From Pseudomonas laurentiana (lineage in GTDB: Bacteria; Pseudomonadota; Gammaproteobacteria; Pseudomonadales; Pseudomonadaceae), in NCBI RefSeq assembly GCF_014648275.1, contig NZ_BMQU01000015.1, positions 1 through 64,000 of the forward strand: a stretch of DNA of 64,000 nucleotides, written 5' to 3'. Position numbers and translations under genes: made by a program. Shown here piece after piece: positions 1 through 64,000 of the stretch (positions are counted from its first letter, which is position 1; every line of letters begins with the position of its first letter). The notes under the pieces were generated by a model. The model ran no database searches. It saw nothing but the letters and a program-made list of their open reading frames with translations, and was not told where the DNA came from.

Positions 1-33
1 GTTTGCAGCGAGCAGCCACACAAGAGCTTGTTT

Positions 34-321
34 TTAAAGGGTTTCCATGACCAATGCACGCATGGGGTGCAAGGGGTCGAGTGTTCGAATCACTCCGTCC
101 CGACCAATATTCCTGAGTAAAATCAGACACTTAAGCCGATCAGCTAGATCGGCTTTTTTGTGCCTGCGCAAAACCCGCGCAAGTGACGTTTCGAGTGACT
201 TGGCCTTTTCCTTAATCCAGGCCTCCTGCTCCCGGACGCCAGTGTTCATCTTGAACAAGGCCATCGTTTGCAGGTGCGCCGGCAACTCGCCGAAAAGGAT
301 CGACTGCTCATCCCGTGACAT
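34..321 (-). CDS. Small hypothetical helical protein whose C-terminus runs through the att site
   Basis: A 95-residue frame preceded by a fair Shine-Dalgarno (GGGAG, 9 nt before ATG). Residues about 1-70 are charged and helical, with many K, R, E and L. The last ~25 residues are translated from the terminator hairpin at 133-155 and the tRNA-Pro 3' repeat. That tail was probably acquired by recombination, and the original gene may have ended elsewhere. No family recognised. It runs toward the left edge, on the presumed island side. Confidence 0.45.
   Translation of the reverse strand: MSRDEQSILFGELPAHLQTMALFKMNTGVREQEAWIKEKAKSLETSLARVLRRHKKADLADRLKCLILLRNIGRDGVIRTLDPLHPMRALVMETL
60..106 (+). 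other. Displaced 3' half of tRNA-Pro(GGG): probable island attachment site
   Basis: The stretch reads as the 3' half of a Pseudomonas tRNA-Pro(GGG). It has the anticodon loop ATGGGGT followed by the stem half GCAAG, a T-arm GAGTG-TTCGAAT-CACTC, the acceptor strand CGTCCCG and ACCA. The 5' half (acceptor CGGGACG, D-arm) is absent upstream, so this is not a functional gene. Tyrosine integrases commonly recombine in tRNA 3' ends and leave such a direct repeat at the distal end of an island. I infer that an intact tRNA-Pro lies to the left, outside the window. Confidence 0.8.
133..160 (+). terminator. Rho-independent terminator downstream of the tRNA remnant
   Basis: A 9-bp stem AAGCCGATC/GATCGGCTT with a 5-nt loop, followed by a T run. 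It lies 27 nt after the CCA of the tRNA-Pro remnant and may be the original tRNA terminator. It also lies inside the minus-strand 95-residue frame. Confidence 0.75.
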
Positions 322-448
322 GGGGTAGGGCTCCCTGCTCAGTTATGAGTGCATGGCAGGGCAGAAAAAGCTCAATCAATGGCCTTTGCTGGAACACGGG
401 ACTATGAATCGTCCAAGCTGCTGTACCGCCGCACTGGTATCAGACGGT

Positions 449-592
449 TCACTTAAGTATGGACTGATCTCTTTCCACGAAAAGGCTTTTACAGGACGGA
501 CAGATCACTCCAGAGCGGATTTTCCGCACGAAGCGATGCTTGCACTTTTTACAGATAAAAAAGTAGGGCGGACCAGGATGGAAATGGGTCAC
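449..592 (-). CDS. 47-residue zinc-ribbon protein
   Basis: A short frame starting with GTG, 2 nt after the TAG stop of the upstream membrane-protein gene, so probably translationally coupled. The sequence has two CxxC knuckles: C14-x2-C17 (CKKC) and C31-x2-C34 (CPSC), separated by a basic HRFVRKIRSG stretch, which is a classic four-cysteine zinc ribbon. The product is basic and could bind nucleic acid or act as a phage-type regulator. That function is inferred from the fold only. The cysteine spacing makes a chance frame unlikely. Confidence 0.6.
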   Translation of the reverse strand: MTHFHPGPPYFFICKKCKHRFVRKIRSGVICPSCKSLFVERDQSILK

Positions 593-594
593 CG

Positions 595-1041
595 CTATTT
601 GCTCTTTCTAAGGGTCAAACTGAAGCTACCCTTACCCTGCTGAGTCGTTGACGCGCCTGCAGCCTCAGAGCCGCCGAGAGTGTTTTTTTGTTTACCGCTG
701 AAGTCGCAGTTAGTTTCAAGCTCGTAATCTTTTACCATGACCAGGTAGAGCGTACCGAGAAAGGTCAGAGCAGTGATTGCGGCAATCAGTACTCCGGCGG
801 TAGCTCCAGACATAGCAGCAGTGAGCCCGGCAGCTCCGGCAATTCCCCACCCTAGAGGATTCCAGGCGCTTGCCACTCCTATGCCCAAGACGGTCGCACA
901 AGCAATGGCGGTTCCTTTCTTCGCGGTCTTTACTGTTTTGACGTGACGAGCTAGATCAGGGGCAGCGATGTGGATGACCTCAACACGATCCTTTAACGCT
1001 TTTTTCAGATCTTCCTTGGTTGTTACCACGCGACTGCTCAT
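595..1041 (-). CDS. Hypothetical membrane protein, two predicted helices
   Basis: 148 residues with a good ribosome site (AAGGAAAG, 7 nt before ATG). A charged N-terminal region (1-45, KEDLKKALKDRVEV) is followed by two glycine/alanine-rich hydrophobic segments at about 46-72 and 78-103, then a hydrophilic tail rich in G, S, T and Q. No family recognised. The glycine-rich hairpin-like membrane region recalls small phage or toxin-associated membrane proteins, but this is not evidence of function. It heads a pair with the zinc-ribbon gene just downstream. Confidence 0.6.
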   Translation of the reverse strand: MSSRVVTTKEDLKKALKDRVEVIHIAAPDLARHVKTVKTAKKGTAIACATVLGIGVASAWNPLGWGIAGAAGLTAAMSGATAGVLIAAITALTFLGTLYLVMVKDYELETNCDFSGKQKNTLGGSEAAGASTTQQGKGSFSLTLRKSK

Positions 1042-1148
1042 GTTGGGTCTTTCCTTCGGAGATTCACTTTGCCATCACGGTAGCTTAGGTCTAGCAAGTA
1101 AGGCAATTCTAGGGTTCGACCTGTAGATACTTTCGTATGACCAGGCAG

Positions 1149-1172
1149 CAAAAAGCCCGCTGAGACGGGCTT
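1149..1172 (-). terminator. Minus-strand rho-independent terminator
   Basis: A 7-bp stem AAGCCCG/CGGGCTT with a 6-nt loop, followed on the minus strand by a T tract. It ends the minus-strand group of small genes at 1327-1888. The ~155 bp between it and the last gene shows no convincing gene. Confidence 0.7.
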
Positions 1173-1326
1173 GAACTACGCAGTTTCAGCATTGAAGAAT
1201 CGTTCGGCTGCTCGCTCAACCGACTCAATAGTTTGAACTCGGAATGAGTGTTTTTCGCCAGCCTCTTATAGCGACTCGATAGGCCGTCTAAGGGCATCGA
1301 TCTGTCGTTCACTGCCGGTTGGATCT

Positions 1327-1458
1327 TCAATGGCAGTGACGTGTGCCGGCTTTCCTGTCGTTATGACAGCCTTGCTTGTCGGTACGGCCGCCATGGGCGA
1401 CTGCAGATAGGGAGGTGGCTGCGAGAACTGCGGCCAAGATGAGACTGGTGAATTTCAT
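1327..1458 (-). CDS. Small secreted YHYH-type (GCHND-HCH) protein
   Basis: 43 residues starting at the ATG preceded by GGAG (9 nt). A signal peptide (MKFTSLILAAVLAATSLSAVA) is followed by HGGRTDKQGCHNDRKAGTRHCH, whose core matches the short GCHxxRKxGxxHCH repeat of YHYH-domain proteins often found in phage and plasmid cargo. The histidine/cysteine-rich mature part (about 22 residues) suggests metal binding in the periplasm or outside the cell; this is inferred. An upstream in-frame extension lacks a ribosome site and would bury the signal peptide. Confidence 0.75.
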   Translation of the reverse strand: MKFTSLILAAVLAATSLSAVAHGGRTDKQGCHNDRKAGTRHCH

Positions 1459-1508
1459 AGTGCACTCCATGTGTTGGGAATAATCCTGCTGATTCGTGTT
1501 GTGGCAGC

Positions 1509-1646
1509 TCACGCAGTTTTCGTGCTGGTGGCCTGCTTAGCGTTTACTTCATCTGCCTCACTCCCGGCATGGCTCAGCCGCTTCCAGCGCCTCGCAAGGC
1601 CTAGAAGGTCGCTGCGTAGATCTTGGTTTGGCTTGGTGAGTGCCAT
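1509..1646 (-). CDS. 45-residue hypothetical protein
   Basis: A short minus-strand frame with ATG preceded by AGGGG. It reads MALTKPNQDLRSDLLGLARR, then a helical, charged remainder ending in TSTKTA. It sits between two other small minus-strand genes in the same direction (33 nt from the upstream stop), as expected for a phage-type early operon. No domain recognised. Support is the composition (L, R, A, D, balanced charges) and the position. Confidence 0.45.
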   Translation of the reverse strand: MALTKPNQDLRSDLLGLARRWKRLSHAGSEADEVNAKQATSTKTA

Positions 1647-1678
1647 AAAGCCCCTGAAAACTTACAGGGTCAGACGCA

Positions 1679-1888
1679 TCAATGGAGCGTCACAACCCTG
1701 CGACTTTCGCCAATCCTGATCCTATCCAGCGCCCGGTTTAACGCATCCAAGGCATCGAGGAGGGCTTTTGCCTCGGCTTCGCGGCCATCCCCCCAAAGGC
1801 GTTCAGCCATTTTATTCAGGGCCTGAATGGATCTTTCAATGTCAGCAGCGGTTGCTGTCGAGGTGTCTTTCGGTTGCTTCTTTGGCAT
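1679..1888 (-). CDS. 69-residue helical hypothetical protein
   Basis: Starts at ATG 1888, only 2 nt after the stop of the broken regulator (1893-1891), so it was probably translationally coupled to it. After a polar N-terminus (MPKKQPKDTSTATAADIE) it is strongly helical (ERSIQALNKMAERLWGDGRE, then alternating A/L/D). This resembles small accessory proteins downstream of phage repressors, but no family is recognised. A longer upstream in-frame start exists and would overlap the regulator tail. Confidence 0.5.
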   Translation of the reverse strand: MPKKQPKDTSTATAADIERSIQALNKMAERLWGDGREAEAKALLDALDALNRALDRIRIGESRRVVTLH

Positions 1889-1890
1889 TT

Positions 1891-2206
1891 TTAGAGCTTC
1901 TGCGTTGCCCGGACGACGATGCCGACGATCCGGCAATACTCGTCAAGCGGCTCGATCGGGTATCCAGGGTACAGCAGTTTCAAGAAAAATCGCCCCCTCA
2001 CGTCCTTCACATAACCGTCCAGTCTGGTCTTTACCTTCTGAACAGCCTGCGCGTACTACACCAGATGTCGCGGGATCTGCAGTCGAGTCGAAGCCGCTCA
2101 GCCTCTTGATGTTGATCGCTTCTTCCAGGTCAAGCGAATCAAACCACCCCCTGGGAAGTCCTTCAACAGTTTCGATTCGGCGAGCAAAATCGTCGTCTAG
2201 GCGAGC
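1891..2206 (-). pseudogene. Remnant of a phage-type regulator/repressor
   Basis: Two pieces of one protein appear in different minus-strand frames. One (from 2206) reads DDFARRIETVEGLPRGWFD, the typical segment that ends the XRE helix-turn-helix region of phage repressors. The other, ending at 1891, reads RGRFFLKLLYPGYPIEPLDE and then a hydrophobic VVGIVV-like end, as in the C-terminus of LexA-like repressors. The helix-turn-helix start and middle are missing, and a stop directly precedes the first piece. I call it a decayed repressor with internal deletion; the assignment to peptidase S24 is tentative. Confidence 0.45.
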
Positions 2207-2260
2207 TCACCATGCAAGAAAAGCGGGCGCGGCTGCACCCTATCGAGTGACAACAAAGAG

Positions 2261-2284
2261 CTCGGCCTTTAAGCCGGGTTTTTA
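2261..2284 (+). terminator. Possible rho-independent terminator
   Basis: A 6-bp stem CTCGGC/GCCGGG (one G-U pair) with a 6-nt loop is followed by five T, then ATT. It lies upstream of the broken regulator on the opposite strand, where a lost plus-strand gene may have ended. Confidence 0.35.
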
Positions 2285-2339
2285 TTGCTCGCAGAACAGT
2301 GCACTGCAGCCAAATCGGATTTTGGGGCTTCTTTGAACG

Positions 2340-2666
2340 TTACATCTCGTCTTGGCCGTGCATTGCTCTGCAGTAACTGGCGTTGTAGATTTTTACGTAC
2401 ACGTTGCGTGCTTGAGCTGTTGTCATAGTGTCGAGGCCGTATTCCTTACGGACATCCATAGCGATCTTGATTGCTTCTTTTTCGGAGAGCCCATCAAAGT
2501 CTTTCTCATTAGACTGAAGGTAATGCGAAATACCTGCCAGTGCTTGTAGGTTCTGCAAAACGCCAACGGCGGCCAGGCACGTCATTGCCTCTTTGGTGTC
2601 CGGGCTGTCAGAGCAGCCAGCCATTGTCAAAAGAAGTGTCGCGATTGCAATGTTCCTGTAACGCAT
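2340..2666 (-). CDS. Small lipoprotein
   Basis: 108 residues from the ATG preceded by AAAGG. The N-terminus MRYRNIAIATLLLTMAGCSD is a type II signal peptide with lipobox L-T-M-A-G-C. The mature part is helical and contains three further cysteines (about residues 29, 96 and the lipid cysteine). The +2/+3 residues (S, D) do not give the strict inner-membrane D at +2, so either membrane is possible. Located in the phage-like segment; no family recognised. A longer start 10 codons upstream would precede the signal peptide and is less likely. Confidence 0.65.
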   Translation of the reverse strand: MRYRNIAIATLLLTMAGCSDSPDTKEAMTCLAAVGVLQNLQALAGISHYLQSNEKDFDGLSEKEAIKIAMDVRKEYGLDTMTTAQARNVYVKIYNASYCRAMHGQDEM

Positions 2667-2824
2667 TGTGAAAGCCTTTGAATAGTGTGAAGGCAAATGC
2701 TAGCACATTGACATTGCTTGGGCTTCTCACCCGCTTACTGGCAGGCGGTATGTGGGTTAGTGAGTTACGTAGGAAAGCAGGCAGCGTGAAAATGCAAACG
2801 GTCTTTCATTACGGATGGATCAAA

Positions 2825-3107
2825 ATGAAACTGATTTTGGTAGCGCTCGTGGTTGGTCTGTTGGCTTGGACGCTTTCCCCTGAACTACAGTCCTGGGCTG
2901 ACACCCGGGTATTGCATCCCAAAGGAACCTCTTCCATTGCGACTGAACCGAGGCCTGTTCCCGTTCCATTTAAATGTGATGGGCGCAAATATTGTTCCCA
3001 GATGACCTCATGCAAACAGGCCAAGATTTTTTTTGCAAAATTGTCCAGGAATGAAAATGGACGGCGACAACGACGGAGTGCCCTGTGAGACGCAGTGGTG
3101 CCGCTGA
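2825..3107 (+). pseudogene. Excalibur calcium-binding-domain protein, frame broken in a poly-T run
   Basis: The frame begins with a membrane anchor (MKLILVALVVGLLAWTLSPE), a linker, then FKCDGRKYCSQMTSCKQAK, the first half of an excalibur domain. A run of eight T (3027-3034) shifts the frame. With seven T the reading continues as IFLQNCPGMKMDGDNDGVPC and then ETQWCR, which completes the domain (DxDxDG calcium loop and paired cysteines), and ends at TGA 3105-3107. As written, translation runs into a basic junk tail and stops at 3088. Either a true frameshift, a homopolymer sequencing error, or slippage. Confidence 0.8.
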
Positions 3108-3449
3108 TAACTCGCCGATAACAGATATCGCTGCCGACACTTTGCACCTCCAGTGGTTACTGTTTTGCCTTCATGGCTTAACCTCGCGTTGCGCCCAGCG
3201 CTCACATGGGCTGTTCCTCAGGCCCGTAGTGGTGGCTCTCGGACATATCGTCAGCTTCTTTTTCTCAGGCATGACTTCGTCCTTGCCGACATATGGCGGC
3301 TGAAAGTTGTACAGGTGATTAAGTGCAGTACAGGGTTTTCAGCCGGTTGTCTGAATCAGTTCTCAAACCAGTCGAGATTGGTTGCTTGTCGCTTGGTTTT
3401 GACTATGGTGGCCTTTACACATCTAAGACCAAAGTCGTAGGAGAGCGGC
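3108..3449. other. Gene-poor stretch with one possible 33-codon frame
   Basis: No convincing long gene. The only candidate is a minus-strand frame at 3272-3171 with a good ribosome site (AAGGA, 7 nt before ATG) that starts MPEKKKLTICPRATTTGLRN. It resembles short zinc-ribbon starts of phage proteins but has lost any second CxxC pair. I regard it as a decayed small gene at best. Confidence 0.25.
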
Positions 3450-3752
3450 ATGAGAATTCGCGGTGAAGCTTTTTGGGAGTGGGCTGACCCAGCGCTCCAG
3501 CATAGGTCCCATGACGAAACGCTCGATAACGGAAAGATCATCGACGTTCAGGTGCGCCTGTCACGCACAGGCAGTACACAATTGTTCATCGGTGTTTACG
3601 CACCATCCGGTATGGCCTTGCATGAAGAGGCTTACAATTCCCGTCCGGGCGAATCAACGACCAGGGCGCTGGCCTGGGGGGTAGGGCTGGCTCGAAGGCT
3701 CGCCACCTCAGGTGCTCCGCAAATCAAGCATCGCATTGCCAGTGAAGCCTGA
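3450..3752 (+). CDS. Hypothetical 100-residue protein
   Basis: ATG preceded by GGAGAG (6-7 nt). A compact, mostly beta-looking protein (GKIIDVQVRLSRTGSTQLFI) with an aspartate/histidine-rich N-terminal third and an alanine/leucine helix near the end (TTRALAWGVGLARRLA). No family recognised. It stands alone between a decayed region and the DUF2513 gene and is typical island cargo. Confidence 0.6.
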   Translation: MRIRGEAFWEWADPALQHRSHDETLDNGKIIDVQVRLSRTGSTQLFIGVYAPSGMALHEEAYNSRPGESTTRALAWGVGLARRLATSGAPQIKHRIASEA

Positions 3753-4069
3753 CTGAGTGCCTGTTCAATAGAGGGGCGCGGGGGATTCTTTGGTTGAGTA
3801 CAAATGTACTCTCTGCGCTATGCGGCCTTTGATTGGCGCTTTGTAGCTCGCCACGGGTCATTCGTGTGAGCCGGTGCCGCCATCGGTGCCGGGCTGACGC
3901 TGTTCTCGCACTCCGCTCCTGCTCGGTTTTCGTGAGCCTCTTGCCGTCGGCACCCTTGTCGATGATGTAGTCGGTCGGGAGGCCCCGGCCCTTGAGTCGG
4001 CTTTGTAGGTGTTTTTCATCCCCCCTGACTATTCTCAGTTGACCTGAAATGGCAGAGGAGAATGTTCAC
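3753..4069. other. Non-coding stretch with a decayed reading frame
   Basis: No intact gene. On the minus strand an open but startless segment reads LQSRLKGRGLPTDYIIDKGA followed by charged residues (about 4010-3900), which looks like a real protein interior. It degenerates into arginine/histidine-rich nonsense further on. I take it as a fragment of an unidentified mobile-element gene. The right end must hold the promoter of the DUF2513 gene, but no clear -35/-10 pair is visible. Confidence 0.35.
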
Positions 4070-4366
4070 ATGAAGCGGAATTGGAATTACATCAAGGGAA
4101 TTCTTGAGCAAGTTGAACGGGCCAACAGAAAAGGGGTACTCCAAGAAGAGGCGCTGAAGGCAGCGCTTGGTCCGGACATTCACGATCATGCCAAAAAGGA
4201 ACAAGGTACCCATGCGCTCCAGCTCATCATCAAGGAGGCGTTCGTGGAGTACACACTGGATGCTGCAGGCGTTGAGACGCTGATCTCACTCACATGGAAA
4301 GGCCATGACCTGCTTGATGACATGAGAGCGAACGTTGCCAAGTACGAATTCAAGTCATTTAGTTAA
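4070..4366 (+). CDS. DUF2513-family protein
   Basis: 98 residues from the second ATG, chosen because GAGGAG lies 9 nt upstream; the first ATG (4049) would cover that site. The start MKRNWNYIKGILEQVE and the end LISLTWKGHDLLDDMRANVA match the hallmarks of DUF2513 (MKRDwdlir... and LTWeGHDfLD...), a winged-helix-like family common in prophages and next to toxin or regulator genes. Function unknown; DNA binding is plausible. A strong terminator follows 13 nt after the stop. Confidence 0.8.
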   Translation: MKRNWNYIKGILEQVERANRKGVLQEEALKAALGPDIHDHAKKEQGTHALQLIIKEAFVEYTLDAAGVETLISLTWKGHDLLDDMRANVAKYEFKSFS

Positions 4367-4378
4367 TATTGATCTCTT

Positions 4379-4406
4379 AAGCCCCGTCATCAAGCGGGGC
4401 TTTTTT
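4379..4406 (+). terminator. Rho-independent terminator
   Basis: An 8-bp stem AAGCCCCG/CGGGGCTT with an 8-nt loop, followed by TTTT. It ends the DUF2513 gene and roughly marks where the low-GC, phage-like segment gives way to ordinary chromosomal sequence. Confidence 0.85.
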
Positions 4407-4594
4407 GTGCCAAAGAAACACTACTTGCTGTAGCCAGGGCAGTCTACGGGGTGGACATCGTCTGTCATGGCAGGCTTCATTGCACTGCGTAACCATGCCG
4501 ACCTGTCCAATTGCCTGTTGTGCTGATTGCTGCACGCACAACGTGTACCCTGCGTTCTTTGTCAGCGAGCTTGAACTGTCTACCGAGGCCTTGC

Positions 4595-5398
4595 ATGCCA
4601 GTGTCTATCAGCACCGAAACCCTCTGGATCGATACGCCACACGGACGCTTGTTTTGTTGTCGCTGGCGCCCTGAGGGGGGAGCAAGCCATCAGGACAAGC
4701 CACCCATCATTCTTTTCCATGATTCCCTTGGTTGCGTGGCACTGTGGCGTGATTTTCCCCAGCGGCTGTGCCAGGTAACCGGGCATGAGGTAGTGGCCTA
4801 TGACCGGCTCGGCTTCGGGCAGTCTGGTGCGTATCCGGGGCAATTGCCGCTGCACTTTATCCGCGATGAAGCCGAGTGCTTTTTTGCCTACGTCAGGGCA
4901 GCGTTGAAGATCGATCGCTTTCTCGCGCTGGGTCATAGTGTGGGTGGGGCCATGGCTGCGGCCTGTGCCTCGGTGTATGCGCAGAGCTGCACGGCGTTGA
5001 TCACGCTTTCGGCGCAGGCGTTCGTCGAGGATCGGACGTTGCAGGGCATCCGGGCAGCCGAGGTGCAATTTGAGCAGCCGGAACACATGGCGCGTCTTGG
5101 GAAGTACCACGGTGACAAAGCGCCATGGGTGTTGTCTGCCTGGACGCATACCTGGCTTTCGCAGGCCTTCAGGGCATGGACTATTGAGCGCACGATTGAT
5201 GCCATTCATTGTCCAGTGCTTGCCATCCATGGTCAGCATGATGAATACGGTTCTGCCATGCATCCCATGCGCATCGCCAAGCTATCGACCGCGACTGGCG
5301 AATACGTGATTGTGGAGGACTGTCACCATGTGCCTCATCGAGAGGCACCTGAAGCGGTGCTTGAAGCTGTCGGTCATTTTCTCAGTGTCGAGTTCTGA
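4595..5398 (+). CDS. Alpha/beta-hydrolase
   Basis: 267 residues from the ATG preceded by GAGG (6 nt). An alternative start 28 codons upstream has no such site. The fold markers are the oxyanion region LFHDSLGC, the nucleophile elbow G113-H-S115-V-G, an acid candidate in GQHDEYG and the catalytic histidine in CHHVPHREAP, close to the MhpC/BphD type. The substrate is unknown: such enzymes act on esters, lactones or C-C bonds. No operon partner; the next gene is convergent. Confidence 0.85.
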   Translation: MPVSISTETLWIDTPHGRLFCCRWRPEGGASHQDKPPIILFHDSLGCVALWRDFPQRLCQVTGHEVVAYDRLGFGQSGAYPGQLPLHFIRDEAECFFAYVRAALKIDRFLALGHSVGGAMAAACASVYAQSCTALITLSAQAFVEDRTLQGIRAAEVQFEQPEHMARLGKYHGDKAPWVLSAWTHTWLSQAFRAWTIERTIDAIHCPVLAIHGQHDEYGSAMHPMRIAKLSTATGEYVIVEDCHHVPHREAPEAVLEAVGHFLSVEF

Positions 5399-5411
5399 TT
5401 GTGCTACCCAC

Positions 5412-6020
5412 TTAACCCCGCTTGGTGGAGAAAATCGCCGGCATTTGCAGCTCCTTGTAAATCGCCAGGAACCTCAAGCCAGAGGTGAATATCAAGGCAA
5501 TCCAGCCTACGGCACGGATTGATGGGAATGCATCGTGCAACAAGACATAGAGCGTGCATCCCAGCAGAATAGGCGTGGCGTAGATCTCACGTGACATCAG
5601 TAACGAAGGTCTCCCGGCTAGAACATCGCGGGCGATGCCGCCGCCAATGCTGGTCAGTACGCCCATCATCACGGCCAACGGTGCAGCAAGATTTAATCCC
5701 AGCACCTTCTCGGTAGCGACCAATCCGAACAGCGCCGCTGCGAATCCGTCGAGGTACAGCAGCAGGCGATACCGCTGTTGGAATCGCGTGGTGAGAAAAA
5801 AAGCCAGCAGTGCTGCGAACAGGGCGACCCAGATGTAGTTGAAGTCTGCAATCCAGAAAATGGGTTGATCAAGTAACAGGTCTCGAAGGGTGCCGCCACC
5901 AATAGCGGTGATGATGCCAAGTACCACGGCCCCGAATAAATCGACGCCTACTTTATGAATAGCCAGTACGCCGGTAATGGCAAACACCGCGGTGCCCAGC
6001 ATTTCCTGAAAATAAAGCAT
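5412..6020 (-). CDS. TRIC-type cation channel family protein (UPF0126)
   Basis: 202 residues from the ATG preceded by GGAG; the 9-codon longer start is less likely. About six to seven hydrophobic segments occur as two repeats with the glycine-rich motifs GGGTLRDLLL and GGGIARDVLAG, the signature of the UPF0126/TRIC family (YadS, YicG). These form trimeric inner-membrane channels; roles in K+ or glycine movement have been proposed but are unsettled. Monocistronic and convergent with the hydrolase gene, with only 13 nt between the stops. Confidence 0.85.
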   Translation of the reverse strand: MLYFQEMLGTAVFAITGVLAIHKVGVDLFGAVVLGIITAIGGGTLRDLLLDQPIFWIADFNYIWVALFAALLAFFLTTRFQQRYRLLLYLDGFAAALFGLVATEKVLGLNLAAPLAVMMGVLTSIGGGIARDVLAGRPSLLMSREIYATPILLGCTLYVLLHDAFPSIRAVGWIALIFTSGLRFLAIYKELQMPAIFSTKRG

Positions 6021-6495
6021 CCTGTACTCCGTTCTCAGGTCACCCATCAGACGAGCGATGACTCGGTGTGTGTCGGTGTTCGCTGAATTATAGAGCTGTT
6101 GTCTCTGGTGTTCAGGTTCTGGTGGGGGCTGTTTATCTTTGATCGATCACTGATGTGTGTCGATTCACTTTAAATAGACAGGAATGGCTAATTAATCTCT
6201 AGTAAGAACACTATTGAGGGATGACAAGTAAGGGCGAGATTCAGGGCGAGCAGTGAACGAATACTCAAGGTATCACCTGGCTGGAAGCAGGGTTAGCACT
6301 GTTTCATCTGCTGCGGCGCCACGTGAAGTGAACCTAAGCTAATGAAAAAAAGATATTTGTTCCCGGTTTTTAAGATCGTTTAGCTTCAAGTGACGGGGCA
6401 GAAGAACAGGTTAGCGCCATGTCGCGAATGACCGTGTTGTTGATGCCGACCCAATCAAGGTTCAACGGGTTTATTGACGTCACATGGAGTGAAGC
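6021..6495. other. Divergent intergenic region
   Basis: 475 bp between the TRIC-family gene (-) and the oxygenase gene (+). It is AT-richer than its neighbours and must hold both promoters. I see no protein-like frame, tRNA, repeat or clear hairpin. Confidence 0.5.
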
Positions 6496-7533
6496 ATGCC
6501 GCACACACGGGACATTACCGCTTTACCGATCCTGGATCTGTCGTTACTCGATGGCACGCCAGCACAGCGTCAGGGATTTCTTGACGACCTGCGCCATGCC
6601 GCCCGCGATGTTGGTTTTTTCTACTTGACCGGTCACGGCATCGACAGCCGTCTGTTGAAGCAGGTACAGGACTGCGCTCGACAGTTCTTTTCCCTGCCTG
6701 ACAGCGAAAAGGCAGCTGTCGGCATGATCAACTCACCGCATTTTCGTGGCTACAACCGCGCAGCATCCGAGATCACTCGCGGCAAACCCGACCTGCGTGA
6801 GCAGTTTGATCTGGGGGCCGAAAGGGAGGCGTTGCCGCAGGATAAGGACAGTCCGTACTGGACGCGCCTGCAAGGTCCTAACCAATGGCCACGGGCGTTG
6901 CCGCAGCTCAAGCCGTTGCTGCTGGATTGGCAGCACGCCATGACGGGTATGTCGTTGCGCCTGCTGCGCGCCTTCGCTCAAGCCTTGTCGTTGCCGCAAG
7001 ACGCGTTCGATCAGTTGTATGGGGATAAGCCCAATGAGCACATCAAGCTGATTCGTTATCCCGGTCGTGGGGCAGACGAAAGCAATCAGGGTGTGGGAGC
7101 TCACAAGGATTCGGGCTTTCTGAGCTTCCTGCTGCAGGATCATCAAGCCGGCCTGCAAGTCGAGATCGAGGAGGGGCGCTGGATCGATGCGTTGCCACGG
7201 GACAACACATTGGTGGTGAACATCGGCGAACTGCTGGAACTGGCCACCAACGGCTATCTGCGTGCCACCGTGCATCGGGTGTTGTCGCCGCCCAAGGGGG
7301 GCGAACGTTTGTCGATTGCGTTTTTCCTCGGTGCGCAACTGGATGCAGTGGTGCCGCTCTATCCCTTGCCCCCGGCTTTGCTGCATGAAGCACGAGGTCC
7401 GGCCAGTGATCCGGACAATCCGTTGTTTCGTGACGTGGGCTGGAACTACCTCAAGGGTCGCCTGCGTTCGCATCCCGATGTTGCCCAGCGTTACTACGCC
7501 GACGCACTGATTCCCAACACCCTGAGTGCCTGA
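6496..7533 (+). CDS. Isopenicillin-N-synthase-like 2-oxoglutarate/Fe(II) oxygenase
   Basis: 345 residues, GGAG 6 nt before ATG. It carries the DIOX_N region (LPILDLSLLDG...FFYLTGHGID) and the catalytic double-stranded beta-helix with the iron ligands H203-x-D205 (GAHKDSG) and H260 (ATVHRVLSP), plus the R271-L-S273 pair that binds the 2-oxoglutarate carboxylate. It should hydroxylate or oxidatively cleave a small molecule in the cytoplasm. It lies 30 bp upstream of a MetQ/N/I importer, which suggests that it oxidises the imported compound, perhaps an unusual sulfur or amino-acid compound (inferred). Confidence 0.85.
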   Translation: MPHTRDITALPILDLSLLDGTPAQRQGFLDDLRHAARDVGFFYLTGHGIDSRLLKQVQDCARQFFSLPDSEKAAVGMINSPHFRGYNRAASEITRGKPDLREQFDLGAEREALPQDKDSPYWTRLQGPNQWPRALPQLKPLLLDWQHAMTGMSLRLLRAFAQALSLPQDAFDQLYGDKPNEHIKLIRYPGRGADESNQGVGAHKDSGFLSFLLQDHQAGLQVEIEEGRWIDALPRDNTLVVNIGELLELATNGYLRATVHRVLSPPKGGERLSIAFFLGAQLDAVVPLYPLPPALLHEARGPASDPDNPLFRDVGWNYLKGRLRSHPDVAQRYYADALIPNTLSA

Positions 7534-7563
7534 CTCCCCCTTACGTGATCAAGGACTATGAAC

Positions 7564-8379
7564 ATGTTCAAAAAAACAGGATTGACCCTGGCCGTGCTGG
7601 GTGGGCTGGCTGCTTCGTTCAGTGCGTTGGCCCTGGAGCCATTGCGTGTGGCGGCGGACCCTGTGCCTCATGCGCAGATTCTTGCGTACGTTCAGAAAAT
7701 CGATCCGCAGTTGAACCTCAAGGTCATCGAAATTCCCAACGGTGTGAACTCCAATGAGTTGCTGGTGCATGGCGACGTGGACGCCAACTACTTCCAGCAT
7801 TTGCCCTATTTGAAGTCTCAGGAGCAGGCCCTTGGCGAAAAACTCGCGGTGGCGGCGACGGTGCATATCGAGCCGTTGGGGATCTACTCCCATCGCCACG
7901 AGCGCTTTGCCCAGGTGCCAGAACACGGCACGGTGGCCGTACCCAACAACGTTACCAACCTAAGTCGCGCGTTGTACCTGCTTCAGGACAATGGCCTGAT
8001 CACGCTCAAAGCGGGCTTCAACGACCCGGCCAGCGATCAGGCGACACCCAAGGACATTGCCGAGAACCCAAAGCAGCTCAGGATTCTCGAAATCGAGTCG
8101 CCGCAGATTCCCCGTGCGCTGGATGATGTAGACCTGGCGGTGATTAACGGTAATTACGCACTGGAAGCTGGCTTGGTGCCGGCCAAGGACGCGCTGGGCC
8201 TGGAAAAAGCCGAGCACAACCCCTACGCCAATATCCTGGTGACGACGCCAGGGCTGGAGAACGACCCGCGCATCAAGCAATTGGCCAAAGACTTGAGTTC
8301 ACCTCAGGTCGCCAGGTTCATTACGGATAATTTCTCGGGCTCGGTGATCCCGGTTACGGTGGCGGACAGCAAGCCATGA
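7564..8379 (+). CDS. metQ: MetQ/NlpA-family substrate-binding protein
   Basis: 271 residues from the second ATG, which has AAGGA at 8 nt; the ATG at 7558 sits only 2 nt from that site. A signal peptide ([20 protein letters not shown], cleavage near ALALE) precedes the NlpA fold with the typical opening [14 protein letters not shown], then [13 protein letters not shown] and [14 protein letters not shown]. No lipobox cysteine, so a soluble periplasmic protein. The family binds D/L-methionine or related compounds. Linked by overlap to metN and metI; the upstream oxygenase hints at a substrate other than methionine. Confidence 0.9.
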
Positions 8380-9356
8380 TCGTCATCGAGCACGTGAGCA
8401 AAACCTACGCATCAGCGCAGGCACCTGCGCTGGACCAGGTTTCCCTGAGCATCCCCGATGGCGCGATCTATGGGATCCTTGGGCGCAGCGGTGCGGGTAA
8501 ATCGACGCTGCTGCGTTGTCTCAATTTGCTCGAACGTCCCAGCTCCGGTCGCATCATGTTGGACGGTGAAGACCTGACAGCCCTGTCTGACAGTGAGCTT
8601 CGCCAGCAACGCCAGCGCATCGGCATGATCTTTCAGGGTTTTAACCTGCTGCACTCGCGCAACGTTTTCGACAACATCGCTGTACCTCTGGAAATTGCCC
8701 GCGTCAGTAGCGCGCAGCGGCATGCGCGAGTCCGGGAGTTGCTGGATCTGGTGGGGCTGAGTGATAAAGCACAGGCGTTCCCTTCCCAGTTGTCCGGTGG
8801 GCAAAAGCAGCGGGTGGGCATTGCTCGGGCGTTGGCGGCGCGACCGGCGTATCTGCTGTCGGACGAAGCCACCAGCGCGCTCGACCCGGAGACCACCGCT
8901 TCAATTCTTGAGCTGCTGCGCACCATCAATCGTCAGTTGGGGTTGACCATTGTGCTGATTACCCATGAGCTGGACGTGGTCAAGTCCATTTGTGATCACG
9001 CCGCTTCACTGGCACATGGCCGGTTGGTCGAGGCGGGACCGATCGCACACTTGTTGGCCAACCCGGAATCAGCACTCGGACGTTCACTGCTGCCGGGTTA
9101 CAGCATGCCTTTCGGCGAGGAGTCCCAGGCCTTGGACCTGAGCTTTTTCGACTCGCTTCTGGCCACGCCTGTGCTCAATGCGTTGGCGGTACAACAGGGG
9201 GTGGAGGTGAACGTGCTGGCCAGCGGTGTCGCGTCGATCGGTGGGCGACAGGTCGGGCGTTTACGTGTGGCCTTGCGGCCGCCACGTGATGAGCTGAAGT
9301 TGGCTCAGGTGGTAGCTTTTCTCAAACAGCGCGGCGTCAGGGTAGAGCGCTCATGA
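8376..9356 (+). CDS. metN: MetN-type ABC transporter ATPase
   Basis: 326 residues, overlapping metQ by 4 nt (ATGA). Walker [10 protein letters not shown] (36-44), Q-loop [10 protein letters not shown], signature LSGGQKQR, Walker [14 protein letters not shown] and the H-loop ITHELD are all present. The C-terminal ~80 residues form the NIL domain that lets methionine inhibit the transporter from the cytoplasm. One slight deviation: LLSDEA replaces the usual LLCDEA before the catalytic glutamate. Powers uptake through MetI. Confidence 0.93.
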
Positions 9357-10024
9357 ATCGTCTTACTGGCTGGAACGAGATTCTTCAACTGGTACTCAAT
9401 GCGACGGGCGAAACCGTGTACATGGTCATGCTGGCAGGGTTCTTTACCCTGCTGATTGGCCTGCCCCTCGGTGTGTTGCTGTTCATCAGCCGCAGCGCAG
9501 GCCTTTACCCGATGCCCAGGCTTAACAGTGGTCTGGGTGGCCTGGTCAATCTTGGCCGTTCGTTACCCTTTGTGGTGATGCTGATTGCCTTGATCCCTCT
9601 GACCAGGCTGGTGGTTGGCACAACCCTGGGCAGTACTGCTGCCGTTGTGCCGATCACTATCGGCGCTTTTCCATTCTTTGCCCGAATCGTCGAGAACGCT
9701 CTGGATGAAGTCGACAAGGGCCGTATTGAAGCCATCCTTGCCATGGGCGGTAACATTCGCCACGTGATTCTCAAGGTCTTGCTGCCCGAAGCGCTGCCCG
9801 CGTTGGTGGCGGGCGTCACCCTGACCCTGGTCATGCTGATCGGATTTTCATCCATGGCCGGAGTCATCGGTGGCGGTGGGCTAGGGGACCTGGCGATTCG
9901 TTACGGTTACCAGCGCTTCAACAATCAGGTGATGGTGGCGACGGTGGTGGTGCTGGTGATGCTCGTCCAGAGCGTACAAAGCCTGGGTGATCGGCTGGTA
10001 CGTTCCCTGGCCCACCGACGCTGA
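9353..10024 (+). CDS. metI: MetI-type ABC transporter permease
   Basis: 223 residues, overlapping metN by 4 nt. Five hydrophobic segments and the coupling motif [20 protein letters not shown], with [18 protein letters not shown] near the end, are characteristic of MetI. It forms the dimeric inner-membrane channel. Last gene of the oxygenase-metQNI run; the GNAT gene that follows is convergent, 15 bp away. A GC hairpin (CTGGGC/GCCCAG, about 10032-10047) lies between them but lacks a T run. Confidence 0.92.
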
Positions 10025-10039
10025 TGCACCGCCTGGGCG

Positions 10040-10480
10040 TTAGCCCAGACGCTTCACAAAGTGATGGCAGGCAATTTGATAATGGCGCTGCATGTAGAGT
10101 CGATGGGCAGCCCCCCTGTCTGCACCGACCCCGGAGTCAAGGTGAACGGCCGAACAACCCAAGCGTTCGGCTTCCGCCTCTACCCAGGCAAGCAGCGCTG
10201 ACCCGAAACCTTTCCCGCGCCACTGAGGAAGTGTCGCAATATCGACGACGTAAAGCGATTTTCCCATCCAGAGAGAATGCTGGATGCGATAACCCAGTAC
10301 ACAGACGGCATCAGGCGATTCCTCTGTCCAAACGCCGATCAGGTTGTAACCGTTTGGGCGAAGAAACTCATCGACCTGGGTGACAATGTCAGTTGGCGTG
10401 TATCGTGGCCATAACTCACATAAGGCCGCAGCGGCCAAACCTGTTTCACGTGCATCTACGGTTTTGATTGTGAAGGACAT
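10040..10480 (-). CDS. GNAT-family N-acetyltransferase
   Basis: 146 residues, GGAG 6 nt before ATG. Acetyl-CoA motif A is clear: VVDIATLPQWRGKGFGSALL with the Q/RxxGxG/A pattern, followed by the helix AWVEAEAERLGCSAVHLDSG and a terminal YMQRHYQIACHHFVKRL. The substrate (small amine, amino acid or protein N-terminus) cannot be deduced. It is transcribed away from the MocR gene and is not clearly linked to the transporter genes on its other side. Confidence 0.85.
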   Translation of the reverse strand: MSFTIKTVDARETGLAAAALCELWPRYTPTDIVTQVDEFLRPNGYNLIGVWTEESPDAVCVLGYRIQHSLWMGKSLYVVDIATLPQWRGKGFGSALLAWVEAEAERLGCSAVHLDSGVGADRGAAHRLYMQRHYQIACHHFVKRLG

Positions 10481-10537
10481 GAGTGTCTCCGTGGCTGTCC
10501 ATGCAATTTTACGCTTGTTTCTCAGACTGCCTGATTG

Positions 10538-11989
10538 CTAGCACTTGTAGTTTGCTTCAATCAGTCTCCCCTTGGCGGCGTGCACATGCTTGATCAGCAA
10601 CTTCTCCAGTTGCTCCCACAGTGCCGGTTCCGTACTGAAGGCGACGTTGAAGCGCATCCAGCCGGTGGCTTGTGAATCAACCATGAACAACTGCCCAGGG
10701 CCGAGCATGATGCCGTGTTTGAGCGCCTCGTCAACCAGTGCTGCGCTGTCGGCAATGGCCGGGTGGCGGGTCCAGATGTACATGCCTTCATCCGAGTCGA
10801 CGAACAATTCGAAACCCAGTCGGGTGAGCTGGCGGCTGACTTCCTGTTGGGCTTCGGACAGGCGCTGACGCAGGCGTTTGAGGTGTTTGCGCCAACGTCC
10901 ATCGGTAATTGCGGCATACACCACGCGTTCCATGACCTGCGAGGTCGTCAGGCCCGAGCGCATCTTCAGGTGCAGCAATTGCTGCATCAGTGTTGGGTTG
11001 GCCAGCATGTAGCCAACGCGTACGTTGGGCGAGATGCTTTTGGAGTAGCTGCCGACGTACACCACCTGTTGCAGGTGATCGAGGCTGGTCAGGCAGGGCA
11101 GGGGCTCGGCGATCATGTCGGCGTAGAGGTTGTTTTCCACAATGCGGAAGCCGTGCTGCGACGCCAGTTGCAGCAAGCGGTGCAATTGCACGAGAGGCGT
11201 GCGTGAGCAGGTCGGGCTGTGCAGGTGCGGCTGGGTGAAAAACAGCGTTGGGCGGTGGTGTGCCAGCAGCCGTTCGAGGTGATCCAGGTCGTAGCCGGCC
11301 GGGGTGCGTGGCACACCGATCAGGGTGGCACCCTGAAAGCGCAGGATGCTCATCAGGTTGGGGTAGCCGGGGTCGTCCACCAGCACAACATCGCCGGGTT
11401 GCACCAACGTGCGTACCGCCAGGTCCAGCGCCTGGCTGGCGCCATGGGTGAGCATCAGCTGGGTCGGCGGCACCACGATGCGCAGGTCTTGCTGTAGATT
11501 TTGCGCGGTGAGGGCGCGCAGCTCCAGCAGCCCCATCGGGTCGCCATAGCCACTGAGCTCCATCACGCTGCTGGCGACCTGGCGTAGACCGCGTCGCAGC
11601 CCGTCTTCAAACATCCAGTCGTTGGGTAGCCAGCCGCAGCCGGGTTTGAAGGCCAGTTGTCGGCTTTCAAAAATCTGCTGCAAGTACCACTCTGAGTTGA
11701 ATACGGGTTTGGTTGGGCGCGGTTTGCTGGCTTGTGCGTTGACTCGCTCGCTGGCCGAGCGGTTGACGAAGAAGCCCGCATTGCCGCGGCTGATCAGCAA
11801 ACCTTGGGCGACCAAGCGGTCGTAGGCTTCAACCACGGTAAACGTGCTGACGGAGTAGGTGGCGGCGAACGCGCGAATCGACGGTACTTTTGCGCCGGGT
11901 TTGAGGGTGTTGTTCTCGATCAACTCACGCAGCCCGTTGATGATCTGGTTGACCAGTGGGGGCGATGCGTCGGGTCGTAATTCAAGCAT
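10538..11989 (-). CDS. MocR/PdxR-type regulator (GntR winged helix + aminotransferase fold)
   Basis: 483 residues. The N-terminal GntR domain (about 1-75: LVNQIINGLRELIENNTLKP, AYDRLVAQGLL) is joined by a linker to a fold-type I aminotransferase domain. The PLP lysine lies in VGSYSKSISPNVRVGY, with the upstream DDPGYP and ENNLYAD motifs of the family. MocR proteins such as GabR use PLP-ligand adducts to sense GABA or other amines. Its divergent neighbour is a GABA-permease-like gene, so it probably controls that gene and itself from the shared 460-bp region. Confidence 0.88.
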   Translation of the reverse strand: MLELRPDASPPLVNQIINGLRELIENNTLKPGAKVPSIRAFAATYSVSTFTVVEAYDRLVAQGLLISRGNAGFFVNRSASERVNAQASKPRPTKPVFNSEWYLQQIFESRQLAFKPGCGWLPNDWMFEDGLRRGLRQVASSVMELSGYGDPMGLLELRALTAQNLQQDLRIVVPPTQLMLTHGASQALDLAVRTLVQPGDVVLVDDPGYPNLMSILRFQGATLIGVPRTPAGYDLDHLERLLAHHRPTLFFTQPHLHSPTCSRTPLVQLHRLLQLASQHGFRIVENNLYADMIAEPLPCLTSLDHLQQVVYVGSYSKSISPNVRVGYMLANPTLMQQLLHLKMRSGLTTSQVMERVVYAAITDGRWRKHLKRLRQRLSEAQQEVSRQLTRLGFELFVDSDEGMYIWTRHPAIADSAALVDEALKHGIMLGPGQLFMVDSQATGWMRFNVAFSTEPALWEQLEKLLIKHVHAAKGRLIEANYKC

Positions 11990-12449
11990 GGGGAAGCTGT
12001 GCCTTCAAATGAGCGTACCACCAAGCGCCTGCAGGAAAACGGAGTGTGCTGCATCGGCGACCTGTACAGTGCAGTGACGATTTGTGCGCGCTGTGCATGG
12101 CTCTTGGCGTCAGACATTTTTACATTAGGTGTCAGTTATCGCCAGACCAAAGCCGTTGAAGCTTCATGAACAATCACAATCTACCCGATGCTTTTCCGAC
12201 GGAGTGTGCTCCGTTCACGTCTTTTCCGCTGATGTCGTCGCCTGTTGGCGTCGTTCATCCGTCCCTTGCACCACACCTCAGGCCCAACGGACGAGCCTGA
12301 GCACGATAGCAACCCTGCCCAACGTGGCCGTTTGCCGGCTCGGGCACACCATCGTGCACACAATCAGACAGCTGATGCAGAGGTGAACGCGACGTTCGTC
12401 GTGCTTTCACGAGTTTCCTTAGATAAAAAGAACACGAGGTAGACTACTG
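11990..12449. promoter_or_regulatory. Divergent control region, MocR regulator / amino-acid permease
   Basis: 460 bp without a convincing gene. It separates the start of the MocR-type regulator (-) from the permease (+), so it should hold both promoters and the regulator's direct-repeat operators. I could not single out a repeat pair with confidence. Confidence 0.5.
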
Positions 12450-13871
12450 ATGGACGCAACATCCACATCCACTTCCACAGCGAAGGTGGAGCATGAGAGC
12501 AAGCTCAGTGCTTCGCTCAAATCGCGCCACCTGACCATGATGTCGATCGCCGGGGTCATCGGCGGCGCATTGTTCGTCGGCTCTGGCAGTGTGATCCACA
12601 GCGCTGGCCCGGCCGCCGTACTTGCCTATCTGGCCGGTGGCATCCTGGTGGTGCTGATCATGCGCATGCTTGGCGAAATGGCCACCTCTTCGCCTGACAC
12701 TGGCTCGTTTTCCACCTATGCCGAACGCGCCATTGGCCGTTGGGCCGGCTTTACCATCGGTTGGTTGTATTGGTGGTTCTGGGTCATCCTGATGGCGTGG
12801 GAAGCCTATGTCGCGGGCAAGATCCTGCATGGCTGGTTCCCCTCGGTCAGCGTCAACGTATTCACCTTGATCGCTACCCTGACGCTGATTTGCATCAACT
12901 TCTTCAACGTCAAGCACTACGGTGAGTTTGAGTTCTGGTTCGCCCTGATAAAGGTGGTGGCCATTGTCTGCTTCCTTGTGGTCTGTGGCATGGCCGTGCT
13001 CAATTTGTGGCCGACCGGTGAAGTGCATGGCATCAGTAACCTGACAGCGGTAGAAGGCTTCATGCCCAACGGCATTGAGTCGGTTGTGGTGGCCATGCTT
13101 GGGGTGATGTTCGCCTTCCTTGGCGCCGAAATCGTGACCATCGCTGCGGCCGAGTCAAAAAACCCTTCCGAGCAGATCGTCAAGGCGACCAACTCGGTGG
13201 TTTGGCGCGTATGCCTGTTCTACATCGGCTCGATCTTCCTGATCGTAGCTCTGGTACCGTGGAACGACCCACTGTTGGGGCAGTCGGGCTATGGTTCCTA
13301 CCGTCGTACGCTCGAACTGTTGGGTATCCCAGGCGCTGAGATGGTGATGAACTTCGTGGTTCTGACCTCGGTGAGCAGTTGCATGATTTCGGCGCACTAC
13401 ACGGCCTCGCGCATGCTGTTCTCCCTGTCCGCCCGTGGTGATGCGCCAGCGATCTTCAAGATGACCCGTGCCGGCAGCGGTGTACCGGTCTTCTCGATTC
13501 TCGGTTCGTGCTCGGTGGCTGTGTTTGTTGCCTTGATCAACTTCAGCGACACCCTGCGACCCAAGGATGTGCTGGACGTGTTGATGAACACCACAGGCAT
13601 GATCGCCATGCTGGTTTACCTGGTGATTGCATTCTCGCAACTGAAAATGCGTCGCAAACTGGAAGCTGAAGGCAAGCCGATTCGTCTGAAAATGTGGCTG
13701 TTCCCTTGGCTGACCTACCTGGTGATTGCGTTCATCATCGCTTGCCTTGTGACCATGGCTTTCGTCGATGAGTATCAGGTACTGGTGATTTCCACTGGCA
13801 TCGCGTCCATTATCGTGGCGCTGATGGGTGTGTTCGTGCACCAGCGCGCACTGAAGAACAAGGCCGCCTGA
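12450..13871 (+). CDS. gabP: APC-family amino-acid permease, GABA permease-like
   Basis: 473 residues with about 12 hydrophobic segments. The first helix reads SIAGVIGGALFVGSGSVIHS, followed by GPAAVLAYLAGGILVVLIMR and LGEMATSSPDTGSFSTYAER, diagnostic of the AAT subfamily (GabP, AroP, ProY type). The closest pattern I recognise is GabP, an inner-membrane proton-coupled GABA importer. Another amino acid is possible, so the symbol is provisional. Divergent from a MocR-type regulator, which fits GABA control. GAGG lies about 10 nt before ATG. Confidence 0.75.
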   Translation: MDATSTSTSTAKVEHESKLSASLKSRHLTMMSIAGVIGGALFVGSGSVIHSAGPAAVLAYLAGGILVVLIMRMLGEMATSSPDTGSFSTYAERAIGRWAGFTIGWLYWWFWVILMAWEAYVAGKILHGWFPSVSVNVFTLIATLTLICINFFNVKHYGEFEFWFALIKVVAIVCFLVVCGMAVLNLWPTGEVHGISNLTAVEGFMPNGIESVVVAMLGVMFAFLGAEIVTIAAAESKNPSEQIVKATNSVVWRVCLFYIGSIFLIVALVPWNDPLLGQSGYGSYRRTLELLGIPGAEMVMNFVVLTSVSSCMISAHYTASRMLFSLSARGDAPAIFKMTRAGSGVPVFSILGSCSVAVFVALINFSDTLRPKDVLDVLMNTTGMIAMLVYLVIAFSQLKMRRKLEAEGKPIRLKMWLFPWLTYLVIAFIIACLVTMAFVDEYQVLVISTGIASIIVALMGVFVHQRALKNKAA

Positions 13872-13885
13872 GGCCACCTCCCTTC

Positions 13886-13977
13886 CTGGGCGACTCCCGT
13901 TCGCCCAGACCCGCACCTGGCGTCCTGCCAGGTGCAGTGTGCAACCGGTGCCGGTTAGTTGTTCCAGGCACCGGTTG
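13886..13977. repeat. Three consecutive perfect hairpins downstream of the permease
   Basis: Three separate perfect inverted repeats lie end to end: CTGGGCGA/TCGCCCAG (13886-13908, 7-nt loop), CACCTGGC/GCCAGGTG (13914-13934, 5-nt loop) and CAACCGGTGCC/GGCACCGGTTG (13942-13977, 14-nt loop). None has a T run, so they are not classic terminators. They may stabilise the permease mRNA 3' end, stop transcription with Rho, or be REP-like elements. Confidence 0.7.
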
Positions 13978-14187
13978 ACGCCAACCCGGTAGGGTCAGGC
14001 GAATCAAAGCCCTGCGCACCTCGGATTTGCAATGACGTTATTTTGACGAAATTGCCTGTGACCTATAGAGACTTATTATGGTACCGAGCCATTGACGTAG
14101 TGGCGATGTGCTCATAAGCTCAGTTCATGCGCCAATGATTCCAACGTACGATAAAAATAATGATTCTCCTTGCGGCGGGGGGCGGAT

Positions 14188-14364
14188 ATGCGCGCGACAC
14201 TTTTCATTATATTTATTTTTTTATTGGTTATCTTGGGGGGTGCAGTCGGTACGGCTGGCGCTTACATTAATCATGCAAGTGCCGTCCCGATTCATACTGT
14301 CGCATGGCTGTTTTTTTCTGCGCTGATTGGTTTTATTGTTGTTGCCAGTCGGCGAAAGCTATAG
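14188..14364 (+). CDS. Small membrane protein (two helices)
   Basis: 58 residues from the ATG that follows a G-rich stretch (GGGGGGCGGAT). A first helix (LFIIFIFLLVILGGAVGTAG), a short loop and a second helix (VAWLFFSALIGFIVVA) end in a basic SRRKL tail. It stands about 250 bp before the exopolysaccharide operon and could be its first, leader-like gene. No family recognised. An earlier in-frame start adds only MRRGAD. Confidence 0.5.
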   Translation: MRATLFIIFIFLLVILGGAVGTAGAYINHASAVPIHTVAWLFFSALIGFIVVASRRKL

Positions 14365-14543
14365 CAGGTTTTTGGGGGATGTCCGGTCGTGTAATGGCAA
14401 TTGATTTTTAAGGATCAATGGTTTTTACAACATCCGGTAAACAGAGCGAGCCAGGGTGAGGGTGTTTGGCAATTGTTCAACTGGTTTTTGTTGTTGGTTG
14501 AATTGCCTCAGTTGATTGTGGCATAGCCAGATCCGGCGCCAAT

Positions 14544-14570
14544 GAAAACGGGACGGTCCGTCTTGTTTTC
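14544..14570 (+). promoter_or_regulatory. Leader hairpin before the exopolysaccharide operon
   Basis: A 12-bp stem (GAAAACGGGACG against CGTCTTGTTTTC, two G-U pairs) with a 3-nt loop, 41 nt before the export gene start. It has no downstream T run, so an mRNA-stability or pausing element is more likely than a terminator. Confidence 0.45.
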
Positions 14571-14611
14571 AGCAAGGCTCTTTGAATGGCCACTTGGCCA
14601 GAGGGGTCCCT

Positions 14612-15169
14612 ATGTTGCGTTTGTTGTTTTCTGTGCTTTGGGTACTGGTCGTCTGGTCGGGTGCCAGCAGTGCCGATGAAAGAAACGTGGATTACCGTCT
14701 AAGCCCTGGTGATGTGATTTTGGTTTCTGTCTGGCAGGAAGAAAATCTACGTCAGGAGGTTCATGTGCTTCCCGACGGCAGCATTACCTTTCCCTTGGCT
14801 GGACGAATCGAAGTTGCGGGGCTTGATACCACCACTGTCGAGCAGAGAATCTCTGCAAAACTAGAAAAATTCCTTCCTGATCCGAACGTAAGCGTCGTCG
14901 TCACGAGCATTGCAGGCAACCTTGTGTACGTGCAGGGTAAGGTGCTCAAGCCCGGCCCAGTGCTGATGGCCGGCCCGACGGCAGTGCTGCAGGCGTTGAG
15001 CATGTCGGGCGGGCTCGACAAGTTCGCGGATGAGGATGCCATCAAAGTCATTCGACGCAAGGGGAGTACGCAAGAGATACTGCCCGTCCGCTACAGAGAT
15101 TTGACTTCTGGGCGTGACCTGTCTACCAATTTCCAACTTCAGGCTGGCGATACGCTGGTTGTACCCTAA
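14612..15169 (+). CDS. Wza-type polysaccharide export protein
   Basis: 185 residues from the ATG preceded by GAGGGG; a start 10 codons upstream lacks this site. A signal peptide (MLRLLFSVLWVLVVWSGASS, no lipobox cysteine) is followed by the poly-export domain (VDYRLSPGDVILVSVWQEEN, VLPDGSITFPLAGRIEVAGL) and one SLBB repeat (VYVQGKVLKPGPVLMAGPTA). It should form or line the periplasmic/outer-membrane exit channel. It is short and not obviously lipidated, like the exopolysaccharide XrtA-associated export proteins. First gene of a four-gene export operon. Confidence 0.88.
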   Translation: MLRLLFSVLWVLVVWSGASSADERNVDYRLSPGDVILVSVWQEENLRQEVHVLPDGSITFPLAGRIEVAGLDTTTVEQRISAKLEKFLPDPNVSVVVTSIAGNLVYVQGKVLKPGPVLMAGPTAVLQALSMSGGLDKFADEDAIKVIRRKGSTQEILPVRYRDLTSGRDLSTNFQLQAGDTLVVP

Positions 15170-15195
15170 CCTTGTAAGATTTTTAAGGCTTATTT

Positions 15196-16314
15196 GTGTC
15201 TATGTTGCGAGCAACAGGAGTTGCGACGGTAATCATGGCCTTGCCGTACCCAGGTATGGCCCATGCGTCCAATTGGCAAACAGCGGTAGCGTTACCCATG
15301 ACCGTCGAGCATGACAGCAACCCACGACTCGATACGAGCGGTGTGAAGGCGGTGACGCGTACGATCATTGCGCCCGATTACAACCTCGTGGGGACGTATG
15401 GCCGTGATCAGTTCAAGTTTGGTCTTGGCGTCAGTGTGGAGCACTCGTCTGACACGTCCGTAATCAAGGATCGCGAAGACCCGAATCTGCAGTTGGGCTG
15501 GCAGCGCGAAACCGAAAAGGGCAGTTATGGGCTGGCGGCCAGGTATGTCGAGAGTTCGACGCTTTCCAGTGTGGTTGAGAAAACCGGCGTGGTGGTCGCA
15601 ACCGATGGCACTCAAAAGCTCTATTCGTTGGCAGGGAACTGGAGTTCGGCCCTCAGCGAAAGGAGCACCCTGTCTAACGAAACCGGGTACACAAGTGTCC
15701 ATTACGACATTAATTCGCTGATCAACTATAACGAACTTTCCAACCGCTTGGTCTGGCGTTACGCCTGGAGTGAGCGCGCGGAGCCTTTCCTGCGGTTTGA
15801 CGTAACACGTTATGAGCCGGAAAAAGGATTTGCCGTTGCGTCTTCAAATAGCTACACCCCCACGGCCGGCGTGAAGTATCAGTTTTCAGAGCGGCTTGAG
15901 GGCACCGTGCATGCGGGGGTCAATCAAGTCTCCGGTACGAATGGCGGCTCTAGTGGGCAAGGTGGTGTTGAGGTTCGTTACCGGGGAGCGCGCGTCGATT
16001 CAAGCCTTGATGTCAGTCGCAGTAGCGTCGCCAGCGGGCAGGGCGGTTTTGCCGAGATCGACCAAGTGCAGGGTAGATGGAGTTATGCCGTTGACGAGAT
16101 CAGCCGACTCGGCGTTGATGCGTCATGGCAAGACAGTAAAGGGCAAACACCTAATACCTTGCGCAAGTACGATGCCTGGTTTAGTCGAGAACTCTCGCCT
16201 TTTTGGATTGTGCGCCTATCCTTGATGTACAAAGAACGCCAGCAAGATGGATTACCCGATGCCAGTGGCGAAGTGTTTGGTTTAACCCTGGCCTATAGTC
16301 ATCCCGATTTCTGA
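15196..16314 (+). CDS. Outer-membrane beta-barrel protein of the exopolysaccharide operon
   Basis: 372 residues. GTG at 15196 is preferred because AAGG lies 7 nt upstream; the ATG two codons on would be 13 nt away. A signal peptide ends near MAHASNW. The rest is alternating polar/hydrophobic strands (QFKFGLGVSVEHSS, YGLAARYVESSTL) ending in FGLTLAYSHPDF, with a terminal phenylalanine typical of Bam-inserted barrels. It resembles the PEP-CTERM-locus outer-membrane family next to Wza-like proteins, and probably serves as the polymer's outer-membrane pore. Confidence 0.75.
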   Translation: MSMLRATGVATVIMALPYPGMAHASNWQTAVALPMTVEHDSNPRLDTSGVKAVTRTIIAPDYNLVGTYGRDQFKFGLGVSVEHSSDTSVIKDREDPNLQLGWQRETEKGSYGLAARYVESSTLSSVVEKTGVVVATDGTQKLYSLAGNWSSALSERSTLSNETGYTSVHYDINSLINYNELSNRLVWRYAWSERAEPFLRFDVTRYEPEKGFAVASSNSYTPTAGVKYQFSERLEGTVHAGVNQVSGTNGGSSGQGGVEVRYRGARVDSSLDVSRSSVASGQGGFAEIDQVQGRWSYAVDEISRLGVDASWQDSKGQTPNTLRKYDAWFSRELSPFWIVRLSLMYKERQQDGLPDASGEVFGLTLAYSHPDF

Positions 16315-16334
16315 ATTTCAGCGGTGTGGTGATT

Positions 16335-17894
16335 ATGAAATCTGAATACGAGCTGTCACTCAATGACTACATCGCCATAATCAAGGATCGGGCCTTGCTG
16401 TTAGGTCTGAGTTTCGCGGTAATACTCGGGGTGAGCGTGGCGGTTGCCGTCGCGATCCCCCCGGTCTATCAGTCAGCGGGCACCATTCTTGTCGAGTCTC
16501 AGCAGATCTCGCCAGATTTGATCGCCGCGAACAATAGTACCTTCGCAGACGAGCGCATCGAAGTTATTCGCCAGCGCGTGATGACCCGTGAGCATCTGAT
16601 GCGGATCATCGAAAAGTACAACCTGTTTGCCAGCAAAGGCAGGCCTCTGAAAGACTCCGACAGGATCGATCAGATGCGCAATGCCATTGCGGTTTCCACG
16701 GTCAGTACCTCCGTCAAGGGGCGTGGAGAAGTGACGATCGCTTTCCGGGTGTCCTTTGACCATAAGGAACCCGAAGTTGCCAATGAAGTTGCCAATGAGC
16801 TGGTCACGTTGTTTCTGGATGAAAATATCAGGCAGCGCACCGAGCGTGCGAGCGAAACAACAGAGTTCCTGACGCAGGAGGCGAACAAGCTAAGGGTCGA
16901 GTTGGAGGCGTTGGAGAACCAGTTGGCGGACTTCAAGCAAGCCCATGCCAACGCCTTGCCCGAGCATCAGGAATTGCGCATGAACATGTTGTCGCGCGCG
17001 GAGCTTGAGCTCAAGGAGGTTGATCGCGACTACAAGTCTGCTCAAGAGGAGTTGCGCTATCTGGAGCTCGAGCGCTCGGCCGCGAGTGCAGGGCTACTTG
17101 TCCAGCCTGGTACTGCGGCGGCGGCTGAAAAACCGCAAGACCTGGGTAGCCTCAAGGCAGAGTACGCCAGGTTGCTGGCACGTTACAAGGAAGCCCACCC
17201 GGACGTGCGAGCCGTCAAACGCAAGATTGATGCGCTCGAGGCCTCTGAAGGTGGTGGACGTGCAGTCGTGCCGGTAAGTCTGGATGTTGCCAGGGTTCAG
17301 GCTCGGATGGCCGCAGCGCAAGTGCGTATTAATTCGCTGGCTGAGCAAAAACGTGAACTACTCAAGAAAATGGATGCCTACGAGGCGGAAATTCTTGAAA
17401 CGCCGCAAGTCGAGCGGGGCCTGGTCACACTGATGCGTGATCATGACAACGCGCGCAAGAAATATGAGGAAATTCGCACCAAGGAAATGAGTGCAAAAAT
17501 TTCCGAAAGCCTGGAGCAGGAAAACAAGGCTGAGCGCTTTGTGCTGCTGGAACCTCCGCAGATGCCTGAACAACCGGTCAAGCCGAACCGTAAGAAAATT
17601 GTGGCGCTAGGCTTTGTTCTGGCTCCGGCAGGCGCTGGTGTATTGGTGATGTTCCTTGAAATGTTGAATCAGCGTATTCGCGGGGTCGAGGCGCTGGCTA
17701 GCGTGCTGGGCAAGCGCGTATTGGTTGCCATCCCCTACATTACGACTCAGGCAGATCTGGCTCGGCGCAGGAAGTGGCGAACCCTTCTGATCGTTACTGG
17801 CGTCTTGCTCATCACCCTCATGTTGGTGCTCCTGCACGTCTTCTACATGCCGTTAGACCTCCTGATAATTAAAGCTATGGCTCGGTTTGAATAG
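16335..17894 (+). CDS. Wzz-type chain-length determinant (polysaccharide co-polymerase)
   Basis: 519 residues. N-terminal helix around 22-45 (LLGLSFAVILGVSVAVAVAI), a large periplasmic coiled-coil (about 170-400: long runs of E, L, A, R, K), the GNVR-like motif before the second helix (PQMPEQPVKPNRKKIVALGF) and an extra C-terminal hydrophobic helix (about 485-510). It controls polymer length with the Wzy polymerase and partners the adjacent kinase-like ATPase, encoded 11 nt later. An upstream double GTG could add three residues; the ribosome site is weak for all. Confidence 0.88.
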   Translation: MKSEYELSLNDYIAIIKDRALLLGLSFAVILGVSVAVAVAIPPVYQSAGTILVESQQISPDLIAANNSTFADERIEVIRQRVMTREHLMRIIEKYNLFASKGRPLKDSDRIDQMRNAIAVSTVSTSVKGRGEVTIAFRVSFDHKEPEVANEVANELVTLFLDENIRQRTERASETTEFLTQEANKLRVELEALENQLADFKQAHANALPEHQELRMNMLSRAELELKEVDRDYKSAQEELRYLELERSAASAGLLVQPGTAAAAEKPQDLGSLKAEYARLLARYKEAHPDVRAVKRKIDALEASEGGGRAVVPVSLDVARVQARMAAAQVRINSLAEQKRELLKKMDAYEAEILETPQVERGLVTLMRDHDNARKKYEEIRTKEMSAKISESLEQENKAERFVLLEPPQMPEQPVKPNRKKIVALGFVLAPAGAGVLVMFLEMLNQRIRGVEALASVLGKRVLVAIPYITTQADLARRRKWRTLLIVTGVLLITLMLVLLHVFYMPLDLLIIKAMARFE

Positions 17895-17905
17895 GGAAAA
17901 CAGCA

Positions 17906-18712
17906 ATGGATAGAATGACGCCGGCTATTGATAAAAACACACAGCAGGGTTCGTCCAATTCCGCAGGAGCATCGCAAGTCATGATCTCGACTGAGCAGCC
18001 TGCAGTGCTGGGTCAGTTCAATTATGTACAAACCAGGGTCGTACCGTTGCGTACAGAGCACCTTGAGCGTAACCGCATTGTTGCGTACAACAAAAACTCA
18101 AACATGAGTGCGGCCTTCGATTTGCTGCGTACGCAGGTTTTGAAGGTCATGGATGAAAATGGTTGGCGCACGCTGGCTATTACATCGCCGACGCCGGGAT
18201 CCGGTAAGACGGTGCTGGCAATCAACTTGGCAATGAGTGTGGCGCACCATACTACCAAGGCGGCATTACTGGTGGATTTCGACCTGCGTCGCCCCAGGGT
18301 TGGGGCCTATCTGGATTTGCCGATGGAAAAATCGCTCAATGAGTTGCTTGCCAACAAAGCCGAGCTGAGGGACGTGTTGGTCAACCCGACGCTGCCACGC
18401 TTTGTCGTCCTGCCGACGCGTGAGCCGATTGCGCTCTCGACGGAGGTGCTGTCTTCTCCAGTGGTGAGCAATCTCATTACGGACCTGCGCGATCGCTATG
18501 ACTCACGCATCAATATTTTCGACTTGCCGCCGTTGTTGAGCTCCGATGATGCGATCACTGTCTTGCCCAAGTTCGACTGCGTACTACTCGTGGTGGCTAA
18601 CGGCGTGAACAGCAAGAAAGAGATCGAAGAGAGTATGTATCATCTGGCAACTGCCAATCTGATCGGTACGGTGTTGAATAAGGCAGAGCCACAGCCCCGT
18701 TCTTACTATTAG
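17906..18712 (+). CDS. CpsD/BY-kinase-like ATPase of the exopolysaccharide system
   Basis: 268 residues. Walker A SPTPGSGKT (K101), Walker A' LLVDFDLRRPR and a Walker B-like IFDLPPLLSSDDA match tyrosine autokinases of polysaccharide export. The C-terminus ends PRSYY, with only two tyrosines instead of the usual cluster, and the protein is separate from Wzz as in CpsC/CpsD. It should cycle phosphorylation to drive polymerisation. A true kinase role is likely but the short tyrosine tail leaves doubt. Last gene of the block. Confidence 0.85.
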   Translation: MDRMTPAIDKNTQQGSSNSAGASQVMISTEQPAVLGQFNYVQTRVVPLRTEHLERNRIVAYNKNSNMSAAFDLLRTQVLKVMDENGWRTLAITSPTPGSGKTVLAINLAMSVAHHTTKAALLVDFDLRRPRVGAYLDLPMEKSLNELLANKAELRDVLVNPTLPRFVVLPTREPIALSTEVLSSPVVSNLITDLRDRYDSRINIFDLPPLLSSDDAITVLPKFDCVLLVVANGVNSKKEIEESMYHLATANLIGTVLNKAEPQPRSYY

Positions 18713-18741
18713 GGTGTCATCATCCGGTGGAGGGTGACACC
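18713..18741. terminator. Hairpin between convergent genes (GGTGTCA/TGACACC)
   Basis: A 7-bp stem with a 15-nt loop between the kinase stop and the galE stop, without a strong T run. The same arms recur at 34129-34164, where the locus ends, so it may be a locus-specific bidirectional terminator. Confidence 0.4.
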
Positions 18742-18749
18742 GTTCATTT

Positions 18750-19712
18750 TCAGCACCAAGGGTATTTCTGTTCCCAGCTCCAGGCGTGCGCCACTATCTG
18801 TTCGAGTGAAGTAAACTGCGGTTGCCAGCCGAGTAACGCCTTGACCTTGCGCGCATCAGCTACAAGGCGTGGCGGATCCCCGGCACGCCGAGGTGCTTCA
18901 CTCGTCACGATTTCCCGGCCCGTCACGCGGCGTGCGGTATCAATCACTTGTTGTACTGAAAACCCTTGGCCGTTACCGAGGTTGAAGGCGGTGCTTGCAC
19001 CACCGTCCAGTAGATAGTCCACGGCCAATGAGTGCGCTGCAACAAGATCGACGACATGGATATAGTCACGAATGCAGGTGCCATCGGGCGTATCGTAGTC
19101 ACGGCCATATACGGTAATGTTTGTACGGCGCCCGGCGGCTGCCTGCAGGATCAGTGGAAGCAGGTGGGTTTCCGGTTCATGGCGCTCGCCCAACTGTCCA
19201 TCAGGGTCTGCGCCTGCGGCGTTGAAGTAGCGCAGGCAGACCGACTTCAACCCGTATGCACGGTCAAAATCTTCAAGTATCTGCTCCACCATCCACTTGC
19301 TGCGTCCGTAAGGGTTGATCGGAGCCTTGGAGTGTTCTTCGTCGATCGGGGTATACAGCGGTTCGCCATAGACGGCTGCGCTTGAGGAAAATACAAGGTG
19401 CTTGACGCCTGCCCGAACCATGGCTTGTAACAGTGTCAGGGTTGCCGCCAAGTTGTTTTGATAATACTTGGCAGGCTCGGTAACAGACTCGCCCACCTGA
19501 ATGAACGAGGCGAAGTGGAACACGGCATCGAAGTGGTGTTTGGCAAACAGGGTGTCCAGCGCTTGCGCGTCGGCGATATCCAGCTCAACCAACTTCGTGC
19601 AATGTCCAGTGGACAGATTGTCCGCCACTTCCACTTCGTGACCTGCACTCAGCAACTTTTTCACCATGTGCGAGCCAATATAGCCGGCACCGCCAACAAC
19701 CAAAAACTTCAT
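18750..19712 (-). CDS. galE: UDP-glucose 4-epimerase
   Basis: 320 residues from the ATG preceded by AGGAGA; the longer upstream frame is unsupported. NAD-binding GGAGYIG (7-13), the SSSAAVYG serine region (109-116) and the catalytic Y135-x3-K139 (YGRSK) identify an extended SDR of the GalE type, with QGFSVQQVI and RRAGDPPRLVAD later. It interconverts UDP-glucose and UDP-galactose (or N-acetyl forms), supplying nucleotide sugar for the polymer. Last gene of the minus-strand block after the glycosidase, 80 nt away. Confidence 0.92.
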   Translation of the reverse strand: MKFLVVGGAGYIGSHMVKKLLSAGHEVEVADNLSTGHCTKLVELDIADAQALDTLFAKHHFDAVFHFASFIQVGESVTEPAKYYQNNLAATLTLLQAMVRAGVKHLVFSSSAAVYGEPLYTPIDEEHSKAPINPYGRSKWMVEQILEDFDRAYGLKSVCLRYFNAAGADPDGQLGERHEPETHLLPLILQAAAGRRTNITVYGRDYDTPDGTCIRDYIHVVDLVAAHSLAVDYLLDGGASTAFNLGNGQGFSVQQVIDTARRVTGREIVTSEAPRRAGDPPRLVADARKVKALLGWQPQFTSLEQIVAHAWSWEQKYPWC

Positions 19713-19792
19713 CCAATTCTCCTGGAATCTGTTGCTGTATAAGCGTAGGTTGGAGCGTTTGTGCGATTGTCCGTAAAAAGGTCTATTGGTTA

Positions 19793-22477
19793 TCAGCCCG
19801 CCGGAGCGCCTGATGTTGTGGTAGGGATTGGCTTGGCGTCCTGTAAAACTGTAGTTTGCGAAGTGTCTTTTTTCAAGAACAGCCAATTGGACATTTGCCG
19901 CCCATCGAACCGGATGATGTATTGCCCATTCAAGTAGGTCGCTGGCAGCGCCTTCATTTGCAATAGCGTGCTGTGGGTGAAAAGTTTCAAGCCTTGCGGT
20001 GCCTTGATCGTTAGTGTGCCCTCAAGGGGCTCAATATAATAAGGCGGCTTATTGTCCTCTTTCGGGATGGCCCGGGTGCCCAACGAAATCAGCACGTCCT
20101 GCGATTGGCCCAATGGCATGCCGTCCAGACTCTGTACCACCACACTGGCATTGGCAGTTTTGACTTGAACCTGAATGTCACCAAGGTTGATCGACTTGCC
20201 ACCGATCCAGCCGGTTGCGGCCTGTGTGCGTGGTGTATTGATGGTATAGATACCGTGTTGCCAATCGCGCGTGAGTTCGCCGGTGTCGGTTGTCGATGCG
20301 TTAGCGTTGGCGTCCAGCAGCGACTGGTCGGGGTCATGCAATACCTGCACGTTGCTTGAAAGCCTGCTGTGTTGCAGCCAAGGTAATTCCGGTGTTTGTG
20401 GCATGGCAATTTGTATTCTGCCTTTCTCCATGGCGGTACGCAGGAGAACGGAATTGCTTGGCGAGATGGATTGATTGAAAAGACTGTTCGGGGTTGGCGC
20501 AAAGACATAATTCGTCTTGGCCGGGTGAACGTCTCCACGACGATACAGCAAGGCGGCGGCGGGGAGGGTGGCCAGCATCGCCGGGTCGTTGTAGGCGTGC
20601 CAGTTGCCAACCGTCATCCATCCGCCAGACAGCCCTTCCTGGCTGTAGGCATACTGCATCAGCGCATCCCAACCCTGATGGCTTGCGGTACCTGCCATAT
20701 AGAGGGGCAGCGAGTGGCGGTCGGGTGTCGGGAAGGGTTCAGCATTCCACTCGGTGACAGTCAGGGGCTTGCCGACGACCTGGCCCGCGGCTATCCAATT
20801 GACCATGTTGTCACTGGTCAATGGGTTTTTCTCAAGCTGTCCAACACCCCCGTAGCTATGGGCATCAATCAGGTCGCCGGCAGTAAGGGCCGGTAGGGCG
20901 CTCAGACCATTGCCGCCCCAGGTGCTGCTTGTGGCAATGGGAACCTTCACCCCTACCTCACGCAGGTGTTGAATCATGTCCGCGTAGAAGTGTCGTTCCA
21001 GGTCGTTGAGAAACAGCTTCGCGGGACCATGCTCCCAGGCGCGCCAGGTTTTCTCTTCAGGTAGATTGTGCTGCTGGGCAAAAGCCTTGGCCCTGGCCAT
21101 GTAGACCTGACTGTGTTTTGGAACTTGCTTGTCTGGCAGCAGGGCGTTGCCAAAGTGCTGGGTGATATCGTTCTCGTTAGTGATCAGTACCGCGGCGATA
21201 GCCGGGTCATCTTTATAGGCAAGGCCGGTATAGGTGTTCACGTGGGTCAAATAGGCATCGGCAAAGCGTTTCATTGCCTGCGAAATGGTAATGTTTACAT
21301 AGGCATAGCCCTTGAGATCGGCGTTGTTATTGTTATCTTTCGGCAGTTCCTCGAAACCATAGATATTGTCGTGCGCTGTCAGCGCTCGTTGAACATGCAA
21401 GTCGAGCCATACATAAATGCCTTCGTTTTTCAGGCACGTGATCCACCAGTCTATTTTCTTCAGTGACTCCGGGCTTAGTTGCTGAGTGTCACGGGTGAGG
21501 GTACGGTCGCCAAAAATATTCGGGCTTACCCATGGGGAGTCATGATGGTGCAGTCGCACAATATTGAAGCCGAGCGCTGACAAGCGTTTTGCCTGTTGCT
21601 TGACCTCGTTGTCTGGGGTCTTGAATAGCGAGTAGGCCGATAGGTTCGTGCCCCAGAAGCGCGCCGGAGTATTGTCCGCGAATAGCAACTGCTCGCCGGA
21701 CACTTTCAGGAAGCCATGCCTGCCTGCCGGTTTTTCTTGAGCATTCAGGAAGGACAGATCGACCGGAGGCGTTCTCCAGTCGATGTGATCGCTTGGCCAG
21801 CGCGTTGGCTCCGCCAGTCCGAAACGCTCGGTAGTGGTCTGACCGAGGACTACATCACCAGACACGCTCAGAACGGCCTTGATGTCCTGACGGCCAGGGC
21901 TGATGGTGTCCTTGTAGAAAAATGCACGTACCTCGGCGCTGTCGCCCCTCTCGAAATACACGCTCGCCAGTGGTGGTTCGAAGCGCATCTCGATGTGCCG
22001 ACCTTGCGCGTTCCGCCCCCAGGACCAACCGCGATTCTCAGGTAGTAAAACCGGTTCGCCCATGTCTCCCGCGAAGAGGGCAGGATTGAACTTGAAGACA
22101 ATGCCACCACCCATCACCCCCGACTTCATTCGGTGTGCATCCAGGGCGAAGTTCCAGGTCAGCGTCGTTGCTTGCGCCTTCTTGATCCCGGCGTTCAAAT
22201 CAAAATCCAGGGCTTTGTTGGTGCCAGCAAGGACGTAATTGCCCGGTGCGTTGACCTTGAACGAAGTCGTCAAATCCGCCCAGGTCCAGTTCTCCCCAAA
22301 AAAAGCGAAAGAAGAGGTCAGCCCAGGGCCTCCACCGCGAGTCAAGCTTGGCAGGCCGTTGCGTTCGTCCACGCTGACGACCCAATCCGACGCCCACGTG
22401 GTAAACGGCAAGATGAGCAGGCTCAATAGAACCGAGACCCGCATAAATGGGCGGTGGGAGCGAGTGGTCATTGGCAT
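19793..22477 (-). CDS. Large secreted clan-A glycoside hydrolase of the EPS locus
   Basis: 894 residues. The ATG overlaps the stop of the polymerase gene (TAATG), so translation is probably coupled; a start two codons later is equally possible. A signal peptide (MRVSVLLSLLILPFTTWAS) is followed by a beta-rich N-terminal domain (to about 260), then a TIM barrel with candidate acid/base E435 (LITNEND) and nucleophile E576 (TVTEWNAEP), the NE/E pair of GH5/GH39/GH42-type retaining enzymes, and beta domains from 680 on. It likely trims or releases the exopolysaccharide in the periplasm or outside. Confidence 0.8.
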   Translation of the reverse strand: MPMTTRSHRPFMRVSVLLSLLILPFTTWASDWVVSVDERNGLPSLTRGGGPGLTSSFAFFGENWTWADLTTSFKVNAPGNYVLAGTNKALDFDLNAGIKKAQATTLTWNFALDAHRMKSGVMGGGIVFKFNPALFAGDMGEPVLLPENRGWSWGRNAQGRHIEMRFEPPLASVYFERGDSAEVRAFFYKDTISPGRQDIKAVLSVSGDVVLGQTTTERFGLAEPTRWPSDHIDWRTPPVDLSFLNAQEKPAGRHGFLKVSGEQLLFADNTPARFWGTNLSAYSLFKTPDNEVKQQAKRLSALGFNIVRLHHHDSPWVSPNIFGDRTLTRDTQQLSPESLKKIDWWITCLKNEGIYVWLDLHVQRALTAHDNIYGFEELPKDNNNNADLKGYAYVNITISQAMKRFADAYLTHVNTYTGLAYKDDPAIAAVLITNENDITQHFGNALLPDKQVPKHSQVYMARAKAFAQQHNLPEEKTWRAWEHGPAKLFLNDLERHFYADMIQHLREVGVKVPIATSSTWGGNGLSALPALTAGDLIDAHSYGGVGQLEKNPLTSDNMVNWIAAGQVVGKPLTVTEWNAEPFPTPDRHSLPLYMAGTASHQGWDALMQYAYSQEGLSGGWMTVGNWHAYNDPAMLATLPAAALLYRRGDVHPAKTNYVFAPTPNSLFNQSISPSNSVLLRTAMEKGRIQIAMPQTPELPWLQHSRLSSNVQVLHDPDQSLLDANANASTTDTGELTRDWQHGIYTINTPRTQAATGWIGGKSINLGDIQVQVKTANASVVVQSLDGMPLGQSQDVLISLGTRAIPKEDNKPPYYIEPLEGTLTIKAPQGLKLFTHSTLLQMKALPATYLNGQYIIRFDGRQMSNWLFLKKDTSQTTVLQDAKPIPTTTSGAPAG

Positions 22478-24003
22478 TACCGGAGTTGAAGGCTCGCATT
22501 TGAAGCGGCTGCTGTCTGGGTGTGCCTGAGCCTGCTCACCATCTGGGCATAAGCCACGCCCAGTCCTGCCACCGACCAATACACCACGGGAATCACCGTG
22601 ATGCTGCTGACAGTAAAGATGATGACCAGTATTCCGGCCAATGTCGCCAACAGCGCACGCCCGAGTCGTCGTTCTTCATCATCCTTGTCGGGAAACGAGC
22701 GCATCGATTTGCGAATACTGAGCAGAACTGTGCCAAAAAAAGCCACGAAGAGCGCCAATCCTATCAGGCCGACCTTAAGTGCCAGGCTGATATAGGTATT
22801 AACGATGTCAATGATGCCTTGCCCCTGAACCAGTGCTTGCATCTCAGGGGTGCTGCGGTAATCGAATGACCCTAGCAAGGGGTTACGCTGTATGACAATC
22901 AATGAGTTGTCGATCAAGCGTTCCCGGTACGTGATGTTCTCTTTTTCCAGCGTGCCAATGAAAGGAAGCAGATCGAGCACTTTTTCCCCGGCAGGCAAAA
23001 CAGCCAGCATGGGGAGTGCGAGCGCTCCCGCGAGAGCAAGCAGCATGAGTCTTTTGATGGCCCCTCGGCCAGTGGCGATGAATACGGTAATGATGACGGC
23101 TGCGCCGACCCAGGGGCCGCGCGACAGCGGCGCAAACAACCCGGCGGCCAGCAGAAGGGCACTGAGAAATCGCTGCAATCGGCTGCGCGCGTAGACATGC
23201 AGAAACAGGAAAAAGCCGATGGCTACGCTGACAACGTAGCCCAGTACAATGGCTTGGCCGGTTGTGGCGCTGGCGCGCAATGAACCACCTCGGCTCAAGT
23301 AGCCGGACATTTCCCACTGCATGCCCAAGGCATCGATCAGTGCGTCATACAGTAACCAATGACGGGTGTACTCGAAGGCGGCAATCAGCGACAGCACCAT
23401 GGCGGCAAGCAAGTAGCACAACAGGGCATCCTTGAAGTCGCTTAGCCTCTTGATGGCACGGCTGGCGACGTAGTAGGGCAAGAAAACTTCGATGAACAGG
23501 TAGAACGTTTGACGCAACGTATCGGTGACCGTTGTTTCACGCAGGTACAGCAGGCTGGTCAGCGCAATGCTGGCCGCTAGCAGCCTGTCTGGCCAGGTAC
23601 GTCCAAATGGCAGTGTGTCCGCTTGTCTTATCAGCGTGAAAAAAGCTGGAAGCAACACACATAGCGCCAGCAGGCGAATGTGGTCGAGATCAAAGAGATA
23701 ATTGATCAGGCCGAATCCGGGTATCTGGGCTGAAGCCGGTGGGATGAGAAAAAGCAGAAGGAAGAACAGTCCCACGGGGTTGCGATCACGTTGCCCTGCG
23801 ACGGTCAAAGCGATTGCCGCAATGCCCGCATACACCCAGAAGTTTTGCGAGACAAAGGCCAGCAACGTCAAGGCAAACCACAGGTTGCGGCGACGGGTGA
23901 AGTCGCGGTAGGGGATCAGATCTGTTGCAGAGCGACGTGCAAGGGTAAACACGATGCCGGCAACAGCCAGAATGACGATCAACGCGCGAAAGTGCTCAGG
24001 CAT
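22477..24003 (-). CDS. O-antigen ligase / Wzy-type polymerase
   Basis: 508 residues from the ATG at 24003. A possible 24-codon N-terminal extension is basic and lacks a ribosome site, and the site near 24003 is also weak. About 11-12 transmembrane segments, with a Wzy_C-type loop between late helices containing the key arginines and glycines (LFAPLSRGPWVGAAVIITVF, then YRERLIDNSLIVIQRNPLLG). It should polymerise undecaprenyl-linked repeat units in the periplasm. Promoter must lie in the 377-bp divergent region upstream. Coupled to the glycosidase gene. Confidence 0.82.
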   Translation of the reverse strand: MPEHFRALIVILAVAGIVFTLARRSATDLIPYRDFTRRRNLWFALTLLAFVSQNFWVYAGIAAIALTVAGQRDRNPVGLFFLLLFLIPPASAQIPGFGLINYLFDLDHIRLLALCVLLPAFFTLIRQADTLPFGRTWPDRLLAASIALTSLLYLRETTVTDTLRQTFYLFIEVFLPYYVASRAIKRLSDFKDALLCYLLAAMVLSLIAAFEYTRHWLLYDALIDALGMQWEMSGYLSRGGSLRASATTGQAIVLGYVVSVAIGFFLFLHVYARSRLQRFLSALLLAAGLFAPLSRGPWVGAAVIITVFIATGRGAIKRLMLLALAGALALPMLAVLPAGEKVLDLLPFIGTLEKENITYRERLIDNSLIVIQRNPLLGSFDYRSTPEMQALVQGQGIIDIVNTYISLALKVGLIGLALFVAFFGTVLLSIRKSMRSFPDKDDEERRLGRALLATLAGILVIIFTVSSITVIPVVYWSVAGLGVAYAQMVSRLRHTQTAAASNASLQLR

Positions 24004-24380
24004 GGGCTTTTTGTACTTCTTCCTTGGTGAGCGACGACTAGCGACATGGCGAATTGAGATTATAGTAAAGCTCAAGCCATCGACTTAGGGATTGATGTAG
24101 GGCTTTGATTGAGGTGCCGCGATCCGTGAGCCTTCGCAGGCGAGCGATATGGGCATGGGCAGGGAGCTCGGGCTCGTTGGTGGTATCCCTGGCAATACGC
24201 TTGGGCGGGAACCTCGTAATGGCACCTCTGCGGGTGCCGAAAATGTTGGGCGTCATGGCGATAGCCACCACTGCTTCAGTGCCATGGAATGGATATCCAG
24301 GTGATGGCTAAGGCGCAAAGGCACTGTGTTTATGCATCGCCAGGATTCTAGAGTCACTCAATGGTGTGGGTCTTGGGGCC
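24004..24380. promoter_or_regulatory. Divergent control region in the EPS locus
   Basis: 377 bp between the polymerase gene (-) and the Tat-signal gene (+); no protein-like frame. It should contain both promoters. I saw one weak GG-N10-GC pattern (about 24220-24238) but rejected it as a sigma-54 site. Confidence 0.45.
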
Positions 24381-24569
24381 ATGAAAAAACATGACTGGAG
24401 TGTTCCTACGCTAAATCGCAGAGGTTTTCTCTGGGGGTGTGTTGTGCTGGGCCTGGGGGGCGCGATGTTCGGGAGCGCCAAGGCCGTTGCCCGGCAATCT
24501 GCTGATGAGTCCGAATTTGTTGTCATTAATGGCTGGGTGTTGCCAGCCCATCATTTTCGGAAACCATAA
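24381..24569 (+). CDS. 62-residue Tat-signal protein paired with the GMC oxidoreductase
   Basis: The sequence MKKHDWSVPTLNRRGFLWGC is followed by VVLGLGGAMFGSAKAVA, a complete twin-arginine signal (N-R-R-G-F-L) with hydrophobic core and AxA cleavage. Only about 25 mature residues remain, ending GWVLPAHHFRKP. The stop lies 2 nt before the GMC gene ATG. Small Tat-signal subunits that carry a partner flavoprotein across the membrane are known for gluconate/sorbitol-type dehydrogenases; here the mature part is much shorter. I infer a hitchhiker or maturation subunit. Confidence 0.75.
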   Translation: MKKHDWSVPTLNRRGFLWGCVVLGLGGAMFGSAKAVARQSADESEFVVINGWVLPAHHFRKP

Positions 24570-24571
24570 GC

Positions 24572-26038
24572 ATGATCAAAGACTACCAATATCAGAAAGA
24601 GCTTCGCGACTCGTACGATTTCTGCATCATTGGTGGTGGGCCGGCCGGTATTACGTTGGCATTGCGTTTGGCGGGATCTGGATGGAGCGTGGTGCTTGTC
24701 GAGGGCGGAGGGCACGAGTATTCGCAGCGTTCGCAAGCGCTCTATACCTGTCCATCCTCAGCACTGGACGCATACGCCCACGAAACGCGCCTGCGCTTTC
24801 TGGGCGGTACCTCCAACCACTGGGCAGGACGTTGCCGCCCCTTTGAGCCTTCCGACTTCGCTGTTCCCCCAGTCGGCAATTTGCCGGGTTGGCCTATCGC
24901 CTTTTCCGAAGTCGAGCGGTATTTGGCAGGTGCCATGGCCATTGTGGACCTCCCGGCGGGGTCGGGTTTCACGCCTATCAATGGGGCCCTGAACGGTGGC
25001 GAGTTTGACGCTGATCGCTTCCTGCTCAGTCCTCCGACGCGATTTGCCCAAAAGTATGCAGAGGACCTTCGCGAGAGCGATGGCCTCGACCTCTTCATAA
25101 ACTGCAACTGCGTCGATCTTGAGTTTGCCCCCACATCCGGTCGCATTGCGGCGGTGGTGGTTTCTGATTACGACAGAAACCGAGAACGGCTAAGGGCAAA
25201 AAATTTCATTCTGGCGACGGGTGCGATCGAGAATGCCAGGCAACTGCTTAACAGTGAGTCTTTAGTGGCTCACGGTATCGTGAGCAGGGATGGTTTCGTT
25301 GGGCGTTGCTTCATGGAGCATCTGAATGTTGATATGGGGACCTTCATTTTGCAGGAGGGGCAGCGTACAGAGCCCAGTCAGTATTTCACGACGGAGGCGT
25401 TTACCTCGGCGTATCAATCAGGGAAAGGCAACATAACGACCACGGTGCTATCGGAAGTAAGAACTTACGGTATGACGGCCAGGGTCAAGGGTTTTTTCGA
25501 AAATCTCATGTGCGAAATTGGCGCTGCGCACAAGATTGATTACATTGCAAAGTTCAACTGCCCAGGGGATGGCGTCATTAGTACCTTGATTGAGCAGTTT
25601 CCAAGCGTGAACAGCCGAATTTCGCTGCTCAACGAGCGAGATGAGCTAGGCGTTGCTAAAGTCAGTATTCATTGGGAGCTGAGCCCGGCAGACCGGCATA
25701 CGATTAAATCCATAGGTCTCGAAATGGCAAAACGATTTGCTGAAACAGGGCTTGGATTCGTAAAGTTGAATGATTACGTGTATGACACCTCCGTGCCGCT
25801 GAACATGACACCCCACGCCCATCATATGGGAACTACGCGGATGGCTGCGACACCCGAACAGGGTGTTGTCGACACAAATTGCAGAGTCTTTGGGACCGAC
25901 AATTTATATATTGCAGGTAGCAGTATTTTTTCCACTGGCGGCGCCTGCAATCCCACGATGCCGCTCTTGCAGTTTGCGTTGAGGCTTGCGGATCATCTGA
26001 ATGAAAAAATGAGGTCGTTGGCGAGCAGCTATTCTTGA
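24572..26038 (+). CDS. GMC-family FAD oxidoreductase of the EPS locus
   Basis: 488 residues. FAD-binding GGGPAG (21-26) in FCIIGGGPAGITLALRLAGS, a mid-region RFLGGTSNHWAGRCRPFEPS typical of the gluconate-2-dehydrogenase/choline-dehydrogenase group, ATGAIENARQLL, and the C-terminal HHMGTTRM...GSSIFSTGGACNPTMPLLQ with catalytic His/Asn candidates. No own signal peptide, so export would depend on the preceding Tat protein. It may oxidise a sugar alcohol or aldose on the polymer or its precursor (inferred). Confidence 0.87.
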   Translation: MIKDYQYQKELRDSYDFCIIGGGPAGITLALRLAGSGWSVVLVEGGGHEYSQRSQALYTCPSSALDAYAHETRLRFLGGTSNHWAGRCRPFEPSDFAVPPVGNLPGWPIAFSEVERYLAGAMAIVDLPAGSGFTPINGALNGGEFDADRFLLSPPTRFAQKYAEDLRESDGLDLFINCNCVDLEFAPTSGRIAAVVVSDYDRNRERLRAKNFILATGAIENARQLLNSESLVAHGIVSRDGFVGRCFMEHLNVDMGTFILQEGQRTEPSQYFTTEAFTSAYQSGKGNITTTVLSEVRTYGMTARVKGFFENLMCEIGAAHKIDYIAKFNCPGDGVISTLIEQFPSVNSRISLLNERDELGVAKVSIHWELSPADRHTIKSIGLEMAKRFAETGLGFVKLNDYVYDTSVPLNMTPHAHHMGTTRMAATPEQGVVDTNCRVFGTDNLYIAGSSIFSTGGACNPTMPLLQFALRLADHLNEKMRSLASSYS

Positions 26039-26182
26039 GTGGGGGATGCTGCTCGTTCGCGTGGCGGTAACCGTGCCGTTGAGGGGTGTTGTTAGTTTCG
26101 TTTTAGGGAGCAAGACCAAAAGATCAAGCGCCTATCCGGCGCGGGTGAAGTTTCAAATCTTTGGATTCTGGAGGCGGGCAGG

Positions 26183-26419
26183 ATGATCGGGTGGATAAGG
26201 CGTGTTCTAACTTACGTTGCCCTGTCGACGGGGCGTGCCCGCCCGATCTATGCGCGGCCTTGCAATCCTCACAGACGAGCGTGGGCGGATTATCTGGCTC
26301 GTCGTGCGGCGCATCCGTGGATGGACCTCGTCAGGCCGCGCAGCGGTGCATATGGTCCCCGACGGGAGTCGAGTTGTTCAATAATAGGGACGCAGCACTT
26401 TTCTTGGGGGGGATGCTAA
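26183..26419 (+). CDS. Hypothetical 78-residue protein coupled to the glycosyltransferase
   Basis: ATG 8 nt after GGAGG, an excellent site, and its TAA overlaps the glycosyltransferase ATG (TAATG), so ribosomes should pass through both. The start MIGWIRRVLTYVALSTGRAR, with RAWADYLARR after it, resembles the N-terminal helix of colanic-acid-type LbH acyltransferases. The remaining sequence is basic, low in hydrophobics and lacks any hexapeptide. It may be the truncated head of such an acetyltransferase retained for translational coupling. Not firmly identified. Confidence 0.5.
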   Translation: MIGWIRRVLTYVALSTGRARPIYARPCNPHRRAWADYLARRAAHPWMDLVRPRSGAYGPRRESSCSIIGTQHFSWGGC

Positions 26420-27375
26420 TGGCCAGTAAGCTCCTTGATGTATTGATTGTTAACTTTAATACGGCCTCATTGCTGCAGCCTATGTTTGACGCGTTGCGCC
26501 GATCCGACCGTGCGCATGACGTTAACTATTTAGTCGTGGATAACGCCTCTGCCGATAACTCACTGGCGTGCCTGGCTACGGTTTGCCCTGAGGCGTTTCT
26601 CGTGGCCAACGAGCACAATGTCGGCTTTGGTCGGGCTAACAATCAGCTGGTTGAGCACTTGCAGGGAAAGTACGCGCTACTCCTGAATACCGATGCGTTC
26701 GTGGCTGCTGATACCCTGGGCAAGACCATCGATTACATGGAGGCCCATCCTGATTGCGGTGTGCTCGGTGTTCGGTTGGTGGGTCGAGAGGGTGATCTGC
26801 AACCCAGTTGTCGCTTTTTCCCTACCCCGTTGAATGTCTTCGTCGCACGTACAGGACTCGGACGCTTTTTCCCCGGGCTTAAAATGATCGACGAAATGGA
26901 CTGGGATCATGCCTCGGTGCGCGAGTGTGACTGGCTGCCTGGGTGCTATTACTTGATCCGCCGTGAAGTCATCGATCAGGTTGGCTTGTTTGACCCGCGC
27001 TACTTTCTCTATTACGAGGAAGTCGACCAGTGTAAGCGCGTCAAGCAGGCTGGCTGGAAGGTCGTTTATTATCCACACACCACAGTCGTGCATATTGGTG
27101 GCGAAAGTTCAAAGTCGGTTGCCGAACTGGATAAAGCCAGCCGACAGATATCCAATCTGCAGATCGAAAGCGAATTGCTGTATTTCCGTAAGCATCATGG
27201 GTTGCCTGGGTTAGCCTTGCATATGCTATTGGTGAGTCTCGGCGATCTTGTTCTGGCACTCAAGGCGCTCTTGAAACGGCGTGGCTGGGCTGCCATCAGG
27301 GCGTGTTGGCAGCATAGTCGTGTTACCTGGAGGCTGCTGCTCGATACCAAGTTCGCTAGCCAACCCACACGGTAG
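26419..27375 (+). CDS. Family 2 glycosyltransferase (rhamnosyltransferase-like)
   Basis: 318 residues from the ATG overlapping the upstream TAA. It opens LLDVLIVNFNTASLLQPMFD, has LVVDNASADNS and a DxD-like LLLNTDAFV, and in the second half CYYLIRREVIDQVGLFDPRY and FLYYEEVDQCKRVKQAGWKV, the pattern of WbbL/RfbF-type GT2 enzymes. It adds a sugar to the lipid-linked repeat unit at the cytoplasmic face. A C-terminal hydrophobic segment may anchor it. The longer in-frame extension upstream (from 26161) is cysteine-rich and unlikely. Confidence 0.88.
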   Translation: MASKLLDVLIVNFNTASLLQPMFDALRRSDRAHDVNYLVVDNASADNSLACLATVCPEAFLVANEHNVGFGRANNQLVEHLQGKYALLLNTDAFVAADTLGKTIDYMEAHPDCGVLGVRLVGREGDLQPSCRFFPTPLNVFVARTGLGRFFPGLKMIDEMDWDHASVRECDWLPGCYYLIRREVIDQVGLFDPRYFLYYEEVDQCKRVKQAGWKVVYYPHTTVVHIGGESSKSVAELDKASRQISNLQIESELLYFRKHHGLPGLALHMLLVSLGDLVLALKALLKRRGWAAIRACWQHSRVTWRLLLDTKFASQPTR

Positions 27376-27383
27376 GTGAATCC

Positions 27384-27938
27384 ATGTTCGACAATATACG
27401 TGCGGACTTGCGTGCCCATTCGGGTGACTGGGCTGCTCAGGGATTTTGGGTGTTGCTGGTCTACCGTTTTGGGCGGTGGCGTTATGGGGTGCGCCCTGCG
27501 GTGCTGCGCAAGTTTTTTTCCATCGTGTACAAGTTTCTCTTCAAGTGCGTTCAGATCATCACCGGGGTAGAGCTGCCCTGTGAAGTGGTAATAGGCCGTA
27601 ACTTCGTCATCGACCACTTCGGCGGCATCGTGATCAGCGGATATGCCCGATTTGGTGATGATTGCCGCGTCCGCAATGGCGTGGTTATCGGCTTGAAAAA
27701 TATCAATGAACCGATTGCTCCGGTGCTTGGAAACAATGTTGATATCGGTGCGGGTGCCAAAGTGTTGGGCAACATTCGCATTGGCAACAATGTCGTGATT
27801 GGCGCCAATGCCGTGGTACTGACAGATGTGCCGGATGACTCGATAGCCGTCGGGGTGCCCGCGACGATCAAGAAGAGGCAGTGCCCGGTGAAAGAGCGTG
27901 CGCAAGAGCCTGTCGATGAGCGAGTGACAGGACCATGA
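27384..27938 (+). CDS. Serine-acetyltransferase-like hexapeptide acyltransferase
   Basis: 184 residues, AGGTGA before ATG. N-terminal helix MFDNIRADLRAHSGDW, then left-handed beta-helix repeats (CEVVIGRNFVIDHFGGIVIS, VRNGVVIGL, PVLGNNVDIGAGAKVLGNIR, IGNNVVIGANAVVLTDVPDD). The catalytic histidine is in DHFGG. CysE-like members inside polysaccharide loci O-acetylate sugars rather than make O-acetylserine; that role is inferred from context. The stop overlaps the ATG of a 9-codon mini frame before the next gene. Confidence 0.85.
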   Translation: MFDNIRADLRAHSGDWAAQGFWVLLVYRFGRWRYGVRPAVLRKFFSIVYKFLFKCVQIITGVELPCEVVIGRNFVIDHFGGIVISGYARFGDDCRVRNGVVIGLKNINEPIAPVLGNNVDIGAGAKVLGNIRIGNNVVIGANAVVLTDVPDDSIAVGVPATIKKRQCPVKERAQEPVDERVTGP

Positions 27939-27969
27939 GTGATCTTTTGGGCTTTGCAGAGTGAACGCC

Positions 27970-28941
27970 ATGGCTATTGGCGTCGTCGTCATCGGCAGAA
28001 ACGAAGGCTTGCGGCTCGAGCGCTGTCTGACTTCGTTGGTTGGCACTGCGGACAAGATTGTCTATGTCGACTCCGGCTCGACGGATGGCTCGGTGCAGAT
28101 GGCATTGAAGCTTGGCATTGAGGTGGTGGCGCTGGATATGGCGCTTCCCTTCACTGCGGCGCGTGCCCGCAATGAAGGCTTTTCCTGCTTGCAGCGTGTA
28201 TTGCCTGCGATGCGTTATGTGCAGTTCGTCGACGGTGACTGTGAAGTGGTCACTGGCTGGCTCTCCCGGGCGCAAGCGTTTCTTGATGCGCATCCAGAGG
28301 TCGCTGTGGTGTGTGGTCGGCGCCGAGAACGCTTTCCTGAAAACTCTGTTTACAACTTGCTGTGTGACCTTGAATGGGACACGCCACTAGGTGAAACCAA
28401 GGCATGTGGTGGCGACGCGCTCATGCGTGCTGAAGCGTTTGCCTCGGTATCCGGGTTTCGCCCGGATCTGATTGCCGGAGAAGAACCCGAGTTGTGCGTG
28501 CGTCTGCGTGCAGCCGGGTCGAAGGTCTGGCGCCTGGACGAGGAAATGACGTTGCACGATGCGGCCATGACGCGCTTCAGTCAGTGGTGGCAGCGCAGCC
28601 TGCGCGCCGGATATGCCTTTGCCGAGGGGGCATTTCTGCACGGGGCCGCACCGGAGCAACATTGGCGGCGCGAGTCGAACCGCGCCTGGATCTGGGGCCT
28701 GGGTCTGCCGTTGGCTACTGTTTTTGCGAGTGTGGTGCTGGGCGGGTTCGGTCTGCTGTTGCTACTGGCTTATCCGCTACAGGTCGTGCGTCTGGCACGC
28801 CGGGGTGACAGGTCGGCGCGAGAAAACTGGCTACGGGCGCTCTTCCTGGTGCTGGGAAAGTTTCCCGAAATGTGTGGGCAAATAAAGTTTCTATTGAACA
28901 GAGTTGGCGCCGGCAAGACGGTGTTGATCGAATACAAGTGA
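27970..28941 (+). CDS. Family 2 glycosyltransferase with C-terminal membrane anchor
   Basis: 323 residues from ATG 27970; a GTG three codons upstream is the alternative. GT-A features: IGVVVIGRNEGLRLERCLTS, YVDSGSTDGSV, FVDGDCEVVTGW as the DxD region, and GGDALMRAEAFASVSGFRPD with IAGEEPELCVRLRAAGSKVW. The C-terminal part has a hydrophobic helix (LATVFASVVLGGFGLLLLLA). It should transfer a sugar to the growing lipid-linked oligosaccharide. Same operon as its neighbours. Confidence 0.87.
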   Translation: MAIGVVVIGRNEGLRLERCLTSLVGTADKIVYVDSGSTDGSVQMALKLGIEVVALDMALPFTAARARNEGFSCLQRVLPAMRYVQFVDGDCEVVTGWLSRAQAFLDAHPEVAVVCGRRRERFPENSVYNLLCDLEWDTPLGETKACGGDALMRAEAFASVSGFRPDLIAGEEPELCVRLRAAGSKVWRLDEEMTLHDAAMTRFSQWWQRSLRAGYAFAEGAFLHGAAPEQHWRRESNRAWIWGLGLPLATVFASVVLGGFGLLLLLAYPLQVVRLARRGDRSARENWLRALFLVLGKFPEMCGQIKFLLNRVGAGKTVLIEYK

Positions 28942-29026
28942 GACGCCCATGACGTTTTGGGTAACTGTACTACTGTGGGTGGAGATGGGCTGGTAATTAA
29001 CCGCAACGACATTGAACCTGGTCCTT

Positions 29027-30229
29027 ATGCGTATCACCTATTTTATCAATCAGTACCCCAAGGTAAGCCATAGCTTCATTCGTCGTGAAATTCTGGCGCT
29101 GGAGCGTCAGGGGTTTGCGGTTCAACGTGTTGCTTTGCGTGGCTGGGACGCCGAGGTGGTGGATGCCGAGGATGTGTCCGAGCGCAGTAAAACCTGTTAT
29201 GTACTGCAGCACGGCATCAAGGGGCTGCTGAGGCCATTACTGCAGGTGCTGCGTACCCAGCCGCGACGTTTTTTTTCGGCCTTGTGGCTGGCACTTCGCA
29301 TGGGGATGCGAGCAGATCGCCCCTGGCCCTACCATGTGGTCTATTTCGCAGAGGCGTGCCACCTGCTGCAGCGGTTGCACGCCTTCGGCACCGAGCATGT
29401 GCACGCGCATTTCGGCACCAACTCAACTGAAGTGGTCATGCTTGCCAATGCTCTTGGAGGGCCTGCGTACAGCTTTACCGTGCATGGCCCGGAAGAATTC
29501 GACAAGCCGCAGTCGATCAAGTTGGGAGAGAAAGTCCGGCGTGCCGCCTTTGTGACGGCCGTCAGCTCTTACGGGCGAAGTCAGTTGTTTCGCTGGGTAG
29601 CGCACGGGCACTGGAAAAAAATAAAGGTGGTGCATTGTGGCCTGGAACGGGTCTTTCACGATGTACCGGCAGTTGCCGTACCGGCGCTACCGCGTCTGGT
29701 GTGCGTGGGGCGCTTGTGTGAGCAGAAAGGCCAACTGTTATTGCTTGAGGCGGCCCGAATCCTGGCAGACCAATCGGTGGCGTTTGAGATAGTCCTGGCC
29801 GGTGACGGGGAAATGCGGACGGAAATCGAAGCCCTGATCGCCAAGTATGATTTGCAGGCACGGGTGCGAATTACCGGCTGGATCAGCAGCGGGCAGGTAC
29901 GCGCTGAAATCCTCGCCGCGCGTGCCTTGGTGTTGCCCAGTTTTGCCGAGGGTTTGCCGGTGGTCATCATGGAGGCCATGGCCTTGCGCCGGGCAGTGTT
30001 GACCACCTATGTCGCAGGTATTCCCGAACTGGTCCGAGCGGGTGAGAACGGTTGGTTGTTTCCCGCTGGAGCGGTTGAAGAACTGGCGGCTGCTATGGCG
30101 GACTGCCTCGCGCAGCCCGTTGAGGTTTTGCAACGGATGGGTGAGGCGGCTTACGAGCGTGTGCTGGAACGACACGATATCGACACCGAAGCGGCCAAAC
30201 TGTCCGGCTATTTCAGGGCGTCGGCATGA
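29027..30229 (+). CDS. Family 4 glycosyltransferase
   Basis: 400 residues from ATG 29027. GT-B fold: N-terminal MRITYFINQYPKVSHSFIRR, as in colanic-acid WcaL-like enzymes, HFGTNSTEV, HGPEEFD, then the C-terminal nucleotide-sugar half with RLVCVGRLCEQKGQLLLLEA and the family motif E-x7-E in SFAEGLPVVIMEAMALRRAV. It overlaps the next gene by 4 nt. It uses an activated sugar donor; donor and acceptor are unknown. The ribosome site is poor, which suggests coupling from an upstream 15-codon frame. Confidence 0.88.
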   Translation: MRITYFINQYPKVSHSFIRREILALERQGFAVQRVALRGWDAEVVDAEDVSERSKTCYVLQHGIKGLLRPLLQVLRTQPRRFFSALWLALRMGMRADRPWPYHVVYFAEACHLLQRLHAFGTEHVHAHFGTNSTEVVMLANALGGPAYSFTVHGPEEFDKPQSIKLGEKVRRAAFVTAVSSYGRSQLFRWVAHGHWKKIKVVHCGLERVFHDVPAVAVPALPRLVCVGRLCEQKGQLLLLEAARILADQSVAFEIVLAGDGEMRTEIEALIAKYDLQARVRITGWISSGQVRAEILAARALVLPSFAEGLPVVIMEAMALRRAVLTTYVAGIPELVRAGENGWLFPAGAVEELAAAMADCLAQPVEVLQRMGEAAYERVLERHDIDTEAAKLSGYFRASA

Positions 30230-31413
30230 CCGTCCTTCTGGGTGGGTTGGTCGGGGCATTGGCGCTGCTTGTCTTGCTGCCGGTGTCGGTAATATTTGTG
30301 CAGGTGTTGCTGGCCTGCCTCCCTGCACGGGCACTCCCGCTGGTGAGCGGATCACGTCCGCGGGTCGCGGTGCTGGTGCCGGCGCACAATGAAGCCTCGA
30401 TCATTCTCGCGACGCTGAATAGCATTCGTCCACAATTGCAGAGCGGCGATCGACTGTTGGTGGTGGCGGACAACTGCTCTGACGACACTGCCGCGTTAGC
30501 TCGTTCGGCGGGGGCGGAGGTGGTTGAGCGCAGGAATGATCAGCAGCGTGGCAAGGGGTATGCGCTGGACTTCGGGATACGACATCTGGCCAACAGTGCG
30601 CCTGAGGTTGTGATTGTCGTCGATGCCGATTGCCAGGTCGGCGAGGGCGCGATCGAGCGTCTGGCGTCGTGCTGCGTCGGTTCGGGGCGACCTGCACAAG
30701 CACTCTACCTGATGCATGCTCCTGTTGGTTCAGCGCTGAAAGTCCAGATTGCCGAGTTCGCCTGGTGTGTGAAAAATCTGGTGCGGCCACGAGGTTGGGC
30801 TCGAGCTGGCTTGCCCTGCCAGTTGATGGGGGCGGGGATGGCGTTCGACTGGCGGGACCTGGCGTTGGTTGATTTAGCCAGCGGCCACCTCGTCGAAGAC
30901 TTGAAGATGGGGTTCGATTTCTGCCGCAACGGCAAGCCGCCCGTATTCTGCCCTGATGCACGGGTAACCAGCTATTTTCCGGGCACCGATGACGGTTTGA
31001 GTACTCAGCGCACACGATGGGAACATGGCCACCTGGGCGTGATGTTGACTGACGCCCCAAGGTTGCTCGTAACGTCGATCAGCCGCGGCAATTGGAACCT
31101 GCTGGCGATGACAGTCGATCTGCTAGTGCCTCCTCTGGCCTTGTTGAGCTTGGCGTCAGCGGCTGTTTTCAGTCTTTCATGGTTGATGTTTGTGTTGATC
31201 GGCGCGGTGGTTCCAGCGCTGATGGCGTCTGCTGCAATGGCAATGCTGGGTGTAGCGGTTTTGCTGGCATGGAGCCGATTTGGTCGCACGCTGATCTCTT
31301 TTTCCGCCTTACTGCATGCACCGTTCTATGCGGTGAAGAAAATCCCGTTGTATCTGGGCTTTTTGATCAAGCGCCAGGTTGAGTGGGTTCGCTCGAAGCG
31401 AGATGACAATTAA
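30226..31413 (+). CDS. Membrane-bound processive-type family 2 glycosyltransferase
   Basis: 395 residues, overlapping the previous gene (ATGA). An N-terminal helix is followed by VAVLVPAHNEASIILATLNS, LLVVADNCSDDT, the DxD region VIVVDADCQV, an EDL acceptor motif (HLVEDLKMGFD) and Q-x2-R-W (STQRTRWEHGH), then three to four C-terminal helices. These motifs resemble chitin/hyaluronan-synthase-like GT2 enzymes, but within this locus it more likely adds one sugar to the repeat unit. Its TAA overlaps the next ATG (TAATG). Confidence 0.87.
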   Translation: MTVLLGGLVGALALLVLLPVSVIFVQVLLACLPARALPLVSGSRPRVAVLVPAHNEASIILATLNSIRPQLQSGDRLLVVADNCSDDTAALARSAGAEVVERRNDQQRGKGYALDFGIRHLANSAPEVVIVVDADCQVGEGAIERLASCCVGSGRPAQALYLMHAPVGSALKVQIAEFAWCVKNLVRPRGWARAGLPCQLMGAGMAFDWRDLALVDLASGHLVEDLKMGFDFCRNGKPPVFCPDARVTSYFPGTDDGLSTQRTRWEHGHLGVMLTDAPRLLVTSISRGNWNLLAMTVDLLVPPLALLSLASAAVFSLSWLMFVLIGAVVPALMASAAMAMLGVAVLLAWSRFGRTLISFSALLHAPFYAVKKIPLYLGFLIKRQVEWVRSKRDDN

Positions 31414-32144
31414 TGCGTGCGTTGGCTTGGCAGAACCGCTGGAAAACAATCATCGGAAAACTCCGCGTGGTCAGTAATCCGGGTGATGAACAAAGGATGC
31501 TGGACGCGTTATCCGCACCCGACGCTGCAACCGTGCTTGGATTCGTCAATGCCCATGCCATGAATCTGGCGGCGGGTAACGCCGATTACTACAAGGCGTT
31601 GTCGTCTGCAGATGTGTTGTTGCGGGACGGTAGTGGCATGGCGATCCTGTTTCGTCGACTGGGACTCGTACCCGGATTGAATATGAATGGCACGGACTTT
31701 ATCCCCAAGGTACTGGCAGCGTTCAAGGGGCGGCGTGTGGCGTTCTGGGGGACTCAAGCGCCTTTCCTGGACAATGCAGTGCAGCGTAGTGAAGCGCTGT
31801 TCGGAGTACATGTAGTCTCTGCTCACCATGGCTTTGCCGAGGTGGATACCTACCTCAATCTTGCGCAGCACATGCAGCCTGAGTTGATCGTGTTGGGTAT
31901 GGGAATGCCCAAGCAGGAAGCCATTGCCGCCAGGTTGGCCGCCAGTGGTATACCGTGCCTGATTGTGTGTGGTGGGGCGATCCTGGATTTTCTTGGCGGT
32001 AAGGTCATGAGAGCGCCACGATGGCTGCGCCGTTTAGGTTGTGAGTGGGCGTTCAGGCTGATGCGTGAGCCAAAGCGATTGTTCAGTCGTTACGTGTTGG
32101 GTAATCAAATGTTCCTGTTGCGTACGCTGAGGTGCCGAAAGTGA
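31413..32144 (+). CDS. WecG/TagA/CpsF-family glycosyltransferase
   Basis: 243 residues, start overlapping the previous stop. The GT26 hallmarks are present: NAHAMNLAAGNADYYKALSS, DGSGMAILFRRLG, VAFWGTQAPFLDNAV, ELIVLGMGMPKQEAIAARLA and CGGAILDFLGGKVMRAPRWL with the late RLMREPKRLFSRYV. It usually transfers a UDP-activated sugar (N-acetylmannosaminuronate, glucuronate or similar) as the second step on the undecaprenyl carrier, which fits the priming transferase encoded next. Last gene before a 553-bp gap. Confidence 0.9.
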   Translation: MRALAWQNRWKTIIGKLRVVSNPGDEQRMLDALSAPDAATVLGFVNAHAMNLAAGNADYYKALSSADVLLRDGSGMAILFRRLGLVPGLNMNGTDFIPKVLAAFKGRRVAFWGTQAPFLDNAVQRSEALFGVHVVSAHHGFAEVDTYLNLAQHMQPELIVLGMGMPKQEAIAARLAASGIPCLIVCGGAILDFLGGKVMRAPRWLRRLGCEWAFRLMREPKRLFSRYVLGNQMFLLRTLRCRK

Positions 32145-32697
32145 CGACGCAGAGCCGTGCAGTCAAGGCAAGCAGCCATGCTCCTGGAGCGTTTCAACAA
32201 CCCTGATAAACAACTAGTTTCGAATCAGACCGCGCTGATCGGAGGGTGATGCTACAGTGATATTAACCGTTGCTTGAACGTTGGGGGGAAGTGCTGGGGG
32301 GGCTCTACGCGACTGGTTGTGTAGGCGTTTGGTGTGTACTGAGACGTGCGGCTAAAACGACTCGAAGGTCAGGGAGGAACTCGCGGGATGAACAACGGGC
32401 TAGCGGTCCGTTTTCAACGTAGCCTTTCTGCAGACTTGACTGCACGTCAACTGCCAGGTGGCGCCAGCGTGAGGGCGTTGCGGGTTGCTCAGGGCGGGAG
32501 TCCGTACCTGACCCGGACGTTTACATTGCCTAATGATCCATATTCTGTACGGAGGCGTCCGGGTGTGACCGGGGTTTGCCTCGGCACAGTAGCAGCACGA
32601 CATAACGTTTCTGTGTCTGTTGGCTGTTTGTTGTTTTTATTATTTTTGGGTCGGTAGGCAAGCACTCGGCATCTCAATTGTATTACGAGGTCTAGTC
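32145..32697 (+). promoter_or_regulatory. Long untranslated stretch before the priming transferase gene
   Basis: 553 bp without a confident gene. It may be a promoter plus long leader for the last EPS gene. An 89-codon frame (about 32388-32657) has a good ribosome site (GGGAGGA) but a sequence without recognisable features apart from a short hydrophobic end, so I do not call it. GC content drops sharply toward the ATG. Confidence 0.4.
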
Positions 32698-34122
32698 ATG
32701 ATTTTTGAGCCCAGAAGTAGCCGCTCCCTACTCCAGCGCCGAAGCAGTATCAGTAACGCTGTCCAAGCGGCTCTTGACGGCATTGCAGTGACCGGCGTTG
32801 CCTGGTCCCTCATTTATTATCATATCGGCTACATGACACCCGATTATGTCATCATGGTGCTGTTGTTGCTGGGTGCGTTGGCCATTATTTATGATCATTA
32901 TGCTATTTATCGCAGTAATGTGAGTTTTTCTATCAAGGCGTTTAAGCTCTTCAAGGCGTGGTCGGCTACATTTTGTTTCCTGGTGGTCATGGCGTTTCTC
33001 ACCAAGCAAAGTACGGAGTATTCGCGGCTGTTAGTCGCGGAGTTATTTGTGGTGGGTTATTGTGTGCAGGTGCTTTTGCACTTGGCCGTGCGCGAAGTGC
33101 AAAAAAAGTTTCTGGCACTCCCGTCGCGCTTGGAAAATGCGCTGATTATTGGCGGGGGCGAGCTGGTTAATTTCTTGCACCAGAAAATCAGCAATAACCC
33201 CTGGTCGGGTGAGCGGGTTGTCGGCTGTATATTGATCGGCGGTGAGGAGGCACGCGGGAGCGAGAGCGCTGAGAGCAAGCAGCGTCTATCGATACTGGGC
33301 AACCTCTCCGAGCTCGATGAGGTCATCGAGCAGCATGCCATTCGTACGGTGTATTTCGTGACCCCGCTGGATGGCTCTGAGGTCATCAAGGATGTTTATT
33401 TAAGGCTGTTGGATAAGTATATTTCTGTTAACTGGGTGCCTGATATTTTTTCACTCCGCCTGATCAATCACAGCGTTCGAGAAATTGCCGGCATGCCCGT
33501 GCTGACGTTGTCTGAAACACCGCTGATGGGGACGAAGCTGTTTCTGAAGAATCTTGAGGACAAATTCCTGTCGGCCCTTATCCTGCTGCTTGCTGCACCC
33601 CTGCTGATGGTCATTGCCATTGCGATCAAGATCGACAGCCCTGGGCCGGTATTCTTTCGGCAGGAACGCAAGGGGTGGAGTGGGGAGGTCTTCCGTATCT
33701 GGAAGTTCAGAAGCATGGTTGTCCATCAGTCAGAAGATGGCATGGTCAAACAAGCAGAAAAAAATGATGCGCGAGTGACCCGGGTGGGTGCCTTTATTCG
33801 TCGAACCAGCCTGGATGAGTTGCCGCAGTTGTTCAACGTGCTGATGGGCGAAATGTCGTTGGTGGGGCCAAGGCCGCATGCGATTCAGCATGATGCGCAG
33901 TACTCCCAGAGCATTGCAGACTATTTTGCCCGTCATAATATCAAACCCGGTATTACAGGCCTGGCTCAGGTGCGTGGCTTTCGAGGCGAAACGAAAGATA
34001 TCGAACAGATGATTCATCGTGTTGATTCTGATATTGAGTACATCAATAACTGGTCGTTGTGGCTCGATTTCGTCATTCTGCTGCGAACGGTGTTTGCGTT
34101 CACCGGCAAGCAAGCCTACTAA
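32698..34122 (+). CDS. Polyprenyl glycosylphosphotransferase (EPS priming enzyme)
   Basis: 474 residues; ACGAGG 8 nt before the ATG rules out an upstream frame. N-terminal half: four to five helices and a CoA-binding-3-like region ([13 protein letters not shown]). C-terminal half: bacterial sugar-transferase domain with [50 protein letters not shown] and [11 protein letters not shown]. WcaJ/WbaP-like: it moves sugar-1-phosphate (probably glucose or galactose) from UDP-sugar to undecaprenyl phosphate and so starts repeat-unit assembly. End of the EPS locus. Confidence 0.92.
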
Positions 34123-34126
34123 CTGT

Positions 34127-34165
34127 TCGGTGTCATCCAAGTTTTATGACGCTTTATGACACCGA
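34127..34165. terminator. Hairpin between convergent EPS and ftsH genes
   Basis: A 10-bp stem TCGGTGTCAT/ATGACACCGA with an ~19-nt loop; its right arm enters the ftsH stop codon. It shares the GGTGTCA/TGACACC arms with the hairpin at 18713-18741. No long T run after it, so termination strength is uncertain. Confidence 0.5.
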
Positions 34166-35962
34166 GCCCAATGGCGGGAACTCCTCAGGCGTCAGGGTTT
34201 CTTTCTCCAGCAGTAGCCTGGCGCCGGTGTCCAGATCGGTCCGACGCTGTGCAAGCAGTGCCTTGGCCTGGCTGTAAGCATCCTCGAGCAACCCTCTGAT
34301 CGCGAGGTCGATTTCTCGTGCGGTGTGCTCTGAATAGTCCTTGTCGCGTGTGGCCAGCAGGTTTTCACCCAGGTAGCTTGCGGTGTTTCGCTCCAGTACG
34401 GCCTGGCCGAGCGTTTCGCTCATGCCGAAGCGGGTGACCAATTGCCGGGCGATGTCGGTGGCTTTGGCCAGGTCGTCAGCAGCCCCGGTGGAGATTTGGC
34501 CATAAACGATGAACTCGGCGGCACGTCCGGCCATCAACACGACCATGCGATCTTTCAGTGTCTGGCAACTGACCAGAAAATGATCGGCGTTCGGACGCTG
34601 CAAGGTGTAACCCAAGGCGCCAACAGCACGGGGGACGATGGATACCTTGTGAACCGGGTCCATTCCGGGAAGTGTGGCTGCAGCCAAGGCGTGGCCCATT
34701 TCGTGATAGGCAACCACCTGGCGCTCCTGGGGCAGTAGCAGGCTGCTTTTACGCTCCACGCCAGCCACGATTCGTTCCACTGCGGCCGTAAAGTCATTCA
34801 GCGTGACGGTCTGGCCGCCGCGTCGCGTTGCCACGATTGCCGCCTCATTGACCAGGTTCGCCAGGTCTGCACCGGTAAAGCCCGTGGTAATGTCGGCGAT
34901 GCGTTCACTGTCGATACTTGGGTCCACCGTGACGTTCTTCAAATGAACCTTGAGGATCTCGCTACGGCCTTTGCGGTCAGGCCGGTCAATGATGATCTGG
35001 CGGTCGAAGCGACCGGCGCGCAACAGGGCAGGGTCGAGGATCTCCGGCCGGTTGGTTGCTGCCAGCAAGACCACGCCTTCACGGGGATCGAACCCGTCCA
35101 GCTCGGCCAGCAACTGATTGAGTGTCTGTTCCTTTTCATCGTTGCCACCAAAGGCACCGACGCCACGCATTTTTCCCAAGGCATCGAGTTCGTCGATAAA
35201 GATGATGCACGGCGCGGCGGCTCGGGCCTGCTCGAAGAGGTCGCGAACCCTGGCTGCGCCCACGCCCACGAACATTTCGACGAATTCCGAACCAGAGATG
35301 GAAAAGAACGGTACACCCGCTTCACCGGCCACGGCCTTGGCAACCAGTGTCTTGCCGGTGCCCGGAGGCCCGACCAGCAGAATACCTTTAGGGATGTGGG
35401 CACCCAGGCGGGCGTATTTAGCCTTGTCTTTCAAAAAGGAGACGATTTCGACCAGTTCAGCCTTGGCCTCGTCAATACCTGCCACATCTGCGAAGGTCAC
35501 CCCGGTCTCGCGCTGGACAAAGATCTTTGCCCTGGACTTTCCAACGCCCATCAGGCCGCCCATGCCTTGTTTGCCAGCCATTGAGCGCATGATCAGGTTC
35601 CAGCCAAACAGCAACAACATCAGCGGCATGAGCCAGCCCAGCAGTTGGCTGCCAAAGGAACTTTCCGGTATGCCGGTAAAGTTGACATCGGCTCCGGAAG
35701 CGGTGAGCTCATTGGCCAGCGCCGGGTCGACCCGGACCGTCGAAAACTGCTTATGGCCATTGATCGGCTCTTCCAATACGCCCGAAATCTGCTCCCGTTC
35801 GATTTTCAGGTCAGAGACTTTATGCGCCTCCAACAATTGCAGGAACTGGCTGTAAGGAATAGGTTCCAGCGGATTCCGGTTGGATTGCATGAACTGCAAC
35901 AAAGACAGGGCAATGAAGGCAGATGCAAAGAAAAATATGAACTCCCAGCGAATGTTCTTCAT
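34154..35962 (-). CDS. ftsH: FtsH-type AAA zinc metalloprotease (accessory copy)
   Basis: 602 residues. N-terminal helix ([20 protein letters not shown]), a small periplasmic FtsH-ext domain, a second helix near 108-125, then AAA with Walker A GPPGTGKT (198-205), Walker [30 protein letters not shown] and zinc site H420-E-M-G-H424. It degrades misassembled membrane and regulatory proteins. It is shorter at the C-terminus than the usual ~640-residue housekeeping FtsH, with many substitutions (GMGGLMG, FVQRET). It is isolated from rrmJ/folP, hence an extra copy. Divergent from the metal-ATPase/GroEL operon. Confidence 0.88.
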
Positions 35963-36172
35963 GGCTGCGTCTCGTCAGAACCCGCGCAGCCGCTGACATG
36001 GGCAAGTGGTCGCATGGTCCATCCCCCTTTACGTTTCAATCTTTACGTTTCAATGCTTCAACCATAGAACATAGCGTAGCTGGCTGAACGGCTTGGCTAT
36101 GCACAAGCATCTCGCCTACGCTTGAGGTGTTTCGTAAACCCTTCAGGCTGCAGCAACCGTGACGTGGCCACT

Positions 36173-38464
36173 ATGCCGTTCATTTCGCAACTGCCCTACA
36201 GGGCACTGTTGGTGGTGTCCGCTTTAACGCTGTTGGTCGGCACCCTGTTGCATCTGAATTCGCAGACCGCGTTGGCGCATGGGTTGTGGCTGGCGGGTGT
36301 GATACCCGTCCTGTTGGGGCTGTGCGTTGATATCGTCAAAACCCTGTTGCGTCGTCAAGCTGGGGTCGATGTTCTGGCGTTGTTGTCGATTGGTCTGGCG
36401 CTGGTACTGGACGAAATCCTGACCGCAGCAGTCATCGCGTTGATGGTGGCCAGTGGACGAGCCCTGGAGGATTACGCCGAAGCGCAGGCCCGCCGTGAAA
36501 TGACCGCGTTGTTGAACCGGGCTCCCCGCGTGGCCAACCGTTACGAAGACGGTCAGTTGCGGCAAATCAGCCTTGAGCAGGTATTGCCAGGTGACAGGTT
36601 GCTGGTGCGTAGCGGGGAAGTAGTACCGGTCGACGGTACCTTGAGCAGCCTTGCGGAACTGGACGAGTCCATGTTGACGGGGGAGTCCTTGCCGGCTCGG
36701 CGCTTATCAGGCGACACCGTTCGCAGTGGCGCTATCAATGCCGGGGCTGCGTTTGACATGACCGCGAGTGCCAGCGCTGCCAACAGCACGTTTGCCGGGA
36801 TCGTCCGGCTGGTTTCTTCGGCCCAGGCAACGCGTAGCCCGGTAGCCCGGCTGGCAGACCGTTATGCACTGTTGTTCGTGCCATTGGCACTCGCTTTGGC
36901 TGGACTCGCCTGGTTTACTACCGCAGACCCGATCCGGCTGCTCGCGGTGTTGGTCGTCGCAACGCCGTGCCCACTGATTCTCGCGGTGCCGGTGGCGATC
37001 GTTTCCGGCATGTCACGCTGTGCGCGCAGAGGTGTACTGGTGAAAGGTGGCGGCGCGCTGGAACGGCTCGCTCAGGCCAACACCCTGTTTTTTGACAAGA
37101 CCGGCACCCTCACGGGTGGTAACGCACGACTCGTTGCCATTGAGTGTGAGCCACACACCCGCGCAGACGAGGTCCTGCGCCTTGCGGCGTCGCTGGATCA
37201 GGCCTCCAATCATGTGATTGCTGCGGCGATAGTCGCTGCTGCGCGCGAGCGCGGCCTGGTGCTTTCCGTACCTGCACAGGTGGTCGAGGAGCCTGGCGCG
37301 GGGGTGTCCGGGCAGGTGGATGGCAAGTCAGTGACCGTCGGCGCCTTCGCCTATGTGATCCGCACCTCGGCGCCGGCCTCCTGGAGCCAGTTGTTTCTTC
37401 AGCGCTTGCGGTACGACGGCGCCTGCGGGGTGTTTGTAGGCGTGGATGGTGTGATGCAAGGGGCGTTGCACCTGACCGATGAGATTCGTCTGGAAACACC
37501 GCGGGCATTGCGCCTGTTGCGTCGAGCGGGGATAGAGCGCTTCGTGATGCTGACCGGTGACCGGCAGCACATCGCCGACTCGATTGGTGCTGTGCTCGGT
37601 GTGACCGACGTACGGGCAGAGCAAACACCTGCTGACAAACTCGCTGCCATCCAGGCGGCACGCCGTGACGGCGTGGTCATTATGGTGGGTGATGGGGTCA
37701 ACGATGCCCCGGCGCTGGCGGCGGCCGACATTGGCGTGTCCATGGGCGCGCGGGGGGCGGATGCGTCGTCCGAAGCGGCGGATGTGGTGTTGCTGGTAGA
37801 CCGTCTGGACCGTCTGGCGGAGGCGCTGATGGTGGCCCGTCGAACACGCCGGATCGCAGTTCAGAGCGTTGCTGTTGGCATGGGGCTGACACTGGTGGCG
37901 ATGGTCGTGGCCGCGTTCGGCTACCTGCCGCCTGTGGCTGGCGCGTTGTTGCAGGAGGTGATCGATCTGGTTGCGATCCTCAGCGCGTTGCGCGCCCGCC
38001 AGGCCGGCTCGATGCGACCGTCGGGGGGATTGTCGAGTGAACAGTGGACACAATTGCAGGTTGAACACCAACAACTCAAACCCGTGCTGGACAGCGTCAG
38101 GTCATTGGCTGATCGCCTGAGCAGCCTGTCCGGCCCGGTCGCGGCAGCCGAGCTCGCTGAGCTGAACGAGCGTTTGCTTCACCAACTGCTGCCTCACGAA
38201 CGCCAGGACGACAGTGAACTGTACCCGCGCATCGCCGTGTTGACCGGGGGCGACGACCCGATGGCGGCGATGAACAGCACGCACCGCGAGATTTTTCGCA
38301 TCACTGGACGGCTTGCCCACATTGCACAGGAGCTGCCGGAGAGCGGTCCCGACCCTGCGTACATGCAGGAAATCCAGCGGCTCTTGTACGGCCTGGACGC
38401 TATTTTGCGTTTGCACTTTGCTCAGGAAGAGGAGCTCTATCACGCGTTCAGGGAGAGCAGTTGA
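36173..38464 (+). CDS. P1B-5-like metal-transporting ATPase fused to a hemerythrin domain
   Basis: 763 residues from ATG 36173. There is no N-terminal heavy-metal-associated domain; three to four helices precede the actuator motif [10 protein letters not shown]. The metal-path motif is T264-P-C-P-L ([10 protein letters not shown]), phosphorylation D308-K-T-G-T, hinge [10 protein letters not shown], and a late QEVID in [17 protein letters not shown] plus QExxD is the P1B-5 (Nia-like, Ni/Fe) pattern. The last ~100 residues form a hemerythrin-like helical bundle with histidines and glutamates ([38 protein letters not shown]). Likely iron/nickel efflux sensing O2 or iron. First gene of an operon. 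Confidence 0.85.
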
Positions 38465-38595
38465 GGTGGCTGCCGCACATCGGCGAATGCCTGGGGATGT
38501 TGGCCTTTTTTGATAAAAGTCAAGGCTGGACGGGGGCATTCATGGAGGCTGTCAGGACAGGCTGGTGGCTGAACGATCCCGGAGTGCATCCCGAT

Positions 38596-40212
38596 ATGGC
38601 CCACACAAAAATTCTCTTTCGTTCCGCTGCTCGCGAGAAAATCCTCTGCGGCGCAGCGCAATTGGCGGACGCCGTTCGCGTGACCCTCGGGCCCAAATCG
38701 AAATCGGTGTTGATCCAGAACAATTGGGGCAATCCCACCGTCTGCAATGACGGTGTGACCATTGCCAAACGGGTCGATCTGCTGGACCCCGAGGAGAACC
38801 TAGGCGCCCAGATGCTGCGTCAGGCCGCCGAGCGTACCGGTGATGCCGTGGGCGATGGTACGAGCACCGCGACGCTGCTGGCCCATGCAATCCTCGCCGA
38901 CGGCATTCGCAATGTCGTTGCCGGTGCCAGTGCCATTGACCTGAAGCGTGGGCTGGACCGTGGCTTGGCGCTGGTGATGCAGTCGTTGCTTGCGCAGTCG
39001 CGTCCGGTGAGCACCTTCAAGGAGAAGGCCCAGGTGGCGACACTTTCGGCCCATAACGATGCGACCATCGGCCAATGGGTCGCGGATGCCCTGGAGAAGG
39101 TCGGCATTGAGGGCGTCGTCAGCGTGGAAGAGTCCAAGACGACCGAAACGGTGGTCGAAGTCATGGAGGGCATGCGCTTCGACCGCGGCTATGTCTCACC
39201 CTATTTTGTGACTGATACCGAGAAGATGCAGGTAGAACTCGACGAGGCCTACCTGTTGCTCTGCGATCATAAGATCGGCTTGCTGAAAGACCTGCTGCCC
39301 GTGCTTGAAAAGGTCGCTAAAAGTGGTCAGCCGTTGGTATTGATTGCCGATGACATCGAGGGTGAGGCCTTGACCACGCTGGTGGTCAACCAGATCCGTG
39401 GCGTGTTGCGCGCCGTGGCAATCAAGGCCCCCGGCTTTGGCGATCGGCGCAAGGAGATGCTCCAGGACATCGCCGTTCTGACGGGGGGGACGGTGATTTC
39501 CAGCGAACTGGGCATTGAGTTGGAACAGGTGGAGCTGAGTCAGTTGGGGCAGGCGCATCGTGTCGTGGTACAGAAAGACAGCACGGCGCTGATTGGCGGC
39601 GTGGGCCAGCGGGAGGCCATCGATGCTCGTCTGCAACATATTCGCCAGCAAATGGACAGCACCACCAGCGACTATGACCGCGAGAAGCTTCAGGAGCGCT
39701 TGGCCAGGTTGTCCGGTGGCGTTGCAGTAATCCGTGTGGGCGCGCCTTCCGAGGCTGAGATGAAGGTGCGCAAGGATGCCTTGGACGATGCCATTTCAGC
39801 GACCCGGGCAGCCATTGCCGAAGGTATTGTCCCGGGGGGAGGGCTGGCACTGCTCAAGGCCATCCCGATGATTGCGGCAGAGGAAGCCACGAGTGAAGGC
39901 GACTTCAAGACCGGGCTGCAGATCTTGCGTCGGTCGCTGGAGGCCCCGGCCAGGGTCATCGCGGAAAATTCGGCGGTGGATGCCGGCGTTGTCGTCGCAC
40001 GCATGCTCGCAGAGTCCGACAACATTGGCTTTGATGCCGCCACCAATCGTTATGTGGACATGTTCGAGGCGGGCATCATTGACCCGACGAAGGTGGTGCG
40101 GATTGCGTTGGAAAACGCGGTTTCAGTTGCCAGCATCCTGCTGTTGACCGAAGCCACGATGACCGACATTGCGGAGAAGGAAACACCAACGCAGTTGCCA
40201 CTCCCTGAGTGA
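38596..40212 (+). CDS. groEL: GroEL-type chaperonin paralogue
   Basis: 538 residues from ATG 38596; a longer in-frame start would overlap the ATPase stop but adds an unrelated tryptophan-rich segment. Chaperonin hallmarks remain: the ATP-binding [14 protein letters not shown] with its aspartate, [12 protein letters not shown], and [20 protein letters not shown] with the catalytic Asp. It differs clearly from the housekeeping protein ([20 protein letters not shown] opening) and ends [12 protein letters not shown] without the GGM repeats. No groES is beside it. Probably a specialised or stress-time folding machine for operon products. Confidence 0.88.
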
Positions 40213-40248
40213 CTGGCACCGATGACGGGTGCTCATGCGAGGCTAATC

Positions 40249-42008
<1,760 letters not shown>

Positions 42009-42012
<4 letters not shown>

Positions 42013-42998
42013 GTCCTCAGCCGTTGCCCTATGCACACGATGTGTTACTCGCCTTGCTCCGCGACATGCTGCGTATCCGCCGTTTCGAGGAGCGTGCCGC
42101 CGAGCTGTATGGTGAAGGAAAAATTCGCGGTTTCCTGCACCTCTACATTGGTGAAGAGGCGGTGGCTGTCGGTGCCTTGCATGCACTTGGCGCTCACGAT
42201 GCGGTGGTCTCGACCTACCGTGAACATGGCCACGCGCTGCTCAAAGGGGTGCCGATGCAGGCGATCTTCGCCGAGATGTACGGGCGTCAGGAAGGGTGCT
42301 CACGAGGCCGCGGCGGCTCTATGCACCTGTTCGATGCCAAGACCCGTTTCTACGGCGGCAACGCGATTGTCGCTGGCGGTTTACCGTTGGCTGTCGGGCT
42401 GGCCCTGGCCGACCGTATGCAGGGAAAGGCAGATGTCTCGGTGTGTTTCTTCGGCGAAGGGGCAATGGCGGAGGGTGCATTCCATGAGTCGATGAACCTG
42501 GCGGCACTCTGGCAGTTGCCTGTGCTGTTTTGTTGTGAGAACAACCTCTACGCAATGGGTACCGCACTGGCGCGCTCACAGTCGCAAACGGATCTGTGTG
42601 CAAAGGCCTCGGCCTACAAGGTCGCTACCCAGGCGGTGGATGGCATGGACGTGATTGCGGTGTATCAAGCCACGACCGCAGCGCTTGAGCATATCCGTGC
42701 AGGGCTCGGGCCGTATTTCCTGGCGTTTCAGACCTATCGGTTCCGTGCCCACTCGATGTTCGACCCGGAGTTGTATCGCGACAAGGCGGAAGTGGAGCAA
42801 TGGAAGGCCCGCGGGCCGCTTCATACCTACAGCGCGCGGCTCAAGGCGCAAGGCGTGCTCGACGAAGCGGGTTTTCTGGCGATGGCGGCGCAGGTGGAGG
42901 CCGAGGTGGAGGCCGCGATTGCTTATGCCGAGGCCGGCAGCCTGGAGCCTGTCGAGGATTTGTACCGCGACGTGCATACCCCGGAGCCTGCGCCATGA
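42009..42998 (+). CDS. Pyruvate/acetoin dehydrogenase E1 alpha subunit
   Basis: 329 residues. [20 protein letters not shown] and [16 protein letters not shown] open a thiamine-diphosphate E1 alpha subunit. The cofactor motif is [20 protein letters not shown]...[10 protein letters not shown], with GEG where most E1 alpha have GDG (the acidic Mg2+ ligand is kept). The phosphorylation-loop region [15 protein letters not shown] follows. It decarboxylates a 2-oxo acid (pyruvate, acetoin or branched-chain). Overlaps both flanking genes by 4 nt; no E3 gene is nearby, so E3 must be borrowed. Confidence 0.88.
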
Positions 42999-43975
42999 GC
43001 CCGCCCATGACCTACCGCGAAGCCTTGCGCGAGGCGTTGCGTGATGCGTTGCAACGGGATGCGCGGGTGTTCCTGATGGGCGAGGACGTGGGGCGCTATG
43101 GCGGAAGCTATGCCGTCTCCAAGGGGTTGCTGGAGGCGTTTGGTCCGGAGCGCATTCGTGATACCCCGTTATCCGAGCTGGGTTTCGTTGGAGCCGGTAT
43201 CGGGGCTGCACTGGGTGGAATGCGACCGATCGTCGAAGTCATGACGGTCAACTTCAGTCTGTTGGCCCTGGACCCGCTGATGAACACGGCGGCGGCCTTG
43301 AGACATATGTCCGGTGGGCAGTTTTCCGTACCGCTGGTGGTGCGCATGGCAACGGGCGCCGGGCGCCAACTGGCTGCCCAGCATTCCCACAGCCTGGAAG
43401 GCTGGTATGCGCATATTCCGGGGTTGAAAATTCTCGCGCCGGCAACGGTCGAAGATGCCCGCGGCATGCTCTGGCCGGCCCTGCAAGACCCGGATCCCGT
43501 GCTGATTTTCGAACATGCCCAGCTCTACAACCAAGAGGGTGAACCGGGTGACTGGCAGCAGGTTGATATCTGCAGCGCCAAGGTTCGTCGAGCAGGCAGG
43601 GACCTGACGCTGATTGCCTACGGCGGCACCCTCGGCAAGGCGCTGAAGGCTGCGGAGCAATTGGCCCGGGAGGGTATTGAGAGTGAAGTCATCGACCTGC
43701 GTGTGCTGCGCCCGCTGGATGATGCCACCCTCATGGCATCCGTCGGCAAAACCCGTCGTGCGCTGGTGGTCGATGAAGGTTGGCGCAGCGGCAGCCTGGC
43801 AGCCGAAATCATTACTCGGATCATCGAACAGGCTTTTTTCGAGCTGGATGCGCCACCGTCAAGGGTGTGCAGTGCCGAAGTACCCATTCCCTATGCCCGG
43901 CATCTCGAAGAGGCCGCGCTGCCACAGGTCTCGACGATTGTTGCCGCCGCCCATGAACTCTGTAGAGGGGCGTGA
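42995..43975 (+). CDS. Pyruvate/acetoin dehydrogenase E1 beta subunit
   Basis: 326 residues from the ATG overlapping the E1 alpha stop; longer upstream frames are artefacts. It has [67 protein letters not shown] and [20 protein letters not shown], typical of transketolase-like E1 beta. The C-terminal half keeps [12 protein letters not shown]. It completes the E1 heterotetramer with the preceding product and delivers the acyl group to E2 encoded downstream. Confidence 0.9.
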
Positions 43976-44024
43976 ACATGCACAGGACCGGGCGCATCGG
44001 CAGGCCAGATTGGAGGCGCGCGCC

Positions 44025-45149
44025 ATGATCGAGTTCAACCTGCCCTCACTCGGCGCAGACATGGATGAAGGCACCTTGCTGGAGTGGAAAGTTCAACCAG
44101 GAGAAACCGTCAGGCGGGGGCAGGTGATCGCCGTTGTCGACACGGCCAAGGCCGCTGTAGAAATCGAGTGTTGGCATGACGCTACCGTCGCACAATTGTT
44201 GATTGAGGTCGGCACCAAGGTGCCGGTCGGAACACCGATCGCGCTATTGCTGGCGCCAGGCGAGGACGCATCAAGCGCAGCACTGGCACCGCGTATCACC
44301 GGTCACGAACGGATTGAAACACCAAGGGCCGTCGGCAGCCGTCCACGGATCTCCCCGGCGGCACGCAAGCGCGCGGCCGAGCTGGGCCTGGATGCCACGT
44401 TACTGAAGGGTAGCGGCCCACACGGCGTGATTACGCTGGACGATGTCGAGTCGGCCGGTCGTGCTGCAACACCACCTGACCGTAACCAGGCCATGCGCCA
44501 AACGATCGCCATGGCCATGAGTCGTTCGAAACGCGAGATACCCCACTATTACCTGTGCGAAACCCTTGCGCTGGGCAACGCCATGACCTGGCTGCAGGCA
44601 CACAATGCGCAGTGCCCGTTGCAGGAGCGCTTGTTGCCCAGTGTCCTGCTGCTAAAAGCAGTGGCCCTGGCCCTGCGAGCGTATCCCCGGCTCAATGGCT
44701 TCTGGCGAGACGGGAATACCTTCGAGCCTGCGACCGGTAGTGACCTTGGGGTGGCGATTTCGTTGCGCCAGGGCGGCTTGCTTGCGCCGGTCTTGCATGA
44801 TGTCGCAGCGAAGTCGTTGCCCCAGTTGATGAGTGAGCTGGCCAACCTGGTGGAGCGTACACGCAGTGGCGCCTTGCGCAGCTCGGAACTCAGCGGTGCG
44901 GGCATGACGGTGACGATTCTTGGTGATCAAGGGGTGGACACCGTCATCGGTGTGATCTACCCGCCCCAGGTGGCGTTGGTCGGCTTCGGGCGGATCAGTG
45001 AGCGGCCCTGGGTGCACGAGGGGCAATTGTGCGTGATGCCCACCGTTGTCAGCAGCCTGTCTGCCGATCATCGCGCCAGCGACGGCCACTACGGTGCGCG
45101 GTTTCTCGTCGAGCTGGGTCATTTGCTACAACAACCAGAGAACCTCTGA
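44025..45149 (+). CDS. Dihydrolipoamide acyltransferase (E2)
   Basis: 374 residues; the ATG with GGAGG 8 nt upstream is the start, 49 nt after the E1 beta stop. One lipoyl domain with the lipoylated lysine K42 (DTAKAAVEIE), a peripheral-subunit-binding domain (RISPAARKRAAELGLDATLL), and a catalytic core ending in the active-site SADHRASDG (DHRxxDG). The core passes the acyl group to CoA, or possibly to the carrier protein encoded next (speculation). It is a short E2 with one lipoyl domain, as in acetoin or branched-chain complexes. Confidence 0.9.
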   Translation: MIEFNLPSLGADMDEGTLLEWKVQPGETVRRGQVIAVVDTAKAAVEIECWHDATVAQLLIEVGTKVPVGTPIALLLAPGEDASSAALAPRITGHERIETPRAVGSRPRISPAARKRAAELGLDATLLKGSGPHGVITLDDVESAGRAATPPDRNQAMRQTIAMAMSRSKREIPHYYLCETLALGNAMTWLQAHNAQCPLQERLLPSVLLLKAVALALRAYPRLNGFWRDGNTFEPATGSDLGVAISLRQGGLLAPVLHDVAAKSLPQLMSELANLVERTRSGALRSSELSGAGMTVTILGDQGVDTVIGVIYPPQVALVGFGRISERPWVHEGQLCVMPTVVSSLSADHRASDGHYGARFLVELGHLLQQPENL

Positions 45150-45160
45150 GGAATGCCCAC

Positions 45161-45436
45161 ATGGATCGACAATTGATCAGCAGCCAGGTCCTGAGCGCTT
45201 TGAAAGGTATTGCGCCAGAGCTGGACGTCGAGTGCCTGCGCGGTGATCGGTCACTGCGCGAAGAGGTTGATCTGGACTCCATGGACTGGCTTCGCTTCAT
45301 TGAAGCGTTGAACAAGCGCGTCGGCATTGCCATCCCCGAGGCCGACTACCAACAGGTACAAACCCTGGACACGCTCGTTGACTATCTGTTGCAAAAGGGC
45401 ACGACGAGTGCTGATCCGCCATTGATTAGCCCTTAG
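45161..45436 (+). CDS. Acyl carrier protein
   Basis: 91 residues; TGAGGA 10 nt before ATG. A four-helix carrier fold with the phosphopantetheine site in VDLDSMDWLRFIEALNKRVG, serine S40 (DSM replaces the usual DSL). It follows the E2 gene by 11 nt and precedes the phosphoribosyltransferase. No ketosynthase or other fatty-acid enzyme is nearby, so it probably carries the acyl group made by this operon's dehydrogenase or ligase. That partnership is inference. Confidence 0.85.
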   Translation: MDRQLISSQVLSALKGIAPELDVECLRGDRSLREEVDLDSMDWLRFIEALNKRVGIAIPEADYQQVQTLDTLVDYLLQKGTTSADPPLISP

Positions 45437-45447
45437 GAAGGTGTCAG

Positions 45448-46125
45448 ATGAATCCTAGTCCCTCGCTGGAAATGACCTTACGTGACAGAACGGCTGCCGG
45501 AAAAAGCCTGGTGGAGCCGCTGCTTAAGTACGCACACAGGGATGATGTCATTGTTCTCGGCCTGCCACGTGGCGGTGTTCCGGTGGCCTACGAGATTGCC
45601 ACCGCCTTGGAGGTTCGCCTGGACGTGATGCTGGTTCGCAAGCTGGGTGCGCCCTCCCATGAGGAATATGCCCTGGGCGCCATTGCCAGTGGCGGCATAG
45701 AAATCGTCAACGAGCAGGCGTTACGGGTCAACCACATCGATCAGGCGACGCTGGATGCCATCGTTGAGCGCGAAACGCGTGAGCTGCTGCGTCGTGAAAC
45801 TGCCTACCGGGCCGGGCGGCCGCCCTTGAACCTCAAGGATCAGGTGGTGATTCTGGTTGATGACGGGCTGGCCACCGGTGCATCGATGATGGCTGCGGTG
45901 CATGCCGTGCGTCGGCAGGATCCGGCACACATTGTCGTTGCAGTGCCTGTGGCGGCCCTGGAGTCTGCCGAGGCCTTGCGCAGTGAAGTGACCGAACTGG
46001 TGTGCCCGCTCACCCCCGAGTGGCTGATGTCGATCGGCCAGTGGTACCTGGACTTTTCCCAGACATCGGATAACGAGGTCATCGACCTGCTGCAGCGTGC
46101 CTGGCAACGTGAATCTGCCGCGTGA
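45448..46125 (+). CDS. Phosphoribosyltransferase-family protein
   Basis: 225 residues with a strong ribosome site (AGGAAGGTG). The type I PRPP-binding motif is VVILVDDGLATGASMMAAV, preceded by RGGVPVAYEIA and LVRKLGAPSHEEYALGAIA. This matches the stand-alone ComF-like/DUF family often found next to dienelactone hydrolases, erythromycin esterases and stress genes, rather than a base-specific PRTase. The substrate is unknown. Last gene of the operon that begins with the ATPase. Confidence 0.85.
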   Translation: MNPSPSLEMTLRDRTAAGKSLVEPLLKYAHRDDVIVLGLPRGGVPVAYEIATALEVRLDVMLVRKLGAPSHEEYALGAIASGGIEIVNEQALRVNHIDQATLDAIVERETRELLRRETAYRAGRPPLNLKDQVVILVDDGLATGASMMAAVHAVRRQDPAHIVVAVPVAALESAEALRSEVTELVCPLTPEWLMSIGQWYLDFSQTSDNEVIDLLQRAWQRESAA

Positions 46126-46137
46126 ATGTCACGGTCC

Positions 46138-46167
46138 TGTGGGAAGCAGGCTTGCCTGCGATGGCAT
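46138..46167 (+). repeat. Pseudomonas REP element
   Basis: Contains GAAGCAGGCTTGCCTGCGAT, a palindromic core (GCAGGCTTGCCTGC) shared with the REP pair at 60801-60878. Located 13 nt after the phosphoribosyltransferase stop, the usual intergenic position of REP sequences. Confidence 0.8.
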
Positions 46168-46200
46168 CGTCGGCGCGTCCACACGGGAGCGATGGTGTAA

Positions 46201-46300
46201 GGAAGGAACCCGGAGCGTAGCGTAGGGCCGGATGTCGGGACAGGGCGTTTTGCCCACTTTTGCGCCCTTCCAAAAGTGGGTCGCCGTAAAAGGCGAAACC
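46201..46300. repeat. Second type of intergenic repeat with hairpin
   Basis: The sequence GGAACCCGGAGCGTAGCGTA, then GGGCCGGATGTCGGGACAGG and a hairpin CCCACTTTTG/CCAAAAGTGGG (46253-46280), matches a dispersed intergenic element that I recognise from fluorescens-group genomes. It is distinct from REP, and it separates two convergent genes. The recognition is from memory, not from a search. Confidence 0.55.
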
Positions 46301-46497
46301 AGCCGGTGGTGCCGCTGCAGGAAATGGATATGTTCACGAGGTAAGAGCCAATAGCCACAAACGACCTCCTGGAGGGACGATTTGGCGGTGCCTGCAGGTT
46401 CAGCACATGGAAAAGCACCGCCGGAAAGACAGGCTCAGCCCATGTCGCGCCCTTAAATGAACAGCATTACTGTCCTCGTCGAAGCTATAGGCTGCCC

Positions 46498-47844
46498 CTA
46501 CACGCCAAACGGATAGGTCTCGTCTTCCGGTTCCAGTCTCTGGGATTTCGGCAGCGGCAACGCTGTGACCGGACGCGTCTTTTCAAACCACACCATCGCG
46601 TCGAACTGCTCGGCCAGTACGGCCTGAAAGTAGTGACTTTCGCGTTCACTTTGCGGGCGGTAGATGACGCCGATGGCCCGTTCCAGCAGCGACATGGACA
46701 GCGCCTCGCGCAAATCCTCTCGTTGGGGATCACGCCAGTCGGTCAATGAGCGAGGCACGCCGGCCTTGAGAAACTGCTGTTCCCAGCTATCGGCACGTGA
46801 GGGGCGCACATCCTTGATGTGCATGTCGCCATCCCAATCATCGGCTGCCGCTACCTGGCCATGATCGGTGCTCATGCCGATCAGTACCACGTCACGGCCG
46901 TAGGCGTTGCGACAGAGTTGTCCGATATTGAACTGTCCTTTCCAACCCATCTCCGTGGCACTCGCATTGCCGATGTGGGAGTTGTGCGCCCACACCACGG
47001 CCTTGGCGTGAGTGCCCCGATGCGTGAGCAGTGCCTGCAAGGTGTCGAACATATGCCGGTCGCGCAGGTTCCACGAGGCACTCGAGCCGCGATAAATGGC
47101 CCGGTAGTATTGTTCCGCCGCCCGGATGACTTGTGCATTCTGCCGGGCATTGAAAAAGGCTTCGTCGTCCTTCATTAGCCCGGTCATCTGTTTGGTCAGC
47201 ATGACGTTCAGTTGCTCGACCACCGCTTGCTCACAGGGCATCACGCCCGCACGCTCGACAAAATGCCCATACAGCGTGGGATCATCCTGCCAAGGGGTCA
47301 GGCATCCGTAGCGTTGCCGCGCCTCCTGCGCCAACAGTGGGGCGACACTGTCCAGGTAGTGCAAGACTTCACGAATGGAATTGCGCAGGCTGTACACATC
47401 CAGCCCACGAAATTCGACACGCTGTTCGGGGGCTATCAAGTGGTTGTGTTGATGAAGCCAATGGGCAAAGGCTTTGACCTCGGCATTGCGCCACATCCAG
47501 GTGGGGAATCTGCTGAAAATGTGATGCTTCCAGGCTGTCGCTGCCAGGCCGCGCACATAACGGTCAAGGTGGCCGGCATCCGGCCAGTCCGCTTCGACGG
47601 CGACGATGTTGAAACCGTGCTTGGCAATCAGTCGCTGGGTGATCGCCGCACGGGCTTGATAGAAGTCCGAGGTGCCATGGCTGGCTTCGCCGATCATGAC
47701 CACGCGTGCATCGGCGTATCGGTCAAACAGTTCGCCAAAGGCTTCTGTATCTACCGCAGGCAGCGGTTCGGCGTAATGGCGTAACACCGGGGTAATGGCG
47801 GCCTGGGCACTGTTGGCTCGGTAGGCATAGGGTTTCTTCAACAT
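46498..47844 (-). CDS. Erythromycin-esterase-family protein
   Basis: 448 residues. It has ADARVVMIGEASHGTSDFYQ, NIVAVEADWPDAGHLDRYVR, FPTWMWRNAEVKAFAHWL and VVWAHNSHIGNASATEMGWK, which match the catalytic histidine/glutamate motifs of the EreA/succinoglycan-biosynthesis superfamily. Chromosomal members are usually not resistance enzymes and sit in stress clusters with phosphoribosyltransferases. The substrate is unknown. The ATG overlaps the end of the upstream APH-like fragment, so the two are co-translated. Confidence 0.88.
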   Translation of the reverse strand: MLKKPYAYRANSAQAAITPVLRHYAEPLPAVDTEAFGELFDRYADARVVMIGEASHGTSDFYQARAAITQRLIAKHGFNIVAVEADWPDAGHLDRYVRGLAATAWKHHIFSRFPTWMWRNAEVKAFAHWLHQHNHLIAPEQRVEFRGLDVYSLRNSIREVLHYLDSVAPLLAQEARQRYGCLTPWQDDPTLYGHFVERAGVMPCEQAVVEQLNVMLTKQMTGLMKDDEAFFNARQNAQVIRAAEQYYRAIYRGSSASWNLRDRHMFDTLQALLTHRGTHAKAVVWAHNSHIGNASATEMGWKGQFNIGQLCRNAYGRDVVLIGMSTDHGQVAAADDWDGDMHIKDVRPSRADSWEQQFLKAGVPRSLTDWRDPQREDLREALSMSLLERAIGVIYRPQSERESHYFQAVLAEQFDAMVWFEKTRPVTALPLPKSQRLEPEDETYPFGV

Positions 47845-48404
47845 GCCGTGGTTACTCCCAGAAGCGGGCTTTCGTGGCTCAGGTAGCCTTGTGCCTGACG
47901 CAGTAACTGCCTGGCTTTGTCGGCCTTCAGTTGCCGCAGTGCCGGGTCCTGCTGACGCACCTCGGCGCTGGCATGAAACCGCGCAATCTCGGCCCCTAGC
48001 TCATGGATCAACGGTTCGCTTAATCGCCCTTCAACCGCCATACGGTCGAACAGCGCTTTTTGAGGAAAGCGACGCATCACCACCAGCCAGTCCATGACGT
48101 GGCCATCACCATCGAAGGCCAGCCGACCGTCTGCCTGGCGTGTGATTGGGCACAGGCGCAAATACAGGTCAGGGGCTGTCCGGCTGTTGAGGCGCAACTC
48201 GGCCCGGCAAGCGTGCTCGCGGCGTTTCAGGGTGAGGAAATTCAGTTCTGCATAGGCCACCGCGAGCTTTAGTTTATACGCCCGGTCTGCATGCAGAAAC
48301 ACTCTGGAACCGTGGCTTTCAATGCAGGTGACAGGCTGCTCAGGCCCAGGGTAGCTGCCGGGGCATGAGAGAAAGGCGATGACCTCGTCCTGCGAGCTGC
48401 TCAT
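47838..48404 (-). CDS. Short aminoglycoside-phosphotransferase-like protein (N-terminal part only)
   Basis: 188 residues. It opens VIAFLSCPGSYPGPEQPVTC, then VTCIESHGSRVFLHADRAYK-type strands (VFLHADRAYKLKLAVAYAEL) and LYLRLCPITRQADGRLAFDG, as in the first half of the bifunctional APH/ATP-kinase proteins of about 500 residues. The catalytic loop and the C-terminal P-loop kinase domain are missing. The end (LLGVTTAC) overlaps the esterase start. Either a truncated gene kept for coupling or a minimal domain; catalytic activity is doubtful. Confidence 0.65.
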   Translation of the reverse strand: MSSSQDEVIAFLSCPGSYPGPEQPVTCIESHGSRVFLHADRAYKLKLAVAYAELNFLTLKRREHACRAELRLNSRTAPDLYLRLCPITRQADGRLAFDGDGHVMDWLVVMRRFPQKALFDRMAVEGRLSEPLIHELGAEIARFHASAEVRQQDPALRQLKADKARQLLRQAQGYLSHESPLLGVTTAC

Positions 48405-48540
48405 GGGTGTCTCAATGGGTAGGTAGCCATTTTGACTACTCTATCCGTGGACTGGTCGGAGCCTTTTGACATTTATCAGAAAGGTGAACCCGGGCTCGCC
48501 CACTGGTCTACGTCTCGATAGGCGGGTCATTGTCAGCTGC

Positions 48541-48993
48541 TTACCATGCAAATGGAAAAAAGCCCTTCAGATGAGCACTCAGGTTGCCTGTCAATTCCAG
48601 TAGGGAGTAGTCGCGAAAGGAAAAACGCCACGTCTGGTCGATGCGTTCAAATGTATCGTGGTAACGGCCTGCGGCAATGGGTTGAAGCGGGATCTCGTCG
48701 GTTTCCTGAAAAACCGTGTAGTAGGCGCGTACGGTCGCCTTGCCTGAGGCTTCATCGATCTCGATGATGGGATTGCTGATGATGTGTTTTGTACGCGGTG
48801 TGCCGCAGGGATAGATTTTTATGTGTTGTTTCCAGACCAGCAACAGTGCGTGTTCATCAATCAAATCGTCGCGGCTCTGAACCTTGATGCGCGCATGCCT
48901 GAAGAGGGCCGCAGCACCTTCCAGATCACCACCATCCATTTTCTCAGCGTAGCGGTAAAGTAGATTGGTGATCTCGACAGCACTGTTGTTCAT
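48541..48993 (-). CDS. NTF2/SnoaL-like protein
   Basis: 150 residues; AGGGTGAG before ATG. ITNLLYRYAEKMDGGDLEGA opens a cone-shaped SnoaL-like fold, with DEHALLLVWKQHIKIYPCGT, TKHIISNPIIEIDEASGKAT and GRYHDTFERIDQTWRFSFRD. It resembles small isomerase/hydratase or ring-dioxygenase-beta-like proteins near aromatic-degradation genes. It sits at the left border of the aromatic cluster, so a role on a phenolic intermediate is possible but unproven. Confidence 0.75.
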   Translation of the reverse strand: MNNSAVEITNLLYRYAEKMDGGDLEGAAALFRHARIKVQSRDDLIDEHALLLVWKQHIKIYPCGTPRTKHIISNPIIEIDEASGKATVRAYYTVFQETDEIPLQPIAAGRYHDTFERIDQTWRFSFRDYSLLELTGNLSAHLKGFFPFAW

Positions 48994-49146
48994 CTCTCAC
49001 CCTTGCGTACGAATGGCCAGTTGGCCGGAGGGGCCGTAGCCACTGTCGCAGGCATCGTGAGTCGAAACATCGTCCCTATGGACGATCAGCCGTGGGCGGG
49101 CGCGAGTCCCGATACGCCGGTGTTGCACCCCAAGGCACCAGACGAC

Positions 49147-49169
49147 AAAAAGCCCGCACGGGGCGGGCT
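49147..49169 (-). terminator. Rho-independent terminator at the end of the pch operon
   Basis: On the minus strand a 7-bp stem AGCCCGC/GCGGGCT with a 5-nt loop is followed by TTTTTG. It lies ~120 nt after the stop of the membrane-protein gene at 49291 and likely ends the pchA-to-membrane-protein transcript. Confidence 0.75.
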
Positions 49170-49290
49170 CTCTGCGACGGGTCGCTGATCCTTCAGCTGA
49201 AACCAGTGTGCGCCTGCAGCGCCGTCGCGACCATGGGCAAAAGGTCGTACTGCCAGGCAGTAGAGCGGTTGCTGCCATCGCACGGTGTGT

Positions 49291-49695
49291 TCAGGGCGTG
49301 AGGACGGTGGCCGGGTAGAACAGGATGTTAAGGACGAAGAGCATCACCCAGAAGCCGATTTCCAGGGTTTCGGTAATCGGCTGGATACGCTTCAGTGCGC
49401 CATAGACATGCACGACGAACATCAGGCCGAAGACCACGAACAGCAGGTCGAATGCGTAGCTGTAACCGGTTCCGGTCGTGACCGAGCGCAGCATCGCGGC
49501 TTCAATCACCAGAATAAAGGCGCCGAGGCAGCGTCCGAAGTAAATGGCCAGGTGCTGATGGTCTGGAATCGTCCAGCGCATGGCTTTGGCCCAGGCAACA
49601 GGCGCAATGAAGATCGGCAGCGCGAAGAAAAGCGTGGTCACGATCATCAGGGTAGTGAGGTAGTCCTTGCTGTATTGCGCATAGTAGCCAAGCAT
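49291..49695 (-). CDS. Small integral membrane protein of the pch locus
   Basis: 134 residues from the ATG with AAGGAG 7 nt upstream. Four hydrophobic segments (YLTTLMIVTTLFFALPIFIA, CLGAFILVIEAAML, FDLLFVVFGLMFVVHVYGAL, FWVMLFVLNILFYPATVL). No family recognised. Its place after the cytochrome gene suggests it is co-transcribed with the methylhydroxylase genes; an anchoring or electron-transfer-associated role is possible only by context. Confidence 0.65.
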   Translation of the reverse strand: MLGYYAQYSKDYLTTLMIVTTLFFALPIFIAPVAWAKAMRWTIPDHQHLAIYFGRCLGAFILVIEAAMLRSVTTGTGYSYAFDLLFVVFGLMFVVHVYGALKRIQPITETLEIGFWVMLFVLNILFYPATVLTP

Positions 49696-49955
49696 CGACG
49701 AACTCCTTGTTCCGATGGCGCAGTGAAGCGCCACTCAATCGCTATTTTTGTTATGGAGGGCCTGTTTTGCGCAGCAAGAATTGCGAGCGGCCTGTTGGAC
49801 TGTCAAGCGCACCGGGGCTTTCCAGTACCAAAGAGGCAGGGGGTACGACTTAAGGTGTGGGTGGCAACAGGGTGACCAGACGCGCGAGGGTCGTATCGAC
49901 GGCAGAACCTACGGAAACGCTGCGGTAATGGTCACCCGGGTGCCCCTGAACACGC

Positions 49956-50327
49956 TTAGTTCAGTGTTTTCAGGTAAGCGATCAGGTGTTGGCGGTTCTG
50001 CGCGTCTGCCTGGCCTGGGAACATCATCATGTTGCCCGGCAACAGGGTGGCAGGACTGGTCAGCCATTTGTCCAGGTTTGCTTCATTCCACTGCAGCTTG
50101 GCACCTTGCAGTGCGGCAGAGTAGCTGAAGGCGGGGGCCTGGGCGCTGGCACGGCCGAAGACGCCATGCAGGCTTGGGCCCATGAGATTCTTGCCCGCTT
50201 CGGGGCTGTGACAGAAGCCGCACTGGGCAGTGAACAGGGCTTTGCCCTGGGTGGCGTCGCCCTGAGCAAGGGCCAGAGGGGCAGCCAGCAGCAAGGCACT
50301 GGCAGCGAGCAGTTGCGCGTATTTCAT
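49956..50327 (-). CDS. Class I cytochrome c
   Basis: 123 residues from ATG 50327 (TAGGAAA site); the longer start overlaps the terminator. A signal peptide (MKYAQLLAASALLLAAPLAL, cut near AQGDA) is followed by heme site C36-x2-C39-H40 (CGFCH), MGPSLHGVFGR and a distal methionine in PGNMMMFPG. A periplasmic c550/c2-type carrier. It probably takes electrons from the methylhydroxylase cytochrome to the respiratory chain. An intrinsic terminator separates it from pchF. Confidence 0.85.
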   Translation of the reverse strand: MKYAQLLAASALLLAAPLALAQGDATQGKALFTAQCGFCHSPEAGKNLMGPSLHGVFGRASAQAPAFSYSAALQGAKLQWNEANLDKWLTSPATLLPGNMMMFPGQADAQNRQHLIAYLKTLN

Positions 50328-50343
50328 GGTATTTCCTAGCGGT

Positions 50344-50376
50344 AAAAACGGCCCCGCCGAGAGGTTTCGGCGGGGC
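50344..50376 (-). terminator. Strong hairpin terminator between pchF and the cytochrome gene
   Basis: On the minus strand, just after the pchF stop, a perfect 10-bp stem GCCCCGCCGA/TCGGCGGGGC with a 6-nt loop is followed by CGTTTTTACC. This is a textbook intrinsic terminator inside what looks like one gene run, and it lies 17 bp before the cytochrome ATG. Confidence 0.8.
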
Positions 50377-50387
50377 ATCAAGAGCAA

Positions 50388-51956
50388 TCAGAACGGGTTG
50401 GCGAGGTCGATGCCCGACTTGCCCGGCGAGAGGATGTTGTTCGGGTCCAGGGCACGTTTGAGCGCATGCTCAACCTTGCGCTTCACCGGGCCGTAGCTCT
50501 GCGCCACACGCTCCTGGAAGGCGGTGTTGACGCGGTACACGGCGTAACCTTCGCTCTCGAACACATCCAGCAGTTCGGCGAAGCAGGCGTTGGCGCGCTT
50601 GGTCTCCTCCGGGTTGGTGCGGTCGTACAGCACGTCGATGACGTGGTGCATGTCGCGCCAGCCGACGATGAACTCGCCGACATAGTCCAGACCGTGTTTG
50701 TTGAGGATCTTCTTGGCCAGCGCCTGCTGCTTGTTGCACTCGCTGCCACGGGCCTGGCTCACCGGGGCGAACCACATCGAACCACCGCCGCCACGCCAGT
50801 TGTACAAGCCGAATTCCTGCAGGTTCGGCACACCCGACATCAGTTGCGCACGGTACTTGAACGGCTGGGTGTCACCGGCTTCTTCCTGGGTGACGATGCG
50901 GCCTTTACCCAGTTGTTTCAGGGCGCCGGTGACGATCTTCCAGTTCACATCGACCTGTTCCTGAGTGCCGTAGAGCGCGGCATAGACGTTCCAGGCACCG
51001 AGGTTCTTGTCCTTCTGGATTTGCTTGAGGATCGCGTCGGAGGTCGCACCCGGCTCAGTGGTGTAGTCGGCACGGCGGGTGTTGCAGGTGGAGGCTTCCC
51101 AGAGTACGCCGGCGATGACCACCGAGTTCGGAATGACCTGGGCAATACGCAGTGGGCGGATGAATTCGACAATCTCGGCGATGTCCGACTCGTTCTCGAA
51201 TTTGATCTCGAACGGCTTGAACACCGGTGGTTTTGGCATCAGCCAGAAACCCATCTTGGTGCAGATACCATAGTTGGCCTGGGTGAACATGCCGTCCAGG
51301 GTCGGGCCGTAGCCCCATTTGAACACCTGCCAGGCCTTGTCGCCTTTAACGCCGCCCATACCGGTACGGTAGACGTCACCGTTGGCCAGCACCACTTCCA
51401 TGCCACATTGCATCAGGAAGTGTTCGCCATAGGGGGTGTAGCCCACGCCACGGTCCATGGTATTGCCCAGCGGGCCAGCGATGGCCGACGGTGCGGAGAA
51501 CGACAGCATGAGCGGCAGGTTGTTTTCCTGCAGGTAGTCATACAACTGCTGGTAGGTCACACCCGGTTCGACCAGTGCAGTACCCAGCTCTGGGTCGACA
51601 TGCAGGATCTTGTTCATTTTCTTCAGGTCGAGGATCACCTGGCCGCGTTGGCCTGGTGCCGCCGAACCGTAACCGAAGTTACGGCCGGTGGAGATGGTCC
51701 ACACCGGAATCTTGTGTTCGTTGCAGATCTTCACCACGCCTTGCACTTGCTCGACGGTCGTGGCGGTGACGGCGGCGGATGGCGCGTGCTCGGCGTTGTC
51801 CACGGCCATCATGATTTTGGTGTAGGGGATCAGTTGATCGTCCTTGACCAGGACATTGTCCTCGCCCAGCAGCGCACGGAATTTGGCGATGGCTTGTTGG
51901 AAGTTGGCAGCATCGACGCCGCGCGGGAGCAGTGTGGTGTTGGTTTGCTCAGTCAT
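50388..51956 (-). CDS. pchF: 4-cresol dehydrogenase (p-cresol methylhydroxylase) flavoprotein subunit
   Basis: 522 residues; AAGGAG 8 nt before ATG. VAO-family FAD domain (WTISTGRNFGYGSAAPGQRG) and cytochrome/substrate domain. Y385 in LQEFGLYNWRGGGG corresponds to the tyrosine that binds FAD covalently in P. putida PchF (Tyr384 of the mature chain). Long near-identical stretches to PchF from memory (NTMDRGVGYTPYGEHF, MFTQANYGICTKMGFWLMPK). Oxidises p-cresol to 4-hydroxybenzyl alcohol and 4-hydroxybenzaldehyde in the periplasm, passing electrons to PchC. 4-ethylphenol or eugenol hydroxylase activity cannot be excluded. Confidence 0.93.
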   Translation of the reverse strand: MTEQTNTTLLPRGVDAANFQQAIAKFRALLGEDNVLVKDDQLIPYTKIMMAVDNAEHAPSAAVTATTVEQVQGVVKICNEHKIPVWTISTGRNFGYGSAAPGQRGQVILDLKKMNKILHVDPELGTALVEPGVTYQQLYDYLQENNLPLMLSFSAPSAIAGPLGNTMDRGVGYTPYGEHFLMQCGMEVVLANGDVYRTGMGGVKGDKAWQVFKWGYGPTLDGMFTQANYGICTKMGFWLMPKPPVFKPFEIKFENESDIAEIVEFIRPLRIAQVIPNSVVIAGVLWEASTCNTRRADYTTEPGATSDAILKQIQKDKNLGAWNVYAALYGTQEQVDVNWKIVTGALKQLGKGRIVTQEEAGDTQPFKYRAQLMSGVPNLQEFGLYNWRGGGGSMWFAPVSQARGSECNKQQALAKKILNKHGLDYVGEFIVGWRDMHHVIDVLYDRTNPEETKRANACFAELLDVFESEGYAVYRVNTAFQERVAQSYGPVKRKVEHALKRALDPNNILSPGKSGIDLANPF

Positions 51957-51969
51957 CTGATTAGCTCCT

Positions 51970-52662
51970 TCAAGCTTCGATCGAGAACGAAACGAAATTG
52001 CCGGTCAACGGCGATGGGCGGCTGGCCACCAGAGGCGCCTGTCCGCTGTCGGCGGTGCCCATTACCGCCAGGGCGTAGCCGAGGGTGGCGGCCCATTGCT
52101 CGGAACCCGCACGGTTACGGCTGGCGGCGCCCATCTGCAGCGGGGCTTTATTGCCATGCAGACGCTGTTCGCTGAGGCTGAAACCGGTGCCGCAGGCATT
52201 CAGCTGCAGGCCAAGCTGCGGGGCGCAGCCGCTGGCCGCTTCGGCGCTAAGCAGACGGTGCTGTGAGGCGTTGGCCGTTGCATTGTGCTGGCCCAGCCAT
52301 TGCACCCGGGCACCCGTGCTGCGCGCCAGGTCTATGATCAGCGCCGCGCTGGCATCGTCGACCAGGCCAATGATGCGTTGCGGTTGGCCGCTGCGCAGGC
52401 GTTTTTCCAGGCCGAGGATGAAGTCCAGGCTCAGGTCGGTGCGCTGCACGCTGACCTGCTTGGCAGCGTTGCTGGCCTTGATCCCCTGGAGGAAGGCCGA
52501 CTCGGCGACATTGCCGCTGACCAAGGCCAGGGTCGGCAGTGCCGGCCGGGCTTGGCCGCCCAGCATGGTGTTGGCCATGGCCAGGCTGGAACTGCCCATG
52601 GCGACACCGGCCAGGCCACCCAGGGCCATACCTTTGAGCAGGAAACGACGTTCGACGTTCAT
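51970..52662 (-). CDS. pchX: PchX-like protein with twin-arginine-type signal
   Basis: 230 residues from the ATG with AAGGAG 6 nt upstream; a longer upstream frame is spurious. The N-terminus MNVERRFLLKGMALGGLAGV is a twin-arginine signal (RRFLLKG). The remainder is low-complexity alanine/glycine/leucine-rich with no known catalytic motif. In the P. putida pchACXF operon a protein of unknown function, PchX, sits between pchC and pchF; position and size agree here. It may assist maturation or assembly of the methylhydroxylase, as inferred from operon order. Confidence 0.75.
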   Translation of the reverse strand: MNVERRFLLKGMALGGLAGVAMGSSSLAMANTMLGGQARPALPTLALVSGNVAESAFLQGIKASNAAKQVSVQRTDLSLDFILGLEKRLRSGQPQRIIGLVDDASAALIIDLARSTGARVQWLGQHNATANASQHRLLSAEAASGCAPQLGLQLNACGTGFSLSEQRLHGNKAPLQMGAASRNRAGSEQWAATLGYALAVMGTADSGQAPLVASRPSPLTGNFVSFSIEA

Positions 52663-52672
52663 GACGCGCTCC

Positions 52673-53008
52673 TTAAGGTTTGGCCGCTGGCGCAGACGCC
52701 TTGGAAATGTATTCGGCGACCTGCTGCAGTGAGTTGTCGTCGATGAACGAGGCTGGGAAGGCCGGCATGGCGCGGAAGCCGTTGCGGACCACGGCGGTGA
52801 TGTATGCCGGTGGCAGTTGGCGGCCTTTGATGACCGGGCCAACCTTGTTTTCATGGCAGTGGCCACAAACCTTGGCATAGACGTTTTCGCCGCCTTTCCA
52901 GACGCCATCACCATCGGCGGCAGCATTACCGGCAAGCACGACAAAAGGCAGGGCGAAACAAGCAGCGAAGGTCCGCTTCACAGCAGCGCTGTTGAGGAGT
53001 GAGGACAT
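52673..53008 (-). CDS. pchC: 4-cresol dehydrogenase cytochrome c subunit
   Basis: 111 residues. The ATG at 53008 follows GGAG by 6 nt; two earlier ATGs are weaker. A signal peptide (MSSLLNSAAVKRTFAACFAL, cut near NAAAD) is followed by heme c site C48-x2-C51-H52 (CGHCH) and axial M81 (RAMPAFPA). As the PchC subunit it accepts electrons from the flavin of PchF. It lies 10 bp upstream of pchX and 53 bp downstream of pchA. Confidence 0.88.
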   Translation of the reverse strand: MSSLLNSAAVKRTFAACFALPFVVLAGNAAADGDGVWKGGENVYAKVCGHCHENKVGPVIKGRQLPPAYITAVVRNGFRAMPAFPASFIDDNSLQQVAEYISKASAPAAKP

Positions 53009-53061
53009 TTCGTACTCCATATTGTTATTGGTAGGTTGGTTCATGAGCGCCTTGGGCCGGA

Positions 53062-54537
53062 TCAGAACGGATACGGACGAGGGGCGTGTTGCAGGGTGAT
53101 CCAGTGATCAGTGGTGAACTCTTCGATGGCCCAGTCGCCGTTGAAGCGGCCGAGACCGGAGTTCTTCTCACCGCCGAATGGCGCATTCGGTTCGTCATTG
53201 ACCGGGATGTCGTTAACGTGGGTCATGCCGGCATGAATACGCTGGGCGAACTGCACACCGCGCTCCAGGCTGGAGGTGAACACGGCGCTGGACAGCCCGT
53301 ACTCGCTGCGGTTTGCCAGTTCCAGTGCATGTTCGGCGTCGCGGGCGGACTGAATGCCCACCAGCGGGCCAAAGATTTCTTCCCGGGCGATGTCCATGTC
53401 GGCGGTCACGTCACCGAACACATGCGGTGGCAATACATTGCCCTGGGCTTGCGCACCGACCAGCAGCGTGGCGCCCTCGGCGATGGCCGTGGTGATCTTC
53501 TCCTGCAGGCCAGCCAGTTGCTTGGCGTTGATCACTGGGCCGACCACGGTCTCGGCCTTGCTTGGGTCGCCGTAGGGCAGGGCTTTCACGCGCTCGACGA
53601 AGCGGCGGGTGAAGGCTTCCAGCAGTGGCTGCTCGACGATGATGCGGTTGATCGCCATGCAGATCTGCCCCTGGTGAAGGAACTTGCCCACCACGGCTGC
53701 GTTGACGGCCTGCTCGACGTCTGCATCGGCCAGGACCACAAACGGGCTATTGCCACCCAGTTCGAGGGCAACGTGCTTGAGGTGCTCGCCGCCACTGGCG
53801 ATTCGGCCGATGTTGCGTCCAACCTGAGTGGAGCCGGTGAAGGAAATGAATGCCGGTACCGGGTGCTCGACAAAGGCATCGCCGATTTCCGCGCCAGAAC
53901 CCACGACCACGCTGAGTACGCCTGCCGGCAGGCCGGCTTCCTCGAAAATACGCGCCAGCAGCAGGCCACCGGTGACAGGGGTGTCACTGGCCGGCTTGAC
54001 CACCACGGCATTGCCCAGCGCCAGCGCGGGGGCCAGGGAGCGGGCGGTCAGGTGCAGGGGGAAGTTCCATGGGCTGATGACACCGATCACGCCCAATGGC
54101 GTGCGGTACACGCGGCTTTCCTTGCCCGGGATGTTCGACGCCATGATGCGCCCGTGTACACGGCTTGGCAGGCTGGCCGATTCCAACGTGATGGCACGGG
54201 CGGCGCCCCACTCGATCTGAGCCTTGATGCGGGTACTGCCGGACTCACGAATGATCCAGTCGATGATCTCCTCACGGCGTTCGTCGAAAATCTTCACCGC
54301 ATTGAGCAGCACCTGGGCACGCGCCGCTGGCCCTTTGCTTGCCCACTCGGCCTGGGTTTCGCGTGCCTTGCGGTAGGCCGCATCGAGGTCTTCGCGGTTG
54401 GCCAGGGTGATGTCCAGCAAGCGCTGTTGGGTGAAGGGGTCAGACACTTCCAACGAGCGACCGGCGCTGCCGGCACGCCATTCTCCGGCGAGCGGCTGCA
54501 AGTCAAGGTTCTGATAGGCAGGGCGAGTAGTGGTCAT
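53062..54537 (-). CDS. pchA: 4-hydroxybenzaldehyde dehydrogenase
   Basis: 491 residues, a complete NAD-type aldehyde dehydrogenase: [20 protein letters not shown], the Glu in [15 protein letters not shown], the catalytic Cys in [13 protein letters not shown] and [20 protein letters not shown]. First gene of the minus-strand operon, in the pchA-C-X-F order known for P. putida, so it oxidises 4-hydroxybenzaldehyde to 4-hydroxybenzoate. Vanillin or coniferyl aldehyde dehydrogenase activity is possible if the substrate were eugenol. The sigma-54-type promoter at 54799-54813 reads into it. Confidence 0.88.
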
Positions 54538-54798
54538 GATGTTCTCTCTTATAGAACCGAAAGGTCATCCATCAGCGGCTGAAAGGCCGCTGGCCGAAGG
54601 CTTCCGGCTGGTCGTGGTACGCAGGGGTTACGGTTCAGCCGCGAGGCTGACGAAGGTCACCGAGAGCACTGTCCAGCGGGGCGCACTTGCAGAGTAGTCG
54701 CCACGGTAAGGTGCGCTGGGTGTCAAGTGCGAAGTGGGCAGTCGTCATGTCGGGGTCACCTGTATTTTTTTTATCAATGTGCACGTGACCTGTGACTA

Positions 54799-54813
54799 AC
54801 AATTATCGTGCCA
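54799..54813 (-). promoter_or_regulatory. Sigma-54-type promoter of the pch operon
   Basis: On the minus strand TGGCAC-GATAA-TTGT, a perfect -24 hexamer with 5-nt spacing and a near-consensus -12 (TTGT instead of TTGC). It points toward pchA. The divergent activator encodes a GAFTGA motif, which interacts only with RNA polymerase-sigma-54. Confidence 0.75.
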
Positions 54814-54837
54814 CGCTGCTGTTTGTGATTGTTTTTC

Positions 54838-54855
54838 CTTTAAAAACAGTGACTT
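54838..54855. promoter_or_regulatory. Shared upstream box CTTTAAAAACAGTGACTT
   Basis: Lies 24 bp upstream of the pch -24 element. Seventeen of eighteen bases recur upstream of the porin promoter (58063-58080, CTTTAAAAACAATGACTT) at a similar distance. Candidate IHF site or activator half-site. Confidence 0.65.
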
Positions 54856-55094
54856 GCGAGTGTTTTTTGGCGCGACAGCATGTCGCGGGCAGGAGGTGTT
54901 AAAACGCCCAGTGCGGAAATTTATGCAGAGAAGTTGCAGGCTGTCGAAAGCTCAGCGGTGCGCTGAATGATGAAAAATGTGCGGTTATCGGACGAAAGTG
55001 GTGCTTGCAGCGTACCGTTGCCCGCCTGCCGATTGACCCGTCGGGGGGGCTGGGCATACTGAAAGACTACTTATCTGCCTTCTGTTGATTGCCT

Positions 55095-56945
55095 ATGACT
55101 CGTACAACAATAACCAACAAGACCGGCCGTCCTGCGGATGAGGATTTTCTCAAGCAGTTACTCGGTCGACAGAAGCGCCTGATCGTTGATCGGGCCAGCC
55201 AGTTCGGTGCCAGCGGCTTGCCGTCCGCTGAGCAACTGGCTGAAACCGTGGCCTTCGCGCCACAGGATGGCAGCATCTGGTTGTGCGGCCAGCGCATGAT
55301 GCTGCTGCAAGGCTCTGCGTTCGGGGCTATCCGCCGTGAACTGATTGATGCGCTAGGGTTCGACAAGGCGCGCGGCTTGCTCACGCGCATCGGCTGGCAG
55401 GCCGGTGCACGCGATGCTGCGCAGGTCAGCGAGCAATGGCCCGAGGGTGATCACGCCAGCCTCTATAGCGCCGGGCCGCGGCTGCATATGCTTGAGGGCA
55501 TGGTCAATGTCGAGGTCGTGCGCTTCGAGATCGACTCCAGCGCCGGGCACTTCTACTCCGAATTCCTCTGGCACAACTCCCTGGAGGACGACGAACACAT
55601 CGCGGTCTACGGGTTGGGAGGCGAACCCGCCTGCTGGATGGAGATCGGTTACGCCAGCGGCTATGCTTCGTCGCTGCTCGGACGCCTGGTGGTCTTTCGC
55701 GAGGAAGAGTGCCGCGCCATGGGCCACCAGGCCTGCCGTATCGTCGGCAAGCCAGCCGAGCAGTGGGAGGATATCGACGTCGATCTGGCGTATCTGGACG
55801 CGGGCGATTTCCTGAGCCGTAGCGCCTACAGCTCAGGTATCGAGACGACCCTCGCCGAGCTCGATGTACCACCAGAGGGTAAACAGTTGGTGGGTATTTC
55901 CGCTGCCTTTGTCGCGGCCAGTCAGCTGCTGCAACGTGTAGCGCCGACCCAGGCCACGGTACTGCTGACCGGCGAGTCGGGCGTGGGCAAGGAATTGTTT
56001 GCGCGTACCCTGCATCAGGCCAGTTCGCGGCATCACACGCAGTTGGTCGCCTTGAACTGCGCAACCCTGCCGGAGAACCTGGTAGAGGCCGAGTTGTTCG
56101 GTGTCGAGCGCGGTGCCTTCACCGGCGCGGATCGGTCACGGCCTGGGCGTTTCGAGCGTGCCCATGGCGGCACCCTGTTCCTTGATGAGATCGCCACGCT
56201 CAGCTTGAGTGCGCAAAGCAAAATTCTGCGTGCCCTGCAGGAGGGTGAGATCGAACGGGTAGGGGGGACAGCACCGATCGCGGTTGACGTAAGGGTCATC
56301 GCTGCCACCAACCTGGACCTGCGCCGTGAAGTCGAAGCCGGACGTTTTCGTGAGGACTTGTTCTATCGACTGAATGTCTTCCCGATTCACCTGCCACCGC
56401 TACGCGAACGTCGTGAAGATATTCCGCTGTTGATGAGTTACTTCCTGCGTATCTTCAGCCAGCGTCATGGCCGCCAATTGGCCGGTTTCAGCACGCGCTT
56501 GGTCAATGCCCTGCTGACCTATCGTTTCCCGGGCAATATCCGCGAGCTGCAGAACCTCATCGAGCGTGGCGTGATTGCCGCAGGCGAGGGTGAGGTGATG
56601 GACGTTGTGCACCTGACCGAAGCCGGGGCTCCGTTGATGGCGACGGCCATAGGGCTGACTGCCGAGGGGCGCTTGTCGGCGGCGCAAACCTCTGAAGAGG
56701 TGGCCCAGCCCGCCTCGGCGTCAGACGTCGAGGCGGTGTCGGATGGCGCGGCTGACGAGCCTGCGTTGGCGAGCCTGCAGGACTTTGTTTCGGGGCGTCA
56801 ACGGGTCTTGAGCACCTCCCTGGAAGAAATCGAATTGCGCCTGGTGCGCCTGGCGCTGGAACGCTCTGGTGGCAATGTGACTGCGGCGGCACAGATGCTC
56901 GGTATGAGCCGTGCTCAGGTCAGTTACCGCCTCAAGGGAGGGTGA
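55095..56945 (+). CDS. XylR/DmpR-type sigma-54-dependent activator
   Basis: 616 residues from ATG 55095. Aromatic-sensing XylR_N domain (about 15-140), V4R domain (about 145-215, ECRAMGHQACRIVG), AAA+ domain with Walker A GESGVGKE (293-300) and sigma-54-contacting G340-A-F-T-G-A345 intact, and a Fis-type helix-turn-helix near 590-612 (GGNVTAAAQMLGMSRAQVSY). It senses a phenolic compound and activates sigma-54 promoters. Divergent from pchA, it should activate the pch operon and the porin gene. The ribosome site is weak. Confidence 0.9.
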   Translation: MTRTTITNKTGRPADEDFLKQLLGRQKRLIVDRASQFGASGLPSAEQLAETVAFAPQDGSIWLCGQRMMLLQGSAFGAIRRELIDALGFDKARGLLTRIGWQAGARDAAQVSEQWPEGDHASLYSAGPRLHMLEGMVNVEVVRFEIDSSAGHFYSEFLWHNSLEDDEHIAVYGLGGEPACWMEIGYASGYASSLLGRLVVFREEECRAMGHQACRIVGKPAEQWEDIDVDLAYLDAGDFLSRSAYSSGIETTLAELDVPPEGKQLVGISAAFVAASQLLQRVAPTQATVLLTGESGVGKELFARTLHQASSRHHTQLVALNCATLPENLVEAELFGVERGAFTGADRSRPGRFERAHGGTLFLDEIATLSLSAQSKILRALQEGEIERVGGTAPIAVDVRVIAATNLDLRREVEAGRFREDLFYRLNVFPIHLPPLRERREDIPLLMSYFLRIFSQRHGRQLAGFSTRLVNALLTYRFPGNIRELQNLIERGVIAAGEGEVMDVVHLTEAGAPLMATAIGLTAEGRLSAAQTSEEVAQPASASDVEAVSDGAADEPALASLQDFVSGRQRVLSTSLEEIELRLVRLALERSGGNVTAAAQMLGMSRAQVSYRLKGG

Positions 56946-56967
56946 AGGTTCGTGATGCGCATAAAAG

Positions 56968-57000
56968 CGCCCCGCAACCACTAGGGTGCGGGGCGTTTTC
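56968..57000. terminator. Bidirectional rho-independent terminator
   Basis: A 9-bp stem CGCCCCGCA/TGCGGGGCG flanked by AAAA on the left and TTTT on the right, between the convergent activator and porin genes. It can end both transcripts. Confidence 0.85.
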
Positions 57001-57021
57001 ATTACCGCTGGCGAGAGCAGC

Positions 57022-57957
57022 TCACAGTGCGGTAGTGAACTTCAGCCAGTAGGTCTGGCCTTCGGCGCGGTTGCGCACGCCCGATTCGTCCTGCCACTTG
57101 GCACTCAGCGACCAGCCATTCTTGCTGGTGTACTGCACGGCCGGGCCGATGGAGAAGGATCGCCCACGGTTGCCGTCGTTGGCATCAACCAACGCTGCCG
57201 CAGCGCAGTTCGAGGCGCTGCATTTGTCATCGCTGATCTGCTGGTAGGCGTGACCACCAACGCCGAGCACCCAACCATTACCCATGCCCCAGCCGAGGGT
57301 GTAGTCCGCATGCAGTTCGCGGCCCGACTGGTAATGGGTGTCCTTGTTCTCGAAGTTGTAGTCGTGCATCAAGCGCACGTCGGCATTGAAGCCATTGGGG
57401 TCCATGTAGGTCATGGCATACACCGCCTGCACGGTGTAGTAGTTGTTGCCCAGGTTGACCAGGTCGTTCTTGTCGTACTCGCCGCCGGTTGGCAGCACGA
57501 AGTCGACGCCCACGGCCGTGTGGAACTTGTCACTGTGGTGGAAGCCGATCACTGGGCCGAGGTGTGCGTCGCCGATGCCGCGCTTGTGGTCGTGCGGACC
57601 ATTCTTGACGTTCAGGCGAATGTCGTTGAGTGGCAGCAGGGCATGAAAGCCCAGGTTGCCACCCAGGACCTTCTGCTCGGTAACCCAGACAAAACGCGGC
57701 ACGATGGTGGTGACACGCAGGTCGATGTCAGCCGCTTTGTCGCCGGCGTTGTCGCGCAGGGTGTCAGCCAGGTAATTGCCAACGAAGACCTGACCGTACG
57801 TGCCAGGTGGCGGCAGGATACCCATGCCGTAGTTTTCGATGCCCATTGGCCAGGACGAGATACCGCCTTCAGTGGCCTGAACCTGTGAAGCCGTGCCGGT
57901 CAGCAGAAGGGCGGCAGTGAGCGCAAGGGGTGTGGCGAGGGTGAATTTCTGATGCAT
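57022..57957 (-). CDS. SphA-like outer-membrane channel for aromatic compounds
   Basis: 311 residues with signal peptide (LATPLALTAALLLTGTASQV). It contains NYGMGILPPPGTYGQVFVGN, LPLNDIRLNVKNG, AHLGPVIGFHHSDKFHTAVG, ALVDANDGNRGRSFSIGPAV and VQYTSKNGWSLSAKWQDESG, alternating strands of the meta-pathway phenol-degradation family (PF13557, SphA-like). The final residue is leucine rather than the usual aromatic. Probably imports p-cresol or a related phenol. Its promoter has a sigma-54 match and the same upstream box as the pch operon, so co-regulation is likely. Confidence 0.85.
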   Translation of the reverse strand: MHQKFTLATPLALTAALLLTGTASQVQATEGGISSWPMGIENYGMGILPPPGTYGQVFVGNYLADTLRDNAGDKAADIDLRVTTIVPRFVWVTEQKVLGGNLGFHALLPLNDIRLNVKNGPHDHKRGIGDAHLGPVIGFHHSDKFHTAVGVDFVLPTGGEYDKNDLVNLGNNYYTVQAVYAMTYMDPNGFNADVRLMHDYNFENKDTHYQSGRELHADYTLGWGMGNGWVLGVGGHAYQQISDDKCSASNCAAAALVDANDGNRGRSFSIGPAVQYTSKNGWSLSAKWQDESGVRNRAEGQTYWLKFTTAL

Positions 57958-58025
57958 GAGAGGGTCAGCCTTATTGTTATGAGTACTGCGCAGCTTTTTT
58001 TATATCTGCGCAAGCGTGACGCCTC

Positions 58026-58040
58026 TCAACTACCGTGCCA
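58026..58040 (-). promoter_or_regulatory. Sigma-54-type promoter of the porin gene
   Basis: On the minus strand TGGCAC-GGTAG-TTGA, with a perfect -24 hexamer and 5-nt spacing; the -12 part is TTGA. It lies ~70 bp before the porin ATG. Its architecture equals that of the pch promoter at 54799-54813. Confidence 0.75.
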
Positions 58041-58062
58041 GGTTTCTGTAAAAATCTTTTAT

Positions 58063-58080
58063 CTTTAAAAACAATGACTT
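58063..58080. promoter_or_regulatory. Shared upstream box CTTTAAAAACAATGACTT
   Basis: Second copy of the box at 54838-54855 (one mismatch), 22 bp upstream of the porin -24 element. Equal sequence and spacing in two otherwise different promoters point to a common factor. Confidence 0.65.
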
Positions 58081-58175
58081 ATGTATTTTTGTGTTGCTGG
58101 TTGGTCGCTGTCTTCCCGTGCAAGTGATGGTATTTGTTAAGAAAATTCAGCGGATTGCGAAAAACTCGAGCCTTT

Positions 58176-59066
58176 TCAGGCTCCGCTTTCACGGTGTCCG
58201 GCTGCCTGGCGGAATGCATTTGGGGTCTGGCCACTGAGCCGGCGGAAGAACCGTGAGAAGTAGGTCGGGTCAGTGAAACCCAGGCTGTCGGACAGCTGAC
58301 TGATGCTCATGGTGGTGTAGATCAGGCTGCGTTTGGCTTCCAGTAGCAGGCGCTGGTGAATGATCTGCAGCGCTGTTTGCCCGGCCAGCTCACGGCACAG
58401 GGTATTGAGGTGTACGCTGGAAAGACCGACGCGGTGGGCGAAGTGCTCCACTGAGAGATGTTCCCGGTAATGCTGTTCCACCAGCTTGATAAAGCGGCTG
58501 AGCAATTGCTGGTTGCGTTCACCACGGCTACTCGGTTGCCTGTTCTGCAGACCTTGGCGGCTGATCCAGACCATCAGCACATTGACCAGTGAGTGCAGCA
58601 GCAGGTCGCGTGCCGGAGCGCTGCCCTCATACTCCTGATGCAGGGCAGTGAACAGGGTGTTGAGGGTACGGCGATCACGCCCGACCGGGTAGCAGCCGGA
58701 CGATGCCAGAACGGTCAGCGGCGCGCCTAATTGTGCCTCCAACTGCGCAACCAATGGCGCACCGAGGGTGAGTACGTAGCCCTCGATGTTTTCTGAAAAC
58801 TGAAAGCCATGCACGGTCAGCGGCGGAGTGACCTGAATCGACGCTTCCTGCACGTTTGTACGCCGCCCCTCGACCTCGACCACCGCTTGGCCACGCTGTA
58901 CGTAAAGCAACTGGAACAGGTCGGCGTGACGGTGTGGTTTGATCTCCCAGTGGTGCAGGCTGCTGCGTTTGGGGATCGACTCACAATGCAGCAGGTCTGG
59001 GGTTGGCCACGCCTGGTTTTCACCGTACAGCTTGAAGACAGGGATGCTGGGGAGGCTGGTTTTCAT
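58176..59066 (-). CDS. pobR: AraC-family regulator of pobA (PobR/PobC type)
   Basis: 296 residues: N-terminal cupin-like sensor (VEVEGRRTNVQEASIQVTPP) and C-terminal AraC double helix-turn-helix (EHFAHRVGLSSVHLNTLCRE, LSDSLGFTDPTYFSRFFRRL-type end). It faces pobA across 202 bp. AraC-type PobR (PobC in P. putida) activates pobA in response to 4-hydroxybenzoate in Pseudomonas and Azotobacter, unlike the IclR-type PobR of Acinetobacter. The symbol rests on this context. An IclR-type palindrome lies 47 bp upstream of its start. Confidence 0.85.
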   Translation of the reverse strand: MKTSLPSIPVFKLYGENQAWPTPDLLHCESIPKRSSLHHWEIKPHRHADLFQLLYVQRGQAVVEVEGRRTNVQEASIQVTPPLTVHGFQFSENIEGYVLTLGAPLVAQLEAQLGAPLTVLASSGCYPVGRDRRTLNTLFTALHQEYEGSAPARDLLLHSLVNVLMVWISRQGLQNRQPSSRGERNQQLLSRFIKLVEQHYREHLSVEHFAHRVGLSSVHLNTLCRELAGQTALQIIHQRLLLEAKRSLIYTTMSISQLSDSLGFTDPTYFSRFFRRLSGQTPNAFRQAAGHRESGA

Positions 59067-59112
59067 CGTGCGAAGCGACCTGGCAGGGGTGGATAGAGCG
59101 GCGGATCGGTTT

Positions 59113-59127
59113 GTTCGATAATCGAAC
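59113..59127. promoter_or_regulatory. PcaR-like palindromic operator (GTTCGATAATCGAAC)
   Basis: A perfect 15-bp palindrome (7-bp arms, one central base). It differs in one base from GTTCGATAATCGCAC, the site that I recall as reported for the IclR-type regulator PcaR of P. putida. It sits in the pobR-pobA promoter region and could bring pobA or pobR under PcaR or PobR/IclR control. Confidence 0.75.
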
Positions 59128-59256
59128 CGTATTTATAAAAGTGCAATTTACAGGGGGAATATCACCTTTTTTTCCATTTTTTGTAAGTAAAAATGCAGGG
59201 GCCAAATAAAACAATAACCTCCAGCCGCTGCCTGCAATTGGCTGGAGTACCCATGA

Positions 59257-60456
<1,200 letters not shown>

Positions 60457-60519
60457 TCAGCGTGTTGGGCGCCCGCATCCAAAGTGCGGGCGTTGCACTG
60501 TGTAAACGGAGACTGAATC

Positions 60520-60753
60520 ATGGGCGTGTTTGACTGGAAACACTGGCTGGTCGTGTTGGTTGTAGCGGTGCTGCTGTTCGGCAGTAAACGCTTGAAGCAC
60601 CTGGGCGCCGACCTGGGTGAGTCGATCAAGGGCTTTCGCCGTTCGGTGAACAGCGAGGACGAGACGCCGCCTGTAGTGGCGTCGGCGCGGGTTGAGGGCG
60701 ATACCCGTGAGGCTCAGCACGCCGCACACGCTGAGACCACCGCCAACCGCTGA
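60520..60753 (+). CDS. tatA: TatA-like twin-arginine translocase component
   Basis: 77 residues; GGAGA site. [20 protein letters not shown] is the single membrane helix, then [20 protein letters not shown] as amphipathic helix, and an acidic tail. TatA forms the protein-translocating pore of the Tat pathway. No tatB or tatC follows, so this is a stand-alone copy. It lies in the aromatic cluster with a Tat-signal PchX, which suggests that the paralogue is used for the cluster's exported proteins (inferred). Confidence 0.9.
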
Positions 60754-60767
60754 ACTACCCGGCCATA

Positions 60768-60795
60768 GGCGCGGTGTACTCGCTGACACCGCGCC
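60768..60795 (+). terminator. GC hairpin after tatA
   Basis: A 10-bp stem GGCGCGGTGT/ACACCGCGCC with an 8-nt loop, 15 nt after the tatA stop. There is no T run, so a Rho-assisted or mRNA-stabilising role is likely. Confidence 0.55.
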
Positions 60796-60800
60796 GCCGC

Positions 60801-60878
60801 TATCGCAGGCAAGCCTGCATCCCACAGAACAGCAGGGTTCTGCGCGGATCCCAGTGGGAGCAGGCTTGCCTGCGATGC
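60801..60878. repeat. REPIN: two inverted REP elements
   Basis: Two REP copies in opposite orientation: ATCGCAGGCAAGCCTGCATC (60802-60821) and GAGCAGGCTTGCCTGCGATG (60858-60877), separated by ~36 nt. The second equals the REP at 46138 apart from one base. REPINs mark intergenic sites and are mobilised by RAYT transposases encoded elsewhere. Confidence 0.85.
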
Positions 60879-61011
60879 AAGCGCTGCGCATTCACTGACA
60901 GCCGCGATCACGCCGGCAGGCGACGTCTTTGTCCTATTGGTTTTCAACACCCGGGAAAGCTGGCAAGGCATACTCGGGTGCCATGTGGCTTACTTAACCA
61001 ATGAGGCAAGG

Positions 61012-61776
61012 ATGAGCGATATATTCACTACTCAGGAGGCCGGCGTCCTCACGATTGCGTTTAACCGTGAAGCAAAGAAAAACGCCATCACCGCGACCAT
61101 GTACGACGCGCTCAGCGAGGTGCTGGTCGGTGCAGCGGCTGACCGTGAGGTTCGCGTGGTGCTGATTCGTGGCAGCGAGCAGGTATTCTCTGCCGGCAAT
61201 GATCTTGGAGACTTCATCGGGCATCCGCCGGCGACCGAGGATGCTCCGGTCTGGCGTTTCTTGCGCACCTTGAGCGCATTTCCCAAGCCGATTGTCGCGG
61301 CCGTCTGCGGTGTGGCTGTCGGTGTCGGCACGACACTGTTGCTGCACTGCGATCTGGTCTACGCGGGTTCCAACGCCCGTTTCAGTGTGCCCTTCGTCAG
61401 CCTCGGCCTCTGCCCGGAAGCGGCGTCCAGCCTGCTCTTGCCCAAGCTGTTTGGTCATCAGGGCGCCGCCGAGGCGCTGCTGACCGGCGAGCCGTTCGAT
61501 GCCGAATTTGCGCTGCAGTCGAAGCTGGTCAATCGTGTTCTGCCACCGGAAGCCGTCCTCGACTTCGCATTGTCCCAGGCACGCAAGATTGCCCAACAGC
61601 CTTCGAGTGCGGTCATGGAGACCAAGCGCCTGCTGAAACTGGCAGATGCCAGCGACGTGTTGGCACGCATCAATGAAGAAGCGAAGCGCTTTGCTCAAAT
61701 GCTTGATGAAGAGGCTGCACGTGAGGCCATCGCGGCCTTCACCGAGAAACGTAAACCGGACTTCAGCCGGTTCTGA
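61012..61776 (+). CDS. Enoyl-CoA hydratase/isomerase family protein
   Basis: 254 residues; AAGG/GAGG site before ATG 61012. Crotonase fold with the CoA oxyanion motif SEQVFSAGNDLGDFIGHP and VAAVCGVAVGVGTTLLLHCD. The catalytic glutamate is in LCPEAASSLLLPKLFG; no second glutamate is visible, as in isomerase-type members. It might act in phenylacyl-CoA or fatty-acid degradation. It stands after the REPIN and is not clearly part of the pob operon. Confidence 0.88.
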   Translation: MSDIFTTQEAGVLTIAFNREAKKNAITATMYDALSEVLVGAAADREVRVVLIRGSEQVFSAGNDLGDFIGHPPATEDAPVWRFLRTLSAFPKPIVAAVCGVAVGVGTTLLLHCDLVYAGSNARFSVPFVSLGLCPEAASSLLLPKLFGHQGAAEALLTGEPFDAEFALQSKLVNRVLPPEAVLDFALSQARKIAQQPSSAVMETKRLLKLADASDVLARINEEAKRFAQMLDEEAAREAIAAFTEKRKPDFSRF

Positions 61777-61783
61777 TCGAGGG

Positions 61784-61814
61784 ATGGGCAGCCCAGCATG
61801 AACGGGCTGCCCAT
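61784..61814. terminator. Terminator-like hairpin between convergent genes
   Basis: A perfect 11-bp stem ATGGGCAGCCC/GGGCTGCCCAT with a 9-nt loop, 7 nt after the hydratase stop and 27 nt before the MFS stop. The T run is short (TTTAA), so it may serve both strands weakly. Confidence 0.7.
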
Positions 61815-61841
61815 TTAAGCAAGTACGCTGTGGCTCAAGGC

Positions 61842-63167
61842 CTACAGCGCATGGCTATAGGCCGTTCTGGAGGCGTGGGTCGAGGTCCGGATCAGCAGCA
61901 GCACTGAGCCGATGACCGGCAGGCTTACCATCAGTAGTGCGTAACGCAGGGACTGCTGGCCAAACAGGGGTTGCAGCAGATCGCTGAACAGACCGGTCAC
62001 CAGTGGGCCGATGCCGACCCCGAGCAGTGTGCTGACGATGGTTTGCAGGGCCATGGCCGTACCGCGTCGGTTGGACGGTACCAACTGTGTGACGAGGTTG
62101 TAGGACGGTGCTACCCACCAAACGGCGAAGAAGCTGTAGAGCGCACACCACACCATTGCCGTTGGAATCGGCACGCTGCCCAGCGTCATCAGCAGGGTGT
62201 CGGGCCAGAGCAGGTAGGTGCTCAGGGTGGTGATAGCAGTCAAATGGCCCAGCACCGGAATCGAGAGTTGCCAGTGCGGGTTGCGTCGACTCAGGCGGTC
62301 GCTCAACCAGCCGCTGAACAGGCCGCCGACCCCGGCGGCGGTGCCACAGATGACCCCGGCCAACAGGCCGGCATGTTGCAGTGAGAGGCCGTGGGAACGC
62401 ACCAGGAAACTGGTGTTCCACATGCCGATGGCGTAGGAACTGAGCGTGGTCAGGCCGCCCGCCAGAATCAGGCAGCGATAGGCCGGTAGCGCCCATAGCT
62501 TGCGCGCTTCAGCGCCCATGCTGAGCAGTGGTGCGTGGGCCGGGGCAGGGCTCAGGTCCCAGCGTCCCCGCACCGGGTCGCGCACCACAATGGCCATGAC
62601 TGCGGCAAACAACAGGGCTGGCAGGCCAAGGGCAATGAATGCGGTACGCCAGCCATACACTTCGACCACCCAGGCACCGATACTCAAGCCGATGATCGAG
62701 GAAAACGTAGGGGCTGCGGTGAAGCAACTGATGGCGAGTGAACGTCGATGAGGTGGATACAGGTCGGCGATCAAGGACAGGGATGCCGAGGTCGTCGGTG
62801 ACTCGCTCACCGCGACCAGCATCCGGGCAATGGCCAGCACCAGAAAGCTGCCGGCCAGTCCGCAGGCCATTGTCGCTAGCGCCCAGAGCAGGCACGACAG
62901 CGCGAGCAGGCGAGTGCGCGGCAGACGATCCACCAGGCGTCCGGCCGGTAAGCCCATGAGCGCATACACCGCCGCGAAGGCCAGCCCGGAGATCAGGCCC
63001 ATGGCGGTGTCGCCGACCCCGAACTCCGCCTTGATCGGCTCAATCATCACTGCCAGGATCTGGCGCCCGACAAAGTTGTCGGCGAATACCAGTGCCAGCA
63101 GCAACAACAAGCCGTGGCTTCGCCAGCCGACCGAGTTGGTCGGCATGACGTGTGCGTCGGCCGTCAT
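61842..63167 (-). CDS. MFS transporter
   Basis: 441 residues with about 12 hydrophobic helices. Signature loops: LPAGRLVDRLPRTRLLALSC between helices 2 and 3, and VAVSESPTTSASLSLIADLY. It resembles the aromatic-acid/H+ or sphingolipid-transporter-like MFS groups; the substrate (perhaps 4-hydroxybenzoate or a hydroxyphenylacetate) is not determinable. Overlaps the upstream reductase gene by 4 nt (ATGA), so both are probably one operon. Confidence 0.85.
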   Translation of the reverse strand: MTADAHVMPTNSVGWRSHGLLLLLALVFADNFVGRQILAVMIEPIKAEFGVGDTAMGLISGLAFAAVYALMGLPAGRLVDRLPRTRLLALSCLLWALATMACGLAGSFLVLAIARMLVAVSESPTTSASLSLIADLYPPHRRSLAISCFTAAPTFSSIIGLSIGAWVVEVYGWRTAFIALGLPALLFAAVMAIVVRDPVRGRWDLSPAPAHAPLLSMGAEARKLWALPAYRCLILAGGLTTLSSYAIGMWNTSFLVRSHGLSLQHAGLLAGVICGTAAGVGGLFSGWLSDRLSRRNPHWQLSIPVLGHLTAITTLSTYLLWPDTLLMTLGSVPIPTAMVWCALYSFFAVWWVAPSYNLVTQLVPSNRRGTAMALQTIVSTLLGVGIGPLVTGLFSDLLQPLFGQQSLRYALLMVSLPVIGSVLLLIRTSTHASRTAYSHAL

Positions 63168-64000
63168 CGTGGCGCCCAGAGGTCGGGCAAGCCGGGGTCG
63201 CTCACTACAATCAGGCGTTTGAGCAAGACCTTGAGCGCTTGCGCGTCGGCGCTGCCGAGCTTGGCCGACAGCTCTTCCTCCACCACCTTGGCCAATGCCA
63301 GCTGTTGCAGCGACAGCTCACGGCCGTTTGCCGTGAGTACGAAACGCAACTGATCGGCATCACCCTCGATTGCTACCAGATGCTGGCGCTCGAGAAAACG
63401 CATACCGGCCAGTGTGACTTCATGGCCGGTGTAGCTGACAAAGGTGTTGATTTCCTCAAGGCTCAGGTTGTCGCGGATACACAGCACCGACAGTATGAAA
63501 AAGGCCTGTTCGTCCAACTGCTGGTTGCTCACCATGCGCCGCAGGGTATTGAGCACCTGGTAGTGCCCGCGCCCGAGCAGGTAGCCGAGCAGGTCTTCGG
63601 TGTAGCTGCATTCCGGTGGTGGCGGGGTGGTTGCCAGGCGCAACTCACTGCGCGGCTTGCGGGTGGCCAGCGCATACTGGCCACTCTGGAATGCCAGCGG
63701 CGCCCGGTCGCTGTGATCGAAGGCCAGCACTTCCCCGACAAAAATCACATGGTCGCCGCCTTCATACTGGAAGGCGGTACGGCATTGAAAGCGTGCGGTG
63801 CAGTCCTGCAGCAGGGGCGCCTCGCTGACGCCATTGTCGAGTTGGACTTCGGCGAACTTGTCCTCGCCCTGTGTGGCGAAGCGCCCCGAGAGTTTTTCCT
63901 GCTCGGTGGACAGGACATGCACATTCCAGTGCTTGCCGTTGCTGAAGACCGGCAGGCTGCGGGCGTTCTTCGACAGGCTCCAGAGCACCAGCGGCGGGTT
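63164..64000 (-). CDS. Flavin reductase-MarR fusion, 4-hydroxyphenylacetate hydroxylase reductase-like (5' end outside window)
   Basis: At least 278 residues, open to the right edge (the last visible codons read NPPLVLWSL), so the start is missing. First part: HpaC/RutF-like flavin reductase (SKNARSLPVF, HWNVHVLS, GRFATQGEDKFAEVQL, QCRTAFQYEGGDHVIFVGEV). Second part (from about residue 140): winged helix (TEDLLGYLLGRGHYQVLNTL, TLAGMRFLERQHLVAIEGDA). This matches the two-domain C1 reductase of Acinetobacter 4-hydroxyphenylacetate 3-hydroxylase, whose MarR-like domain senses the substrate. It supplies reduced flavin to an oxygenase probably encoded to the right. Confidence 0.8.
   Translation of the reverse strand, partial: NPPLVLWSLSKNARSLPVFSNGKHWNVHVLSTEQEKLSGRFATQGEDKFAEVQLDNGVSEAPLLQDCTARFQCRTAFQYEGGDHVIFVGEVLAFDHSDRAPLAFQSGQYALATRKPRSELRLATTPPPPECSYTEDLLGYLLGRGHYQVLNTLRRMVSNQQLDEQAFFILSVLCIRDNLSLEEINTFVSYTGHEVTLAGMRFLERQHLVAIEGDADQLRFVLTANGRELSLQQLALAKVVEEELSAKLGSADAQALKVLLKRLIVVSDPGLPDLWAPR

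What the first reader, a model, noticed from the sequence alone, without database searches (positions are those of the whole stretch)
36173..46125. Candidate undescribed operon: metal ATPase, GroEL, acyl-CoA ligase, E1/E2 dehydrogenase, ACP and phosphoribosyltransferase
Eight tightly spaced genes (several with 4-nt overlaps) combine metal export, a chaperonin without groES, acetate-type activation, a 2-oxo-acid dehydrogenase without E3, an ACP and a PRTase. FtsH is divergent, and an erythromycin-esterase-like gene faces the end. I infer a stress-linked acyl-transfer pathway that uses its own folding machine; the whole combination is not one I can name.
Basis: inference. Interest (0 to 1): 0.8.

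Follow-up and report, generated by a model that had tools for sequence, protein, structure and literature searches.

The report
Low-oxygen acetyl-supply operon with ACP
A Pseudomonas-like bacterium carries a widely shared five-gene operon, for which I found no description, that should make activated acetate from pyruvate or acetate, probably when oxygen runs short, and that includes a small carrier protein whose job in such a complex is unknown.

Summary
It is five genes: acetate-CoA ligase, E1-alpha, E1-beta, lipoyl E2 and acyl carrier protein (window 40222-45436). The five were complete and in order in 62 of 62 titled relatives with room for them, in 13 of 13 carriers from a phylum sample and in 11 of 11 genus carriers, host included. 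Of 19 ordinary PDH control loci none had an ACP of this family and 12 had an E3 gene nearby. Catalytic residues are nearly invariant. GroEL has its own FNR/Anr-type box (38510-38523), found at the same place in all 6 loci checked, and in the 5 relatives it is separated from the core or divergent. FNR-type boxes are enriched before the core in two of three locus sets, not in the genus set. Best reading: an accessory low-oxygen PDH/acetate-activation module using housekeeping E3, with its ACP as likely acetyl carrier (inferred). Six searches of an open-licence library aimed at the operon listed no description.

The parts
40222..42012 (+). ACS: short-form acetate-CoA ligase (NCBIfam PRK04319); core gene 1
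   Evidence: 858.6 bits vs cut-off 729; closest PDB chains are acetyl-CoA synthetases; WWQTET motif in 78/78. An alternative ATG lies at 40250.
42009..42998 (+). E1-alpha of a pyruvate-type 2-oxo acid dehydrogenase; core gene 2
   Evidence: TIGR03182 443.1 bits vs cut-off 393.85; closest PDB chain human PDH E1-alpha; Tyr-Arg motif 85/85; ATGA overlap with ACS
42995..43975 (+). E1-beta; core gene 3
   Evidence: Transket_pyr + Transketolase_C, PRK09212 389.9 bits vs cut-off 321; ATGA overlap with E1-alpha; fused to E1-alpha in 6 of 111 core loci, some of them cut
44025..45149 (+). E2: one lipoyl domain, PSBD (E3-binding), acyltransferase domain; core gene 4
   Evidence: Pfam Biotin_lipoyl, E3_binding, 2-oxoacid_dh; lipoyl Lys 73/74, catalytic His 73/74, Asp 72/74
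45161..45436 (+). ACP with DLDSMD phosphopantetheine motif; core gene 5
   Evidence: PF00550; Ser 75/75, Met after it 71/75; below every NCBIfam cut-off shown
38510..38523 (+). FNR/Anr-type box TTGATAAAAGTCAA, 86 nt before the GroEL ATG
   Evidence: only exact TTGAYN4RTCAA in the window; box at the same place in 6 of 6 loci with a close GroEL, window included
38596..40212 (+). second GroEL (PRK12851 subfamily), no GGM tail; accessory, not core
   Evidence: 830.4 bits vs 464; 51% identical to the host's other GroEL; alignment
36173..38464 (+). P1B-type metal ATPase with C-terminal hemerythrin domain; island neighbour
   Evidence: TIGR01525 and PF01814; TPCP and QEVID motifs
45448..46125 (+). 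PRTase-family gene; island neighbour, 11 nt after ACP here
   Evidence: PF00156 63.6 bits; PRTase hits near 16 of 47 titled core loci with about 10 kb on both sides
46498..47844 (-). erythromycin-esterase-like gene (far below the EreA/EreB cut-offs); island neighbour
   Evidence: PF05139; EreB 45.9 bits vs cut-off 750
34154..35962 (-). accessory FtsH protease; island neighbour
   Evidence: TIGR01241 747.3 bits vs 600

Best explanation
The functional unit is the five-gene operon ACS-E1alpha-E1beta-E2-ACP. It is an accessory pyruvate dehydrogenase plus acetate-activating enzyme, used mainly when oxygen is short. E1 decarboxylates pyruvate and loads an acetyl group on the E2 lipoyl arm; E2 passes it to a thiol acceptor; the reduced lipoyl arm is reoxidised by a housekeeping E3 that docks on the E2's conserved E3-binding domain. 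ACS makes the same acetyl thioester from acetate. The dedicated ACP is most likely a carrier that takes the acetyl group from E2 and/or ACS. Shown here by sequence: gene order, catalytic residues, E3-binding domain, lack of E3 in the operon, no ACP of this family in 19 ordinary PDH control loci, FNR-type boxes in part of the loci. Inferred: pyruvate as substrate, low-oxygen induction, E3 sharing and, weakest, acetyl transfer to the ACP. GroEL here is a stress chaperone with its own box that came to lie next to the operon, not its private folding machine.
For: Complete core in order in 62/62 titled loci with room (of 80 kept; the other 18 are cut by contig ends, 5 complete and 13 not), in 13/13 loci of the phylum sample and in 11/11 loci of the genus sample, host included; 0/19 control PDH loci had the core. 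Median gaps of -4, -4, -4 and 5 nt between core genes, starts set by script. Distances of the five proteins over 65 loci correlate, r 0.56-0.82, best of 200 permutations 0.18. Active-site residues near invariant. E1alpha passes the TIGR03182 PDH cut-off. FNR-type box with at most one mismatch within 400 nt before ACS in 30 of 80 loci, random windows mean 4.4, maximum 10; exact box within 500 nt in 5 of 13 phylum-sample loci against a random mean of 0.29, and in 16 of 74 titled loci against 1.75. Neighbours in six plasmid records include USP, Hsp20, FtsH, BON, CBS, Crp/Fnr, acetate kinase or PTA. E1-E2-ACP gene sets that direct a C2 unit into a product are reported in antibiotic pathways (PMC6335953, two passages).
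Against: No expression or enzyme data. 50 of 80 loci have no recognisable FNR box close to ACS. In the genus sample 1 of 11 had an exact box within 500 nt of ACS, about the random level of 0.82, perhaps because other genes precede ACS there. One of 14 actinobacterial loci has an FNR-type box and no DosR-type box stands out. No fusion of ACP to E2 or ACS was found in 111 core loci, so a direct ACP role is not shown. USP and Hsp20 were found near 11 of 47 loci each, and near 3 and 2 of 13 phylum-sample loci, so stress company is common, not universal.
Confidence: 0.58

Rival explanations
1. Plain accessory PDH plus Acs that make acetyl-CoA under stress; the ACP is not an acceptor in this reaction but serves fatty-acid or another synthesis that is merely co-expressed.
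For: The E2 and ACS hallmarks are those of CoA-using enzymes. Sulfitobacter L158 has fabI, a PTA and an acetate-kinase-family gene a few kb upstream; acetate kinase and PTA sit near the core in L025.
Against: The ACP is an extra gene present in every complete core, with a near-invariant DLDSMD motif, which suggests a specific partner.
Confidence: 0.3
2. The ACP is a dedicated octanoyl carrier that helps lipoylate the E2.
For: LipB takes the octanoyl chain from an acyl carrier protein (start of the abstract of PMC9307952, seen in the listing).
Against: That paper's title says LipB binds the ACP weakly and mainly recognises the C8 arm, so a special ACP seems unnecessary. No lipA or lipB was named in the eight plasmid neighbourhoods read (these gene tables are incomplete). 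ACS would be unexplained.
Confidence: 0.05
3. A C2-unit cassette for a small metabolite, like QncN/L/M or SclQ1-4, in which E1-E2 put a two-carbon unit on the ACP for a product.
For: Same gene types: E1 alpha, E1 beta, lipoyl E2, ACP (PMC6335953). Two AMP-binding genes lie by L020.
Against: No gene named NRPS or PKS in the eight plasmid neighbourhoods read (incomplete tables); stress genes recur instead. E1alpha passes the PDH cut-off.
Confidence: 0.07
4. One reading: one eight-gene operon in which GroEL folds the acyl-transfer enzymes and the ATPase protects them.
For: In this window GroEL ends 9 nt before ACS, and PRTase starts 11 nt after ACP, so they may be co-transcribed here.
Against: Among core loci with GroEL at 89-90% identity, L025 and L027 have an APH-like gene and a USP between, L184 a USP, and L180 and L185 have GroEL divergent from the core. 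GroEL is near 5 of 47 core loci.
Confidence: 0.05

Closest known systems
E1alpha/E1beta-type pyruvate dehydrogenase complex
   Same: E1alpha, E1beta, lipoyl-PSBD-acyltransferase E2 with conserved catalytic residues
   Different: ACS upstream and ACP downstream in the operon; E3 gene absent; E1alpha clade separated by an identity gap (14 genomes at 55% or more, the other matches at 47% or less)
QncN/QncL/QncM and SclQ1-4 cassettes (C2 unit and ACP, Streptomyces)
   Same: E1, lipoyl E2 and a stand-alone ACP encoded together (PMC6335953, two passages)
   Different: Those serve a natural-product pathway with a ketose phosphate as proposed donor; here an acetate-CoA ligase is fixed in the operon and stress genes are common neighbours. 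Qnc/Scl sequences were not compared here.
lxa (low-oxygen-activated) locus of Burkholderia
   Same: Low-oxygen island with USPs, a heat-shock/alpha-crystallin protein, BON protein, FtsH-type peptidase, phosphate acetyl/butyryl transferase, acetate kinase and a cation ATPase (PMC4981469 passages with most of Table 2; PMC6127331 passages and section 8 part 1)
   Different: The lxa rows that I saw list no ACP, E1, E2 or acetate-CoA ligase; a few rows were not shown
DosR dormancy regulon
   Same: USPs and alpha-crystallin under low oxygen (as stated in a passage of PMC6127331); the PRTase/erythromycin-esterase pair there is recalled, not looked up
P1B-5 ATPases with hemerythrin domain
   Same: C-terminal hemerythrin domain on a P1B ATPase (PMC9388753 passages); TPCP and QExxD motifs (their subgroup meaning is recalled)
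   Different: Metal substrate untested; an HxE pair (HRE) is visible, the full ligand set was not checked

Membership tests
Pyruvate dehydrogenase complex (E1ab/E2/E3) | E1alpha and E1beta of PDH type | tested here: met
   TIGR03182 and PRK09212 above cut-offs
Pyruvate dehydrogenase complex (E1ab/E2/E3) | Lipoylated E2 with catalytic HxxxDG | tested here: met
   Sites present: Lys 73/74, His 73/74, Asp 72/74; lipoylation itself not testable
Pyruvate dehydrogenase complex (E1ab/E2/E3) | E3 encoded with the complex (common, not required) | tested here: not met
   No LPD hit in the 91 loci mapped; 1 of 13 phylum-sample loci has one about 6 kb downstream of E1alpha, on the other strand beside another E2 hit, and 0 of 11 genus-sample loci; host has three LPD elsewhere
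Pyruvate dehydrogenase complex (E1ab/E2/E3) | Pyruvate as substrate, CoA as acceptor | not testable with these tools
   Needs enzyme assay
Qnc/Scl C2-to-ACP cassette | E1 + lipoyl E2 + stand-alone ACP in one cluster | tested here: met
   definition from PMC6335953
Qnc/Scl C2-to-ACP cassette | Located in a natural-product cluster | tested here: not met
   No gene named NRPS or PKS in the eight plasmid regions read nor in the window genes scanned; the other loci were mapped only with chosen queries
Qnc/Scl C2-to-ACP cassette | C2 unit actually transferred to the ACP | not testable with these tools
   Needs mass spectrometry of holo-ACP
lxa locus | Induced by low oxygen | tested here: inconclusive
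   FNR-type boxes only; no expression data
lxa locus | Gene set of lxa | tested here: not met
   Core genes not in the rows seen of PMC4981469 Table 2
P1B-5 ATPase | P1B core plus C-terminal hemerythrin domain | tested here: met
   definition from PMC9388753 passages
GroEL (Cpn60) | Full-length group I chaperonin | tested here: met
   TIGR02348 716.8 bits vs 582.1; aligns over its length with the host's other GroEL, GGM tail missing

The most novel reading that the evidence does not exclude
A CoA-independent branch of central metabolism: an E1-E2 pyruvate dehydrogenase and an acetate ligase that charge a private ACP, so that cells in low oxygen hold and route acetyl units as acetyl-ACP, apart from the CoA pool. 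The ACP would stand in the operon where ordinary PDH operons often have E3, and the module would have spread through several phyla.
Probability: 0.28. Interest if true: 0.82.

Novelty: new variant of a known kind. Interest (0 to 1): 0.56.

Why it matters
A fixed five-gene operon, seen in Pseudomonadota and Actinomycetota and in single assemblies labelled Nitrospirota, Acidobacteriota and Candidatus Binatota (metagenome bins by their titles), was not described in anything I could find, though every gene looks textbook. It suggests that many environmental bacteria keep an extra pyruvate dehydrogenase for low oxygen, and it raises a sharp, testable question: what does an acyl carrier protein do in a pyruvate dehydrogenase operon? 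If E2 loads it, a step of core carbon metabolism has an unrecognised acceptor.

Tried and rejected
Eight-gene operon as a unit: rejected after neighbourhood comparison. GroEL as part of the core: rejected. ATPase/GroEL 4-nt overlap: an artefact of a TTG start. Loose FNR pattern (two mismatches) over the whole window: 41 matches, 17.9 expected, 0 of 100 shuffles as many, so it is common here in general and says nothing about one site; I used the exact pattern instead. DosR regulation in actinobacteria: 14 loci scanned, best 5-8 mismatches of 20, 3 of 14 with 4% or less of random windows as good; inconclusive. Sphingobium/Sphingomonas plasmid GroEL hits: the one record opened of five has a groES-groEL pair, 52% identical. 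Phage copies: 17 records, E1 homologues below 60% identity. CoA versus ACP acceptor from sequence: looked at ACS and E2 alignments, no decision possible. PDB search with GroEL at 1e-190 gave no row and was not repeated; the host's other GroEL was used instead. ACP family naming: below the cut-offs shown. Sigma-70 promoter scan 34000-48000: 0 found, 3.3 expected. Repeats around the cluster: only weak short matches. Literature: ten searches answered; six were aimed at this operon (1, 4, 6, 8, 8 and 1 papers, all listed), four at neighbours or precedents (lists capped). None of the six lists shows a paper on the operon by title or start of abstract; the library holds only open-licence papers, and supplements could not be read. 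No structure prediction was run.
Full report
What is there. The window lies in a 5.2-Mb genome whose core genes group with those of Pseudomonas in the tree, so I call its genus Pseudomonas by inference. Between a polysaccharide cluster and an aromatic-oxidation cluster lie FtsH (-), then on the + strand a P1B ATPase with hemerythrin domain, a second GroEL, ACS, E1alpha, E1beta, E2, ACP and PRTase, and a convergent erythromycin-esterase-like gene. Two exact ATGA overlaps join ACS-E1alpha and E1alpha-E1beta. The GroEL start is at 38596; the tighter spacing there comes from an upstream TTG.

The conserved unit. In the 62 loci with room on both sides, all 62 have ACS-E1alpha-E1beta-E2-ACP in this order and strand; of the other 18, cut by contig ends, 5 are complete and 13 are not. 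Because those 80 were chosen by similarity, I took a sample drawn evenly from the phylum: 398 genomes, of which 114 match at 1e-80. E1alpha identity is two-peaked: 14 genomes including the host at 55% or more, the other 100 at 47% or less. The 13 non-host carriers all have the full core (12 fetched, one). In the genus, 11 of 249 genomes, host included, carry it and 11 of 11 have the full core. Two of the nine genus loci fetched (L181, L182) have the contig lengths of L028 and L029, so the sets overlap a little; the phylum sample shares no contig length with the 80. As control I picked 19 of the 100 genomes with ordinary E1alpha, from the upper part of the list (8, 11; three stretches were cut by contig ends): 0 of 19 had the core, 0 of 19 an ACP hit, 12 of 19 a lipoamide dehydrogenase hit, 3 of 19 an ACS-family hit within 9 kb. 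The ACP test used only ACPs of this family as queries (tblastn, 1e-4), so an unlike ACP could be missed in controls.

Signs of one functional unit. Median gaps between neighbours are -4, -4, -4 and 5 nt over 83, 84, 81 and 75 loci (starts set by script, pairs with gaps outside -200 to 1500 dropped). Distance matrices of the five proteins over 65 loci with all five (length-filtered; rows dropped are listed) correlate at 0.56-0.82, the best of 200 permutations being 0.18. E1alpha and E1beta are fused in 6 of 111 core loci, some cut; no fusion joins ACP to E2 or ACS. Catalytic residues: lipoyl Lys 73/74, His 73/74, E3-binding-domain Pro 74/74, E1alpha Tyr-Arg 85/85, ACS WW 78/78, ACP Ser 75/75 in a DLDSMD motif. 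The tree of 65 concatenated cores (quick method, midpoint root) keeps Actinomycetota in one clade, drawn among Pseudomonadota, and groups the window with Pseudomonas loci L025, L027 and L030; patchy presence with some transfer between phyla is the simplest reading (inference).

The neighbours are a pool. Within 47 titled loci with about 10 kb on both sides, outside the core: PRTase 16, Hsp20 11, USP 11, erythromycin-esterase-like 9, CBS 9, PRS 8, P-type ATPase 6, GroEL 5, FtsH 5, BON 4, hemerythrin 3, Crp/Fnr 2, GNAT 2. De novo clustering agreed: apart from the core and frames overlapping it, nothing recurred in more than 10 of 54 loci (its longest-ORF rule undercounts in G+C-rich DNA, finding the core genes themselves in only 25-43). 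Six plasmid records show the core among USP, Hsp20, FtsH, BON, CBS, Crp/Fnr, nicotinate PRTase, PTA or acetate kinase; two others show fewer such genes. In the phylum sample stress genes were rarer: USP 3, Hsp20 2, GroEL 1 of 13 within 9 kb.

GroEL. At 89-90% identity it is near the core in L025, L027, L180, L184 and L185, and as a short 88% stretch in L030. L025 and L027 have an APH-like gene and a USP between GroEL and ACS, L184 has a USP, and in L180 and L185 GroEL points away from the core. Direct contact is seen only in the window among the loci mapped. Its upstream region holds TTGATAAAAGTCAA, the only exact FNR/Anr-type box in the window (0.23 expected, 22 of 100 shuffles have one or more, so alone it is weak); but all 6 loci, window included, have a box at 84-86 nt before the start (L180 with A for G), and its first nine bases are the longest invariant run of the alignment. 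Just upstream of the box the window has the end of the ATPase gene, which is not in the aligned stretches of the others, so the ATPase was probably joined there and is a separate unit (inference). GroEL aligns over its length to the host's other GroEL and lacks the GGM tail.

Regulation of the core elsewhere. Within 400 nt before ACS, 30 of 80 loci (of 91 mapped; 4 set aside, the rest without a usable ACS start) have a box with at most one mismatch; random windows of the same loci average 4.4, maximum 10 in 300 trials; exact 10 against 1.25. With an exact pattern in 500 nt: phylum sample 5 of 13 against 0.29; titled loci 16 of 74 against 1.75; genus sample 1 of 11 against 0.82, not enriched. 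In actinobacteria 1 of 14 has the one-mismatch box and no DosR box stands out.

Function. E1alpha and E1beta pass PDH-type cut-offs and ACS passes the PRK04319 acetate-CoA ligase cut-off. E2 has an E3-binding domain, and the host has three E3-type genes and two AceE-type PDH, so the core is an accessory PDH that borrows E3 (inference). With ACS it would make an acetyl thioester from pyruvate or acetate. Two loci read also carry PTA and acetate kinase (L025, L158), which could turn it into ATP and acetate; use for low-oxygen survival is inference. For the ACP, the only precedent I found is QncN/L/M and SclQ1-4, where E1, lipoyl E2 and ACP are encoded together; the Qnc set is reported to direct a C2 unit onto a non-ribosomal peptide (PMC6335953, two passages). 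I therefore favour acetyl loading of the ACP, at about 0.3.

What is known. The lxa low-oxygen locus of Burkholderia shares the neighbour families but not the core in the rows seen (PMC4981469 passages including most of Table 2; PMC6127331 passages and section 8 part 1; PMC3759415 and PMC9104464 passages). P1B-5 ATPases with hemerythrin domains are known (PMC9388753 passages). Six searches aimed at the operon listed no paper on it; this is absence from an open-licence library, judged by titles and abstract starts, not proof that it is unpublished.

Verdict.

Noticed in passing
   Followed up: partly
window 49956-57957: Aromatic-oxidation cluster: cytochrome c, FAD-linked oxidase, aldehyde dehydrogenase, a XylR_N/V4R sigma-54 regulator and a Phenol_MetA_deg protein.
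   Followed up: no
window 16326-34122: Polysaccharide cluster: Wzz-like (below cut-off), Wzy_C ligase, several glycosyltransferases, WecG type, Bac_transf.
   Followed up: no
window 36001-44000: G+C content steps from 0.55 to 0.62 near the start of the stress genes.
   Followed up: no
L024, L026, L158, L165, L167, L168: E1-alpha and E1-beta fused in one reading frame in 6 of 111 core loci.
   Followed up: yes
L030:7216: Short GroEL-like stretch (88% identical, no long frame listed there) before the core, with two exact FNR-type boxes before ACS.
   Followed up: partly
L027:13459-15858: One frame with a beta-lactamase-family domain and NamZ domains next to the core; similar hits in L180 and L184.
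   Followed up: no
L022, L023: Close relatives of this GroEL (69% identical) on Bosea and Rhizobium plasmids beside PRTase, PRS, Hsp20 or USP, with no core hit in the 25-kb stretches.
   Followed up: partly
L025:17148-18623; L158:1986-3383: Phosphate acetyltransferase joined with a MaoC-type or enoyl-CoA hydratase part, next to an acetate-kinase-family gene beside the core.
   Followed up: partly
window, whole: Loose FNR-like palindromes (two mismatches) are twice as common as in shuffles, 41 against 17.9; unexplained.
   Followed up: no
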